Source of the DNA: Clarkia xantiana subsp. parviflora
Lineage: Eukaryota; Streptophyta; Magnoliopsida; Myrtales; Onagraceae
Assembly (NCBI GenBank): GCA_036873135.1
Contig: JAPTYO010000017.1
Span: forward strand, 14,322,001 to 14,386,000
Direction: 5' to 3'
DNA: 64,000 bases
The position numbers and the translations under genes are program-made. Shown here piece after piece: positions 1-64,000 of the stretch (positions are counted from its first letter, which is position 1; each line of letters starts with the position of its first letter). Below the pieces are notes generated by a model. The model saw nothing but the letters and a program-made list of their open reading frames with translations, did not search any database and had not been told where the DNA came from.

Positions 1-1
1 C

Positions 2-1375
2 CCGAAGAAGAAGAAGGTTGAGCATGAGGCTTCTGGATTAGGTGCCCGCAAGGAGAGGCGGGGGACTATCAATGTCATCCACGGAGGAATGGCAGCGGGA
101 GGTGACACCTCCGCTTCCAGAGAGAACTATGCTTCGCGCATATCCGCCGCGGTGGTGTTAGGAAAAAGGTCCCGGTCGTGGACCCTGAAGGAGGAGATGG
201 TGATCTCTTTTTCAGCGGAGGATTTAGTTGGCGTGGAGAGCCCTCACAACGACGCCTTGGTCGTGACCCTGGATGTGGATGGATTTGAGATGAAGCGGAT
301 CCTGATAGACGGAGGGAGCTCCTCCGATATTCTTTTCATGGATGCTCTGGAGGCCATGGGAAAGACGAAGAAGGACCTGACGCAGGTGGACTTCCCGATG
401 GTGGGATTCTCTGGCTCCACTGCCTACCCATTGGGAATGATTACCTTACTAGTAGAGTTTGGTAGTGGCTGGAAGATGGAGAGGCGGAACGTAGATTTCG
501 TTGTAGTGGAGTCTGCGGGGGCATACAACGCGATCATCGGGAGGACCACAATCAACCCTCTTATGGCAGTCGCCTCGACGGTCCACCAGAAGATGAAGTT
601 CCCGACTGATAACGGAGTCGGAGAGGTCAAGGGTGGCCAGGTGGCATCGCGAAAATGCTACGACAATGCCACCCGACGAAGAAGGAGGGAGACCATGACT
701 GTCCTTCAGATGGATGCTGATCCTCGAGAGGAGTATGGGCGTCCCGCCCCCATGGAGGATTTAAAGGAGGTGGAGATCGATGGGCCTCAGAGGAAGGTGA
801 AGATCGGCTCTGCTTTGTCGGAGGAAAGAGCCCGAGAGTTGGTCGAGCTCTTGAAGGAGTTTAAGGAGCTGTTTGCCTGGTCCCCGAGTGATATGCCAGG
901 AATCAGCCCCGACGTGATAGTGCACGAGCTGAAGATAGACCCCGCGATCAAGCCTATTGCGCAGAGAAGGCGTCCGATGGGCGCGGACAAGAGGATCGCG
1001 ATCCAGCAGGAGGTGGGCAGACTGCTCGATGCTGGATTCATCAAGGAGCTCCGATTCCAGACTTGGGTGGCTAACCCAGTGCTGGTGCGAAAGAGTAATG
1101 GAAAGTGGCGGATGTGTGTCGACTTCCGCGACTTGAACAAAGCCTGCCCGAAGGACTGCTACCCGCTCCCGAGGATTGACCAGTTGGTGGATGCCACATC
1201 GGGACATGAGCTGCTGAGCTTCATGGATGCCTACTCCGGGTACAATCAGATCAAGATGGCGAAGGAGGATGCCCCCCACACAGATCTTTACGCTGACAGT
1301 GACGTCTACCATTACGACGTGATGCCCTTCGGATTGATCAATGCCGGAGCAACTTACCAGCGGATGGTGAACTAG
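2..1375 (+). CDS. R1 gag-pol: protease and N-terminal half of reverse transcriptase
   Basis: The frame is open from base 2, so this is the continuation of an upstream gag-pol frame. A Lys/Arg-rich linker and the conserved INVIHGG stretch (about 64-93) precede an aspartic protease whose active site reads IDGGSSSDILF (about 306-340); DGG in place of D-S/T-G is usual in Tat elements. RT follows, with RMCVDFRDLNKACPKD (about 1108-1155) and FMDAYSGYNQI (about 1220-1252). The frame ends at TAG 1373-1375, where R2 and R3 have a Lys codon, just before the YVDD box. The downstream frame continues in phase, so this is a nonsense mutation and not a natural end, unless the stop is read through. Confidence 0.9.
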   Translation, partial: PKKKKVEHEASGLGARKERRGTINVIHGGMAAGGDTSASRENYASRISAAVVLGKRSRSWTLKEEMVISFSAEDLVGVESPHNDALVVTLDVDGFEMKRILIDGGSSSDILFMDALEAMGKTKKDLTQVDFPMVGFSGSTAYPLGMITLLVEFGSGWKMERRNVDFVVVESAGAYNAIIGRTTINPLMAVASTVHQKMKFPTDNGVGEVKGGQVASRKCYDNATRRRRRETMTVLQMDADPREEYGRPAPMEDLKEVEIDGPQRKVKIGSALSEERARELVELLKEFKELFAWSPSDMPGISPDVIVHELKIDPAIKPIAQRRRPMGADKRIAIQQEVGRLLDAGFIKELRFQTWVANPVLVRKSNGKWRMCVDFRDLNKACPKDCYPLPRIDQLVDATSGHELLSFMDAYSGYNQIKMAKEDAPHTDLYADSDVYHYDVMPFGLINAGATYQRMVN

Positions 1376-4009
1376 TTGTTCGGGGATATGCTGGGGAAAA
1401 CCATGGAGGCATATGTGGACGACATGCCGGTGAAGTCCCGACAGGAAGGAGACCATGTCCAGAATTTGGCGGCGGCATTTGAGCGGATGAAGTTCCATCA
1501 GGTTCGGCTGAACCCCGACAAATGTGCTTTCGGGGTGAACTCGGTGAAGTTCCTAGGGTTCATGGTGAGCCAGAGAGGAATCGAGGTGAACCCTGAGAAG
1601 CTGCGAGCGATCGAGGAGATCCAGGTACTGAATGGCCGGTTGGCCGCGATGAATCGCTTCCTATCCAAGGCGAGTGATCGGGCCATGCCCTTTTTTGACG
1701 TATTGAGGGCCAACAAAAATTTCGAATGGACCGACAAGTGCGAGGAAGCATTCCAGGCACTCAAGCAGCACCTTCGTACCCTTCCGCCGTTGGCGAAACC
1801 AGTTCCAGGCGAGCCGCTTTATCTCTATTTGGCTGTTTCTGACGTGGCTGTTAGTTCTGTTTTGATTAAGATTGTCAAGGGCAACCAAGTGCCTATCTAT
1901 TATGTAAGCAAGGCGTTTGCCAAGTCTGAAATAAACTATCCCGCTATTGAGAAGTATCTCTTCGCGTTGATAATTGCCGCTCGAAAGCTACGACCTTACT
2001 TCCATGCCCATGAAGTCACGGTATTGACTAATCAGCCCTTGAAACACTTTTTGAACCGACCGGAGGCGTCGGGGAGATTGGTAAAATGGGCCATCAAACT
2101 GACAGAGTTCCGCATTCATTTCGCTCCGAGAACCGCTATTAAGGGCCAGGCGTTGGCAGATTTTATAGCTGAGTCTACGGCACCCGATCTAGAAGTAACG
2201 GGTCCCGCAGAGGGGGCAACCATGGAGGAAATCTCGACAACAGTACAGCAGCCAGAACAGCCAAATGAGGAGAATACTTGGGAGATGTACACTGATGGTT
2301 CATCGAGTGGAGAAGGCTCGGGGGCAGGATTCGTATTGATACCGCCCGGTGGAGGCGAGCCCCTGCGATATGCCTTGGCGTTGACATTCAAAGCCACCAA
2401 CAATGAAGCGGAGTATGAGGCTCTCATCACAGGCCTCAAGATTGCCAAGGGTACGGGGGTAGACCATTTAAAGGTGAGGTGCGATGCTAGTTTGGTTGTA
2501 AATCAAGTCCAGGGGAACTATGAGGCTAAAAGCCCGACGATGAAGAAATATTTGCATGGAGTGCAGACTTTGAAGGGAAGCTTCAAAAGCTTTGATATCG
2601 AGGCGATCCCAAGGGAAGAGAACGCAGAAGCAGATGCCTTGAGTAAGTTCGCCCTGGGAGTGGCCCCCGAAGAGAATCGGAAGGTGCATTTCCTAGAGAA
2701 GGTGATTATCTCAAACATTGACCCACTAGAGGTCTGTGCTATTGGGACAGGATCGGAGGAAGAGGAGAAGCCTACTTGGATGACCCCGATGGTCACGTAC
2801 CTGACTACGGGAGTACTCCCCGATGATAAAGTGGCAGCCGTCAGATTGCGTCGGATTGCAGACAACTACGCGATGGTGGACAACCAGTTATACAAAAAAG
2901 GGTATGTAAAACCTTTCTTAAAGTGCGTAGCGGAGCCTGACACGAATCGGATCCTAAGGGAACTGCACGAAGGAGTCGCAGCCTGTCATGAGGGAGTCCG
3001 ATCTCTGGTGAGGAAGGCATTGAACCTGGGTTACTATTGGCCCTCGATGAACAAAGAAGCGACCGCGATGGTCCGATCCTGTGATGCATGCCAGAGGTAC
3101 GCCCCAAATATCGTGGCTCCCGCCGTGGACTTAATGCCCATCAGGAGCGCATGGCCCTTCGCGCAATGGGGAATTGACTTGGTGGGACCACTCCCCCAAG
3201 CAAGAGGTCAGTGCAAGTACTTACTCGTGGCTATTGACTACTTCTCAAAGTGGATAGAGGCCAAAGCATTGGCTAGAACGACCGGGCAGCAGATCCTCAA
3301 GTTCCTTCAGACTCAAATCATATCCCGGTACGGGGTCCCGCGAGTGTTGATCAGCGACAACGGCCCTCCGTTCAATGGGGCTCAGTTGAAGGAGTACCTG
3401 GAAGAATTAAACATTGAGCATCGGACCGCTTCAGTCCGCCACGCTCAGACCAATGGCCAGGTAGAATCAGCCAACAAGATCGTGATGGATGGCTCGAAGA
3501 AGAGAGTCTATGCCTTGCAGGGCCATTGGCTGGATGAGCTCGAGAATGTGCTATGGGCTGTGAGAACAACACCCAGGCAATCAACAGGAGAAACTCCGTT
3601 TGGCCTGGTTTATGGCACGGAGGCAGTCGCTCCCGTGGAGATAGCGGTGGCGTCCCACCGCGCGAAATATTACGAGCCTCTGACAAACGAGGAAATGAGA
3701 CGTCTGGACTTAGACCTACTCGAGGAAAAGAGGTGGAAGGCTGATGAAGTCCAGGCCCGAATGCGTCTGGCAACAGCCCGATATTATAATCGGCGTGTCA
3801 GGTCCCGACAATTCTTCGTGGGAGAACTTGTCTGGCGGAGGAATGAGTTTGTTCATCAAGACCAGATCAACAAGCTGTCACCAAAATGGGAGGGACCCTA
3901 CAAGATCGTGGGGATGCAAGTGCCCAATGCATACAAGTTAGAGGATCTCGAAGGCAAGACGTTGAAGCATTCCTTCAGTGGTGAACACTTGAAGAAGTAT
4001 CATGTTTGA
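1376..4009 (+). CDS. R1 pol: RT C-terminus, RNase H, archaeal-type RNase H, integrase
   Basis: This is the in-phase continuation after the TAG and has no start codon of its own at its beginning. It opens with the RT catalytic box YVDDM (about 1410-1424). RNase H follows at about residues 150-265. A second, archaeal-type RNase H starts at about residue 303 (MYTDGSSSG, then NEAEYEAL, RCDAS and EADALSK, giving the D-E-D-D residues). Integrase has an HHCC zinc finger (about residues 531-575; C-D-A-C at its end) and a DDE core (GIDLVGP, SDNGPPF, GQVESAN). About ten codons present in R2 and R3 before VQVLNGRL are missing in frame near 1620. Otherwise it is intact to its stop. Confidence 0.92.
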   Translation: MFGDMLGKTMEAYVDDMPVKSRQEGDHVQNLAAAFERMKFHQVRLNPDKCAFGVNSVKFLGFMVSQRGIEVNPEKLRAIEEIQVLNGRLAAMNRFLSKASDRAMPFFDVLRANKNFEWTDKCEEAFQALKQHLRTLPPLAKPVPGEPLYLYLAVSDVAVSSVLIKIVKGNQVPIYYVSKAFAKSEINYPAIEKYLFALIIAARKLRPYFHAHEVTVLTNQPLKHFLNRPEASGRLVKWAIKLTEFRIHFAPRTAIKGQALADFIAESTAPDLEVTGPAEGATMEEISTTVQQPEQPNEENTWEMYTDGSSSGEGSGAGFVLIPPGGGEPLRYALALTFKATNNEAEYEALITGLKIAKGTGVDHLKVRCDASLVVNQVQGNYEAKSPTMKKYLHGVQTLKGSFKSFDIEAIPREENAEADALSKFALGVAPEENRKVHFLEKVIISNIDPLEVCAIGTGSEEEEKPTWMTPMVTYLTTGVLPDDKVAAVRLRRIADNYAMVDNQLYKKGYVKPFLKCVAEPDTNRILRELHEGVAACHEGVRSLVRKALNLGYYWPSMNKEATAMVRSCDACQRYAPNIVAPAVDLMPIRSAWPFAQWGIDLVGPLPQARGQCKYLLVAIDYFSKWIEAKALARTTGQQILKFLQTQIISRYGVPRVLISDNGPPFNGAQLKEYLEELNIEHRTASVRHAQTNGQVESANKIVMDGSKKRVYALQGHWLDELENVLWAVRTTPRQSTGETPFGLVYGTEAVAPVEIAVASHRAKYYEPLTNEEMRRLDLDLLEEKRWKADEVQARMRLATARYYNRRVRSRQFFVGELVWRRNEFVHQDQINKLSPKWEGPYKIVGMQVPNAYKLEDLEGKTLKHSFSGEHLKKYHV

Positions 4010-4149
4010 TATGAAGCCGCCACGAATGGCGCAAATTGTCTATCAATAAAATCCGATGTAAGCCTACTTTGAATTATTAGTGAATAAAAGAAGTTGCCTT
4101 CCGATCAAATTGCTTTCAAATTTATTCTAACTGTTAATAAGATGTCCTG

Positions 4150-4745
4150 AGTGACGCGACAAAAGCCTTCCGAGGTACGATGAAAGCCCCGCGGGGGATG
4201 CGTAAGTCGTCTATATGACGCGGCCAAAAGCCTTAACAGGTACGGACAAAAGCCCTACGGGGTACACATAAGTCGTCTATATGATGCAACCAAAAGCCTA
4301 GGTATGAAAAGACCCCGATGGGTCCGCATAAGTCGTCTATATGACGCGGCCAAAAGCCTTAACGGGTATGAAAAAGCCTTAACAGGTCCGTGTAAGTCGT
4401 CTATAGGATGCGACAAAAAGCCTTAACGGGTACGACTAAGCCGTCCAGTAGAGACGCAATGAAAGCCTTAAAGGGTATGAAAATGGCCTTGAAAAGCAGG
4501 GACGAGAAACCTTAAGTGGTGAAGTCCCAATTTTGGACGAGAAACCTTAAGTGGTGAAGTCCCGAATTTTGGACGAGAAACCTTAAGTGGTGAAATCCCG
4601 ATTTTGGACGAGAAACCTTAAGTGGTGAAGTCCCGATTTTGGACGAGAAACCTTAAGTGGTGAAGTCCCGAATTTTGGACGAGAAACCTTAAGTGGTGAA
4701 GTCCCGATTTTTGGACGAGAAGCCTTAAGTGGTAAAGTCCCGACT
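4150..4745 (+). repeat. R1 3' UTR tandem arrays (about 58-bp and 35-bp units)
   Basis: At 4150-4470, units of roughly 58 bp carry AAGTCGTCTATATGACGC and AAAAGCCTTAACAGGT. From about 4497 to 4745 a 35-36 bp unit starting GGACGAGAAACCTTAAGTGG is repeated about seven times. Hypervariable tandem repeats just after pol are a known trait of Tat-clade elements. No coding sequence is seen here. Confidence 0.9.
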
Positions 4746-4915
4746 TGATCGGAACGTTCTGAGTAACGAATTTAAAGCCGCTTTAGATAAAGTGCAAACG
4801 AGTATCGGTGCCAAAACAGATGGAAAGAAAACTACTCATATAAAGGCCAGAAGGCCAAAAAGGTTCGTTACAAAAAGACAAAGGAGAAAAACAACAAGGA
4901 CTAAAGAGGTAAGCA

Positions 4916-5650
4916 TTAAACTTGGTCCTTGTTGGAAGATGGGTCCTCAGCAGCATCGGAGGGAGCAAGGTTCGGAGGGGCCTGGGCGGAAGGCTCCGCG
5001 GCTGGCGGAGTCAGGTCCACGGCAGCGGTCTCTTCACTCTCCGCGGGGAGGTTGAAATATTTCTCCGCTAAGGGGGCAAGGGTCTCGGAATTCTTGAAGT
5101 CGATGGAATCCGCATAGGCTGTGTAGAGTTCTTCGACAGCGTTGAGTAAAGCGTCCTCCACCTCGGACTTGCAGAACTCCACAGCAGCCAGCTTGAATTC
5201 TTCAGAGTCCCGATACTCCCTGTGGCCCTGAAGACGACCCTCCTCGCGGCCCTCCTCGAGACCTTGAGCCTTTGCCTCAGCCAGTTTGGCAGAGAACTCT
5301 GCCCTTTCCGCTTCAAGCTTGGCTTTGGCCTCCGCCAGAAGATCCGCGAAGACGTTCTTCTCGCGAACGAGTTGCTGCTTCTCCCCCTCGTTCCGCTGCT
5401 GCTCCACCTGGGCCATCTTCCGCTCTCGACGCATGACAGCCTCATGGTCGTGGACCTTCTTGAGCAGGCTTGTGGACATGTCATCGAGGAGAGCCTTCTC
5501 CTTGGCCATCTTATTTTTGGCCGCCACCGCCTCGTCACGCTCCATCTGAAGCTTGGCTAAGGCCTCAGGATTCGACTTGGCTTCAGCCTCCTCCAAAGCG
5601 CTCTTCAGAGCCAAGGCGATGGCGAAGCTACGCTGCTGGTCCGCAGTTTC
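4916..5650 (-). CDS. Exon 4 of R1 antisense gene: coiled coil with acidic, Pro/Ala-rich tail
   Basis: After the acceptor CCACCTTAG the frame reads ETADQQRSFAIALALKSAL and goes into about 130 residues of heptad-like sequence rich in Glu, Lys, Ala and Leu (coiled coil by eye). A conserved block follows (CKSEVEDALLNAVEELY, then SETLAPLAEKYF), then a tail ending KDQV. R3 (45662-44994) and R2 (18539 to about 17702) keep the VENTLLNAVEELH-type block and a KDQA ending, so the C-terminus is conserved. Confidence 0.78.
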   Translation of the reverse strand, partial: ETADQQRSFAIALALKSALEEAEAKSNPEALAKLQMERDEAVAAKNKMAKEKALLDDMSTSLLKKVHDHEAVMRRERKMAQVEQQRNEGEKQQLVREKNVFADLLAEAKAKLEAERAEFSAKLAEAKAQGLEEGREEGRLQGHREYRDSEEFKLAAVEFCKSEVEDALLNAVEELYTAYADSIDFKNSETLAPLAEKYFNLPAESEETAAVDLTPPAAEPSAQAPPNLAPSDAAEDPSSNKDQV

Positions 5651-7478
5651 CTAAGGTGGAAGAAAAAAGATAAAAATTCAGTGATTGAAGGTAGGAATAA
5701 AGAAGAGAATAAGGCGGTAGGATATTACCTCCATCCGACGGACGGCCATGGAACGGAACTCCTCTTCGATATCCTCCCGCAACAGATAAAGTGGCCTCCT
5801 CAGAGCAGGAGGAATTGACCCTGACAGCAAGTGTAGGGCCAAGTCGGGCTCAAGATTGTCCCGACGGATCGAAAACCCGGAGAGGGATTCGATCGGACGC
5901 CAGGGAATCGCTGCCTGGTCGGAGGTGTAAATCTTGTACACCTCGTCCATCAGAAGACGAGGGATGGGCTCGGCCCCGGGGGTGGCAGGAACTACCTCTG
6001 TAGGAGGCTCGGGAGTTGGAGTGCGAAAAATAGGAGGAGGACTCTTGGACACGTCCCTAGCAGCGGGCCGTGCACTCCTGGACCTCGACCTGCCACGGGG
6101 AACCAGGCCTCCCTCTTCAGGCTCTTCAACAGACGGAGAAGCCTCCAAATAAGTCACGGGACGGAACCGAGCTTCCGCCGGGACGTCTTCCAGCATTAGT
6201 TCCTGCGGAGCTGCAGCCTCCGCTGGAACGATAGCCTCCATCGGGGCAGGAGTCTTTAAGGGACCTATGGTAGCAGGACGAATATGATTAGGAATAAACT
6301 CTTCGGGGGCTAATTTCTTATATCGTTGAATTGCACGACGGATACGCTTACCTTCCTCGACGGTGGTGGCCCCGAAGGTCCGATCTGTCTCCTCCCGCCT
6401 GGCCTTCTTGGCCCCGACCTGCTCTTCAGTCGGAGGAGCAGCAGATAGGGGAGTGGAGGAGGAAGCCCCCTTCTTCACCAGCTTGCGCTTCCGCCTGGAA
6501 CCGCTCTGGACAGCATCAGTCTCGCCCTGCTTCATAATGAGATGAGTCAACAGAGAAGCCTTCTTGGCTGCAAAGGTGAAAATAAAATAGTTAGAAATAT
6601 TACCCAGACGACTAAATTTGCAGAAACAGAATCAAGGAGCCGAACTCCGATGGCAATCAGATGCCGCTCCTGGAGCCTGTTGGCATCGATGGGTATGAAG
6701 TTGTCTCCCCAGCGGTAGAGTTGAACCATCTGGAGGGTGTTGAGGTCATCCTCGGAGTAATCTTGGAGCTTGGGGGCAGGGTCCGCCATAACCTCCCATC
6801 GAGGCCAGGGGACGGAGCTATGCTGGATAAAGAAATAGTACTTCTTCCAGCCACTATTGTCAGAGCCCGAGTCGCGGATCAGAATCCGATCCTTGTGAAA
6901 CTTCCAAGTTTCGCTGTCCCAGCCGAAACGTGAGAGTTTCTCCTTTGTCCACTTGGGGAGTCGGGGAGAGAAGGAACAGACACCGGATTTGTTGCACTTC
7001 ATGCCGTAAAAAGTGCGGAACAACAGAAGACTGTATGTCCACTGCTGGCGATGGCACAGGAGCTGGAAGGCATTCCACACGCGGATGGCGTGTGGAGAAA
7101 AAGTACACGGGTGCGTTTTGTAGAAATTACACATCTCCACCATGTTTCCACAGAAGGGGAATCGAATCCCCGCACTTATCTGTCCAGTGGAAACAAACAC
7201 CTCTCCTGCCCGAGGAGGTGTCATAATGTGCTTCCTTCTACCAGCAGTTTGGTACTCGTAAGGGAAGCGAGGCTCCCAATCCGATGTGATACAACCCTCT
7301 CTAAGGGCAACCTCATACGAACCCTCAGATATTTCGTTGACAGCAAACTCAAAGGCGAAGGGAGCCCTAACCTCGGAACTAGCCTCGTCTAAAACGATTG
7401 CAGACAAGAGGAATTGAGAAAAGAAAAGTAAACAGTAAGCAAATTACGAAAACGTGGAAAGAAGTCCTTACCAGACAT
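4916..7478 (-). CDS. R1 antisense accessory gene, four coding exons (about 786 aa)
   Basis: Predicted coding exons, read on the minus strand: 7478-7472 (ATGTCTG), 7388-6604, 6562-5729 and 5650-4916. Introns: 7471-7389 (83 nt), 6603-6563 (41 nt) and 5728-5651 (78 nt), all GT-AG. Joined lengths stay in frame (264 + 278 + 244 codons) with no stop before TGA at 4916-4918. The product has an N-terminal globular domain, a basic/Arg-Ser middle and a coiled-coil C-terminus. The gene lies between the 3' UTR repeats and the 3' LTR, convergent with pol, and has its own TATA box. Antisense accessory ORFs are known in Retand and Grande elements; this protein's function is unknown. A nuclear role is inferred from the basic tracts. 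The same exon borders recur in R2, R3 and R4. Confidence 0.82.
5729..6562 (-). CDS. Exon 3 of R1 antisense gene: basic, Arg/Ser and Pro-rich segment
   Basis: It encodes LLTHLIMKQGETDA, then an NLS-like cluster RRKRKLVKK, a second basic patch KKARREE and an Arg/Ser run RGRSRSRSARP, and ends VRRME before the donor GAG|GTAATA (5729/5728). The start at 6562 assumes the distal of two AG acceptors (GCAGCCAAG): the proximal AG would shift the frame and stop after six codons. If the upstream short intron is not real, translation could instead start at the internal ATG at 6550. Confidence 0.75.
6604..7388 (-). CDS. Exon 2 of R1 antisense gene: transposon-protein-like globular domain
   Basis: It begins after the acceptor TTTTAG and reads D-E-A-S-S-E once joined to exon 1. 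Landmarks are NEISEGSYEVALREGCI, GEVFVSTGQISAGIRFPF, NFYKTHPCTFSPHAIRVWN, RTFYGMKCNKSGVCSF, DSGSDNSGWKKYYFFI and VPWPRWEVM. The pattern of a W-x-K-x-Y-F-F strand followed by P-x-W resembles plant proteins annotated as 'putative gypsy-type transposon' (Pfam PF04195 from memory). It ends at TGG|GTAATA (6604/6603). R4 (62830-63624), R3 (47578-46771) and R2 (20467-19657) carry the same exon with damage. Confidence 0.78.
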
Positions 7479-7633
7479 GATCGCTAGTGAAAGAAGTGAG
7501 GAAAAGGAAAATCGGAAAGGTCGAAGTTGCCTTGATCACTTGAAGCACCAGGAGGAGCTGGGAGAGAACTTCGAATGCAAGGAGGGCTGAAAGCGAGAGA
7601 GTGCAGAGGAAATGAATGAGACCAGGGTCTTTC

Positions 7634-7641
7634 CTTTTATA
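7634..7641 (-). promoter_or_regulatory. TATA box of R1 antisense gene
   Basis: Minus strand CCTATAAAAGG, about 156 bp upstream of the ATG at 7478. Boxes at matching positions occur in R2 (20744-20751), R3 (47838-47845) and R4 (62564-62570). The rest of 7479-8180 is the non-coding space between this gene and the 3' LTR, with a short repeat of CCAAGCCTCCGACGG near 8043-8078. Confidence 0.7.
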
Positions 7642-8167
7642 GGCAAAAGGACAAGTGAAGGGACATAATCGTGATCGTTGAAGACGAAACGATTTGATAA
7701 GAGCCGTTGAACCATGGGACGGTACGGAGGAGACAGCTGGATGGGTTTGATATGTGCCGTTGAAGAGGAAACGACACGATCTTAATCGACGAGATTATAG
7801 GCACGGAGGAGACGGGTGTGACGTCACAGTTACTTTTTCAGAAAAGAGCAGTCACGCTGGTTTAAACACCGTTTCTCTATCCTCAGGCATTTAATGCTGC
7901 AGTAACCAAGGAGCCTCCTCGGATTTGGCAACTGCCCATGGGGCCTGGTGGGCCCAAGGCAATCATAAGAAAGGGACTCTGATATGTAATGATCACACGC
8001 AAAGATCAAAGCCTCTAACTGAGGTATCAAAAATTGCAAAGGTCCAAGCCTCCGACGGAGGTCCAAGCCTCCGACGGCGGTATCGGAGGGCACGAAAGCG
8101 AAAACCTTTGACAAGAAAGGTCAAGAGATTTGGATTGGAAGACACGACGAACCAAAAGTCCCCCATG

Positions 8168-8180
8168 TCTTGGGGGCAAA
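8168..8180 (+). promoter_or_regulatory. R1 polypurine tract
   Basis: CTTGGGGGCAAA lies directly before the LTR start TGATGGG. The same tract precedes the 3' LTRs of R2 (21011-21022) and R3 (48215-48227). It would prime plus-strand DNA synthesis. Confidence 0.85.
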
Positions 8181-8952
8181 TGATGGGTTACGATGTAATC
8201 GTTAGCCCCGTTAACTGCCATTGGACGGCGAGTAGGTCCAGTGGGCCTCGTGAAAAGCCTTGAAGGCCCAGAGGCCCAGCACAAAGGGTCCCGACTTTAG
8301 CGGTCCCGATGAACGAGCTGAACGCTCCCGATAAGAAGCCTCTGAGTAGGCCCCGATATGCCTTAGTAAAGGCCCCGATAAATAAAGCCCCGCAGAGGCT
8401 GGACCTGTCCCGTAGAGACTGAAGGTCCTGGGTGGTGATCTAGAATGAGACAACTCTGGAGTCCCCGACAGGAGTCGAGACTTGTGATCAGAGGATAAGA
8501 CCGAGAAACCCGCCTACTAGATGAGAGTAGTGGGAAGACGGTTAAGATATAGATAATCTCCCCCGAGATACGCAGGGCGTGCCCGAGATACGCGGAGTAC
8601 GGGTAAGATACGCGGAGCGTGGGGCGAGATATACGGAATCCCGACCGAGATATGCGGAATCGTGGCGAGATACACGGAATCATGGGTAAAACTGCCAGGC
8701 GCAGTAACAGGTAACTGGGTAACTTCCCCTCCTATATAAAGGAGGAAGTTACCTCAGAAAACCATCATCTAAACTAGGCTGAGACGAACATATACTCTTT
8801 TGCTTACCACCCATTGATCACCGTACTCATTTAAGCATCGGAAAGGGATTCTGGGTCACCACCCAGGTCATCCCCTTTTGCAGGATTACGCGGAGCCCAG
8901 GAGTCCAAGCATTCCGTCAAGGACGTAACGAAGCTTCGCCCGTGATCCAACA
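8181..8952 (+). repeat. R1 3' LTR (772 bp)
   Basis: It starts TGATGGGTTACG after the polypurine tract and ends CGTGATCCAACA, matching R2 and R3 LTR ends. TATATAAA is at 8733-8740. Upstream of it, degenerate 20-bp units (GAGATACGCGGAGCGTG type, about 8570-8690) form a small minisatellite. The base run after the LTR is GTAAC; the matching duplication at the 5' end is outside the window. Confidence 0.9.
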
Positions 8953-10379
8953 GTAACTATAAATATATCTAGTACAATTTTAGGAAACTAGATATTATTG
9001 ATAATATAGTTGCCTAAAAGATTGAGAAAATATATATTATTGATGAAAATATATCCCTAATATATAATACTGACAATAATATATATATATATATATAGTG
9101 TTGCCAAATATATATATGTATGTAGATTGTTGATTAATTATATATCTCTAAATATAGAATCTTGACAATAAATATATATATATATATACTTGTGCCGAAA
9201 TATATATATATATATGTGCAGAAAATTAGAAATTATTTAATAATAAATTGTTACTTGGTGGCCAAGTTAAATTTTTAGTGGACTTTAAAACCCTACTTGA
9301 CCCACAAGTATCAATTTCGGCCGGACCTATAGGGTAACGGGCCGGTCCAATTTAGCACAACCGGGTTGGGTCAACCAACCCGGGTGACCAAGGGAATCTG
9401 AACAGGACCGAACCGGGTCAACCGAACCGAACCGGGTTGGGTTCCATGGGTCCAAACCGGTGCAGGTCAAAAGTCAGGTTTTCTGAATCGGTCCGACCCA
9501 TTCAGGTCGGGTCGGACCGGGGCAACTAATATGGGTCGAACCGACCCGGTTTGAGTGACTAACTGAACTGAATTCCTATTTTAAACCAAACCGGTCCGGC
9601 CGAACTATGTTGCCGAACCAGACAGGTCCGAACCGGTCTGAACCGAACCAGAATAATTAACCGGAACCGAATTAATTAAATAAAATAGGATGGTCAAATT
9701 TTTTCCAAATGTTTTCGAACTTTAAACTACATACACTGTGCTATACAAGTTTTATTTTTTCACGTTTTAATTAAACCTGATGCCTAGTATCGATTATGGG
9801 GATGGATATCAGAAATGCATTATTTTGGGACTGAGTCATTTAGTGGGCTGAATTGCAATTGCTATTTAATTGATATTATTGCATGATTAGAACTGTCGTC
9901 TTGACTATATCAAGCTAGCTGGATTATGCATATTGTGGGTGGAGCCCTGGTTTTCAATTAATGAGTTGCGCACTAGGACAAACATGCTGTGATGGTTGCA
10001 ATTGCCTAGGATTCATGGCTAGAAGTACGCATGTTTGATTTAAAGCATGAATTGCAAGTCAGCCACAAATGTTTAAATAGTGGAAATCAGTCGCCAAATA
10101 TACATGTTTGAATGGTGTGATCACTCATGATACGTATGATGGTTTACGGGGTAGGCTACTACGGAAACATAAACACAGGTACATGCTTGTAATGAGAGGA
10201 ATATGTGCACATACCTTAAACCTTTTCCGTAGTCCCAATGATCCTGCTGAGGGAGTTCACGATCCACCAGACGGAACTTGTAGAGGTTCTTGTTATGGAA
10301 GCCGTATGCGGTATTAGCTCCAGAACAAAGCCTCTGATCGATTCTTAGCAGGGACGGATCTCCGGAGTGTTTGCCCGAA
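8953..10379. other. Non-coding AT-rich remnant between R1 and a copia-like LTR
   Basis: No credible coding region. 9050-9215 is rich in (AT)n microsatellite. 9300-9660 is a cluster of degenerate ACCGGGTTGGG / CCGAACCGG motifs on both strands. The rest is unclassified, possibly part of the LTR or flank of the minus-strand element that ends at 10725. Confidence 0.5.
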
Positions 10380-10725
10380 GAAAATTGGCATAACCTTGGT
10401 GCTTGGTGAGGTTCGGGCGAACTAGTGTTTTAGGCAGGAGGGTTTTTCTCTTAAATCACCACTTAGGAGGAATTGTGAAAATTACCCTAATGAAAACCCT
10501 AATCCCCTTATTTATAGGAGGAGCAAAGGGGACAAAAATCCACTTTGCCCCTTCATTATTTCGGCCGGCTTATATGTGTAAGGGAGGCTCAATTTTGGGC
10601 CTCTCACGTCAATTGGAATTTAGGTCAAGCCCAATTTCCCTAATGTGACATTTACCCAATTTCTTAGGTAACATATACATATTAATGGGCTTCCATTTAT
10701 GGCGCCCAATCACCATATGCTAACA
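10380..10725 (-). mobile_element. Minus-strand LTR fragment, copia-like
   Basis: On the minus strand GAGTGGGAGC (10726-10736) precedes TGTTAGCATATGG, the arrangement of a copia-type polypurine tract followed by an LTR start. A TATA box CCTATAAATAAGG is at 10506-10518 (minus). The left border is not resolved, and the value given is a guess at where similarity to LTR sequence starts. R2 is inserted 28 bp to its right. Confidence 0.4.
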
Positions 10726-10748
10726 GCTCCCACTCGCCGGAATGGGAG

Positions 10749-10753
10749 GGTGC
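10749..10753. repeat. R2 target-site duplication, left copy
   Basis: GGTGC directly before the 5' LTR, identical to 21724-21728 after the 3' LTR. This proves a single clean insertion of R2. Confidence 0.92.
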
Positions 10754-11372
10754 TGATGGGTTTCGATATAGCCGTCAGGCCCATTAACGGCGACTAAACG
10801 GCGAAGAAGGCCCACTGGGCCCCAAAGAAGCTCAGAAGACCAATACGAGGGGACCCGACAAGGTCAGTCCTGACATGCGAGCTGAACGCCCCCGATCCTA
10901 TGCCTTTAAGTAGGCCCCGATATCGAATCCCTGAGAGTACTGGCCCTGTCCCGATGATGAGGGGCCTCGAGCGGTGACCAAAGGAGATAACTCTGGAGTC
11001 CCCGACATCCGTCGGGACTTGCCACCAGAGAACGAGGCCGAGAAATACGCCCACTATCAACATAGTGGGGAAGTGGCCTGAAAAGAAGGAACGTGGGCTA
11101 CTGGCCATGCCGAGATAAACGGAACATGGCAGTTATCTCAACAGGTAACTGAGGTGACCCCTCCCCTATATAAAGGAAGGAGTTACCTCAGGATTGATAC
11201 GTTCACATACTTACATACTGATACTTGCCAGTTTACATCGAGATACTCATTTAAGCATCGGAGAGGGATTCTGGGTCACCGCCCGGTCTATCCCCTTCTT
11301 GCAGGATTACTTGGAGCGAAGGAGTTCAGATTTTCGTGAAGAACGTACCGGAGTTCCAACCGTGATCCAACA
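10754..11372 (+). repeat. R2 5' LTR (619 bp)
   Basis: TGATGGGTTTCG to GATCCAACA. The TATA box TATATAAA is at 11167-11174. It carries one copy of the 25-bp unit (TATGCCTTTAAGTAGGCCCCG near 10902-10922) that is expanded in the 3' LTR. Confidence 0.95.
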
Positions 11373-11373
11373 T

Positions 11374-11390
11374 TGGCGCCGTCTGTGGGA
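11374..11390 (+). promoter_or_regulatory. R2 primer-binding site
   Basis: TGGCGCCGTCTGTGGGA, one base after the LTR end. The first nine bases fit the 3' end of plant tRNA-Asp as I recall it; the match beyond that is imperfect. R3 has the identical site at 38542-38558. Confidence 0.8.
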
Positions 11391-11408
11391 ACGAAGCAAA
11401 AAGCGAAA

Positions 11409-12289
11409 ATGGCTTCTATCCGTTCAATGGCTGGCAAGCAAAAGAAGAGACAAGGACAATCTGGTGGTTCCCGTCACCCTACTGGAACTCTGAACTCAGG
11501 GCTGCCAGAGCGCACTGTTGATCGGAATGATCCTCCCCATGCTGTTTCCCAAACAAGGGGGCATCATGAGGATCGCGAAGATTCCATCCGAAACTCATCG
11601 GAGAGCCGGGAAGAGATCCCAAGGAGGCACCTGCAAAGCCTGACTTGGCAAAGGCTGTGATGGATGCCATGCCAGTATTTTTGGAAGCTATAGAGGCCCT
11701 CTTGGAACGAAGGGAGGCCGTAAAGAAGAAGGAGGAGGAGTTGCCTCCGCCTCCGCTGATGGAGAATCGGGACGGGCAGGAGGCCCAGCCCGAGCACCAG
11801 GACAAGGGCAAGGAGCCCGCTCAGGCGGAGCAGTTCGTGATTGATGGGCCTGGACCTGTGTAGCATAGGACCATTCCTCTCAATGGCCCTATCACCCCCG
11901 ATCAAGTGGTGAAGATCGTAAACATCTGCATGGGGTATCAGAAGAAGATGATGTCAGAGCTGAGGGATCGATCTACTCATCCCTTTGTCCCTCGATTGGT
12001 GAACACCATTGCCCCGCCGGGACTGGGCATCCCGACAATCAAGGAGTACGATTGCGAGGGAGATCCAGTTCGACATGTCCAGAAGCATGTCATGGCCTGT
12101 CTAGGCAGAGCCCCGAATGATGATATAGTGTGCGTCTTGTTCCCAGGCACACTTGGCGAGAGGGCCCTGACGTGGTTCTTCAGCCTTCCCCCAGGATGCA
12201 TCTCTAGCTGGACCCAGATGCATGATCGCTTCATCTAGCAATACCAGGGCAGTCGGCGTCTCCTGAAAAGCGCGAGGTCCCTGGCTGAG
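11409..12289 (+). pseudogene. R2 gag, N-terminal and core part (broken)
   Basis: The start ATG at 11409 (MASIRSMAGKQ) matches the R3 start (MPSTRSMAAGKQ). A frameshift lies between about 11590 and 11645, TAG stops occur at 11861-11863 and 12236-12238, and the last two are CAG in R3. The core VRHVQKHVMACLGRAPND and RALTWFFSLPPG is a retrotransposon gag (capsid) domain. No functional Gag can be made from this copy. Confidence 0.85.
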
Positions 12290-13639
12290 GTGGTACAGAG
12301 GCCCGACGAATCTCTGGCGCATTACTACCCGAGGTACACTGCCAGCGTGGCCGAGATTGATGAGGAAATGACGGAGGGAGAGACCATCCGTACCTTCATT
12401 CGGAACCTGAGTGCACCGTATGGTTCCGACCTGATGAACAGCGTGGCTGAGAAGGCTGTGTGGAACATGGAGGCGCTGCAGAAGACAGTGAAGCAGCAAA
12501 TCGACGTTCAGGAGTCGAAGATAGCTGCCGGAGACCTCGATCCTTCGAAATCAAACAGGGGGAAGCAGTCGTTCAAATCCTCGGACGACCGCAAGAGGAA
12601 AGATAAACCCGAGAGCAGTCGGGGTCGAGGTCGTCCCGATCGGAGGGAAGACAAGCGTTCCTCGAAGTCGGACAAGCGGGAGGACCACTACACTCCTCTC
12701 ATTTGTTCCATGGGTGCTGTGCTGGCGGTGATGGACCAACAGGGTATCGCCAGGTATCCCCCGAAAAAAGATGGAGAGTCCATGGGAGCCCGCACTGATC
12801 GTTATTGTCGCTTTCACCGTGCCAACGGTCACGACACTAACCATTTTCGGGAGTTGAAGAAAGAGATTGAGAAGCTGATCCAGAAGGGGAAGCTCAAGGA
12901 ATTTGGGGCTGGACAACGGGGCCGATCCCGTTCCCGGTCCCGATCGCGGTCCCGTTCCCGATCCCGTGGTCGATCCCCGAAGAAGGACAAGTCCGAGTCT
13001 TCCAATGCCCGCAAGGAGAAGCGGGGAACTATTAATGTGATTCATGGAGGACTTGCTACAGGAGGAGATACTACGGCAGCTCAGGAGGTCTATGCTTCTC
13101 GGATTCCCATTGTTGTGGTACTAGGCAAGAGGGCCCGAAATTGGACTCCGAAAGAAGAAATGGTGATTCCCTTCTCAGCGGAGGACCTGATAGGTGTGGA
13201 CACCCCGCACGATGACGCTTTTGTCATGACCCTGAACGTGGATGGGTACGAGATGAAGCAAATCCTGATTGATGGAGGGAGCTCCTCCGACATTCTGTTC
13301 ATGGATGCACTGGAGGCTATGGGAAAAACCAAGAAGGACTTGAAGCCCGCAGACTTCCCGATGGTCGGATTTTCTGGCTCTACTACTTACCCGGTGGGGA
13401 TGATTACGTTATCGGTTGAATTCGGTAGTGGCTGGAAGTCGGAGAAGAGGAACGTAGAGTTCGTGGAGGTCAAGTCCGCGGGGACCTACAACGCCATTAT
13501 CGGGAGGACTACCATCAACCCGCTGGGGGCAGTTGCCTCAACTGTCCATCAGAAGCTGAAGTTCCCGACTGACCACAGAATCGGGGAGTTCCAGGGCGAT
13601 CAGATAGCCTCCAGGAGGTGCTACGTCAATGCCACTTGA
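12290..13639 (+). CDS. R2 gag C-terminus and protease ORF
   Basis: 449 codons. The end of the gag core (DESLAHYYPRYTASVAEI) is followed by a basic linker and a degenerate zinc knuckle (CRFHRANGHDTNHF). An Arg-Ser repeat tract (about 12920-12980, ten or more RS dipeptides) comes next, then INVIHGG and protease with IDGGSSSDILF. It ends at TGA 13637-13639, where R3 has TGG, so the stop is a mutation and pol continues downstream. R3 keeps the same RS tract at about 40094-40148. Confidence 0.85.
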   Translation: MVQRPDESLAHYYPRYTASVAEIDEEMTEGETIRTFIRNLSAPYGSDLMNSVAEKAVWNMEALQKTVKQQIDVQESKIAAGDLDPSKSNRGKQSFKSSDDRKRKDKPESSRGRGRPDRREDKRSSKSDKREDHYTPLICSMGAVLAVMDQQGIARYPPKKDGESMGARTDRYCRFHRANGHDTNHFRELKKEIEKLIQKGKLKEFGAGQRGRSRSRSRSRSRSRSRGRSPKKDKSESSNARKEKRGTINVIHGGLATGGDTTAAQEVYASRIPIVVVLGKRARNWTPKEEMVIPFSAEDLIGVDTPHDDAFVMTLNVDGYEMKQILIDGGSSSDILFMDALEAMGKTKKDLKPADFPMVGFSGSTTYPVGMITLSVEFGSGWKSEKRNVEFVEVKSAGTYNAIIGRTTINPLGAVASTVHQKLKFPTDHRIGEFQGDQIASRRCYVNAT

Positions 13640-13657
13640 AGGAGGAATCGGGAGGCT

Positions 13658-15175
13658 ATGAATGTTTTCCAGACTGATGCCGATCCCCGAGAGGAGTTTG
13701 GGCGTCCCGCCCCGATGGAGAATTTGAAGGAGGTCGAGATCGACGGACCTCAAAGAAAGGTGAAAATCGGGTCCGCTCTGTCGGAGGAGACGGCCCGAGA
13801 ACTGATTGATTTATTGAAGGAGTTCAAGGAGCTGTTTGCCTGGTCCCTGAGCGACATGCCAGGAATCAGCCCCGATGTAATTACTCACGAGCTGAAGATT
13901 GATCCCGTGATCAAGCCGGTCACACAGAGAAGGCGCCCGATGGGTGCCGACAAGAAGATCGCGATCCAGCAGGAGGTGGGCAGGTTGCTCGAAGCTGGAT
14001 TTATTAAGGAGCTCCGATTCCAGACCTGGGTCGCCAACCCAGTCCTGGTGAAGAAGAGCAATGGCAAGTGGCGGATGTGCGTGGATTTCCGTGACCTGAA
14101 CAAAGCATGCCCAAAGGATTGCTATCCGCTCCCGAGGATCGACCAGCTGGTGGATGCCACATCGGGACATGAGTTGCTGAACTTTATGGATGCATACTCC
14201 GGCTATAACCAGATCAAGATGTCCAAGGAGGATGCCCCTCACACTGCTTTTTATGCTGACAGTGACATCTATCATTATGATGTTATGCCCTTTGGACTGA
14301 TCAATGCAGGTGCAACTTATCAAAGGATGGTGAACAAACTGTTTGGGGACATGCTGGGAAAAACAATGGAGGCCTATGTGGACGACATGCTGGTGAAGTC
14401 TCGACAGGCCGAGGATCATGTTCACAACTTGGCCACAGCATTCGAGCGGATGAGGCTGGGCTTTATGGTGAGCCAAAGAGGAATCGAGGTGAACCCTGAG
14501 AAGCTGAGGGCAATCGAGGAGATGAAGTCCCCGACGAGCCATCGGGAGGTGCAGGTGCTGAATGGCCGATTGCCCGCGATGAATCGCTTCCTGTACAAGG
14601 CAAGCGGCCGATCCATGCCATTCTTTGAAGTGCCGAGGGCTAATAAGAAGTTCGAGTGGACTTCCGAGTGCGAGGAGGCGTTCCAGGCACTGAAGCAACA
14701 CCTCCGTTCCCTCCCGCCGCTGGCGAAGCCCATCCCAGGCGAGCCACTCTATCTGTATTTGGCTGTTTCTGAATTTGCTGTTAGCTCTGTCTTAGTAAAA
14801 GTTGTAGAGGGTAGCCAAGTCCCCGTCTGTTATGTAAGCAAGGCACTCGCCAAGTCTAAAATGAATTATCCCGCCGTTGAGAAGTATCTCTATGCGTTGA
14901 TTGTTACTGCTCGGAAACTGAGGCCCTACTTCCAAGCACACAAAATTACTGTTTTGACGAATCAGCTCTTGAAACATTTTTTGAACCGACCTGATGTGTT
15001 GGGGAGATTAGTGAAATGGGCAGTCGAGCTTAGTGAGTTCCGCATTCACTTTGCTCTGAGAACGGCTATTAAGGGCCAGGCATTGGTGGATTTCATAGCA
15101 GAGTCTACAGCCCCCGATCTAGAAGAAGCGGGCCCTGTAGAGGGGGCAACTATGGAGGTCCCAATAACAGAGTGA
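13658..15175 (+). pseudogene. R2 pol: RT and RNase H ORF (deleted and broken)
   Basis: 505 codons in phase with the preceding frame. RT boxes RMCVDFRDLNKACPKD, FMDAYSGYNQI and YVDDMLVKS (about 14374-14400) are present. After FERMR it jumps straight to LGFMVSQRG, so about 25 residues found in R1 and R3 (from LHQVRLN to the middle of the box) are missing in frame near 14453, which should disable RT. RNase H follows. It ends at TGA 15173-15175 with loss of the linker and a frame change before the second RNase H. Confidence 0.87.
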
Positions 15176-15188
15176 CACCTAAAATACT

Positions 15189-16909
15189 TTGGAGATGTAC
15201 ACTGATGGCTCCTCAAATTCAGAAGGATCGGGAGCAGGTTTCGTACTGATACCACCAGACGGAGGCGAGCCCCTCCGATATGCCTTGGCCTTGACATTTA
15301 GGGCCACCAACAATGAAGCTGAATATGAGGCTCTCATCACTGGCCTCAAGATTGCTAAAGGAACGGGAGTTGGTCACTTGAAGGTGAAGTGCGATGCTAG
15401 CCTGATCGTGAACCAAGTCCAGGGGCGATACGAAGCAAAGAGCCCGATGATGAAAAAGTATCTTCGTGAGGTACAAACCCTGAAGAAGAGTTTCAAGAGC
15501 TTCGATATTGAGGCGATCCCGAGGGAGGATAATGCGGAAGCAGATGCCTTGAGCAATTTCGCCTTGGGGGCACCCCTCGATGAAAGTCGGAAGGTGCATT
15601 TCTTGGAGAAGGTGATCCTGTCAACCACCGATCAGTCGGAGGTTTGTGCCATTGAGATCGGATCGGAGGAGCCCACTTGGATGACCCCGATAGCCGCGTA
15701 TCTGACTACGGGGGCAGTCCCCGATGGGGAAGTGGCAGCAGGCAAAATACGCCGAATCGCGCCTAATTATGTGATGGTGGACAATCAGCTGTACAAAAAG
15801 GGGTATTTAAGTCCTTATCTGAAATGCGTGGCCGAGCCCGACACCGGTCGGATCCTTAGGGAGGTAAACGAAGGATATTTGGCCTTTCATGAAGGTGCCC
15901 GATCCATCGTGAGGAAAGTGTTGAACTTGGGCTATTACTGGCCCTCGATGAACAAGGAGGCAACGATGCTAGTCCGATCCTGTGACGCTTGCCAGAAGTA
16001 CGCCCCAAACATCGTGGCTCCAGCTTCCGATCTGACGTCCATCAAGAGTGCTTGGCCCTTCTCGCAATGGGGAATCGACTTGGTGGGACCCCTTCCAGTT
16101 GCAAAAGGTCAGTGTCGATACTTAGTTGTGGCTATTGATTATTTTTCGAAATGGATAGAAGCCAAGGCATTGGCCATGACAACGGGGAACCATATCCTCA
16201 AATTCCTCCAGAACCATATCATATCCCGATACGGGATCCCCAAGGTGGTGATCAGCGATAATGGTCGTCCGTTTAACGGGGCCCAGTGGAAGGAGTACTT
16301 GGAGGAACTGAAAATTGAGAATCGGACATCCTCTGTCTGTCATGCTCAAACCAATGGACAAGTGGAGTCAGCCAACAAGATCGTGATGGACGTCCTGAAG
16401 AAGAGGGTCCACGCCTTGAAGGGCAAATGGCTGGACGAGCTGGAAAATGTACTTTGGCTGTTAGAACAACACCCAAAAGATCGACCGGGGAGACTCCGTT
16501 TGGCCTCGTCTATGGCACAGAGGCAGTTTCTCCCATGGAAATAGCTGTGGCATCCCATCGGACGAGGTATTACGAACCTCTGTCGAATGATGAAATAAGG
16601 CGTCTGGACTTGGACTTGGTCGAAGAGAAGAGGCGGAGTGCCGAGGAGGTCCAGGCCTGGATGCGCTTGGCAACAGCCCGATATTTTAATCGACGAGTCA
16701 AGTCTCGACATTTCTTTGTCGGGGAACTGGTGTGGCGTCGGAACGAATTTACCATTTTGGATCGGATCAGCAAGATGTCACCAAAATGGGAAGGGCCTTA
16801 TAAGGCCGTGGGGATGCCAGCTCGGAATGCGTATAAGTTGGAAGACCTCGATGGCAATGTGTTGAAGCATTCTTTTAGTGGCGAACATTTGAAGAAATTT
16901 CATGTTTGA
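15189..16909 (+). pseudogene. R2 pol: archaeal-type RNase H and integrase (frameshifted)
   Basis: The second RNase H starts MYTDGSSNSEGS. The integrase zinc finger (HEGARS, then CDACQKYAP) and core (GIDLVGP, SDNGRPF, GQVESAN) follow. A one-base deletion near 16455 (NVLW then out of frame) shifts the end; the correct C-terminal frame resumes (16427-16909 frame) with RTTPKRSTGETPFG and ends FHV at 16909. Compared with R1 and R3 the integrase is otherwise full length. Confidence 0.85.
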
Positions 16910-16910
16910 T

Positions 16911-17610
16911 ATTAAGTCGCCTTCAGTGGTGCAAGCTGTTTATTAAGTCGCCTTCAGTGGTGCAAGTTATTGGTTAAGTCGCCTTCAGTGGTGCAAGTTA
17001 TCTATTAAGTCGCCTTCAGTGGTGCAAGTTGTTTATTAAGTCGCCTTCAGTGGTGCAAGTTGTTTATCGTGTTGAGCCATCAATGAATAAAGAGGCTGCT
17101 TCCAATTAAATCGCCTTAAGTGGCGTGGTTCCGCCTTAAGTGGCACAATTAAATCGCCTTAAGTGGCGTGGTTCCGCCTTAAGTGGCACGTTTAAATCGC
17201 CTTAAGTGGTGTAGATAAGTTGCCTTATGTGGCCCAATTAAATCGCCTTAAGTGGCGTGGTTCCGCCTTAAGTGGCACGATTAAATCGCCTTAAGTGGTG
17301 AAGATAAGTTGCCTTAAGTGGCCCAATTAAATCGCCTTAAGTGGCGTGGTTCGGCCTTAAGTGGCACGATTAAATCGCCTTAAGTGGTGTAGATAAGTTG
17401 CCTTAAGTGGCCCAATTAAATCGCCTTAAGTGGCGTGGTTCAGCCTTAAGTGGCACGATTAAATCGCCTTAAATGGTGCTGCCTTAAGAGGCACGATTAA
17501 ATCGCCTTAAGTGGTGTGGGTAAAATGTCTTATGTGACGCGTCGAAATTACTTTAAGTGATATGATCGAATTTCCTTAGGTGGCGTAGTTAATTCGCCTT
17601 AAGTGGTGCA
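16911..17610 (+). repeat. R2 3' UTR tandem arrays
   Basis: About five units of 31 bp (AAGTCGCCTTCAGTGGTGCA) at 16912-17065, then alternating 22-bp units (AAATCGCCTTAAGTGGCGTG and GTTCCGCCTTAAGTGGCACG) to about 17610. The core CGCCTTAAGTGG is shared with the R1 and R3 arrays. Confidence 0.92.
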
Positions 17611-17701
17611 AGGGTAATCGGGACCGGAAGGGATTGATATTATAAAGATCCAAAAGGTTCACGACAAAAAGGAAATTACAAGGATTCGAAAATAAAGCGA
17701 C

Positions 17702-20597
17702 TAAGCTTGATCCTTGGTAGCGTCGAGGGGAGCAGGGTCCACGAGATCTGTGGCAGAAAGCTCCGTGACCGGAGGATCGGACCTGGTAGATTGGCCGCGG
17801 GAGGATCGGACTCTGAAGGATTAGCCGCGGGAGGGTCGATCATCGGGGGCTCTGTCGTCAGGATGTCTGCACTTGGAGGCTCCACCGTGCCTTCAGCACC
17901 CACAGTCCCCTCGGGGGTGTTGCCCCCGTCACTCTCCTCAGAAAGGCTGAAATACCTCCCCGCGAAGGGGGCGAGAGTCTGAGACTTGGTGAAGTCGATG
18001 ACACCACCATACTCCAGATGGAGCTCCTCGACAGCATTAAGCAGGGTGTTTTCCACCTCCGTCGTACAGAACTTCACCGCGTCCGCTTGAAAAGCTTCGG
18101 AGCCCCAATAATCCTCCCGACCTTTGGCTTCAGCTTCAGCCAGCTTGGCAGGGAACTCGGCAACCTCCCGCTCCAGCTGTCGGGACCGGTTGGCGAGGAG
18201 GACTTTCTCAGCCGCCAGCCCAGCCTGGGCATCCTCCAGAGCCTTCTTCTCGAGGACATGCCTGTCCCGATCCTCCGCGCGCCCCTGCTGCTCTTCCTGG
18301 AGCCTTTGGCGCTCCTGCTTCAGCAACCTCTTGAAATCGTGGACCTGCCTCAAGAGGTCCCGACTCTTCTAGTTAAGGAGGGCCTGCTCCTTAACCAACT
18401 TCCCCTTTGACGACTTGGAGGCAACCAGATCCCCCTCGAGCTTAGCTAAGACCTCGGGGGCCGCCTTGGCTCGCTCCTCCTTCAGGGCCTCCTCCAAGGC
18501 CAGGATATACCCGAAGCAGCGGTGCTGGTCCGCCATTTCCTGTAGAAAAGAAGGGAGGTTAGTACATGAGAGTATTTTACATTATATACTAAGTGTGAAA
18601 ACCGGAAGACTTACCTCCACACGGCGAACGGCCATAGCGCGAATGTCCGCATGGATGTCCTCGGGGGCCAAGGAGAGTGGAAGCTTCATAGACGGCGGAA
18701 CTGAACCTGCCAGTAGGTGCAGACCCAGTTCCGGTGACAAATTGTCCCGACGTAGCGGAACCCCCTGTAGTGACTCGATCGGGGTCCAGGGAGCTGCCGC
18801 CTGGTCGGGGGCATAAAGCCGATAGAAGCTCCCGTCTAAGGGGAGAGGAGGAGGAACGGCCTGAGCGTCGGAGGTGCGTGCCTCCGAGCCGCCATGAGAA
18901 CCCGGCGAAAGCTGCTGCGCCGGAGAAGATGGAGGCAGCCCTTCGGAAGTTGGCTCCACCGGGGTCTGCCTCGCCCCCCGACGATGAACCAGGGGCTGGC
19001 CTTCGCTTGCCTCATCAGAAGAATGGGAGACGTCCAGATCAACCACCCGACGGAATTGGCCGTCCGTCGGGGCGTCTTCGGTCCCCGATCTTGTCGGGGC
19101 AGGAAGCGACAGGAGGGGTTCTCCGACCTGGGCGTTGGAGGGTGGCGTTCCCGCGGAAGCTCCAACTCCCGATCGACCTGCAGCTGGAGGACGAGAAGCT
19201 TCAGAAAGAAAGTCAGGAAGTTAATCGGAATCCTTACACCAGATGACGCGACGGGAGAGGTACTGGTCCTTCCCGTGATAATTATAGTAACCCGCTTTGA
19301 GAATGCGTGGAGTTTCTCCTTGTAGGATGCGTTTGATCCCTTCGATCCGTGCTCCCTTATCAGAGGGGATTAACTCATCGGGAATACGCCTCCTGTATAA
19401 TCGAATTGCTGAGCGGAGTTGTTTACCTTCCTTGGAAGTCTTGGTGTTGAAGATTTGCTCCATCTTCTCCACCCGGGCCCGCTTGATTTGCTCCGAGGTG
19501 GGACGTGCCGATGAGGAAGTGGCCCTCTTTGAATACTTCCTCTTCCTCGCGGGGCGTGGGACAGCATCAGTCTCCGCCTGCTTAAGCACGAGATTGGTCA
19601 GCAATGATACATTCTTAGCTGCAAGGATGAAAACGAAAGTACAGTTAGAATATTACCCAAGGAACGAGGTTAGAAGGGCCGTCGAAGAGTTGACCCCCCC
19701 GGAGACGATATCAAGGAGTCGGATCCCGGTCAGAACCAGGTCTCGCTCCCCGATGGAGTTGGCGTCGAGAGGAGTGAAAGAGTCCCCCCAACGATAAAGC
19801 TGGATGCAGTGGAGAATCAGGAAATCCTCCTCGGAGTAAGTGTAGAAAGCGGGGGCAGGGTCCGTTTCGAGCTCCCATCGGGGCCACGGAATAGAGCTAT
19901 TTCTGATGAAGAAATAACTCCTCTTTTAACCGCTTTTGTCGGGCCCCGAATCAGTGATGAGCCCCCGACCCTTGGCAACCTTCAAGGTGTCACCATTCCA
20001 GCTGTACCGAGAGAGCTGCGCCTTGCTCCACTTAGGCATCCGCGGATAGAAGGCACAGACCCCGACGTCATTACACTTTATCCCATAAAAAGGTCCGGAA
20101 GAGTCGGAGGCTATACGGCCATTGTTGGCGGAGGCAAAGCACGCGGAAGGCATTCCACACGCGGATGGCATGGGGGGAGAAAGTAGTCGGATGTGTTTTG
20201 TAATGTTTACACATCTCGACCATGTCACCGCAGAAGGGGAAGCGGATCCCCGCCGATATTTGCCCGGTGGAGACAAATACCTCCCTTCCCGGGGACGAGT
20301 GACTGCAGAGTCACCCGGGATGCGAGGCCAAGGATAATGGAAGCGAGGCTCCCAGGTGGAAGTAATGCACCCCACTCGGAGAGCTGCATCATAGACAGTG
20401 TCTGAAATCTCATTACAAGCATAGTCGAACTTGAAGGGTTTCCTCACCCCGGAACTGGACTCACCGTCTGGAAAGTAATCATGGCAAGAAAAGGCACAGA
20501 TGATTTCCGCAAAAGTTTGGGTAAGTTGATGGAGATGAAAGGAAAAACTATGCTAACAAGTTTCTTCGGAATCGAAAGAGGAAATCATACCAGACAT
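17702..20597 (-). pseudogene. R2 antisense accessory gene (decayed)
   Basis: Same architecture as R1: exon 1 20597-20591 (ATGTCTG|GTATGA), exon 2 20467-19657, exon 3 19613-18615, exon 4 18539 to about 17702. All splice junctions are recognisable (TTTCCAG acceptor, TGG|GTAATA, GAG|GTAAGT, CTACAG). Damage: a one-base deletion near 20289, with compensation near the FYGIKC box, TAA at 19926-19928 replacing the Trp of the SGW box, TAA at 19221-19223, TAG near 18370 and a late frameshift before the conserved KDQA ending. Confidence 0.82.
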
Positions 20598-20743
20598 GTC
20601 GAATCAGAGAGGAAAGGATGAGCTTGATGGTCGGAGGTCCTGGTCGCCGGAGTGCTGATCAGAGACTAGAAAGGAGAGCTTGAGCTTTTGAAAACACAGA
20701 GAATGAAACGGTAGAGAAGAACTGAATAGTGCCAAGATTTGTG

Positions 20744-20751
20744 TTTTTATA
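20744..20751 (-). promoter_or_regulatory. TATA box of R2 antisense gene
   Basis: Minus strand CCTATAAAAA, about 150 bp upstream of the ATG at 20597, as in R1. Confidence 0.65.
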
Positions 20752-21022
20752 GGAGAGAGGATAGGCAAAGAGACGTTGCGATCTGGACCGTTGAAGAAAG
20801 CGCCTCAACCTGAATCGTCAAAACACTAGGGACAAAACGGCTATAAAGCGCTTTTTCAGAAAAGCAGGCACGTGCACTCAAGCCGTCACTTCATCGCTCA
20901 TCGCATTTAATAGGTGAGTAATCGAGAAATCTTTTCGGATTCGGTGGTTATCCTCGGAATATAGAAAGGTCCGAAGTTGGAAGACACGACGAACTATAAG
21001 TCCCTCGGGTATTGGGGGCAAA

Positions 21023-21723
21023 TGATGGGTTTCGATATAGCCGTCAGACCCATTAACGGCGACTAAACGGCAAAGAAGGCCCACTGGGCCCCAAAGAGGC
21101 TCAGAAGACCAATACGAGGGGACCCGACAAGGTCAGTCCCGACATGCGAGCTAAACGCCCCCGATCCTTTGCCTTTAAGTAGGCCCCGACGATATGCCTT
21201 TAAGTAGGCCCCGACGATATGCCTTTAAGTAGGCCCCGACGATATGCCTTTAAATAGGCCCCGATATTGAATCCCTGAGAGTACTGGCCCTGTCCCGATG
21301 ACGAGGGGCCCCGAGCGGTGACCAAAGGAGATAACTCTGGAGTCCCCGACGTGCGACGTCCATCGGGACTTGCCACCAGAGAACGAGGCCGAGAAAAACG
21401 CCCACTATCAACATATTGGGGAAGTGGCCTGAAAAGACGGAACGTGGGCTACTGGCCGTGCCGAGATAAACGGAACGTGGCAGTTATCTCAACAGGTAAC
21501 TGAGGTGACCCCTCCCCTATATAAAGGAAGGAGTTACCTCAGGATTGATACGTTCACATACTTACATACTGATACTTACCAGTTTACATCGAGATACTTA
21601 TTTAAGCGTCAGAGAGGGATTCTGGGTCACCGCCCGGTCTATCCCATTCTTGCAGGATTGCTTGGAGCGAAGGAGTTTGGATTTCCGTGAAGAACGTACC
21701 GGAGTTCCAACCGTGATCCAACA
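21023..21723 (+). repeat. R2 3' LTR (701 bp) with internal 25-bp expansion
   Basis: Preceded by the polypurine tract ATTGGGGGCAAA (21011-21022). TATATAAA is at 21518-21525. A 25-bp unit (GATATGCCTTTAAGTAGGCC plus CCGAC) is repeated at about 21165-21265, giving three more copies than in the 5' LTR. Together with a small indel this accounts for the 82-bp length difference. Confidence 0.95.
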
Positions 21724-21728
21724 GGTGC
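21724..21728. repeat. R2 target-site duplication, right copy
   Basis: GGTGC, identical to 10749-10753. Confidence 0.92.
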
Positions 21729-22174
21729 CTGTTAATGTATTGTTGTTCAAATCGCATCAACATTTCACTCTTCTGATCTTATCCCTACTTCCGAATAGTT
21801 CATACGAGGTTCTCCGTGCGACCGACGGATACGACGGGCATCGTGCTACTCATCTGTTAGGAGTGTTGTAGCGCCCGCGGAACGTTGATTCCCTGTCTCA
21901 AATCAACCTGTTAAAAACATCAATTTTTATCGCGCTGTATTCTAGGTCAACTGATATTTCTCCTATTGCCCAGCTTCCACATAGGAATACTTCACCAGGG
22001 CATCCGTACAAGTATTCACAACATTCAACTAATATCCGGTTGGTGACCACCTAGTGAATATAATAGTCAGTGAATTACAAGTGAACTTGACCATCCCCAT
22101 CGCTCATACCCTTAGTCAAACCCAATCGGTTTCAAAATACGTGGTATCTCGGCCTTTTTCTTCAGCAATGCGCT
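21729..22174. other. Unclassified remnant, right part of R2's target
   Basis: Before R2 inserted, this continued from 10753. If the copia-like LTR reading is right, it is the internal 3' end of that minus-strand element. I see no conserved protein motif in either strand. Confidence 0.4.
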
Positions 22175-23766
22175 TGTCAGACCCAAAATCTGACCTACGG
22201 CGAATTACGTTTTGAAAACGTACGATTTTGAAAAAAAGAGTCGCCACTAGTTAATTATTAGGCTAACTAGAATCCTAAATTACCTAAGCGGATAACTAAT
22301 TAAACACCTAGGTATTAAATCAGTATACGATCAGAAATACGAGTTCGGGGGTTCTATTACGAATTAAAACTCATGGAATTAATCACGCCCTTTCGGTATT
22401 CAATTCACGAATTTGCCAATTTTATTGTTTATACATATATTACAATGAATTAATCCAACAATGTCAAAATTAATCAAATTTCATCATACGAAAAGATATT
22501 ACCAAATATAATCCCAAATCTAAAAATCAATTATAACCTATAACTCCTATAAAAAAATGAAGTCTAAAATACTAATTAAATTTTAATCACTTTAAATTAA
22601 ACTACTAATTAAATTTTACAAATTACATTTAAACTGTTAATTAAATCTAACTAATTACATTTAAAATTTTAATTAATTGTAATATAATAATAAAAATAAT
22701 AAAAAACAGAAGAAATATTAATAATAAACTATTAAATAAATAAATAAATAAACAAATAAATAAAAAAAAGGTGAATTACGGCTTACCTGCGGGGAAGAAG
22801 GTGGTCACCGACGTGGATGTCTGGCAGCACGGTGGCTTCGATCGAGGACGGCGTGGCGGAGTTCAGGATGGCGCGGGGCTCTGGCTGGAACGGCGGGAGG
22901 CGCTGCAGCGGCGTGGACAGCGAACGACGACCGGTGATTGATCTGGGAGCTCCGGCACAGCCACAGCAGGGGCAAGCTCTGCAGGAAAAAGGGGAGTTCG
23001 ACGCGGCAGCAAGGCGGTCCGGCAGCGGGTGATCGAAGTACGACACGGCAGGAGCGGCGTGGCGTCGTGGCGGTGGCTCGGAGGGTTCAGGGGCGGCCGG
23101 AGCTTTCAGATTGGTGGAGTGGGCGACGTCTGGGACGGCGGCACGGCGACAGTGATGGGACGTTGGCACGGTAGAGGCGGCACGGCGAGGGCGTTGGCAG
23201 CCACTGGACGACTGTGTCACGGCGGCGGCGGTTGCCTAGTCACCGTCGGGGGGAGGATGTGGCCGTCTGAAGAGAGAAAAAAAAAGTTTTTTTTTTGAAA
23301 TAAAGCACAAAAGGACAAAATTCGCTCGGATCCCAAGGAAAGTAGTTCTATTATTATCTGATGTGTTTTTCTGTGTGTTACAATGTAAACCTAGACCCCT
23401 ATTTATACTAAAAACTTAGTCTAGATTACCGATAAAATTTAAATAAAAAATGCTAACGGATAAATATTCTAGAGAATATTCCTAAGGATATTTATCTTTA
23501 CAGATAATTATTTTTTTTGAATAAAAAAATAATATCTGGAGATAAATATCTTACAGATAATTTTCTAAAAATAAAAAACTAATTATTATATATATTTTTA
23601 AAAATTCCGAAAATATTAAATATATTCGAAATAATTAAAATATATTTTATAATAATTTCGCTAATGTGCCCTTGAGCATTTTTGGAGACTTTGCTGCTTG
23701 ACGCGTCCGAAATTTAACGTATCATGTGTAACATCGTTACGTCCGGGTCAAAATCGAGTGTTTACA
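22175..23766 (-). repeat. G 3' LTR (1592 bp) with GC-rich block
   Basis: Plus-strand ends TGTCAG ... TTTACA. The TATA box (minus, TAGTATAAATAGGGG) is at 23396-23410. About 120 bp downstream of it in the element's sense lies a GC-rich block (23270-22790) that ends CGCAG|GTAAGCC and gives way to very AT-rich sequence (22780-22180). The long frame in the GC block has low-complexity composition and I do not call it a gene. Confidence 0.88.
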
Positions 23767-23934
23767 GTTTGCCCCTCTTTGGACGGACTCCCGTAGAACG
23801 TGTTCGAAGGGGTTTGTCCAAAGACGAAGAAACACTGATTTTGACCAGAAAGTATATTCTCTCCCAATTCTTCAAAGTCTTTAAGGTGGCTCATACGCTT
23901 ATTCTGGTGCGGAAACGATTAAAATTTTGTCGGC

Positions 23935-24670
23935 GGGATGCCTGTTGGCGGTGCCTCCATTAGCGATGCAGAAAGTAAAGCCTCCAGTGGCGGTGCGGAA
24001 ATGTAAAGAGCCTCCAGTAGCGGTGCGGAAAAGTACAGAGCCTCCAGTGGCGGTGCGGAAAGTAAAGCCTCCAGTGGCGTGCAGAAAAGTGAAGCCTCTA
24101 GTGGCGTGCGGGAAAGTAAAGCCTCTAGTGGCGTGCGGGAAAGTAAAGCCTCCAGTGGCGTGCGGGAAAGTAAAGCCTCCAGTGGCGTGCGGGAAAGTAA
24201 AGGCTCCAGTGGCTTGCAGAAAAGTAAAGCTGCCAGTGGCGTGCAGAAAAGTAAATCCTCCAGTGGCGTGGGGAAAAGTAAAGCCTCCAGTGGCGTGCGG
24301 GAAAGTAAAGCCTCCAGTGGCGTGCGGAAAAGTAATGTCTCCAGTGGCGTGCAGAAAAGAAAAAACCTCGATCGACAATGCCTCCAGTGGCGTGCGACAA
24401 GGAAAAGCCTCCAGTGGCGTTTGATGGAGAAGAGCCTCTAGGGGTGTGTGTCGGAGAAATGCCTCTAGTGGCGTCCGTTTGGAGAAGAGCCTCTAGTGGC
24501 GTCCGTTGGAGAAGAGCCTCTAGTGGCGTCCGTCAGAGAAGAGCCTCTAGTGGCGTCCGTCGGAGAAGAGCCTCTAGTGGCGTCAGTCGGAGAAGAGCCT
24601 CTAGTGGCATATGTCGGAGAAGAGCCTCTAGTGGCGTCCGTTGGATAAGGGCCTCGAGTGGCTTGACGAC
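23935..24670 (-). repeat. G 27-bp tandem array
   Basis: On the plus strand the unit is GCCTCCAGTGGCGTGCGGGA plus AAGTAAA, changing after about 24420 to a related 27-bp unit GCCTCTAGTGGCGTCCGTCG. Because 27 is divisible by 3, frames on both strands stay open and give nine-residue periodic peptides; these are by-products of the array. Confidence 0.92.
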
Positions 24671-24959
24671 TTGAATGCATGTCCTAATTTTTGCCTAAAT
24701 TACGCATGACACGACAACTTAGCGGGATCTTTTTTTTTTTTTTAAAAATCTCTCATATTCTTTCCTTTTGCCACGGTCAAAATTTTAGACCATGCCCCTC
24801 GGTTTTCCTTATTTTTTCATGGATTGCCCCTTGGGGTTTTTATTCCATCGGGATTTTATTTTCTCTCCTTTTGCCATGATTGCAATTTCTGAATTTGCTA
24901 TTATGCCCCTCATTTCCTAATTTTTCCTAGGCTGCCCTTTCGGGTTTTCAACCTAACGG

Positions 24960-25480
24960 AAGCACTCTTTTTGGTAGCCGATTAAACGGTGGATGTGACC
25001 CGTACTTTATTTCCCGTCTTGATGCGAGAGTATTTGTAGCCATTTGGAGGGTGGCTGTGACCCTTTCTTCACCGTCTTCAATGCGCGAGCTCTTTTGATT
25101 TGTAACCATTTTGGAGGGTGGCTGTGGCCCTTTATTTTGTAGTCATTTTAGGGACGACTGTGACCCTTTTATATTTTCCCGCCCTTACAAGATCCGCGGG
25201 GTCACTCTTTTATCTGTAGCCGTTTGGATGGTGGTTGTAGCCCTTTATTTTGTAGTCGTTTTAGGGACGACTGTGGCCCTTTTTATTTTCCCGCCCTCAC
25301 AAGATTCGCGGGGTCACTCTTTTATCTTTAGCCGTTTGGAGGGTGGCTGTGGCCCTTTCACTTATTCTTCGCTTTTGATGTTACGCGAGCGCTCTTTATC
25401 TGTAACCATTTGAAGGGTGGTTGTGGCTCTTTATTTTGTAGTCGTTTTAGGGACGACTGTGGCCCTTTTAAGAATGCAGT
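24960..25480 (-). repeat. G 3' UTR array of degenerate 60-120 bp units
   Basis: On the plus strand TTATTTTGTAGTCGTTTTAG followed by GGACGACTGTGGCCCTTT recurs at about 25130, 25245 and 25430, separated by GTAGCCGTTTGGAGGGTGGC. At 25673-25712 there is a (TTTTG)n run of about seven units. No coding capacity. Confidence 0.8.
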
Positions 25481-25741
25481 TTGAAAATCTCAGGTAAGTA
25501 GCTCAGGATGCGCTATGAAGCTTGTCGCGATCGCTACTTAAAGCCCTGGTTTTTTTTTCTCTTCTTTATTTTTTCAACTCTCCTTTTACCATGATTGTCC
25601 TTTCATATTTTCAATCATGCCTCTCATCCCTAATTTTTGCCTAAGTCGCCTTTACCGGTTTTCGACCTAGCGGGATTTTGTTTTGTTTTGTTTTGTTTTG
25701 TTTTGTTTTGTTTAAGCTTTACATTTGAGAAACTGCCATTT

Positions 25742-26000
25742 TCAGGCATAGTACCTTTTAAGTGCATCTGCGTTGATTGGACTAGGAAGGTCTTGACCGT
25801 CCATATCCGTGATGATCAGTGCACCTCCCTCGAACACCTCTTTGACCACGTAGGGTCCTTCGTACTTTGGTGCAAACTTTCCTCACGAATCAGGATTGAT
25901 ACGCAGCATTTTACGCAATACCAGGTCCCCCGGTTGGAAATTACGTGGTCGTACCTTCTTGTCAAAGGCCGTAGCCATCCGTTGTTGGTAACATTGTCCG
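25742..26000 (-). pseudogene. G integrase C-terminal fragment
   Basis: Minus strand encodes QRMATAFDKKVRPRNFQPGD, then FAPKYEGPYVV and an ending KRYYA before TGA 25744-25742. This is the usual C-terminus of Ogre-type integrase. An internal TGA sits just before GKFAPKYEG. Upstream the sequence switches abruptly at about 26000 to pol on the other strand. Confidence 0.75.
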
Positions 26001-27365
26001 TTATTACCTCAGCAAGAAGTTCACTGAAGGAGAGGCCAAGTACACGGAGGTTGAAAGGACAAGTTGCGCGTTACTATGGGTGATGCAACGACTCCGACAG
26101 TATACGTTGTATTACACCATATATCTCATTTCTAAGCTGAATCCCTTGAAGTACATACTAGAGAAGCCGGCATTAATGAAGAATGTCACCAAATGGAAGG
26201 TCCAGCTTGCTGAGTACGACATACAGTTCATTCCTCGTACTTCTATAAAAGGGCAGGCTATTGCAGATTATCTAGCCGAGTTTCCCAATGATGACGATCA
26301 TCAAGCAAGTCACGAGCTTCCGGACAGCAACATACTTCACATGGAAGAAGAGACAGAAAATGGAAGCATGTGGAGAATGTATTTTGATGGAGCTGCAAAC
26401 TCCACCGGCTGTGGTGTAGGGGCAGTACTCGTATCCCCAAAAGGTCAACATTTTCCGGTAGCGGCAAAGATTACTTTTCCATGCACCAACAGCGTGGCGG
26501 AATACGAAGCGTGCATTCTCGGGTTGCGAGCGGCAATTGATTTCAAGATACATGAACCAGAGGTTTATGGAGATTCCATGCTGATCAATCTCCAAACCTT
26601 GGGAGAATGGAAAACAGGCGATCCCAAGTTGCAACCATATCATCAGCATATCGAAGAGTTGAGCGAGAATTTCGAAGAAATAACATTCACGCAGATGCCC
26701 CAGAGTAAAAACCAATTTGCAGACGCGTTGGCGACCCTCGCATCAATGGTGAATATTTCAGATGGGAAATTTGTAGAGCCTCTCGAGATTGAAGTAAACA
26801 AGCGTCCTGCATATTGTTGCACGCTTGAAGAATCAGATGGCGAACCCTGGTTCATTGATATAAAGAGATACTTGCAGTCAGGCGAGTTTCCCGAGTGTGC
26901 AAGTAGCAAGGATCGGAAAACCATCCGCAAGATGGCATGCAATTACTTTCTTAGTGGTGAGGTCCTGTATAAAAATCTTTTGATGCTACCATTTTGAGAT
27001 GTATAGGTTCGGAAGAGGCAAAGCGATTGATGGAGGAAGTCCACGAAGGAAGCTTTGGACCGCACATGAGCGGTCACATGCTCGCGAGAAAAATCATGAA
27101 GATGGGCTATTTTTGGACTACCCTGATGTCAGACTGCGTCGAACACGTCCAGCGATGCCACTTATGCCAGGTGTACTCTAGTCAGATTCATGCGCTGCCA
27201 AACAAGTTGCATCCGATATCTTATCTGTGGCCTTTTTCAATGTGGGGAATCGATGTGATCGGTCCCATTTCACCAAACACATCTAACGGCCACAAGTTTA
27301 TTTTGGTGGCAATTGATTATTTCACCAAGTGGATAGAGACTGTCACACTTGCGTCAGTTACTGCA
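26000..27365 (+). pseudogene. Ogre-like pol fragment: RNase H, archaeal-type RNase H, integrase N-half
   Basis: It starts inside RNase H (YYLSKKFTEGEAKYTEVE at 26002), runs through LKYILEKPAL and IKGQAIADYL, then the second RNase H (MYFDGAANSTGCGVGAVLVS, VAEYEACILG, YGDSMLI, FADALATLA). After a one-base frameshift near 26990 come the integrase zinc finger (HEGSFGPHMSGH, CHLCQVY) and the start of the core (GIDVIGPIS, AIDYFTKWIE). It breaks off at about 27365, so the rest of the DDE core is absent. The sequence is clearly different from the R-type pol and typical of Ogre-like elements. Confidence 0.88.
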
Positions 27366-28445
27366 AAAGCGTTTGAGCCTTCTCCTTAACTGCAAGACTA
27401 AAAGCAGGAGTATCCAAATACTTGGCAAAACCCGTTTCAACTCCGAGTGCATGATGCTCCTCACGCGCAACAATCAAGGCGGCTTCTCGAACTGTGAAGT
27501 CGTCAGAAATCTGCTTCTCAAGCGCAATCATCTCAGCTTCAAGATCAGAAATTTGAGTCTCTAGCACCTGATACTTGGTCTCAGAATCAATAATCTTCAA
27601 ACCAAGTGCACACACCTTCTCCTTAGAACGTGCAAGTTCAAAACTGGCAATATTGCATTTGTTAACAACAGCCCTTTTAGCACTTACAAGCTCCACAACA
27701 TGAGACGACATGTTAACCATCTGAGACACAGCCTGAGAACCATAATAAATAGACAAGTGCATAAGCATTACACAACAAAAGCATGCGACACATAAGCAAT
27801 AAAGAAACAGAACCTGTTAACTTACAGGGGCAAAGATGGCGAAAGCATGTTCAACGCATTCCTCGGCTTCTTCATCAGTTCTTGGACAGGCGCGTCGATT
27901 GCCCGAGGGCACAATCCTTTGCAACACACGGAATCGAACTTCCGGCATACTAATCTTCACATCCTTAGGAAAGCGAAGACCGCCCTTGCCAAGAGGTTTC
28001 CATGCATTACCAGATACATCCCCCTCTAAGGGACGAAGTAGGTGATCACGCTTCAAAGCTGGAATCATTTCCAAAAAAAAAAACTAATTGCTAAACATCC
28101 AGACAAGGTCGAAAAATAGAAGTTTATCTCATACCTTGAGGAGAAGGGCGATCCTCCGCGGGTCGATCTCTCGACCGGGGGGCAGAAGATACCATCGTGC
28201 ATCCAACAACTCCCTTTTCCTTGTCGCAAGTCGGATTTGGAATGGTAGCACTTGTCTTAGCGCGCTTAGGGTCGCTCGAGACATGCGCCGCCGCCTCGGA
28301 TCGCTTGGTGGGAAGTTGGGAAGCAGCCACGGGAACGCCAAATTCAGGAGAACGAGCTGAATTATCAAAAAGACAAGACAACGAGAGTGATAAGTCAAAG
28401 AATTAAAAAAAGTAAGAAGAGTTACAAAGGAAATATCTTACTCAT
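27365..28445 (-). CDS. I antisense gene: four exons seen, 3' end truncated
   Basis: Predicted coding exons on the minus strand: 28445-28442 (ATGA), 28356-28135, 28058-27826 and 27732 to the break at about 27365. Introns of 85, 76 and 93 nt have donors A|GTAAGA, CAAG|GTATGA and CCT|GTAAGT and acceptors AATTCAG, GATTCCAG and GTTCTCAG. Phases (1, 1, 0) are consistent and no stop interrupts. The product reads MTRSPEFGVPVAASQ, then a basic stretch, PRTDEEAEECVEHAF and a coiled coil (EARSKEK-like heptads, DLEAEMIALEKQISD). I recognise no domain. The plan (tiny first exon, phase 1, coiled-coil end, antisense before the 3' LTR) mirrors the R-type gene. Confidence 0.68.
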
Positions 28446-28949
28446 AAGACCCTTCCCGCGACCATATCCGGAAATCACGGGGATAGCAAGAACAACTGAT
28501 GAAGCGGACTTGTCGGAAGGAGGGTGCTACGTGTAGACGCCACGTGCTAGGAAGAGCTCTTCCCAATAAACCAATCTACAAGTATGATACAAACAAGATT
28601 ACAAAGGCTATTAATGTCTAACTTGTCATTAGCATCCGAACATGGTGTCACTCGCGGAATGGGGATAGAAGACTTACTCATATTAACAGCTGAGAAAAAG
28701 GCTATGTACACGAAGATGACAGCGAGACGTGGTATCCTGAAAAGTACAACCGACAATCCAATCAGCGCACAAGCACGCATCAAACACTTATGCAAACACC
28801 TATGCAATGAACGCTCCATGTGAGATAACTATGTACGCAATGACTTAATAGTCTTCGTGCAACAAGTAACAACCATCAGGCAAGGGGGGGGGGGGGCAAA
28901 CCTCTCAACACATCGACATCAAGCTCATACTCGCTGCATACATGATTAC

Positions 28950-29440
28950 AAGGGCGAAATATTTTCTAAGTGTTTTGCTCATGATGACAGTTAGCATATT
29001 GCAAGCTGTCAGCATACTACTAAGTGTCGACATCCTACTAAGTGTCAACATGCTACTACATGTCGACATACAACAAGCTGTCAGTATACTATCAAATATC
29101 AATGTACGACAAGGTGTCTGCATGCAGCAAAATATGGCTAAAATATTTTCTAAGTATTTCGCTTACGACATGGGACTATACGCGACAAGAAACAAACCGT
29201 CAGAAAATATTGTCTAAGTATTTCCTTGATGTCAACAATCAACAAGTGGCATGGAATCAACTATCTAGGAGCATTCTCCAAGTATACTAGCACGATGACG
29301 GATAACATACATCAAGTGGCAAACACCAACTACTACGAAATATTTTCTAAGTGTTTCTATGCAGGCAGTCGACAAGAATCATATGACGACATCAATGGTA
29401 ACAAGCATTATATATTATTGAAATATTTGCTAAGTGTTTT
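28950..29440. repeat. Interspersed AAATATTTTCTAAGT motif and CTACTAAGTGTCGACAT repeats
   Basis: A motif of about 20 bases (AAATATTTTCTAAGTATTTC and variants) recurs near 28958, 29142, 29200, 29337 and 29420. Between 28990 and 29120 imperfect units of about 24 bp carry GTCAGCATACTACTAAGTGT. Confidence 0.7.
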
Positions 29441-29907
29441 AGCATGTTTGCGGATAGTGACCAACGATCAATACATGATGTTCAAAGCACATTGCCTAAG
29501 TCATCACTACCAACATACAACCGTTGACGACCATGTACGAACAACCATCGATCATCAACATCGAGCATACTAAAACAACGGCTAAGGCATGAAGCAATAT
29601 ATCGACAATGAATACTATGCATAAGGGAAGTGTAACGATTCATTTGCACTTTTCTAAAATTTTCAGCACTTAGGAAAATTTTGGCCGATTTGGGGCTAAG
29701 TATCCTAATGCATTTCATCAAACACCTTGTATGCATGTTAAGGTGACTAAGCAAATAGTGATTTCAAGATTGAATCAAGGCAAAACGAAGTCACAAAATG
29801 TCCAGCCATGTACGGAATCGGACTCACCAACACGAAGCAAGTCCGAATTGTCACATGCCGTCACCGGAGCTCCACGCGCCGCCCAGGAACGCCGCACGAG
29901 TCGCCGC

Positions 29908-30000
29908 CACGCGCCTCCGCTGGTTGCCACGCGCCTCCGCTGGTTGCCACGCGCCTCCACTGGTTGCCACGCGCCTCCGCTGGTTGCCACGCGCCGCCGT
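29908..30000 (+). repeat. GC-rich 20-bp tandem repeat
   Basis: The unit CACGCGCCTCCGCTGGTTGC is repeated about 4.5 times within AT-rich sequence. Confidence 0.9.
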
Positions 30001-30883
30001 TTTGCACACCACGCGCCTTCGACTTCCACCTCTAGCTTGGCCGGAATTTAATTGATGTCAAGTATGATGTGACTACTCCAAATTTACACCTCCATAAGGT
30101 CCTTCTTCAACAAGCAATGAGAGCTTCTTGGAAAACTATCAAGGGAGGATGTAAGCTAATGACTACACTCTCTCCTAATTTTCACTAATAGTGTCTACAC
30201 CATGTGCTAAGGACTAAATTCTTATCTATTTTCGCACAAGTCTCTAGCATCATGTATGAGCATGTTTACATCTCTGCTATGCTTACATTACATACATGCT
30301 CCCTAATGTTGCACGGCGCGCTACGTACAATTATTATTGCATGTTGCGTACACATAGGCTATTATGAATGATATTATTTTTACATATGCATGATTCTAAT
30401 TTATGATTGCTACATGATTATTTTATAATCTAAGTATGAATTGTATTTTTACATCATGCTTCATGTTGACAAACACGCTCTCCAATTTTATATTACTCAA
30501 AGTATTTTGCTTATTGCGCGATTACGTCATCCATGTGCTATGTCGTCATCTCCATGTTAACATCATATTACACGTTTACGTCACGTACCATGATGACACC
30601 GCGTTGCATGTTTATTTATTATCACAAGTATTTCGCTTATTGCATGTTATTACGAATATGTCGTTAATTGCACACTGTTATATGTACACTATCTGTTACG
30701 CGAACCCCGTGAATAGATTACGCACGTTCATCGAAAAAGTAAAGATGGACGAATTTGTGCTCCGCGCATTCGATTGACAAACAGGCCACCCCTGAGGTCA
30801 GCTCCGAACCTAAATTGGGCTTATATCCTGTCTTAAATAGAGTCAAGCATGGGTTTTGAACCCCTACTTGACTCGGGGGCAAG

Positions 30884-31496
30884 TGTTGGATATCTGCCCA
30901 ATTCGGGTTCGTATTTACGTTTCGGACCTCACAAACACGTCAGAACCACAAACGGATTTTACCGCGGTCACTCCGGGTCAAAGCGGTTCGGACAGGTCCG
31001 TTTTGCCCGGCAATCCGGACCTTGTCGGATGTCGACATGGTCCGGACTGCCGACCGGTACTGCGCACTTACCCCTAGCACTACGCGCTTACCCCTATTTT
31101 TACTAAGTATGAGAAGTCAGTGCGCACATAGCCAACCTCGATGTCGGTAAGTGTTTTCTTGTAAACCGGCATTGAACCGCATAAAACCGGGTACGGTTCT
31201 CGGGTTTCCTATAAATAGGGACCTAGATCTCCCATTTGAAAACTTAACTAGAAACTCTCCCAAGTTGGCTATTTGTGCTCTGACCTCTCTCTATACACTT
31301 TCTCTCTCTAGATCCTGACTGAAGCATCGGAGAGGGCTCAACCAGCGCCACCCCCCCTCTCCATGCTAGTTATTGCCCGTTTTGCAGGACCTGGCGTGTA
31401 GAAGATCGAGATAGGAGCCAAAGTCAGATTTGGGGTTCGCGGATCGAGGTTCGCAAAGAGCAATCCGAGGTGTCCCAAGTGGAATCGACCTCAACA
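30884..31496 (+). repeat. I LTR (about 613 bp)
   Basis: It starts TGTTGGATATCTGCCC directly after the polypurine tract and ends at about CTCAACA. The TATA box CCTATAAATAGGG is at about 31208-31220. The start matches the inverted end of H's LTR (50767 leftwards), so both belong to one family. Confidence 0.78.
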
Positions 31497-33370
31497 ATAC
31501 CTAACCAAGGGTACCTGAAAAGAGTGAATGAAAAAAATCAGTGTAAAGAAAATGAGAAATCATGCATGATTTTTTTGGAAAACTCTATTGTCATTCATTT
31601 CATAATTTTGATTACATTTCAGGAAGAATCAAAATTTATGATCTAAGGTGTTTTGAACCATCATGGAGTTTATTGAGCACACTATCTGGCTTGAACGCAT
31701 GATAAATGCTCAAAACAAATTTTTTTCAGAAAGGTTTTCTCGTCCTTTGTTTAAACTCGAATAGTCGCACTCAACTGAGCGATTAATCTGTTTTCAAAAA
31801 TTAGAATAAAAAATCCCATTTTTTTTAAATGCTTGCTCATGCGTATTTTGAAATGAAGATCTTGCCAAAAATGTGTAATACACTAAAAAACGAATGACAC
31901 TTTTAATTTTTTTTAAAATGCTCATGCATGCTTGAAAGTTAAAATTCTATTGTTAAGAAACATACAGTTTACCTGAATGATACATATGGAATGTATGTAC
32001 AAAATGAAAATTCTAGGTAAAGTTTTTTTTTTTAAATAATGCAAATGCGATGTATGTTTAAAAGTTCTACGATTAAGAATGTGTACAGTCTATCAATAAA
32101 TTATTGTTCCTAGAACAATGCACATGCGATGCACATGAGATGCATACTTGAAATGAAAGTTCTACAGTTAAGAAAATTTACAAGTTATCTGAAAAGTTTT
32201 TTTATTTTTTAATGGGAAAAAAATTCAATGCATCTTGGTTGCTCAAAATAAAAAAATCAGGCGAAAAGTTTTTTTTTTTTAAAGGATGCATATGAGATGC
32301 ACAAAAATAAATACAAGATGAAAATTTAAAAAATGAAAGTTCTACAACTAAGAAAAATTACAATTTACCTGAAATGTTTTTTTTAAAAAAATAATGCATA
32401 TGAGATGCACGTCTTTTGATTAAAAAAAATCAGGTAAAATGTTTTTTCAAACAAAGAGCCTTAAAACTAAAAGAGCTTACGATTTATCAAAAAACAAATT
32501 TTAAAAATTATTGCATATTGGATGCATTATTAAAAATATAACAATTTAGGTAAATTGTTCTTTGAAATGATGCATATGAAATGCACGTTCAGAATTAGAA
32601 GCTTTAATCGCTAAAGAGGAATTACAATTTTTCCTAAAATATTTTTTTAACAATGCATACGCGACGTGCTGACCAAAATTTCTACTTACCTGAATATTTT
32701 TTTGAAAAATAATGCGTATGAAGCGCGAGTTTGAAAAAAAAAAATCGGGTAAGAGGTTTCTTAAAAAAAACAATGCATATGTAATGCATGTTTGAAAGAA
32801 AATTTATACAACTAAATGACTACTATCTAGCAGGAAATTTTTTGTTTTTTTGTTTTTTAAATGCAATGAGATGAATGCATGAGAAATAAAGTTACACAGT
32901 TAGAAAAAACGTACAGTTTACTTGATAACTTACAACAAAAATATGGATAAAAACGACATGTTAGATGGGGTAAAAATGTGTGGCTTTGCTCTACAAGGTA
33001 GGTTCCACTGACAGGTTCCCGACACGGTGGTTTCCTCCCCCTAGAAAGGGATCTTGGGATCTACACGAGCGAGTGAGTTTTTCCGAGTCGTACCGGCGGC
33101 CCAGCCGCTCCGGTCGTACCCTTACTAAATCTCTGGGGTTCATAGTTGCCCTGGGTTTTAGGCGTTAGGGACATTATTCTAAAAGTGGTGTGTGCAAGTT
33201 TATACAATAGGACAACAAAAGAAAAAGAGTCATTTATAATATAAAAATAAACTCCACACCTGAAATCACAAAAAACAAGTTAGATCAGTAAAATCAAAAT
33301 AAAATAAAATTAGAAACTACAAAACTCAAGCATGGCAAAAAGCGAATATATTGAGCCCGAACCCTCTCTT
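31497..33370 (-). other. G2 leader (5' UTR) of an Ogre-like element
   Basis: Very AT-rich with imperfect units of about 60-110 bp that contain AATGCATATGAGATGCACG and poly-T runs (31850-32890). At 32985-33180 a block with GGTAGGTTCCACTGACAGGT matches the leader of E (57775-57960), which identifies it as the region downstream of an Ogre-type PBS on the minus strand. No ORF1 or gag remains. Confidence 0.7.
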
Positions 33371-33387
33371 CTCCAGCAGAGTCGCCA
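33371..33387 (-). promoter_or_regulatory. G2 primer-binding site
   Basis: Minus strand TGGCGACTCTGCTGGAG, three bases after the LTR end. Ogre elements use a site of this type (tRNA-Arg, from memory). E carries TGGCGACTCTGCTGGGG at 58151-58167. Confidence 0.75.
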
Positions 33388-33390
33388 AAT

Positions 33391-34509
33391 TGTCAGACCT
33401 AAAATCTGAACTAAGGCGATTACGTTGTGAAAACGTGGAATTTTGAAAATAGTCGTTACTAGTTAATTAATGCTAACTAGAATCCTATGTTACCTAAGCT
33501 AATAACGAATTAAACACATAGGTATAAAATCGGTCTACGATCAGAAATTCGAGTTCAGGGGTTCTATTACGAATTAAAACACATGGAATTAATCACACCA
33601 TTTCGATACTCGATTCACGAATATTGTGCAATATCTACACTAAGTAATTATTAATCAATATGCATATTAAATAAAACTATAATTCTGTACCAAGTCAAAA
33701 TCCAAGGCCCTAAAAGTTACCTATCCTTATTAAACTAATTAAACGACACTTTACATAATATTATTATATAACAAGTCACTGAGTTGGTAAAAGGCAATGT
33801 ATATACATATTTTTATAAACATATATGCATACAGAGAGCAAACCTGTTCGTGAGGGATGGCAGCGACTTAACAAAGTCAACGAGAAGGACGACGAAGCAG
33901 GTTTGAGCGACATCAGAGGGATTTTCTAAGTGAAGCAGTGAGGATTCATGTGAGTCCCAGAGCAGATCAGGGTCGTTGGTGACCGGTTGAATGATGGTTG
34001 GGCTGGAAAGTAGCACGGTGGTTGTATATACAGTGGAGTGAGGATAGGATCGAATGATTAGAGGCGCTGGTCACATCTGGGATAGGAGCAGCCGGACGAT
34101 GATGCGAAAACGGATGGCTGGGCTACGATTGACGAACGACAAGGACTGGTTGTCGACAGAATGGAATAGAACCGATGGTCGAAACAGGATCAACTCCGTT
34201 CGAATTTCGTCGAGATTGGGCGAAGTGACTGGTTAGTCATGAAGAGAGGGACGGTGGTTGGAAGGAGATGACACGGAGTAGGGATAGGGACGAAGGCTGG
34301 GGGCATCAAGAGACTCCGGCGATGGGGGATGAACGACGATGGTGGCCGTCTGGACTGGTAAAGTTGAAACCGGACGGAGGTGGGCTGAGTCTGGGTGGAC
34401 GGAGCTCCGGTGGTCACAGGAGCATCAGGTCTGGGGGAAGGTCGGCACTGAGCGGTCGGCACTGAGGTGGTCGGAGCAAACCAGAAGTGGTCGACTGTGA
34501 AAACGGAAG
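33391..34509 (-). repeat. G2 5' LTR, truncated
   Basis: The plus-strand start TGTCAGACCTAAAATCTGA and about 220 following bases align with the LTRs of G and E, then diverge. A GC-richer block (about 33840-34500) is bounded by ACAG|GTTTGC on the minus strand. The far end (expected TTTACA) is missing; the sequence passes directly into H's LTR at about 34510. Confidence 0.7.
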
Positions 34510-34702
34510 TGGTCGATTGTTTAATAATCCGGGACGAATCCGGATTGTTCTATGGCAATCCGGAAGTCCTTCGGCCCGGGAACTGCGCGTATCCTGGACC
34601 GTTTTAGACTTGGGTGTCCACGAAAGGCTTTTTTACGGGTTTTGGGATATTTTACGAGGCCCGAAATGTAAATACGAACCCGAATTGGACAGATATCTAA
34701 AA
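34510..34702 (-). repeat. H 3' LTR, truncated
   Basis: About 190 bp align with the inner end of the 5' LTR (50582-50767): TTTAATAATCCGGGACG ... AGATATCTAA. The other 470 bp are gone. CTTGACTCAGGGGCAAG on the minus strand (about 34703-34720) is the polypurine tract; 34703-34868 is a short non-coding 3' end. Confidence 0.8.
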
Positions 34703-34868
34703 CTTGCCCCTGAGTCAAGTAGTGGTTCAAAACCCGTGCTTGACTCTCATCAAAGACAAAAGAGCTTGATACAAAAGAGCTCCTTTGTGATATAATGTTC
34801 TTCCTTCAACCGTGGAATTTCAAGTGCCCCCCGTTGACTGTGTTTGGAAGGATGTTGCCCTCAGTGTC

Positions 34869-37823
34869 TTAGAGGCGGTACGCGCTAACATAAGGGATTG
34901 AGACAATCCTGTTTGGGCCTTCCCACTTTGGAGATAACTTTTTGATTTGATCCAAGTGTGAGAATTCATTCATTCTCCACACCATCTCGCCTACATGGAA
35001 TTGTCTTTCTTTCACTTTCCTGTTGTAGTGTCTTGCAGTTATTAAGCGCATACGTGCTTGGGTTAGCTCCGAGTTTCGCCTTCTTTCATCTGCCAAGTCC
35101 AGGTCTAAACGCATCTCCGCTTCGTTGGTTTGGGGGTCGAAGTGAGTTGTGCGGTATGATGAGACGGCGATTTCGATTGGAGCTACGGCTTCTGTTCCGT
35201 ATACCAGGCAAAACGGTGTTTCGCCTGTTGACTCCTTCGGGGTTGTACGCAGAGCCCATAGGACACTGCTAAGTTCTTCTGCCCATCCTCCTTTCAAAGA
35301 ATGAACTCTCTTCTTAAGACCATCCAGGACGATCTTGTTGGCGAATTCGACTTGTCCATTGGTTTGAGCATGACGCTCTGATGCGAAACGGTGATCTATG
35401 TTGAGTCTTTCACAGAACGCTTGCAGTCTTGAACTCTTGAATTGTGGCCCATTGTCGCTGATGAGTACCCTCCATATCGTGCAATGATGTGGTTTCGTAT
35501 GAAATCCATTACTTGTGCGTCCGTCGTATGTGCTAATGCCTTAGCTTCAATCCGCTTGGAGAAGTAGTCGATAGATACTCAAATGTACTTTTTTTGCCCC
35601 TTGGATTGTGGAAGTGGTCCTACCAAGTCAATTCCCCATTGTGCGAAAGGCCAGGAACTTGCAATTGGACACAACTCCGTTGCGGGAGCCGTTATGTTCC
35701 TTGAATATAGTTGACAGGATTCGCATTCCGTGACCATGTTTGTTGCTTGGCTTCTCATTGTTGGCCAATAATATCCTAGACTAAGCGCTTTTCGGATTAA
35801 GGATCTTGCCCCCTCGTGACAAGCTGCTTGGCCTTCGTGCAAGTCCTTCAACACTGTCATACCTTCTGGGAAAGTTAAGCACTTTAGATATGGCGTCGAG
35901 AATCCTTTCTTGTATAGCTGGCCTTCAATCAATGTATAGTTGACAGCGATTCTTCTGATTTTTTGCGCTTTAAGTCTTTCTTCTGGTAGGACGTTATCCG
36001 TGAGGTATTCCAGAATTGGAGTCATCCAGGTCGGCTCTGTGTTGATATTTAACACCTCTAGTTTGTCGATTACGGACATGATCCTGTTTTCGACAAAGTG
36101 TGTTTATTGGCTTTGTTCCCTCCCTTGTGCAAACTTGCTTAGCGCTTCTGCCTCTTGATTTTCTTCCCTTGGGACAGACGTTATGTTGAAAGTTTGAAAG
36201 CTTGCAATGAGCTCTTTTGCTTGTCCCAAGTATTTCGGCATGTTCTCTGACTTAGCCACGTACTCGCCTTTGAATTGATTTACAACTAGCTGCGAGTCGC
36301 ACTTGACTCTTAAGTGTTTGATTCCGAGGCCTTTTGCAAACCTTAAGCCTGTTATCAAGGCTTCATATTATGCCTCGTTATTCGTTGCTCTGAATGTTAG
36401 GCTTAGAGCATACTTCAAAGGTTCCAACCCATCAGGCGGAATTATGAGGAATCCAGCTCCCGATCCTTCCACGTTTGAGGAACCATCAGTGTACATTTGC
36501 CACACCTCAGTGTGTTCTTCATTTTGTTGTGCCCCATCTTGTATGTCAGTTTCCGGGGTTATTCCTGTGAATTCCGCGGTAAAGTCTGCCAATGCTTGTC
36601 CCTTGATTTCTGTTCGTGGTGCAAAGTGAATGCGGAATTCACTTAGCTCGATTGACCACTTTGTTAATTTTCCTGACATGTTTGGCTTTGACAGGATGTG
36701 CTTCAAGGGTTGGTCCGTTAGGACTGTTATCTCGTGTGCATGGAAGTATGGCCTCAATTTCTTTGCCGCTACTATGAGAGCATACAGGTACTTTTCGATT
36801 GGCATATAATTCACTTCGTACTTTGCCAGGATCTTGCTCACGTAATACACTGGAAGCTGTGTAGTCCCTTTTTGCTTGACGAGTACTGAGCTGACCGCAG
36901 TGTTGCTTACAGATATGTACAGGTAGAGCGGTTCGCCTTGGATTGGTTTTGCTAACGCTGGGAGCGCTCGCAAATGATGCTTCAATTGTTGGAATGCTTC
37001 TTCACATACTAGTGTCCACTCGAACTTCTTGTTTGCACAAAGTACTTGGAAGAATGGAAGGGCTTTGTCGCCTATTCTTGCGAGGAACCTGTTAAGAGCT
37101 GCTAAACGTCCATTTAGTTGTTGGACTTCTTTGTGCTTCTTGGGAGACTCCATTTCTTCTATCGCCTTTACTTTTTCCGGGTTTGCTTCGTTCCCTCTTT
37201 CGCTGACCATGAAGCCAAAAACTTTTCCTGATTGCACGCCAAAGGCACACTTTGTTGGAATTAATCTGACTTGGAATTCTCGCATTCTTTTAAACACCTG
37301 GCGGAGGTCATCAGCATGGTTACGCCTTTTTGTCGACTTCACGACCATGTCATCTACGTATGCTTCCATGACTTTCCCGATCATATCTCCGAAGATTGTG
37401 TTGACCATTAGTTGGTATGTTGCTCCGGTGTTAATTAGTCCGAATGGCATGAGCTTGTAATTGTAGATCTCTCTGTCTGCATAGAACGCAGTGTGAGGTG
37501 CGTCTTGCTCCGCCATTGGAATTTGGTTGTACCCTGAATATGAATCCATTACTGACATTAGCTCGTGTCCTGCGGTGGCATCTACTAGTTGGTCGATCCT
37601 TGGCAACGGATATGAATCCTTTGGACATGCATAGTTGAGGTCTCTGTAATTGATGCACATTCTCATCTTACTGTTAGGTTTGGGTACCAAAACTGGATTC
37701 GCAACCCATGTTTGATATTGCGACTCTTCAATAAAACCCGCGTTCAGTAACTTGCCCACTCCTTCTCGTATTGCGAGCTTTTTGTCTCCCCCCGATGGAC
37801 GTAGCTTTTGTGTTATAGGGCTG
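34869..37823 (-). pseudogene. H pol: RT, RNase H, archaeal-type RNase H, integrase (broken)
   Basis: Minus strand from 37823: ITQKLRPSGGDKKLAIREG, RMCINYRDLNYACPKD, MDSYSGYNQI, YVDDMVVKS, then RNase H (IKGQALADF) and the second RNase H (MYTDGSSNVEGSG). TAA at 36368-36370 follows NNEA. The remainder runs through 36358-36104 and 36079-35579 (zinc finger HEGARS, CESCQLY; GIDLVGP) to a stop near 35579, a frameshift near 35473 and a final frame 35297-34869 (LSSVLWALRTTPKESTGETP). A frame that starts at 37915 in the R3 LTR and reads into RT is an accident of the insertion. Confidence 0.85.
37819..37823. repeat. R3 target-site duplication, left copy
   Basis: GGCTG before the R3 5' LTR; the right copy at 49024-49028 is GTCTG. 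Four of five bases agree, and H's pol frame is continuous across the site once one copy is removed. Confidence 0.8.
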
Positions 37824-38540
37824 TGATGGGTTCGACTATAGCCGTTAAGTCCTTTAACGGTGAGGAAACGGAAAGTAGGCCTGGTGGGCCCAAAACGAAG
37901 GCCAATATGGCCCATACAAAGGATCCCGACGAAGGGAGCCCGAGGATGAGAGGTCCCGACGAAGTCGGACCTGACAAGTGAGCTGAACGCTCCCGACGAG
38001 ATGCCTCCGAGTAGGCCCCGATGACGAATCCCTGAGAATAATAGGCCCTGTCACGATGACGAGGGGCCCCGAGCGGTGACACAACGAGATAACTCTGGAG
38101 TCCCCGATGTTAGTCGGGACTCGTTATCAGAGGATAAGGCCGGGATACGCGGGGCGTGGCCGAGATACGCGGAACATGGTTAAGATACACGGAGCGTGGC
38201 CGAGATACGCGGGGCGTGGCCGAGATAAGCGAGATCATGGCCTAGATAGGCGGGATCACACCCGAGATACGCGGGATACGGGCTAACCACCCCCAACGGT
38301 TCACCAGGTAACTGAGGTATCTCTTCGCCTATAAAAGGGCAAGAGGTCACCTCAGATCACTTACGTTGAAATACATTTTACTTGAGATTACTGCTTGCCA
38401 GTCCAGACGAAGTACTCATTTAAGCATCGGAGAGGGATTCTGGGTCACCGCCCGGTCTATCCCCTCTTGCAGGATCGCGTGGAGCAAAGGAGCTAGGATC
38501 GCCGTCAAAGACCGTACCGGAGTTCCACCGTGATCCAACA
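37824..38540 (+). repeat. R3 5' LTR (717 bp)
   Basis: TGATGGGTTCGAC to GTGATCCAACA. TATAAAAG is at 38330-38337. The 20-bp minisatellite (GAGATACGCGGGGCGTGGCC type) has about five units at 38137-38245. Confidence 0.95.
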
Positions 38541-38541
38541 T

Positions 38542-38558
38542 TGGCGCCGTCTGTGGGA
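38542..38558 (+). promoter_or_regulatory. R3 primer-binding site
   Basis: TGGCGCCGTCTGTGGGA, one base after the LTR, identical to R2. Confidence 0.8.
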
Positions 38559-38577
38559 ATTCTACAAAAAAGCTGAT

Positions 38578-40085
38578 ATGCCTTCTACTCGTTCAATGGC
38601 GGCTGGCAAGCAAAGAAGGCAAGGACAATCTGGTGGCTCTCGTCACCCTACTGCAACAACTCTGAATTCATTACCGAACAGGAGGAAAACCAGAACCATC
38701 CCGCTGCTGAGCTCTCCCAGACAGGGGGGCATAATGAAGGTCCCGAAGAAATTGCCGCTCAGCACCAGGGCAATAGAGGGCAGGAGGCTCCCCCAGCTAC
38801 GGACCTGACAAAAGCTGTGGCAGAAGCCATGCCCATGTTTTTGGCAGCCGTGGAGGCTCTCTTGGATCGGAGAGAGGCTGCGAAGAGGCAGGAGGAGATG
38901 CCCCCGTTGGAAGAAGCGCCCCCACCAGCAGAGGTTCGGAACGTATAGGAGGCTCCGCTCCGAGGCCAGGACAGGAGCAGGGTGTCCGTTCAGCCAGAGA
39001 GGTTCGTGGTTGATGGGCCAGGCCCAGTACAGCACAGGACCATTCCCCTGAATGGTCCCATCACCCCCGATCAGGTGGTAAAGATCGTGAACATCTGCAT
39101 GGGAGAGCAGAAGCCGCTGGTGTCGGAGCTGAGGGATCGATCTACTCATCCCTTCGTTCCTCGACTCATAGACACCCTAGCCCCGCCAAGGCTGGGTATC
39201 CCCACGATAAAGGAATACAATGGCAAAGGAAATCCGGTTCGTCATGTGCAGAAGCACCTCATGGCGTGTCTGGGAAGAGACCCGAATGAAGACATAGTGT
39301 GCACGCTGTTCCCGAACACGCTTGGGGAAAGAGCCATGACCTGGTTCTTTAGTCTGCCCCCAGGCTGCATCACTTGCTGGGCAGATATGCACGACCGGTT
39401 CATTCAGCAGTACCAGGGTCGTAGACGTTTGCTGAAGAGTGTGAGGTCCCTGACCCAGGTGGTACAAAGGCCCGACGAATCGCTGGCGCATTATTACCAG
39501 TGGTACACTGCCAGTGTGGCGGAGATTGATGAGGAGATCTCGGAGGGTGAAACCATTCGTACATTCATTCGGAACCTAACGGCCCCCTATGGTTCCGACC
39601 TAATGCATAGCGTGGCTGAGAAAGCCGTGTGGAATATGGAGGCACTACAGAAAAGGGTGAAGCGGCAAATCGATGTCCAGGAGTCAAAGATAGCCGCTGG
39701 AGAGCTGGAGCCCCCGAAATCGAATAAAGGGAAGCAGTCGGTTAAACCTTTCGACGATCGTAAATCAAAGGGCAAACCCGAGGGCAGTCGGGATCGAGGA
39801 CGCTCTGGTCGGAGGGATGATAGGCGTTCTTTAAGGAAGGACAAGCGGGAGGATCTCGACATTCCTCTCAATTGCTCCATGGCGGAGGTACTAACGGTCA
39901 TGGAACGACAAGGTATCTCCAGGTACCCCCCCAAAGAAGGATGGAGAATTCTTAGGATCCCGCACGGATCGCTACTGCCGATTTCACCGTGCAAATGGTC
40001 ACGATACCAACCATTGTCGGGAGCTGCAGAAGGAGATCGAGAAAATGATCCAGAAGGGGAAACTCAAGGAGTTCGTCGGGGATAA
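38578..40085 (+). pseudogene. R3 gag (frameshifted, one stop)
   Basis: The start ATG at 38578 (MPSTRSMAAGKQRRQ) lies 20 bases past the PBS. A frameshift between about 38665 and 38730 and TAG at 38950-38952 break the N-terminal part. From 38953 the frame is open through the capsid-like core (VRHVQKHLMACLGRDPNED, TWFFSLPPGC, DESLAHYY) to a second frameshift near 39935, in the zinc-knuckle region. Gag forms the particle that packages the RNA. Confidence 0.87.
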
Positions 40086-41346
40086 GCGGTGTCGATCTTG
40101 CTCTCGGTCCCGATCGCGGTCCCGTTCCCGATCCTGCGATCGGTCCCCAAAAAAGAAGAGAACCGACCCAGAGCCATCTGGTGCTCGTAAGGAGAGACGG
40201 GGCACTATCAATGTGATTCATGGAGGGTTTGCTGCTGGAGGTGATACTTCATCCTCTCGAGAATTTTATGCCTCTAGAATTCCTACGGCGGTGGTTCTGG
40301 GTAAGAGGTCCCGATCCTGGACCCTGAAGGAAGAAATGGTGATCTCCTTTTCGTCGGAGGATCTCATAGGCGTGGAGACTACGCATGATGACGCCTTGGT
40401 TGTAACCTTGGATGTATACGGGTACGAGATGAAGCGAATTGTGATCGACGGAGGAAGCTCCTCCGATATTCTATTTATGGACGCATTGGAGGCTATGGGA
40501 AAAACGAAGAAAGATCTGAAGGAGGCAAACTTCCCGATGGTCGGGTTCTCTGGTTCAACCTCTTATCCGCTAGGAGTAATCACCTTACCAGTGGAGTTTG
40601 GTAGTGGGTGGAAATCAGAAAGGAGGAACGTGGAATTCATGGTAGTTGATTCCGCGGGGACTTACAACGCAATTATCGGGAGAACCACCATCAACCCCCT
40701 GATGGAAGTTGCCTCGACAGTACACCAGAAGATGAAGTTCCTGACCGATCACGGAGTCGGAGAAGTCAAGGGTGACCAGATAGCTTCCCGAAAATGCTAC
40801 GTTAACGCCACCTGGAGGAGGAGGCGAGAGGCCATGACTGTCCTCCAGACAGATACAGATCCTAGAGAGGAGTTTGGGCGTCCCGCCCCCATAGAAGATC
40901 TAAAAGAAGTTGAGATCGACGGACCCCAGAGGAAGGTGAAAATCGGATCTGCTCTGACTAAAGAGACAGCCCAAAAATTGATTGAGTTGCTGAGGGAGTT
41001 CAAGGAGCTGTTTGCCTGGTCCCCGAGCGATATGCCAGGAATCAGCCCCGATGTGATCGTACACAAGCTGAAGATAGATCCCGCGATCAAACCTATCACG
41101 CAGAAAAGGCGTCTGATGGGCACGAACAAGAAGATCGCGATCCAGCAGGAGGTGGGCAGGTTGCTCGATGCTGGGTTTATTAAAGAACTCCGATTCCAGA
41201 CTTGGGTCGCTAATCCAGTGCTGGTGAAGAAGACAAATGGGAAATGGCGGATGTGTGGATTTCCGCGACCTAAACAAGGCCTGCCTGAAGGACTGCTACC
41301 CACTCCCGAGAATCGACCAGCTAGTAGATGCCACGTCGGGACATGA
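40045..41346 (+). CDS. R3 gag-protease-RT N-terminus ORF
   Basis: The frame resumes after the gag frameshift. It contains the Arg/Ser tract (about 40094-40148), INVIHGG, protease (IDGGSSSDILF) and RT up to GKWRMC, where two bases are missing near 41254 and the frame is lost. R1 and R2 read RMCVDFRDLN at this point. Confidence 0.87.
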   Translation: MIQKGKLKEFVGDKRCRSCSRSRSRSRSRSCDRSPKKKRTDPEPSGARKERRGTINVIHGGFAAGGDTSSSREFYASRIPTAVVLGKRSRSWTLKEEMVISFSSEDLIGVETTHDDALVVTLDVYGYEMKRIVIDGGSSSDILFMDALEAMGKTKKDLKEANFPMVGFSGSTSYPLGVITLPVEFGSGWKSERRNVEFMVVDSAGTYNAIIGRTTINPLMEVASTVHQKMKFLTDHGVGEVKGDQIASRKCYVNATWRRRREAMTVLQTDTDPREEFGRPAPIEDLKEVEIDGPQRKVKIGSALTKETAQKLIELLREFKELFAWSPSDMPGISPDVIVHKLKIDPAIKPITQKRRLMGTNKKIAIQQEVGRLLDAGFIKELRFQTWVANPVLVKKTNGKWRMCGFPRPKQGLPEGLLPTPENRPASRCHVGT

Positions 41347-42457
41347 GCTGTTGAGCTTCATGGATGCATATTCGGGCTATAACCAGATCAAGATGGCTAA
41401 GGAAGACGCTAATCACACAGCATTCTATGCAGACAGTGACATCTATCACTACGATGTCATGCCTTTCGGGTTGAACAATGCTGGGGCAACCTACCAGCGG
41501 ATGGTGAACAAGCTGTTCAGAGATATGCTTGGGGAGACCATGGAAGCTTACGTTGATGACATGCTGGTAAAGTCCCGACGAGTTGAGGATCACGTGCACA
41601 ACCTAGCCATGGCATTTGAGCGGATGAAGCTTCATCAAGTTCGTTTAAACCCGACAAAATGCGCCTTCGGAGTCCAATCAGGGAAATTTTTAGGCTTTAT
41701 CGTGAGCCAGAGAGGAATCGAGGTGAATCCCGAGAAGATGAGGGCGATTGAGGAGATGCAGTCTCCGATAAACCATCGGGAGGTACAAGTGCTGAATGGC
41801 CAACTGCCTGCAATGAATCGCTTCCTGTCCAAAGCCAGCGACCAATCAATGCCATTTTTTGAAGTCCTGAGGGCCAACAAGAAGTTTTAGTGGACCGACA
41901 AATGTGAAGAAGCGTTCCAAGAACTCAAGCAGCACCTTCGCACCCTCCCGCCGTTGGCGAAACCGGTTCCAGGCGAGCCGCTCTATTTTTACTTGGCTGT
42001 TTCTGAATTTGCCATTAGCTCTGTATTAGTGAAGGTTGTCGAGGGTAATCAAGTCCCCGTCTATTATGTAAGCAGGGCATTTGCCAAGTCTGAATTGAAT
42101 TATCCTGCCGTTGAGAAGTACCTCTTTGCGTTGATTATTACTGCTCGGAAGCTAAGGCCTTACTTCCACGCACACGAGATTACTGTGCTGACGAACCAGC
42201 CTTTGAAGCATTTTTTGAATCGACCGGATGCGTCAGGAAGGTTAGTGAAGTGGGCGGTAGAGCTTAGTGAGTTTCGCATATACTTTGCTCCGAGAACGGC
42301 TATTAAGGGTCAGGCGTTGGCGGATTTCATAGCAGAATCTACAGCCCCCAATCTAGAAGAAGCGGGCCCTGTAGAGGGGGCAACCATGGAGGTCCCGACA
42401 GAAGAACAACCAGAGAGGGCAGAGCAATCAGAACAGCCAAACGAGGAAAATACCTGA
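41237..42457 (+). pseudogene. R3 pol: RT and RNase H (one frameshift, two stops)
   Basis: VDFRDLNKACLKD, MDAYSGYNQI and YVDDMLVKS are followed by an intact palm/thumb region (LHQVRLNPTKCAFGVQSGKF, the stretch deleted in R2). TAG 41888-41890 replaces a Glu codon of KKFEW. RNase H continues to TGA 42455-42457, where R1 has TGG (ENTW). Confidence 0.87.
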
Positions 42458-42460
42458 GAG

Positions 42461-44182
42461 ATGTACACGGATGGCTCCTCGAGTTCAGACGGATCAGGAG
42501 CAGGCTTTTTGTTAATACCACCAGGGGGAGGTGAGCCGCTCCGATATGCCCTGGCTTTACCATTCAAGGCCACAAACAACGAAGCGGAGTATGAGGCTCT
42601 TATCACGGGCCTGAAAATTGCTAAAGGCACTGGAGTCGATCACTTAAGAGTGAAGTGTGATGCAGCTTTGATCGTGAACCAAGTTCAAGGGCGATACGAA
42701 GCGAGGAGTCTAATAATGAAGAAGTACCTGCGCGAGGTACAAGCCCTGAAGGAGAGCTTTAAAAGCTTCGATATCGAGGCAATCCCGAGGGAGGAGAACG
42801 TAGAGGCGGACGCCCTGAGCAAATTTGCCCTGGGGGCACCCTTGGAAGAAAATCGGAAGGTGCACTTCTTGGAGAAGGTAATCTTGTCAACCACCGACCC
42901 GACACAAGTGTGTGCCATTGAAGCGGGAACGGATGAGGAGTCCACTTGGATGACCCCGATAGTCGCGTACCTGACTACGGGGGCAGTCCCCGATGACAAA
43001 GTAGCAGCCGACAGGATACGTCGGATCGCGGCTAATTACGTGATGCTGGACAATAAGCTATTTAAGAAGGGTTGGTTCTCGACTCCGTACTTGAAGTGTG
43101 TGGCAGATTCCGACACAAATCGAATCCTGAAGGAGGTGCATGAAGGGGTCGCGGCTTGTCATGAAGGGGCCCGATCCATTATGAGGAAAGTGCTGAACTT
43201 GGGCTATTATTGGCCTACGATGAGCAAGGAAGCGACGACGTTGGTCCGATCCTGTGACGCGTGCCAGAGGTATGCCCCGAGTATCGTGGCTCCGGCCGCT
43301 AATCTGACATCCATCAAGAGCGCTTGGCCCTTCGCGCAATGGGGCATCGACTTGGTGGGACCTCTTCCACAAGCACAAGGTCAATGTAAGTATTTACTTG
43401 TAGCTATCGATTATTTTTCAAAATGGATAGAGGCAAAGGTGTTAGCCAGAACAACGGGGAACCAGATCGTCAAGTTCCTCCAGATCCATATTGTGTCCAG
43501 ATACGGGATTCCTAAGGTGGTGATCAGCGACAATGGTCCGCCATTTAACGGCTCTCAGGTGAGGGAGTATCTGGAGGAGTTGAACATTGAGCATCGGACA
43601 ACTTCCGTACGACATGCTCAGACTAACGGTCAGGTGGAATCAGCTAACAAAATCGTGATGGATGGCCTGAAGAAGAGTGTCTATGCCTTGAAGGGAAAAT
43701 GGCTGAATGAACTGGAAAACGTGCTTTGGGCTGTTAGAACGACACCCAAACGATCAACCAGGGAGACTCCGTTTGGCCTCGTTTATGGCACGGAGGCTGT
43801 CGCCCCCGTGGAGGTAGCTGTGGCGTCCCATCGGATGAGATATTACGAGCCTCTGACGAATGATGAAATGAGGCGTCTGGACTTGGACTTACTCGAAGAG
43901 AAGAGGCGGGAATCCGATGAAGTCCAAGCTCGAATGCGTTTGGCGACGGCCAGGTACTACGATCGGCGAGTAAAGTCCCGACAATTCTTCGTTGGGGAGC
44001 TGGTTTGGCGTCGCAACGAGTTTACCCTTTTGGATAGGATCGGCAAGATGTCACCAAAATGGGAAGGACCTTACAAGGTCGTGGGGATGCCGGCCCCAAA
44101 TGCGTACAAGTTGGAAGACCTCGATGGCAGAGTATTAAAGCATTCTTTTAGTGGCGAACACTTGAAGAAACACCATGCTTGA
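42461..44182 (+). CDS. R3 archaeal-type RNase H and integrase ORF
   Basis: 573 codons and the most complete integrase ORF of the R copies after R1. The second RNase H (MYTDGSSSSDGSGAG, NEAEYEAL, KCDAALIV, EADALSKFAL) is followed by an HHCC finger (HEGVAACHEG, CDACQRYAP), a DDE core (GIDLVGP, SDNGPPF, GQVESAN) and the C-terminal KWEGPYKVVGMP block. Confidence 0.92.
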   Translation: MYTDGSSSSDGSGAGFLLIPPGGGEPLRYALALPFKATNNEAEYEALITGLKIAKGTGVDHLRVKCDAALIVNQVQGRYEARSLIMKKYLREVQALKESFKSFDIEAIPREENVEADALSKFALGAPLEENRKVHFLEKVILSTTDPTQVCAIEAGTDEESTWMTPIVAYLTTGAVPDDKVAADRIRRIAANYVMLDNKLFKKGWFSTPYLKCVADSDTNRILKEVHEGVAACHEGARSIMRKVLNLGYYWPTMSKEATTLVRSCDACQRYAPSIVAPAANLTSIKSAWPFAQWGIDLVGPLPQAQGQCKYLLVAIDYFSKWIEAKVLARTTGNQIVKFLQIHIVSRYGIPKVVISDNGPPFNGSQVREYLEELNIEHRTTSVRHAQTNGQVESANKIVMDGLKKSVYALKGKWLNELENVLWAVRTTPKRSTRETPFGLVYGTEAVAPVEVAVASHRMRYYEPLTNDEMRRLDLDLLEEKRRESDEVQARMRLATARYYDRRVKSRQFFVGELVWRRNEFTLLDRIGKMSPKWEGPYKVVGMPAPNAYKLEDLDGRVLKHSFSGEHLKKHHA

Positions 44183-44184
44183 TG

Positions 44185-44830
44185 AAAAGTCGCCTTAAGT
44201 GGTGCCCGAAGAAAAGTCGCCTTAAGTGGTGCCCGATGTAAAATCGTCTTAAGTGGTGTATGCTGTTTATCGTTTAATTCGATGTAAGCCAATTTTGTGC
44301 CACCAATAAATAAAGAGGTTGCTTCCAATCAGAATTATCCCTAGATTTATGCTATGTGTTAAAGTCGCCTTAAGTGGTGCACGAGAAAAGTCGCCTTGAG
44401 TGGTGCACGAGAAAAGTCGCCTTGAGTGGTGCACGAGAAAAGTCGCCTTGAGTGGTGCACGAGAAAAGTCGCCTTGAGTGGTGCACGAGAAAAGTCGCCT
44501 TAAGTGGCGCAGGTTGAAAAGTCGCCTTAAGTGGTGCACAATATTAAGTCGTCTTAAGTGATGCATGTTTCTTAGATTTATTCTAAAGTATTGAAAAGTC
44601 GGCTTAAGTGGTGCACGATATTAAGTCGCCTTAAGTGGTGCACGATATTAAGTCGTCTTAAGTGATGCATGTTTCTTAGATTTATTCTAAGTATTGAAAA
44701 GTCGCCTTAAGTGGTGCACGACCTTAATTCGCCTTAAGTGGTGCACGACATTAAGTCGCCTTAAGTGGTGCATGATGATAAGTCACCTTAAGTGGTGCAA
44801 ATTAGTAAATCGTCGGGAGTGACGTACGAA
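44185..44830 (+). repeat. R3 3' UTR 26-bp tandem array
   Basis: The unit CGCCTTGAGTGGTGCACGAG plus AAAAGT is repeated without change several times at 44370-44490. More divergent units (AAGTCGCCTTAAGTGGTGCA) extend on both sides, and a longer unit with TGCATGTTTCTTAGATTTAT occurs twice at 44560-44700. Confidence 0.93.
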
Positions 44831-44993
44831 AATGTCTTAAGTGTCGAAGTACCGACCTAAGCAAGTATAGTAAAGCCACTTGGAGAAGGGCATCGAAAAG
44901 ATCGGAACTAAGGAAGTCTGATAAATTGATAAGGGCTCAAAGGCCCAACGATTACAAAAGCGAGGAAAATACAATGACTCTAAAGATAAGCAG

Positions 44994-47679
44994 TTAGGCC
45001 TGGTCCTTGTCAGCGGCATCTGAGGGAGCGGGGTCCACGAGGTCGGCGGCAGAAGGCTCTACAGGGTCGGCCACGGGAGGATCAACTATCGGGGCATCCG
45101 CACTTGGAAGCTCTGCTGCGTCTTCGACAATTGCGGGGGTACTCCCCCCATCACTCTCCTCCGAAAGAGCAAAGTATTTCTTCGCAAAGGGAGCTTGAGA
45201 AGGAGACTTGTCGAAGTTGATGGCGTCGCCATACTCCTGGTGGAGCTCCTCAACCGCATTGAAGAGAGTGTTCTCCACCTCCGCGCCGAAGAACTTCATA
45301 GCATCAGCCTGGAAGTCCTCAGACTTCCGATAATCCTCCCGACCTTTGGCCTCGGCTTCGACCAGCTGCGCAGGAACCCCCGCGATTTGCTCCTCCAGAG
45401 CCTTCTTCTCGAGGACCAGCTTGTCCTCAGCAGCCTGCCGCTCCTGTCGTTCCCGCCTCAGGAGCCCCTCGAAATCCCCGACTTGCTTTTGGAGATCCTG
45501 AACCTTTTGGTCGAGGATGGCCTGCTCCTTGGCAAGCTTCCCCCGCGAAGACTTGGAGGCCGCAAGATCCTCCTTAAGCTTGTCGATGGCCGCCCGGTCT
45601 CGGTACCGGGACTCATCATAGGCGTTGAGGTACCCAAAAAGACGGTTAAAGTCCCCGAGCTCCTACAAGAGAAGAAAGAAAAGTGTTAAGGGACAAACGA
45701 CAAGATTTACCAACAAAGAGGGAGAAGCGGTGTTTTACCTCTATCCGACGCAGGGACATCTCTCGAACATCCCGATGCATCGCCGTCCGATTTAGGGAAA
45801 TCGGGTACCGCATGGTGGGCAGGATCGAGCCTGCCAGCAGATGCAAGGCCAGGTCCTCATGCTGATCCCCTTGTCGAAGCTGGACCCCTTGCAGCGTTTG
45901 GATGGGAGTCCAGGGAGCATCCACTTGCGCGGGGTTGAAGGCCCTGTAGAAACTCCCGTCGAGAGGGACAGGAGGAGGACCAGCACGAGTCGTGGAGGGG
46001 CGCACCTCCGGCTCGACCCGGACGGGGGAATGAGTGAAGTTGTGAATGGGCGACGGCTGTCGCTGCTGTGGAGAAGATGAAGGGGGCAGCCCCTGAGAGG
46101 TTGGTTTCAAGAGGGACTGCCCCGTCTTCCGACGATGACGAAGGGAGCCACCCTCGTCAGTCTCCTCGGAGGAGTCCAAGGTTTCCACCCAACGAAACTG
46201 TTCGCCGGTCGGGGTTTTCTCCCCAGTTGAGGGAGGCGCCCCTGTTGAAGACGGTGCACCTGCGGATGCTTCAGCACGCGATGGAGCCCCTGAGCGACCT
46301 GCACCTAGAGGACGAGAGGCTTCGGAAATGTAATCAGGGAGTTCATCGGGATTCTTACACCAAACAATACGTCGGGAGACATATTGATCCTTCCCGTGGT
46401 AGTGGTAGTAGCCCACCTTCAGGACACGAGGAGTTTCGCCTCGAAGGATTCGTCTAACGTCAGCAATACGGGCCTCCCTGGTCGAAGGAATCAAATCTTT
46501 CGGGACCATCCTCCTATACGATTTAATAGCGAGTCGGAGCTTTTTACCTTCTTCAGCATTCTGGACGTCGAAAAGTTGGTCCAGCTCCACGCGCTTCCGC
46601 TTAGGTTGCTCCGCAGAAGGAGACCCCGACGGAGCAGCAACCTTCTTGGCGGACTTCCTCTTCCGCGAGGGGCGGACGGCATCAGTCTCCCCCTGCTTAA
46701 GGAACAGATCGGTCAGCACAGATACCCTCTTGGCTGCAAACAGTAAACGAAAAAAGAGTTAGAAGTTTACCCAGGGAACCACATTGGAGGGGCCGTCGAA
46801 AAGCTGCCCCCCAGAAATTATATCGAGGAGTCGGATCCCGGGGTTCACCAGGTCCCGCTCCACAAGGGAATTGGCGTCGAGGGGAGTGTAGGACTCCCCC
46901 CATCGGTAGAGCTGGATGAGTCGAAGAGTTTGGAAATCTTCGTCGGTATAGGTGTGGAAGGTAGGCGGAGAGTCTGCTTCCACCTCCCATCGGGGCCATG
47001 GGATCGAAGAGTGTTGAATGAAGAAGTAGCTCATTTTCCAACCACTGTTGTCGGACCCCGTATCAACCAGGAGTCCCCGGCCCTTGACCACCTTCCAGGT
47101 GTCACTGGTCCAGTTACACCGTCCAAGTTCTGCCTTGTTCCACTTCGGCATTCGGGGGTAGAAGGCGCAAACCCCCGCCTCGTTGCATTTCATCCTATAG
47201 AAGGTCCTGAAGAGCTTGAGTTGTATACCCACCGCTATCGGAAGCAGAGGACCTGGAAAGCATTCCACGGGCGAATGGCGTGCGGAGAGAAGGTGGTCGG
47301 ATGAGTTTTGTAATGCTGGCACATCTCGACCAGATTACCACAGAAGGGGAATCTGATCCCCGTTGATACTTGCCCCGTAGAGACAAATACCTCCCCTTTT
47401 CGGGGACGGGTAACCTCAAGGTTACCCGAGGGGCGAGGCCAGGGATACGGGAAACGAGGTTCCCAAGTAGAAGTGATGCACCCCTCTCGGAGAGCTGCAT
47501 CATAAGCAGTGTTGAAGATTTCATTCAGAGCATAATCAAAGTTGAAGGGCTTTCTCCCCTCAGAGCTGGATCCGCTGTCTGAAAAGTAGCAATGGCAAGG
47601 AAGGCACAGTGGGATTTTCGAAAAGCAGTAAACAAGGAAAAGATGAACAAGCAACGAAGAAGAAATCCTTACCAGACAT
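44994..47679 (-). pseudogene. R3 antisense accessory gene (decayed)
   Basis: Exons: 47679-47673 (ATGTCTG|GTAAGG), 47578-46771, 46728-45739, 45662-44994. Acceptors TTTTCAG, GCAGCCAAG and TTGTAG and donors TGG|GTAAAC and GAG|GTAAAA match R1 in position. Exon 2 has a stop just after QVLCFR (near 47235) and a one-base loss before LFRTFYRMKC. Exons 3 and 4 are open, with RPSRKRKSAKK and the coiled coil, ending KDQA. Confidence 0.82.
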
Positions 47680-47837
47680 GACGAGTTGGAGGTTGAAGGA
47701 ATGAACTGGACGTTGCCGGAAAAATGGCCGTAAAAGCACTAAGGGTCTTCGGAATTGCAAAAACTTGAATTCACAAAGGTTGTAGAGAGCTCCTGAAAAT
47801 TCGAAGACGGTAAAATGATCCAACACCCACGGTTAGG

Positions 47838-47845
47838 GTTTTATA
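47838..47845 (-). promoter_or_regulatory. TATA box of R3 antisense gene
   Basis: Minus strand CCTATAAAAC, about 160 bp upstream of the ATG at 47679. 47680-48227 is otherwise the promoter-side spacer and ends in the polypurine tract GTCTTGGGGGCAAA. Confidence 0.65.
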
Positions 47846-48227
47846 GGCGAAGAGGACAGTTGAAGGGACACTTCGATCCGAGTCGTCGAAGTTGAAGAGT
47901 TTTAATCTGGGCCGTTGAGATGGAACGTGCAGAAGGGCAACGGGCGTAATGATGAGACGGCCTGAAAAGCACTTTTCAGAAAAAACAGGCGCGAAAAATC
48001 AGGCACGAGTGCCGAAGACGTCGCTTCACTAGCTGCTGCATTTAATGAATTGGGGAATCGAAAAGTTCCCTCGGATTTGGCAGTTATCCACAAAGCATCG
48101 AGGAAACGTGAAGGAGAAGACTAGTATTAAGTGACTATGCCAAGGGAAAGATCCCCGATTCCAATGTCGGGAGGTTGGGAGTTGGAAGACACGACGAACT
48201 AAAAGTCCCTCATGTCTTGGGGGCAAA

Positions 48228-49023
48228 TGATGGGTTCGACTATAGCCGTTAAGTCCTTTAACGGTGAGGAAACGGAAAATAGGCCTGGTGGGCCCAAAAA
48301 GAAGGCCAAGATGGCCCAGACAAAGGATCCCGACGAAGGGAGGACGAGGATGAGAGGTCCTGACGAAGTCGGACCTGACAAGTGAGCTGAACGCTCCCGA
48401 CGAGATTCCTCCGAGTAGGCCCCGATGACGAATCCCTGAGAACAATAGGCCCTGTCACGATGACGAGGGGCCCCGAGCGGTGACACAACGAGATAACTCT
48501 GGAGTCCCCGATGTTAGTCGGGACTCGCTATCAGAGGATAAGGCCGGGATACGCGGGGCGTGGCCGAGATACGTGGAACGTGGTAAAGATACACGGAGCG
48601 TGGCCGAGATACGCGGGGCGTGGCCGAGATATGCGGGGCGTGGCCGAGATACGCGGGGCGTGGCCGAGATACGCGGGGCGTGGCCGAGATACGCGGGGCG
48701 TGGCCGAGATACGCGGGGCGTGGCCGAGATAGGCGGGATCACACCCGAGATACGCGGGATACGGGCTAACCACCCCAAACGGTTCACCAGGTAACTGAGG
48801 TATCTCTTCGCCTATAAAAGGGCAAGAGGTCACCTCAGATCAATTACGTTGAAATACATTTTACTTGAGATTACTGCTTGTCAGTCCAGACGAAGTACTC
48901 ATTTAAGCATCGGAGAGGGATTCTGGGTCACCGCCCGGTCTATCCCCTCTTGCGGGATCCCGTGGAGCGAAGGAGCTAGGATCGCCGTCAAAGACCGTAC
49001 CGGAGTTCCGCCGTGATCCAACA
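48228..49023 (+). repeat. R3 3' LTR (796 bp) with expanded 20-bp minisatellite
   Basis: Same ends as the 5' LTR; TATAAAAG is at 48813-48820. At 48545-48730 the unit GAGATACGCGGGGCGTGGCC occurs about nine times, four more than in the 5' LTR, which explains the 79-bp difference. Confidence 0.95.
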
Positions 49024-50085
49024 GTCTGGATCCTGGTTTGATGTTGAACTTGTGAGAGATTATGTTTGGGCTTATTCCTGGCATATCGCTTGGTGACCAT
49101 GCGAACAGCTCTTTATATTCTACTAGAAGTGCCTTGATTTCTATCACTTCATCTTCTGACAGCGATGCCCCCAGTCGAACCATCCTTTCTGGCTCATCGA
49201 TGTTGACTTCTTGCAATGCTTAAACAGGAGCAGGATGTGCATGATCCATCCTCGGGTCTTCATCAATGATGGGAATTCCACCATTATTTTTCTTGTCACC
49301 ATGTTAGAGTGCAACCTTGTAGCAATCTTTTGACAGCTGCTGATCTCCATTTACTTCACCGACTCCTGCCTTTGTTGGAAACTTGACTTTTTGATGTGAT
49401 GTTGACGCTATCATACCCCATTTGTTCATGGTGGTGTACCCCAAGATTCCGTTATATGCGTCAAGCTTTTCTACGATCACGAATGGTACGTCTATTTGGA
49501 GCTGTTGCTTTCCATCTCCCATGATGACTGGCAGAGTTATGAATCCTACCGGGTAGCTTACATCTCCCATGAATCCCACCAAGGGTGAGTCCATTCTTTT
49601 GACGAGCCTCTTTCTCCCCAGGGCTAAAATGATAGCCTTTGTAATGATGTTGGGCAAACTTCCACCATCTACCATAATGCGCTTAACGTCCATGCCATCA
49701 ATTGTCACAGTTATAACCAACGCGTCGGTGTGCGAAGATGCACAATGTGGATTTTTTCTTTTGACTAAAAGCCAATGACATCTTTCGTGCGATCATCCTC
49801 TTCGTCAGCATCTATCCTGACAGTATCCCTTATGTCAGCATCCTGGCATATGCGCTTTGTGCGGGTAGCATATATTTCTCGTTCATATGACGTTTCTCCT
49901 CCGGCTCCAAAGCCTCCGTGGATCACGTGCACATTTGTGGATGGTATGGTTGAAGCGATGGATTTTGTATTTGGCATGCGAGAACGTCCTAGTTGGCTTT
50001 TTGTTGGCTTCGGCTTGCTTGCACACGCCTTCTTTGGTCGTCTTCTTATCATGGCTTGCAGCACGGCTTTTTGTTCGAATCACTT
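49024..50085 (-). pseudogene. H protease region and PR-RT linker; gag deleted
   Basis: Minus strand: a Lys/Arg-rich piece leads to VHVIHGGFGAGGETS (about 49920), then protease with DGGSLPNIITK (49720-49304) and GILGYTTMNKWG. A linker (DEPERMVRLGASLSE, ELFAWSPSDMPGISP) ends at the R3 insertion. Internal stops occur between these pieces. There is no gag domain between here and the PBS. Confidence 0.8.
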
Positions 50086-50097
50086 CAGACGGCGCCA
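50086..50097 (-). promoter_or_regulatory. H primer-binding site
   Basis: Minus strand TGGCGCCGTCTG, two bases after the LTR end, the same type as in R2 and R3. Confidence 0.75.
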
Positions 50098-50099
50098 AA

Positions 50100-50767
50100 T
50101 GTTATGTTCTCTTCCACCTGGGTAGCTTCGGGCTTCCATTTTCATGAACGGGCTCGAGATGTGTGTATAAGGACGGGAACGCCGCGGTCCTTAAAACTCA
50201 ATCACTGAGCTAATCTTCCAGTCCTCGACCTCGAACTCTCGATCTTTGGGTCCTGCAAGAGGGGCAGTAACCAGCGTGGGAGGGGGAATGCTGGTTGGGC
50301 CCACTCCGACGCTCAAGTTAGAACTTCTAGAGAGAGGAAGCCTTAGAAATAAGTCAGAGCATCCAAAGTCCAAAAATGAGGGATTTGTCTAGAATGGGAG
50401 ACCTAGGCCCCTATTTATAGGGAACCTAAGGATCATGCCCAGTTTTGAACTACTTGATGTCGGTATGTAGGGAGACGTATACCGTCATCAAGGTGGACTA
50501 TGCATGCACCGACTTCTCGCACTTGGTTAAATAATCGGGGTGAGCGTACGAAGAAAGTCAGAAATCCGGACCTACCCGTATTGTTTAATAATCCGGGACG
50601 GGTCCGGATTGCCCTAGGGAAATCCGGAAGTCCTTCGGCCCGGGAACCGCGCGTATCCCGGACCGTTTTAGACTTGGGTGTCCGCGAAAGGGTTTTTTTA
50701 CGGGTTTTGGGATATTTTACAAGTCCCGAAATGTAAATACGAACCCGAACTGGATAGATATCTAACA
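50100..50767 (-). repeat. H 5' LTR (668 bp)
   Basis: Plus-strand ends TGTTATG ... ATCTAACA. The TATA box (minus, CCCTATAAATAGGGG) is at about 50409-50423. The 50582-50767 part pairs with the truncated 3' LTR at 34510-34702. Confidence 0.85.
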
Positions 50768-51280
50768 GTCATAACACTGACTCCCTCCCCCGACTTCCGA
50801 AAGTCGCCTCTACACAGGGGATCAATCATAATACTGACTCCTTCAACTTTCTACAAAGAAGCAGTCATAACTGACTCCTCGACTTCCTACAGTCGGTGGC
50901 GATCAAGAGATCAGTAATAACACTGACTCCCTCCCCCGACTTCTGAAAGTCGCCTCTACGATGGAAATCAATCCCTACTGACTCCTTGATTGCGGAAGGG
51001 CAAATTCCTCTCATCATAAAAGGTACTCGACATAACTCCTTCCTCTTTGTTTTAAAAGACTAACGACTTATGTCTCGGGGGGCAAGTGTTGGATATGATT
51101 CGAGGCAGCTTAGTACGAGTCGACTGAGTAGAGGTCGAGTTCTCAAAAGAACGTATGATCGACCATTCAGGTCCAGAATAAGGAGACAAAGATGAATGGT
51201 CGACTACCCTACAAACAGAAGTCAACCCACCAGACGACTAAGGAGAAGGCGAGGAACCCATTCAAGGCAGGGGTTGTCCT
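50768..51280 (+). other. Debris of a plus-strand element: 3' UTR, polypurine tract, LTR start
   Basis: Repeats of CATAACACTGACTCCCTCCC and CGACTTCTGAAAGTCGCCTC at 50768-51000 are followed by TCTCGGGGGGCAAG (51073-51086) and TGTTGGATATGATTCGAGG at 51087, a polypurine tract plus LTR start. The LTR is cut at about 51280 by the array of F. No gene. Confidence 0.55.
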
Positions 51281-52372
51281 GTGGATCTTCCCCCTAGCAT
51301 ATTAGAGTTGTCTTTTTTGATCTTCCCATTTCAGTTGTAAGGGTGGCCTTGTGGGATTTACGTTTCTTTATGGTTGGAGGGTTGTCCTTATAGATCTTCC
51401 TCTTTTTTATATGTAGGGGTTGTCGTGTGGATTTTCCCCCTTACATATTAGAGTTTTCTTTTTGGATCTTCCCCTTTCGGCTGTAAGGGTGGCCCTGTGG
51501 GTCTTACGTCCATTTTTTATTGGAGGGTTGTCATTATAGATCTTCCTCTTTTTTTATATGTAGATCTTCCCCCTATCATATTAGAGTTATCTTTTTGGAT
51601 CATCCCCTTTCGGTTGTAAGGGTGGCCCTGTGGGTCTTACGTCCCTTTTCAGTTGGTGGGTTGTCATTATAGATCTTCTTCTTTTTTATATGTAGGGGTT
51701 GTCCTGTGGATCTTTTCCCTACCATATTAGAGTTGTCTTTTTGGATTTTCCGTTTTCGGTTGTAAGGGTGGCCCTGTGGGTCTTACATCCCTTTTCAGTA
51801 ATAGGGTTGCCCTTATAGATCTTCCCCTTTTTTATATGTAGGGGTTGTCGTGTGGATCTTCCCCCTTACATATTAGAGTTGTATTTTTGGATCTTCCCCC
51901 TTCGGTTGTAAGGGTGACCCTGTGGGTCTTACGTCCCTTTTCGGTTGGAGGATTGTCCTTATAGATCTTCCTATTTTTTATATGTAGGGGTTGTCCTGTG
52001 GATCTTCCCCCTATCATATTAGAGTTGTCTTTTTGGATCTTCTCCTTCCGGTTGTAAGGTCGGCCCTGTGGGTCTTACGTCCCTTTTCGGTTGGAGGGTT
52101 GTTCTTATAGATCTTCCTCTTTTTTATATGTAGGGATTGTCCTGTGGATGTTTCCCCTATCATATTAGCGTTGTCTTTTTGGATCTTCCCATTTCGGTTG
52201 TAAGGGTGACCCTAAGGGTCTTACGTCCCTTTTCGGTTTGAAGGTTGTCCTTATAGATCTTCGTCTTTTTTATATGTAGGGGTTGTCCTATGGATCTTTT
52301 CCCTGTCATATTAGAGTTGTCTTTTTGGATCTTCCCCTTTTGGTTGTAATGGTGGCCCTGTTGGATCATTTC
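51281..52372 (-). repeat. F tandem array of about 148-bp units
   Basis: On the plus strand GTAGGGGTTGTCCTGTGGAT recurs at about 51413, 51690, 51838, 51985, 52130 and 52277, with a shortened unit near 51555. Each unit includes TATTAGAGTTGTCTTTTTGG and GGTTGTAAGGGTGGCCCTGT. It directly abuts the protease reading frame of F. Confidence 0.9.
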
Positions 52373-52907
52373 AAAGCACTCTACTATAACAAAGTTGACA
52401 TTGATTGTGATTTTCTTCCATCCTTCACCCAGCTTCAGCGGGAGTGTTATCGTCCCAAGAGGGTACGTCGATGTTCCCGCAAAACATACCAAAGGGAAGC
52501 TCACGGGTGTCAAGTCATTCATTTTCATCCCAAGTTCCTTCAACACGCTTAGATGGAGGATGACTGCAAAACTCCCTCCATCTATCAAAATTCTCTTTAC
52601 GAAGAAACCAGCAATCTCTGTCGTTATGACCAGGGCTTCATCATGGGGGAACACAATGTATTCCATGTCTTTTTTAGAGAATTGGATGACCATGTCATCC
52701 TCCTCTCTTGGCCTCTTGCCCGAGTGGTCATGTTTTGAGATTGTGCGGCGTACACTTCCCTCGTATTCGATGATTGCCCCGATAGGGGAGCATAGTCATA
52801 GACCTTGATTGTGCCCTTCTTTGGTGGGGGAGCATAGTCATAGACCTTCACTTTTCCTTTGTCAATTGTCAATGGTTTTTGAGGCAGTGACCGCTCTCTC
52901 ATGTTAC
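52373..52907 (-). pseudogene. F protease fragment
   Basis: Minus strand: KVKVYDYAPPPKKGT and a linker, then HDEALVITTEIAGFFVKRIL and IDGGSFAVILHLSVLKELG (aspartic protease with DGGS), ending NVNFVIVECF where it runs into the 148-bp array. The frame stays open into the array for about 60 codons, an accidental fusion. E separates this part from the gag of F. Confidence 0.8.
52903..52907. repeat. E target-site duplication, left copy
   Basis: GTTAC, identical to 59683-59687 on the other side of E. Confidence 0.9.
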
Positions 52908-54485
52908 TGTCAGACCTAAAACTAACTTACGTCGAATTAAGTTTTAAACGCGGATTTTGAAAGAGTCGCCACTAGTTAATTAAGGCTAACTAGAATCCTA
53001 AATTACCTAAGCTAATAACGGATTAAACACCTAGGTATAACATCGGTCTACGATAAGAAATTCAAGTTCGGGGGTTCTATTACGAATCAAAAATATAATT
53101 TTTAATTACGCCCTTTCGGTACTTAATTCACTTAATTTGCAAATTTCAAAATTTAAACATGCGTTACGTTGAGTTAACCTGATGATATCAAAATTAAACT
53201 AATTTTCATTCGCATCTAAAAACCTATTGAGCATCTAAAACTCCTAATAGGAAAAATCTTATCAAAACTAAACTAAACATGCTTGAAATCATGATACAAT
53301 TTAGTGATTACATATTATACACCTATTATTAACGAAAAATCTAAGTCTAAAAACATATTAAGCATCTAAAACTCCTAATTGGAAAAATCTAATTAAAACT
53401 AAACTAAACTTGCTTGAAATCATGATACAATTTAGTGATTACATATTATACATATATGTATAAAACATACTATCTAACTCAATTTTTATTATTACTATTT
53501 AACTAACATTATATAATGATAATAACAATAATAATATAAATACAGAAAATAATAATAATATCAGAAAATAATAATAATTATAATAATAATATTAACAAAA
53601 AAAAAAAGTAAAGAACAGCAGCGGGGAGGGTCCTCACCTGCAATGGGATCGGACTGGCAGGGGTCACGGCGGGACCGGCGGGTGACGGCGGGACCGGCGG
53701 GTGACGGCGACGACACGGCAGCGTGACGGATCTCCGGCGAGCAAGGCGGCCGGCGTAGCCTTGGCTAATGGGTGGCGGCGGATCTGAACGTGGTAGGGTC
53801 TGGAGTGACCAGACAACAAGGCCGCGGCGAGGGAAGATCACGGCGGAGCAGGCTGCGGTGAGAGCAGTGTAAGGCGGAACGGGAAGGCGAGTCGGCGACC
53901 GGGCTGGAGGTGTGGCGTGGCTGACGGATCACCGGTAGCCGAAAGTGGAGCAGTCACAGCTGGCAGGAGGAAGACCAGAGGCGGGAGAGAAAAAAAAAAG
54001 ATTTTTTTTTTTGAAATAAAGAACAAAAGAACAAAATTCGCACGGATCTCAAGAAAAGTAGTCTATTATTTTCTGATGTGTTTTCTGTGTGTTTTACAAT
54101 GTAACCTAGACCCGTATTTATACTAAAAACCAAATCTAGATTACAGATAAAATTTAAATAAAAACTGCTAACAGATAATTATTCTAGAGAATATTCCTAT
54201 GGATATTTATATTTACAGATAATTATTATTTTTTGAATAAAAAATAATATCTGGAGATAAATATCTTACGGATAATTTTCTAAAAATAAAAAAAATAATT
54301 ATTATATATATATTTTTCAAAATTTCGAAAATATTAAATATATTCGAAATAATTTAAAATATATTTTGTAATAATTTACCTAATCTGCCCTTGAGCAATG
54401 TTGGAGACTTTGTGGCTTGACACGTCCGGAATTTGACGTATCATGTGTAACGTCGTTACGTCCGGGTCAAAATCAAGAGTTTACA
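52908..54485 (-). repeat. E 3' LTR (1578 bp)
   Basis: Plus-strand ends TGTCAGACC ... GTTTACA; next to it the minus strand reads AAAGAGGGGCAAAC, the polypurine tract. The TATA box (minus, TAGTATAAATAC) is at 54114-54125. A GC-rich block (53990-53620) ends TTGCAG|GTGAGG and is followed by AT-rich sequence with (AAT)n runs (53500-53600). Confidence 0.92.
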
Positions 54486-54654
54486 GTTTGCCCCTCTTTG
54501 GACGGACTCCCGTAGAACGTGTTCGAAGGGGTTTGTCCAAAGACGAAGAAACACTGATTTTGACGAGAAAGTATATTCTCTTCCAATTCTTCGAAGTCTT
54601 CAAGGTGGCTCATACGCTTATTCTGGTGCGGAAACGATAAAACTTCTGTCGGCG

Positions 54655-55050
54655 GGACGCCTGTTGGCGGTACCTCCATTAGCGATGCAGAAAGTAAAGC
54701 CTCCAGTGGCGGTGCGGAAAAGTAAAGAGCCTCCAGTGGCGGTACGGAAAAGTAAAGAACCTCCAGTGGCAGTGCAGAAAGTAAAGCCTCTAGCGTGCAG
54801 AAAAGTAAAGCCTCCAGTGGCGCGCGGGAAAGTAAAGCCTCCAGTGGTGTGCGGAAAAATAAAGCCTCCAGTGGCGTGCGGGAAAGTAAAGCCTCTAGTG
54901 GCGTGCGGGAAAGTAAATCCTCCAGTGGCGTGCAGAAAAGTAAAGACTCCAGTGGCGTGCAGAAAAGTAAAGCCTCTAGTGGCATGCGGGAAAGTAAAGC
55001 CTCCAGTGGCGTGCGGGAAAGTAAAGCCTCCTGTGGCGTGCGGGAAAGTA
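54655..55050 (-). repeat. E 27-bp tandem array
   Basis: The same unit as in G (plus strand GCCTCCAGTGGCGTGCGGGA plus AAGTAAA), about 14 units, starting directly at the break in gag. 54486-54654 is non-coding 3' end with the tract GAGGGGCAAAC. Confidence 0.92.
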
Positions 55051-55751
55051 TCGCCGGCCTTCAAGCTGACGAACCAAACCAAAGCTGCTCCTTTCAAGCT
55101 TTCTTGGAACGTTTGGACCAAGAACTCTTCATACTGTTGGTAAGGGGCCATCTTCGTAAGGTAAATCCGCAGGTGGACTATGGGATTACCAAGGCCACCG
55201 TACTTCTCTAACTCAGGGACCTTGAATTTCTCCGGTCTTGACATGTTAGGAAAAAGGCACAGGTCTGAGTAACCAATGCCCCCATATTGTTCGAGACCGG
55301 AGAATGCTTTCATGTTTTCTTCCATTTTCTTCAAGCGGTGATCATGTTCTGTCTCGATGACAGGCGATGATGTGAAAGCATTCACGCCGGTTGCACCCCC
55401 TTGGTTAACATGCCCATGCATTATGGTCGGGCTTAGGGAGACACGTGGTGTTGGTATAGTCTGATCGGGGTTGATCAAAGTAGGGTGGTTTCGAGAGGGG
55501 TCCACCGTGGTGTTGGGAGGTACAGTGGTAGCTGGTATTGTGGTTCCTATATTCGCTGAGGGGCCTGGAGTCGAGGTCCCTGTCGGCAAGGGCGGGTTTG
55601 GAGCATTGATGGTTGACTGCGCCTTAAGGAGTGCCATGATGCGTTCCATGTTTGCTGACATGGTGGCCATATCCTCATGCATTTTTGCGTTAGCTGCCTC
55701 GATTTCGACCATTCGTTCCTCATGTCGCTGGATTTGCTACGTGTTCTCCAT
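55051..55751 (-). pseudogene. E gag, N-terminal part, fused to the array
   Basis: ATG at 55751, then TAG as codon 5 (55739-55737); the following frame is open from 55712. A coiled-coil start (ANAKMHEDMATMSANMERIM) leads to a Pro/Thr-rich stretch and the start of an Ogre-type gag core (FKVPELEKYGGLGNPIVHLR, LVQTFQESLKGAALVWFVSL). At about 55050 gag stops mid-domain and the frame reads on into the repeats (FPHATGGFT periodic peptide). Confidence 0.82.
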
Positions 55752-55929
55752 ATTAGTGATTTTTCACGTACGTGCCAGTACTAGCTAGTTCCTACAATTG
55801 GAAAAAATGATGATTCAAAATGTGGACAAAGAATTCCATGCATAATTTTTTTAAAATTTAATGTGCCGTTCACACATCTTATTCAAAAAAGAGATAGTTT
55901 TACAACTAAGACTTAAACTCTAAAACACT

Positions 55930-57495
55930 TTACACGACTGCGCATCTCGCCGAGTGTGTCGAGTGCTTGCTCCTTAGTCTTAACGAATTCAACAGACAAT
56001 TGTTTTGAAAAAAATTTCAGTTTCCTCGCTCTTCGTTTGAACTTTTCAAGGTCAGCACTTAACCGCGTCTTCTGTCTCTCCTTTACTTTAAGTGCCCATT
56101 GCTAGTGCATGACGTTAGCTCGCGCTTTAGAAAGTTCTTCTTGTAACCGCCTGATTTCTTCTTTGGATTGTGCGCAATCTTGGGCCCAGGTGGCACATTA
56201 GATTTCGACTCGGGCAGCGAGCGTGTCGTACACGTCTTCATGGGAAGGTGGTGCGTCTTGTGGCTTTTGTCCAATAACTTCTGCTGGGTCAATAATTGAA
56301 TCTTCAATGACTGTGTGAAAGCGGTGGACGTACTCCTTAGTGGCCCGATACATCCACTCTTCTTCTTTGATCTCCCCGGGCGGTTGGATTTTCTCCTCGA
56401 TTCAACCTTCCCAAATTGCATGTATTCGCTGAGCAGCCTGTTTGAGTGTGGCTTGAGTAACTTTGTTGTCGTCCCAGTCAAATATCAAGAGAGGTGCATT
56501 TGCGTTAGCTGGTATACCTTGAAGACCCCTGAGTTGTTGAACGACTCGGGCCGGGTAGGTGACTGACGAGCTTAGGTGGCTAATAAGAGGAACACCATTA
56601 AAATCTTTACATCTTAAAAATGTTGACCTTGGTGAAAACCATCGAGCTACCCATAAAATGTCTTTAGGTAAAAGTTTTGAAACATGCTTTTTCTATTCAT
56701 GGGTGCTCCATCTTTTTTTACATGATGAGTATAGTCTATCATTCTTGATATAATTTGTTTTTCCATAAGGAAATGAGCTTTGGGGAAACCGGCGCCGATC
56801 TCATTTAGGTGACTTAAAAACCATATTTGCAATGAAGCTGGACTTGCTCTTAATCCTCCTCTCCCTTTAGCTTTTATGAAATTCAGAGACGTGATTGTTT
56901 CAGCAAGCAACGCCACTATAAAACTTCTGCCTTCGACCACTTGAAGGACGACGTCGGCTAATGCCTCGTCTATATAGCTTTGGGAGTGGGGGAATAAGAG
57001 AGTTCCAAAAAATAACAAGAGATAGGCGTGAGTTGCTCCTCGGATCATTCGATTATCTTTCATTCTAAAACCAACCCAACTTATCAAACGATTGATAGAT
57101 AAACCCTGATGTGTGGCCACCATAAGCTCATTAACCATCTTCCCTCTGTTGGCCCATAAAAGTTTAGAAAGACTCTGTTTCTTGGACACCTCAAATCTTG
57201 GTAAGACGATCCCTTTATTCCATCCCGGGCCTTGTACCAGCTTGCGGTATTCCTCAAGAGTAGGGGTGAGTTCTATGCCGTTGATGATGAACAGTGCTTT
57301 CTTTGAGTCCCAATGGTCGGCTAAGGCTTCTAGCAAGTGCCACTCTATCTTGTAATCAGCAAGCCGTTGAACTCCTCCGATGAGTTGGGTGATATAATCC
57401 TGTTCCGTCTTCGACATGGCATTCCAGAGGCGGTTGATGTCGTCCCTATGAGCTGGAACGATCGCAATGCGAGGACGCTTGGGCAGTTTTTCCAT
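55930..57495 (-). pseudogene. E ORF1 (Ogre-type accessory protein upstream of gag), broken
   Basis: ATG at 57495 (MEKLPKRPRIAIVPAH). 282 codons are open to 56647: NRLWNAMSKTEQDYITQLIG, LTPTLEEYRKLVQGPGW, SWVGFRMKDNRMIRG and LLFFGTLLFPHSQSYIDEAL. After a frameshift near 56680 the product continues (LIFDWDDNKVTQATLKQAA, EEWMYRATKEYVHRFHTVIE) and ends in a coiled coil, with stops near 56400, 56200 and 56100. Ogre elements carry an extra ORF of unknown function before gag; this matches the plant family I recall as DUF7745. Confidence 0.75.
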
Positions 57496-58150
57496 CCTTA
57501 CTAAAATGGAGTGTAAAACGTTTTAGAGTGATGAAGTGGATGGCACATATTTTCTTTTTTTAAAAAATGATGTGTAATGCATGCTTGAAAAGTAAATTTC
57601 CACTAATATGCGGTTCGCGATTACATACATGGTTCAAAAAATAAAAGATTACATTAGACCCAGATCCTATACGAGATAAATTCTAGGGGTCGATAGAAAG
57701 AAATAAAAGCACGCAAACTTGTAAAAATAACAGCTGTAGGATCGAAGCTTCATGTGTGTGTTTTTTGCTTTGTTCTATAAGGTAGGTTCCACTGATAGGT
57801 TCCCGACAAGGTGGTTTCCTCACCCCATCATAAGGATCACAGGACCTTCACAAGCGAGTGGAGTTGTTCTGAGTCGTTCCGGCGGCTCGGCCACGCCGTC
57901 GTACCCTTACTATCTCTCCGGGGTTCCTAGTTGCCCTGGGATTTAGGCGTTTTGGACATTATGCTCAACGTGAGTGTGTGTGGTTTCAAACAACACCATA
58001 AAAAAAAACTTGTTAGTGAACATAAAAATAAAAACAAGAGCTTCGTACCTATGGGAAAAAAAACTATAGTTAGAATAACGACGAGAAATATGTTTAAACT
58101 AAAACATGGCAAATAAGAAAACATGACAAGCCCGAACCCTCGATTACTAT
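57496..58150 (-). other. E leader between PBS and ORF1
   Basis: AT-rich and non-coding. The block 57775-57960 (GGTAGGTTCCACTGATAGGT) is shared with the G2 leader. If LTR donors are used for splicing, the acceptor should lie in this leader; several T-rich tracts ending in AG exist and I cannot single one out. Confidence 0.6.
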
Positions 58151-58167
58151 CCCCAGCAGAGTCGCCA
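58151..58167 (-). promoter_or_regulatory. E primer-binding site
   Basis: Minus strand TGGCGACTCTGCTGGGG, three bases after the 5' LTR, typical of Ogre elements (tRNA-Arg type, from memory). Confidence 0.82.
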
Positions 58168-58170
58168 AAT

Positions 58171-59682
58171 TATCAGACCTAAATCTAACTTACGGCGAAT
58201 TACGTTTTAAACGCTGATTTTGAAAGAGTCGCTACTAGTTAATTAAGGCCAACTAGAATCCTAAATTACCTAAGTGAATAACGGATTAAACACCTAGGTA
58301 TAACATCGGTCTACGATCAGAAATTCGAGTTTGGGGGTTCTATTACGAATCAAAAATATAATTTTTAATTACGCCATTTCAGTACTTAATTCACTTAATT
58401 TGCCAATTTCAAAATTTAAACATGCGTTACGTCGAGTTAACCTAATGATATCAAAATTAAACTAATTTTCATTCGCATCTAAAAACCTATTAAGCATGTA
58501 AAACTACTAATTGGAAAAATCTAATCAAAACTTAACTAAACATGCTTGAAATCATGATACAATTTAGTGATTACATATTATATACCTATTATTAACGACA
58601 AATCTAAGTCTAATAACCTATTAAGCATCTAAAACTCCTAATTGGAAAAATCTAATTAAAACTAAACTAAACTTGCTTGAAATCATGATACAATTTAGTG
58701 ATTACATATATTTATAAAACATACTATCTAACTCAATTTTTATTTTTACTATTTAACTAACATTATATAATGATAATAACAATAATAATATAAATACCGA
58801 AAATAATAATAGTAATAATAATAATAATATCAGAAAATAATAATAATATTAAAAAAAAAAAACAGAAAAGAACAGCAGCGGGGAGGGTCCTCACCTGTAG
58901 TGGGATCGGACGGCGACGACACGGTAGCGGGACGGATCTTCGGCGAGCAAGGCGGCCGGCGGAGCTTGGGCTACTGGGTGGCGGCGGATCTGAACGTGGT
59001 AGGGTTTGGAGTGACCAGACAACAAAGCCACGGCGAGGGAAGATCACGGCGGAGCAGGCTGCGGTGAGAGCAGTGTAAGGCGGAACGGGAAGGCGAGGCG
59101 GCGACCGGGCTGGAGGTGTGGCGTGGCTGACGGATCACCGGTGGCCGGAAGTGGAGCAGTCACAGCCGGCAGGAGGAAGACCAGAGGCGGGAGATAATTT
59201 TTTTTTTTTTTTTAAATAAAGCACAAAAGGACAAAATTCGCACGGATCCCAAGAAAAGTAGTCTATTATTTTCTGATGTGTTTTCTGTGTGTTTTACAAT
59301 GTAACCTAGACCCCTAGTTATACTAAAAACATAGTCTAGATTACAGATAAAATTTAAATAAAAATTGCTAACAGATAATTATTCTAGAGAATATTTCTAA
59401 GGATATTTATCTTTACAGATAATTATTTTTTTTAATAAAAAATAATAGCTGGAGATAAATATCTTATAGAAAATTTTCTGAAAATAAAAAACTAATTATT
59501 ATATATATATTTTAAAAAATTCCGAAAATATTAAATATATTCGAAATAATTTAAAATATATTTTATAATAATTTCCCTAATGTGCCCTTGAGCATTTTTG
59601 GAGACTTTGTGTCTTGACGCGTCCGGAATTTGACGCATCATGTGTAACGTCGTTACGTCCGGGTCAAAATCAAGTGTTTACA
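58171..59682 (-). repeat. E 5' LTR (1512 bp)
   Basis: Closely similar to the 3' LTR along its length. The terminal TG at 58171 has become TA. The TATA box is altered (minus, TATAACTAGGGG at about 59313-59324, against TATAAATA in relatives). The GC-rich block (59180-58880) again ends ACAG|GTGAGG. Confidence 0.92.
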
Positions 59683-61448
59683 GTTACATGTATTAACATA
59701 ATGTTTGAGGTGTCCTTGTTGGACTTCCTTTTTAATCTCTCCTCTTAGAGTGCTGCAGTCATTGGTATGATGCCCCTTGGCTTCATGGAATGAGCAGTAC
59801 CTATTGCCATCTGGGCCCACCTGGTGGTCTGGCTTCCTTATTGCTGGCGTCCACATACCAGTCCCCTTCATATCTTTTAAGATGTCGGTGAGTGGTGCGT
59901 TCAAAGGGACGTATTTAATAACATTGACGTCATCTTGTCTTCTTTGCTCATTGAACTGCCTCCCTTTTTGTGGAGGCATCCATTCTCTTGCTCTTTGGGT
60001 CTGCTGTCCTTGCGGGGCTTTGCCCTGTTGGGTTTGCTCCCATCTGCTTTACCTTGTTGGTTTGTTGTCTTTGCCCTTCTTATGGCTCTAGTTCTTTTCA
60101 AGTTAATATGCATTTTCACCCTCGCTGCTAGCTCTTCGACTATGCTGACCATGTCTATCGTCAAGCTGTTTTCTATTTGAGCTCCCCATCGCCCGAGGTT
60201 TCTTATGAAAGCTTTTATGATTTCTCCATCAGAAATTTCAGTGTCAATATCCGCCAAATTATTTTTTATGCGGGTATAGAAGCTTGCTAATGTGTCGTCG
60301 TGCCCCTAACGGACGTCATCAATAACGTTCAAACCTTTCGCGAGCTATTTTTCTCCCTGGTACCTTTGGATAAACTTGTCTTTCAACTACGGCCAGAAGC
60401 TTATTGATGCCTTCGGGAGACTGAAGAACCAGTTCAAGGCTGCCCCCATCAATCTTGCTGGGAAAGATACAACTATCAATCTTTCATCAGTAGTGCACAC
60501 CAACAGTGAAGCTTGATGTTGTTGCACATGCTCCATTAGGTCTCATTTGTCGTTGTACTTGTTGATTTTTTACTGGGGATACCCTGTCCGGAAGCGCATG
60601 TGTATAAGTTCCTGGATTAATGGGTGCGGCGCTTTGTCGCTGAGGCAGTGTAGGGCCTTGCCGTTAGACTCTTTCATCTTCTTTGCAATCATTCCTCTAT
60701 CTCTTCAATGTTCATGGGTGCCCCTGAAGAGTTGACGTTCATGTCACCATTGCCTTGTTGGTATTCTGCCTAATAAGGCAGTTGGTAAGGATTTTGGTAC
60801 TATTGGTGTTCATATGGAGGTGCGGGTTTTCGACTCCATGCTTGGGGCATTTGAATGCGCTCTTGCCTCTCTCTTGCATAGTCTGCTCCTGCTTGGGCAT
60901 ACTGATAGTATGGTGGCAGGGGTGGCATCGAAACCCGCCTTGCATTCTGATGCATTGGCCTTTGTGTATTAGGTGTAGGTGCCGGCACCTACCTTTCATC
61001 GTCCTGCCTTGGCGGTTGCCTTGCATCTCTTGGGGTAGGCTCTTGCCTTTTGTATTGAATCCTTCCGAGCGTGCAATTCTTTCACCCTCTGTTGGAAGGA
61101 CTTGATAACTTGAGCTGAACTGTGGTGGTCCATGTCCCCTGGCTCTCATGGCGTTCCTGTACGCCACTAAATCAGCGATTGCCGACATGAATCCCTCGGT
61201 GACTGGCGGGGCTTCATGAGAAAACATTGGGCGGCCAGGTGCCGCGTAAGCATGTCGCATATCATATGATGGGAAGTCTTGTGATGTTACTCCATTATGA
61301 TGCATTCGGTAAGGCATTCCATGCGGCTCTCCTTAATAAGGCATACCATTAGGAAATCCTTGCAGGGGAATTCATGTGATTGGTTCTTTGTGACTCAACC
61401 TGAGCACTCACCTCGACAACATTGCTTGGGTGTCTACGCATTGTCGGC
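59683..61448 (-). pseudogene. F gag (broken by stops; split from its protease by E)
   Basis: Minus strand from about 61317: MPYRMHHNGVTSQDFPSYDM, AIADLVAYRNAMRARGHGPP, then the gag core in pieces (LIVVSFPARLMGAALNWFFS near 60450, ADIDTEISDGEIIKAFIRNL at 60257) and a zinc-knuckle region (YCSFHEAKGHHTNDCSTLRG near 59770). Several in-frame stops lie between 60260 and 60740. The right end is cut by R4 at 61449. Confidence 0.78.
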
Positions 61449-62189
61449 TGTTGGATCACGGGCGAAGCTCTGTTACGTCCTTGACGGAAAGCTTTGAACT
61501 CCTGGGCTCCGCGTAATCCTGCAAAAGGGGATGGCCTGGGTGGTGACCCAGAATCCCTCTCTGATGCTTAAATGAATATATGATCAATGGGGTGGCAGTA
61601 GTAATCTAAGTGCGTATTAGAGAATGTGTTTTCTGAGATAACTTCCTCCTTTATATAGGAGGGTAAGTTACTCAGTTACCTGAGACTGCGCCTGGCAGTT
61701 TTGCCCATGATTCCGTATATCTCGTTCGGGATTCCGTATATCTCGCCCCACGCTCCGCGTATCTCGCCCATACTCCGCGTATCTCGGGCACGCCCTGCGT
61801 ATCTCGGGAAAGATTATCTGTATCTCAACCGTTTCCACACTACTCTATCTAGTAGGCGGGTTTCTTGGTCTTATCCTCTGATCACAAGTCCCAACATCTG
61901 TCGGGGACTCCAGAGTTATCTCATTCTAGATCACCACCCAGGACCCTTTGTCTCACGAGACAGATCCAGCCTCCGTGGGGCTTTATTATCGGGGCCTTTA
62001 CTAAGGCATATCAGGGCCTACTCAGAGGCTTCTTGTCCAGAGCATTCAGCTCGTATATCGGGACCGCTAGGGTCGGAACCCTTCGTACTGGGCTTTTTTG
62101 GCCTTCCTGGCCTTTCGCGAAGCCCACTGGACTTACTCGCTGTCTAATGACTGTTAACGGGGCTAACGATTACATCGGTCCTGACCTCA
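61449..62189 (-). repeat. R4 3' LTR (about 741 bp)
   Basis: The plus-strand start TGTTGGATCACGG is the inverse of the R-type LTR end. TATATAAA (minus) is at 61650-61657. The inner border is placed at CTCA 62189 by alignment with R1; the usual TTTGCCCCC polypurine tract is missing there. 62190-62290 holds about three imperfect repeats of GTCGGAGGCTTTTGTC. Confidence 0.82.
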
Positions 62190-62563
62190 TCGTTGGAGGC
62201 TTTTGTCTCCATATCTCTCGATACTGCCGTCGGAGGCTTTTGTCTTCGTACCTCCCGATACTGACGTCGGAGGCTTTTACCTTACGAGTAATTGTCGAAT
62301 GACAGAGTTTCTCACTCACGACTGCCTTGGGCCCACTGGACTCTATGGGAAGCTGCCAAATCCGAGGAGACTCCTCGGTTACTGTAGCATTAAATGCTAG
62401 GGATTATGAAACGATGCTCAAATCGGCGTGACTGTTGCTTTCTGAAAAAGCGCTTATTACGTCACCACGTCTCTTCCGTACCGTCTTCCCAATCTCAACG
62501 ACCACGATCGAATCGTTTCATCTTCAACGGTCAAGATTAAATCCTTCTAGTTGTCCTTTTGCT

Positions 62564-62570
62564 TATAAAA
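62564..62570 (+). promoter_or_regulatory. TATA box of R4 accessory gene
   Basis: GCTTATAAAAGCC, about 173 bp upstream of the ATG at 62737. Confidence 0.65.
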
Positions 62571-62736
62571 GCCAAAACCCTGGCATTATTCACTTCTTCT
62601 CCATCCTCTCAGTTTCTGGAAGTTCTGCCATTCTTGAGCTCGAAGTTTTCATCTCCAAGGTTCTTCTGCCCTTCAAGTGATCCAAGGCCTTCAATCTTCC
62701 CGATCCTTCTTCATCTTCACCAAGCATCCATCGACA

Positions 62737-64000
62737 ATGTCTGGTAAGGTTTCCCTTCTCTGTTCTCGTGATTTGCTAATATTATCTTCTCCTCCTTTCT
62801 TGAATTTTTCTGTCTGTAACCGTTTTTAGACGAGGCTAGTTCTGAGGCTAGGACCCCTTTCACCTTTGAACTTGCTGTCAACGAGATTTCTGAGACCTCG
62901 TATGAGTTTGCTCTCCGAGAGGGCTGCATTACCTCGGATTGGGAGCCTCGTTTCCCCTATGAGTCTCAGCCTGCTGTCAAGAGGAAGCATATCGTCACGC
63001 GTCCTCAAGAGGGTGAAGTGTTCGTCTCCGCCAGACAGATAAGCGCGGGGATTCGATTCCCCTTCTGCGGGAACCTGGTGGAGATGTGCAACTTCTACAA
63101 GACACACCCTTGTACCTTCTCTCCACACGCCATCCGCGTGTGGAATGCCTTCCAGCTTTTGTGCCTCCGCCAATAGTGGACGTACAGTCTACTGCTCTTC
63201 CGCACCTTCTACGGAATGAAGTGCAATAAGGCTGGTGTTTGTTCCATCCCCCCCCCCCCCCCCCCGACTCCCCAAGTGGACAAAGGAGCAACTTTCACGT
63301 TTCGGCTGGGATAGCGAGACCTGGAAGTTCCACAAGGATCGGGTGCTGATTCGCGACTCGGGGTCTGATAATAGCGGATGGAAGAAGTGTTACTTCTTCG
63401 TCCAAAACAGCTCTGTCCCATGGCCCCGATGGGAGGTCGTGGCGGACACTGCCCCCAAGCCCGGGGTCTACAGCGAGGATGACCTCAACACACTCCAGCT
63501 GGTTCAGCTTTACTGTTGGGGGGACTCCTTCATACCCCTCGACGCCAACAAGCTCATGGAGAAGGACTTGATTCATATCGGAGTCCGGCTCCTCGATTCT
63601 GTTTCCAAAGATTTAGTCATCTGGGTAATTCTTCTAACCACTTTATCTTTTTATTTTGCAGCCAAGAAGGCTTCTCTGCTGACTCATCTCATGTTGAAGC
63701 AGGGCGAGACTGATGCCGTCCCAGGTGGCTCCAAGAGGAAGCGGAAATCGCTGAAGAAGGGAGCTTCCTCTTCCGCCACCCCTTCTGCTGCCCCTCCGAC
63801 CGAGGAGCAGATCGTGGCCAAGGGGGCAAGGAGGGAGGAGATTGACCAAGCCTTCGGGGTCACCACCGCCGAGGAAGGTAAGCGTGTCCGTCGTGCTATT
63901 AAAAGATATAAAAAGCTGGTTCCCGAAGAGTTTATCCCCGCTGATCGGGAATCGCGGGTTCGAGAAATCAAATACATCCTTCGAGGAGAAACCCCCCGCG
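62737..64000 (+). pseudogene. R4 antisense accessory gene, exons 1-3 (damaged, runs off window)
   Basis: Exon 1 62737-62743 (ATGTCTG|GTAAGG), intron 86 nt ending TTTTTAG, exon 2 62830-63624, short intron (TTCTAAC, T-rich, TTTTGCAG), exon 3 from 63667. Protein blocks match R1 closely (NEISETSYEFALREGCI, RQISAGIRFPF, KTHPCTFSPHAIRVWN). TAG at 63174-63176 replaces the CAG of R1, and a run of about 17 C near 63250 replaces CTTCTCTCCCC and shifts the frame. Exon 3 (LLTHLMLKQGETDA, SKRKRKSLKK) is open to the window end. Confidence 0.85.

Follow-up and report, generated by a model that had tools for sequence, protein, structure and literature searches.

A predicted spliced antisense protein gene, possibly with two products, in probable Retand-type Ty3/gypsy elements of Clarkia xantiana

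Four related Ty3/gypsy elements (copies A, B, C, and D) in a 64-kb window, the whole stretch of DNA that was analysed, each contained a gene on the strand opposite to the element's main genes, in the interval between pol and the 3' LTR. We consider it highly probable that the gene encodes protein from a spliced antisense transcript; the chance that this holds and that splicing also yields two products is about even. Genes in this backward orientation have been described before in such elements; the conserved introns and the hint of two proteins from one start appear to be new.

Position and structure of the antisense genes

In copy A, the pol ORF (part of RT, RNase H, and integrase) was located at 1376..4009 (+), and tandem repeats at 4152..4743 (+) lay between it and the antisense gene; the 3' LTR (TGATGGG..CCAACA) was at 8181..8952 (+). 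The element of copy B (10754..21723, +) had LTRs at 10754-11372 and 21023-21723 (619 and 701 bp), an internal region of 9.65 kb, and a 5-bp flanking duplication, GGTGC. That of copy C (37824..49023, +) had LTRs at 37824-38540 and 48228-49023 (717 and 796 bp), an internal region of 9.69 kb, and the flanks GGCTG/GTCTG, alike at four of five positions. Tandem repeats were also found in B (16910-17519) and C (44184-44799), and the corresponding region of D was outside the window. The pol domains (RT, RNase H, and integrase) were of the Ty3/gypsy type. With the end of pol taken as the end of its ORF, the pol-3' LTR region ran from 4009 to 8181 in A, from 16909 to 21023 in B, and from 44182 to 48228 in C, giving lengths of approximately 4.2, 4.1, and 4.0 kb, each within the range of 2,933-6,566 bp reported for Retand elements (PMC11963269). 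B and C were also within the Retand size limits applied (LTRs of 315-1,194 bp and an internal region of 7,380-12,869 bp), A and D being incomplete in the window. The element carrying the gene is best explained as a Retand-type Ty3/gypsy element, a lineage marked by antisense TRP28 (PF04195) ORFs (Vicient 2025, PMC11963269). The four loci proposed in an earlier note on this DNA were real and their coordinates were right to within a base. That note had called the gene antisense to pol; it was antisense to the element, but there was no overlap with the pol ORF.

The gene of copy A was on the minus strand, with TATAAAA at 7635..7641, exon 1 at 7472..7478 (ATGTCTG, 7 nt, phase 1), intron 1 at 7389..7471 (83 nt, GTAAGG..TTTTAG), and exon 2, carrying a putative TRP28-like domain (PF04195, below the cut-off) and ending at a Trp codon common to the four copies, at 6604..7388. 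The putative intron 2 (6563..6603; GTAA..TTCTAAC..TTTGCAG, then CCAAG) measured 36 nt to the first AG and 41 nt to the second. Exon 3, counted from the first AG and in phase 1, was at 5729..6567, intron 3 (78 nt) at 5651..5728, and exon 4, coiled-coil-like by eye and including the stop codon, at 4916..5650. In A and C, exon 3 had basic runs close to its beginning.

Copy B, also on the minus strand, had TATAAAA at 20745..20751, exon 1 at 20591..20597, intron 1 (123 nt) at 20468..20590, exon 2 with frameshifts and one stop at 19657..20467, the putative intron 2 (38 or 43 nt, depending on whether it ends at the first or the second AG) at 19614..19656, exon 3 with one stop at 18615..19618, intron 3 (75 nt) at 18540..18614, and exon 4, broken by one stop and, close to its end, by a frameshift, at 17701..18539. 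The corresponding features of copy C, again on the minus strand, were TATAAAA (47839..47845), exon 1 (47673..47679), intron 1 (47579..47672; 94 nt), exon 2 with a stop and a frameshift (46771..47578), the putative intron 2 (46729..46770; 37 nt if the first AG is used and 42 nt if the second is), an open exon 3 (45739..46733), intron 3 (45663..45738; 76 nt), and an open exon 4 with its stop codon (44994..45662). Copy D was on the plus strand, with TATAAAA at 62564..62570, exon 1 at 62737..62743, intron 1 (86 nt) at 62744..62829, exon 2 with one stop and with its frame shifted within a C run at 62830..63624, the putative intron 2 (again 37 or 42 nt by the first or the second AG) at 63625..63666, and exon 3, truncated by the window end, at 63662..64000.

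The start region described in the earlier note, a TATA box, an ATG, and a 7-nt exon followed by GT, was present in all four copies, with 163 (A), 154 (B), 166 (C), and 173 nt (D) between TATAAAA and ATG. TATAAAA was itself common in the window (29 matches vs 9.5 expected). The first coding exon was invariant, ATGTCTG and then GT in 4/4 copies, and ATGTCTGGTA had exactly four matches in the window, one per copy, against 0.02 expected from shuffles. The TATA box of copy A (7641) was 540 bp outside the start of the 3' LTR (8181), and so was not in the LTR; the putative promoter, recognized from its TATA box alone, would be approximately 0.54 kb internal to it.

The GT-AG borders claimed at homologous sites were borne out. 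GT and AG borders were found for introns 1 and 2 in all four copies and for intron 3 in 3/3, a count that leaves out the truncated D. Global alignments made without the splice annotation for four of the six possible pairs placed intron on intron and exon on exon for 98-100% of aligned bases; the pair A-B alone fell short, in exon 1 (0%) and in the flanks (90% on the 5' side, 11% on the 3' side). The T content of the introns was 39-51%, vs 24-26% in exon 2.

Coding capacity and selection

Exon 2 was intact in A only, and B, C, and D had stops and frameshifts there. In this sample of four copies from a single window, of which A alone is undecayed in exon 2, dN/dS was 0.10-0.22 for exon 2 in five of six pairs (the sixth, A-C, was saturated), 0.21-0.44 for exon 3 in all six, and 0.25-0.38 for exon 4 in 3/3; the same method gave 0.06-0.11 for pol in 3/3 pairs. 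A ratio near 1, which the earlier note had named as evidence against its claim, was not seen among the four copies (exons 0.10-0.44). When all six frames were compared in eight exon-pair combinations, the claimed frame had the lowest dN/dS in seven and the eighth was saturated; in copy A the claimed frame was stop-free in each of the five combinations that include A. Gaps in multiples of three accounted for 44/67 in exons vs 6/28 in introns, these tallies being pairwise and not independent. As judged from these sequence comparisons, the antisense gene is a protein gene under purifying selection. Coding of the same region on the sense strand was rejected; the reverse frame with the next-lowest dN/dS had stops in each test.

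All matches to PF04195 were under the curated cut-off of 26.2 bits: exon 2 of A scored 22.3 bits and that of B, in one of the two pieces scanned, 22.4 bits (E about 1.5e-4), while D reached 14.9 bits, again in one piece of two. The two pieces of C did not match PF04195. An AlphaFold2 model of exon 2 was unusable (mean pLDDT 35). A protein search with the 786-aa product scored 7992 candidates, none of them at E 0.001, and a protein search with alignment A1 (1681 candidates) found no relative. No relatives were found among viral contigs with exon 2 or with pol, nor among genome contigs with exon 2 of A or a piece of C exon 2. The searched collections were, as described, mainly prokaryotic, viral, or metagenomic, and these results are therefore silent on rarity among plants. 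A sequence search of the PDB gave three matches up to E 1, of which the best (E 0.0033), to a receptor chain that is unrelated, contained no individual segment that passed and was attributed to chance. A comparison with the DUF7745 ORF of another element showed no similarity, and Rfam had no matches in the whole window.

The second junction and the number of products

As drawn, intron 2 was 41-43 nt via the second AG, or 36-38 nt via the first AG, which would leave exon 3 out of frame. Among 30 tested Arabidopsis introns of 31-59 bp, only two were verified, both of 59 bp (PMC6161759). The acceptor of intron 2 (TTCTAAC..TTGCAGCYAAG) had four matches in the window, one per copy, against 0 expected. 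Its phase, 1, was that of the exon 1 donor and not that of the exon 2 end in 4/4 copies, and a junction of exon 1 to exon 3 was in frame (MSAK...) in all four. The ORF of exons 1, 3, and 4 was stop-free over 526 aa in A and 556 aa in C, and broken in B. We prefer a reading with two products because an intron of 41-43 nt would be shorter than those verified in Arabidopsis, because the first AG would be skipped, and because the phase of acceptor 2 matches that of exon 1. One 7-nt exon would be joined alternatively to exon 2, giving MSD-TRP28, or to exons 3 and 4, giving MSA-exon3-exon4; we regard two such products from one promoter as having an evenly balanced probability. Several points count against this reading: acceptor 2 would share the phase of exon 1 by chance in one case out of three, the copies are few and mostly decayed in exon 2, the PF04195 matches are under the cut-off, and the ORF of exons 1, 3, and 4 is broken in B. 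In addition, the end of the exon 2 ORF was not conserved past the Trp codon, with VIF and a stop in B, VNF and a stop in C, 18 more codons in A, and read-through into exon 3 in D.

The earlier note had instead joined exons 1, 2, 3, and 4 in series, through a GT-AG intron 2 ending at the second AG, into a single protein of about 786 aa. Its 786-residue ORF was reproduced, stop-free, in copy A. In 4/4 copies the last Trp codon of exon 2 was directly followed by GTAA, as expected of a donor at that site, and AAG was found at the second AG, whose use puts exons 2 and 3 in frame in all four; these points favour a single protein and count against two products. However, the required intron is shorter than the verified Arabidopsis introns (59 bp), its branch-like A is only 12-13 nt from the donor, and the reading passes over the first acceptor AG, ignoring TTGCAG in favour of an AG five bases further. 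Donor 2 matched the donor consensus at 5-6 of nine positions, vs 6-7 for donor 1. The second junction was thus unsupported, and with it the single product, which we consider improbable. The separate antisense protein gene that the earlier note proposed was supported at the level of the DNA, with a promoter-like start, conserved intron borders, and purifying selection, but its form as a single-product gene was not.

Exons 2 and 3 could also be joined via a missed or copy-specific donor within exon 2, giving another product, since splicing could differ between copies that are old and decayed. Copy A exon 2 contained 14 phase-1 GTs, the best of which matched 5/9 positions of the donor consensus and equalled donor 2. 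However, none of the eight GTs of exon 2 common to all four copies was in phase 1, and the three phase-1 GTs common to three copies were poor donors that matched the consensus at 1-3/9 positions, as did the two phase-1 GCs common to 4/4. The last ten codons of exon 2 also look coding (by eye, five of six differences between B and C were at third positions), and we rate such a donor as somewhat less probable still than the single protein. A further reading, in which the antisense RNA itself is functional, as double-stranded RNA or by interference with genomic RNA, its reading frames being no more than relics, would draw on complementarity of the unspliced antisense RNA to approximately 2.7 kb of genomic RNA, and an RNA function is discussed in PMC7264820; with protein-level selection in each of the three long exons, an RNA role may exist beside the protein but not in its place, and we think this reading quite unlikely. 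Recent capture of a host gene or transposon that is merely carried along, as a split gene with its own TATA box and the Pfam name Transposase_28 might suggest, is very improbable, since the gene was common to four copies with exon-2 synonymous divergence of at least 0.9, and antisense TRP28 ORFs are reported from every Retand cluster examined except two, in both eudicots and monocots (PMC11963269).

Exons 2 and 3 as unrelated genes were also considered and rejected; the acceptor was strongly conserved, and no ATG near the exon 3 start was common to the four copies.

Proposed mechanism and known systems

For the preferred two-product gene, the promoter approximately 0.54 kb inside the 3' LTR would yield an antisense pre-mRNA that is processed by the host spliceosome. 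Genomic RNA would carry the introns of the antisense gene reversed, and they would not be spliced out but kept through retrotransposition; as we infer from the replication of LTR elements, this reversed, unspliceable orientation in genomic RNA may be why the introns persist. Every product would begin with the 7-nt exon, ATG TCT G. Joining exon 1 to exon 2 would give a TRP28-like protein (MSD-...) that ends soon past exon 2, and joining it to exons 3 and 4 would give a protein of 526-556 aa (MSA-...) that has basic runs resembling nuclear-targeting signals and a C-terminus that looks like a coiled coil. The proteins may act in the nucleus, where they could bind element DNA or nucleoprotein and tune the element's expression or nuclear steps.

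The antisense TRP28 ORFs of Retand, present in nearly all clusters of the survey, are listed as separate ORFs (PMC11963269). They resemble the gene described here in their place between pol and the 3' LTR, their orientation, and a domain to which the gene shows a TRP28-like match below the cut-off, and the survey also reported tandem repeats in this region and more antisense ORFs, including 11 that had Smc domains. It differs in that the ORFs were called separately by ORF Finder, whereas here they would belong, as exons, to a single gene whose products share the 7-nt first exon; the word "intron" does not occur in the main text of PMC11963269. Our literature search found no description of introns in Retand antisense genes, and an earlier one is possible, since the primary papers on Grande gene23, Tat-lineage extra ORFs, Retand, and Ogre splicing fell outside it. 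If the ORFs are exons of a single spliced gene with a shared micro-exon, ORF-based annotation overlooks the real start as well as the real proteins, and earlier expression studies may have sought the wrong transcripts. The model gives exact junctions that are checkable in any strand-specific RNA data of the host. It would also illustrate the rule that a gene read against the genomic RNA lets a retroelement keep spliceosomal introns easily.

The statement of the earlier note that antisense accessory ORFs exist in Retand and Grande elements agrees with the literature, in which Grande gene23 also has its own promoter (PMC11963269, PMC7264820). Maize Grande gene23 is likewise an antisense accessory gene in the pol-3' LTR interval, and in PMC7264820 it is described as transcribed from a promoter upstream, with a nuclear protein. 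Ogre is alike in splicing an intron in a plant Ty3/gypsy element, but its intron is on the sense strand and a fraction of transcripts is spliced, which leaves full-length RNA (PMC6317226). HBZ of HTLV-1 and APH-2 of HTLV-2 are spliced antisense accessory proteins of a retroelement, nuclear proteins that tune expression, and the spliced and unspliced forms of HBZ differ in their N-termini (PMC10186651). Their promoters are within the 3' LTR, whereas the one predicted here is internal to it, and the likeness proposed is one of mode of action. Tentatively, and with a probability a little below even, these elements may carry a second, antisense unit in which a 7-nt start exon is joined to two same-phase acceptors, giving from one promoter two different, probably nuclear accessory proteins (TRP28 and coiled-coil), and in which the introns are protected from loss by being carried backward in genomic RNA; in how it operates, such a unit would be a plant counterpart to the antisense genes that deltaretroviruses splice.

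Structure of the antisense gene and its elements

At least four related Ty3/gypsy elements were present in the 64-kb window, each carrying a gene between pol and the 3′ LTR on the opposite strand: copy A, the 3′ part of an element (3′ LTR at 8181–8952); copy B (10754–21723); copy C (37824–49023); and copy D, in reverse orientation and interrupted by the window end, with the LTR side alone inside. By their likeness to Retand elements in print, they are of plant type. The distance from TATAAAA to the ATG was 163, 154, 166, and 173 nt in copies A, B, C, and D, respectively. TATAAAA was commonplace in the window (29 matches versus 9.5 expected). The only four occurrences of ATGTCTGGTA in the window, versus 0.02 expected from shuffles, were those in the antisense genes, one in each. 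Exon 1, ATGTCTG, was followed by intron 1 (83, 123, 94, and 86 nt in A–D), exon 2 (785–811 nt, last codon Trp), gap 2 preceding exon 3 (36–38 nt up to the first AG and 41–43 nt up to the second), and, in three copies, an intron 3 of 78, 75, and 76 nt with exon 4 next. The T content was 39–51% in introns versus 24–26% in exon 2. The TATA box with an ATG approximately 150–173 bp further on, the 7-nt first exon, and the further introns described in the earlier note were thus recovered, with ATG distances of 154–173 nt.

Copy A exon 3 (5729–6562) lacked approximately 50 codons common to B and C (the GYYHYHGKDQY...WCK block), with the reading frame preserved. In the interval bounded by the stops of pol and of the antisense gene, tandem repeats lay at 4500–4743 (A), 17103–17519 (B), and 44184–44799 (C), sharing a core like CCTTAAGTGG despite differing unit lengths; as a guess, these arrays might be a binding site of the antisense protein. 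Another gypsy pol (RT, RNase H, and an integrase piece) was located on the minus strand at 34869–38050; it was approximately 68% like copy A pol in blastn pieces, and its open frame ran over the 5′ LTR of copy C. An LTR element that appears to lie on the minus strand, and in which no pol was recognised, occupied 52910–59685, with direct repeats (52910–54488 and 58173–59685) approximately 90% alike. Inside its right repeat lay the primer-binding-site-like TTTGGCGACTCTGCTGGGGA, which we take to resemble the Ogre primer binding site. A 291-aa ORF on the strand of this element (56647–57522) matched DUF7745 at 69 bits and the plant mobile domain below that domain's cut-off. A further piece of this family, with 27-bp tandem repeats GCCTCCAGTGGCGTGCGGAAAAGTAAA, was found at 22174–24665.

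Selection on a split reading unit

The antisense gene is a split reading unit under selection, with a TATA box at a near-constant distance. The sample comprised four copies from one window, with exon 2 decayed in three. Four of the six possible copy pairs were aligned globally, blind to splice annotation, and the exon/intron borders agreed for 98–100% of intron and exon bases; mismatches were confined to pair A–B, in which exon 1 was misaligned (5′ flank 90%, 3′ flank 11%). Introns 1 and 3 mostly showed lower identity than exons: 70% for intron 1 versus 78–81% in A–D, 61 and 45% versus 64–74% in B–C, and 39 and 43% versus 57–66% in A–B. The exception was A–C, where intron 1 (57%) was within the exon range of 55–65% and intron 3 was lower (50%). 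The identity of gap 2 was exon-like, at 66–79%, with 60% in the pairwise alignment of C–D.

The dN/dS values were calculated by NG86 in the frame of copy A, excluding gapped or stop codons. Exon 2 gave 0.10 (A–D), 0.14 (B–C and A–B), 0.16 (C–D), and 0.22 (B–D), with A–C saturated; exon 3 gave 0.21–0.44 (six of six pairs), exon 4 0.25–0.38 (three of three), and pol, likewise by NG86, 0.06–0.11 (three of three). Decay of three copies would be expected to raise the ratio, not lower it. In a six-frame test of eight exon-pair combinations, the claimed frame had the lowest dN/dS in seven, the eighth being saturated; it contained no stops in copy A in the five combinations including A, and 0–1 stops each in B, C, and D. 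Gap lengths were divisible by three in 44 of 67 cases in exons versus 6 of 28 in introns. With dN/dS at 0.10–0.44 in exons 2–4, the value near 1 that the earlier note had regarded as refuting its gene does not hold for these copies.

One product or two

Exon 2 matched Pfam Transposase_28 (PF04195; curated cut-off 26.2 bits) below the cut-off, at 22.3 bits in copy A and, in one of two pieces each, 22.4 bits in B and 14.9 bits in D; the two pieces of C showed no match to it. The domain that PMC11963269 names TRP28 is PF04195 ("putative gypsy type transposon"). Structure prediction for exon 2 failed, at a pLDDT of only 35. Exon 3 had runs of basic residues near its start and matched no family in the Pfam scan. 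Exon 4 of C gave sub-threshold matches alone, some to coiled-coil families, and by eye exon 4 appeared coiled-coil in character.

Serial joining of exons 1–4, as proposed in the earlier note, reproduced the 786-aa product of copy A, but it requires a 41-nt intron bypassing TTTGCAG for an AG five bases on. In Arabidopsis, 30 predicted introns of 31–59 bp were tested and two verified, both of 59 bp (PMC6161759). The A of a branch-like TTCTAAC lay just 12–13 nt after the GTAA start in all four copies. Since TTCTAAC-N(12–24)-TTGCAGCYAAG occurred four times, once per copy, with none expected, the acceptor looks real. At its first AG it requires a phase-1 donor, and exon 2 ends in phase 0. None of the eight GTs common to all copies in exon 2 was in phase 1; phase-1 candidates were three GTs in three of four copies and two GCs in all four (1–3 of 9 donor-consensus positions), and copy A by itself had 14 phase-1 GTs, the best with 5 of 9. 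The exon 1 donor is in phase 1, with 6–7 of 9 positions, and joining exon 1 to exon 3 gave ATG TCT GCC/GCT AAG (MSAK...) in frame in all four copies. The ORF of exons 1, 3, and 4, checked in A–C (D being cut off by the window end), ran without stops for 526 aa in A and 556 aa in C and was broken in B by stops in exons 3 and 4 and a frameshift in 4.

From the short gap 2, the phase-1 acceptor without a shared exon 2 donor, and the phase match of exon 1, our preferred reading, at about even odds, is a pair of alternative products (MSD-exon 2 and MSA-exon 3-exon 4). Serial joining is favored by the GTAA after exon 2 and the in-frame second-AG junction, both in all four copies; the unconserved end of the exon 2 ORF and the one-in-three odds of a phase match by chance also count against two products.

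Proposed mechanism and relation to known systems

RNA polymerase II would transcribe the gene antisense to the element, and the host would splice the transcript. The introns of the gene may have been kept because genomic RNA holds their complements, which would be invisible to the spliceosome, and because spliced antisense RNA would be missing the ends required for reverse transcription. Less certainly, the products may be nuclear proteins that target the DNA or nucleoprotein of their own element, a role that PMC11963269 proposes for TRP28 proteins. A nuclear role would agree with the location reported for the protein of Grande gene23, a gene with its own promoter (both told in PMC7264820).

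Among the Retand clusters examined in PMC11963269, all but two had antisense TRP28 ORFs and approximately half had tandem repeats, in a pol–3′ LTR region of 2.9–6.6 kb; a search for the word "intron" in its main text gave none. The available parts of PMC11728184, PMC4093653, and PMC3091746 contain nothing on introns in such antisense genes, and PMC7264820 calls for a search for spliced antisense transcripts. As far as these texts go, the original reports on Grande, Retand, and the Tat survey not being among them, the conserved introns and shared micro-exon appear to be new. The Ogre intron is on the sense strand (PMC6317226), whereas those described here are antisense, and the spliced antisense genes of retroviruses (PMC10186651) provide a parallel.
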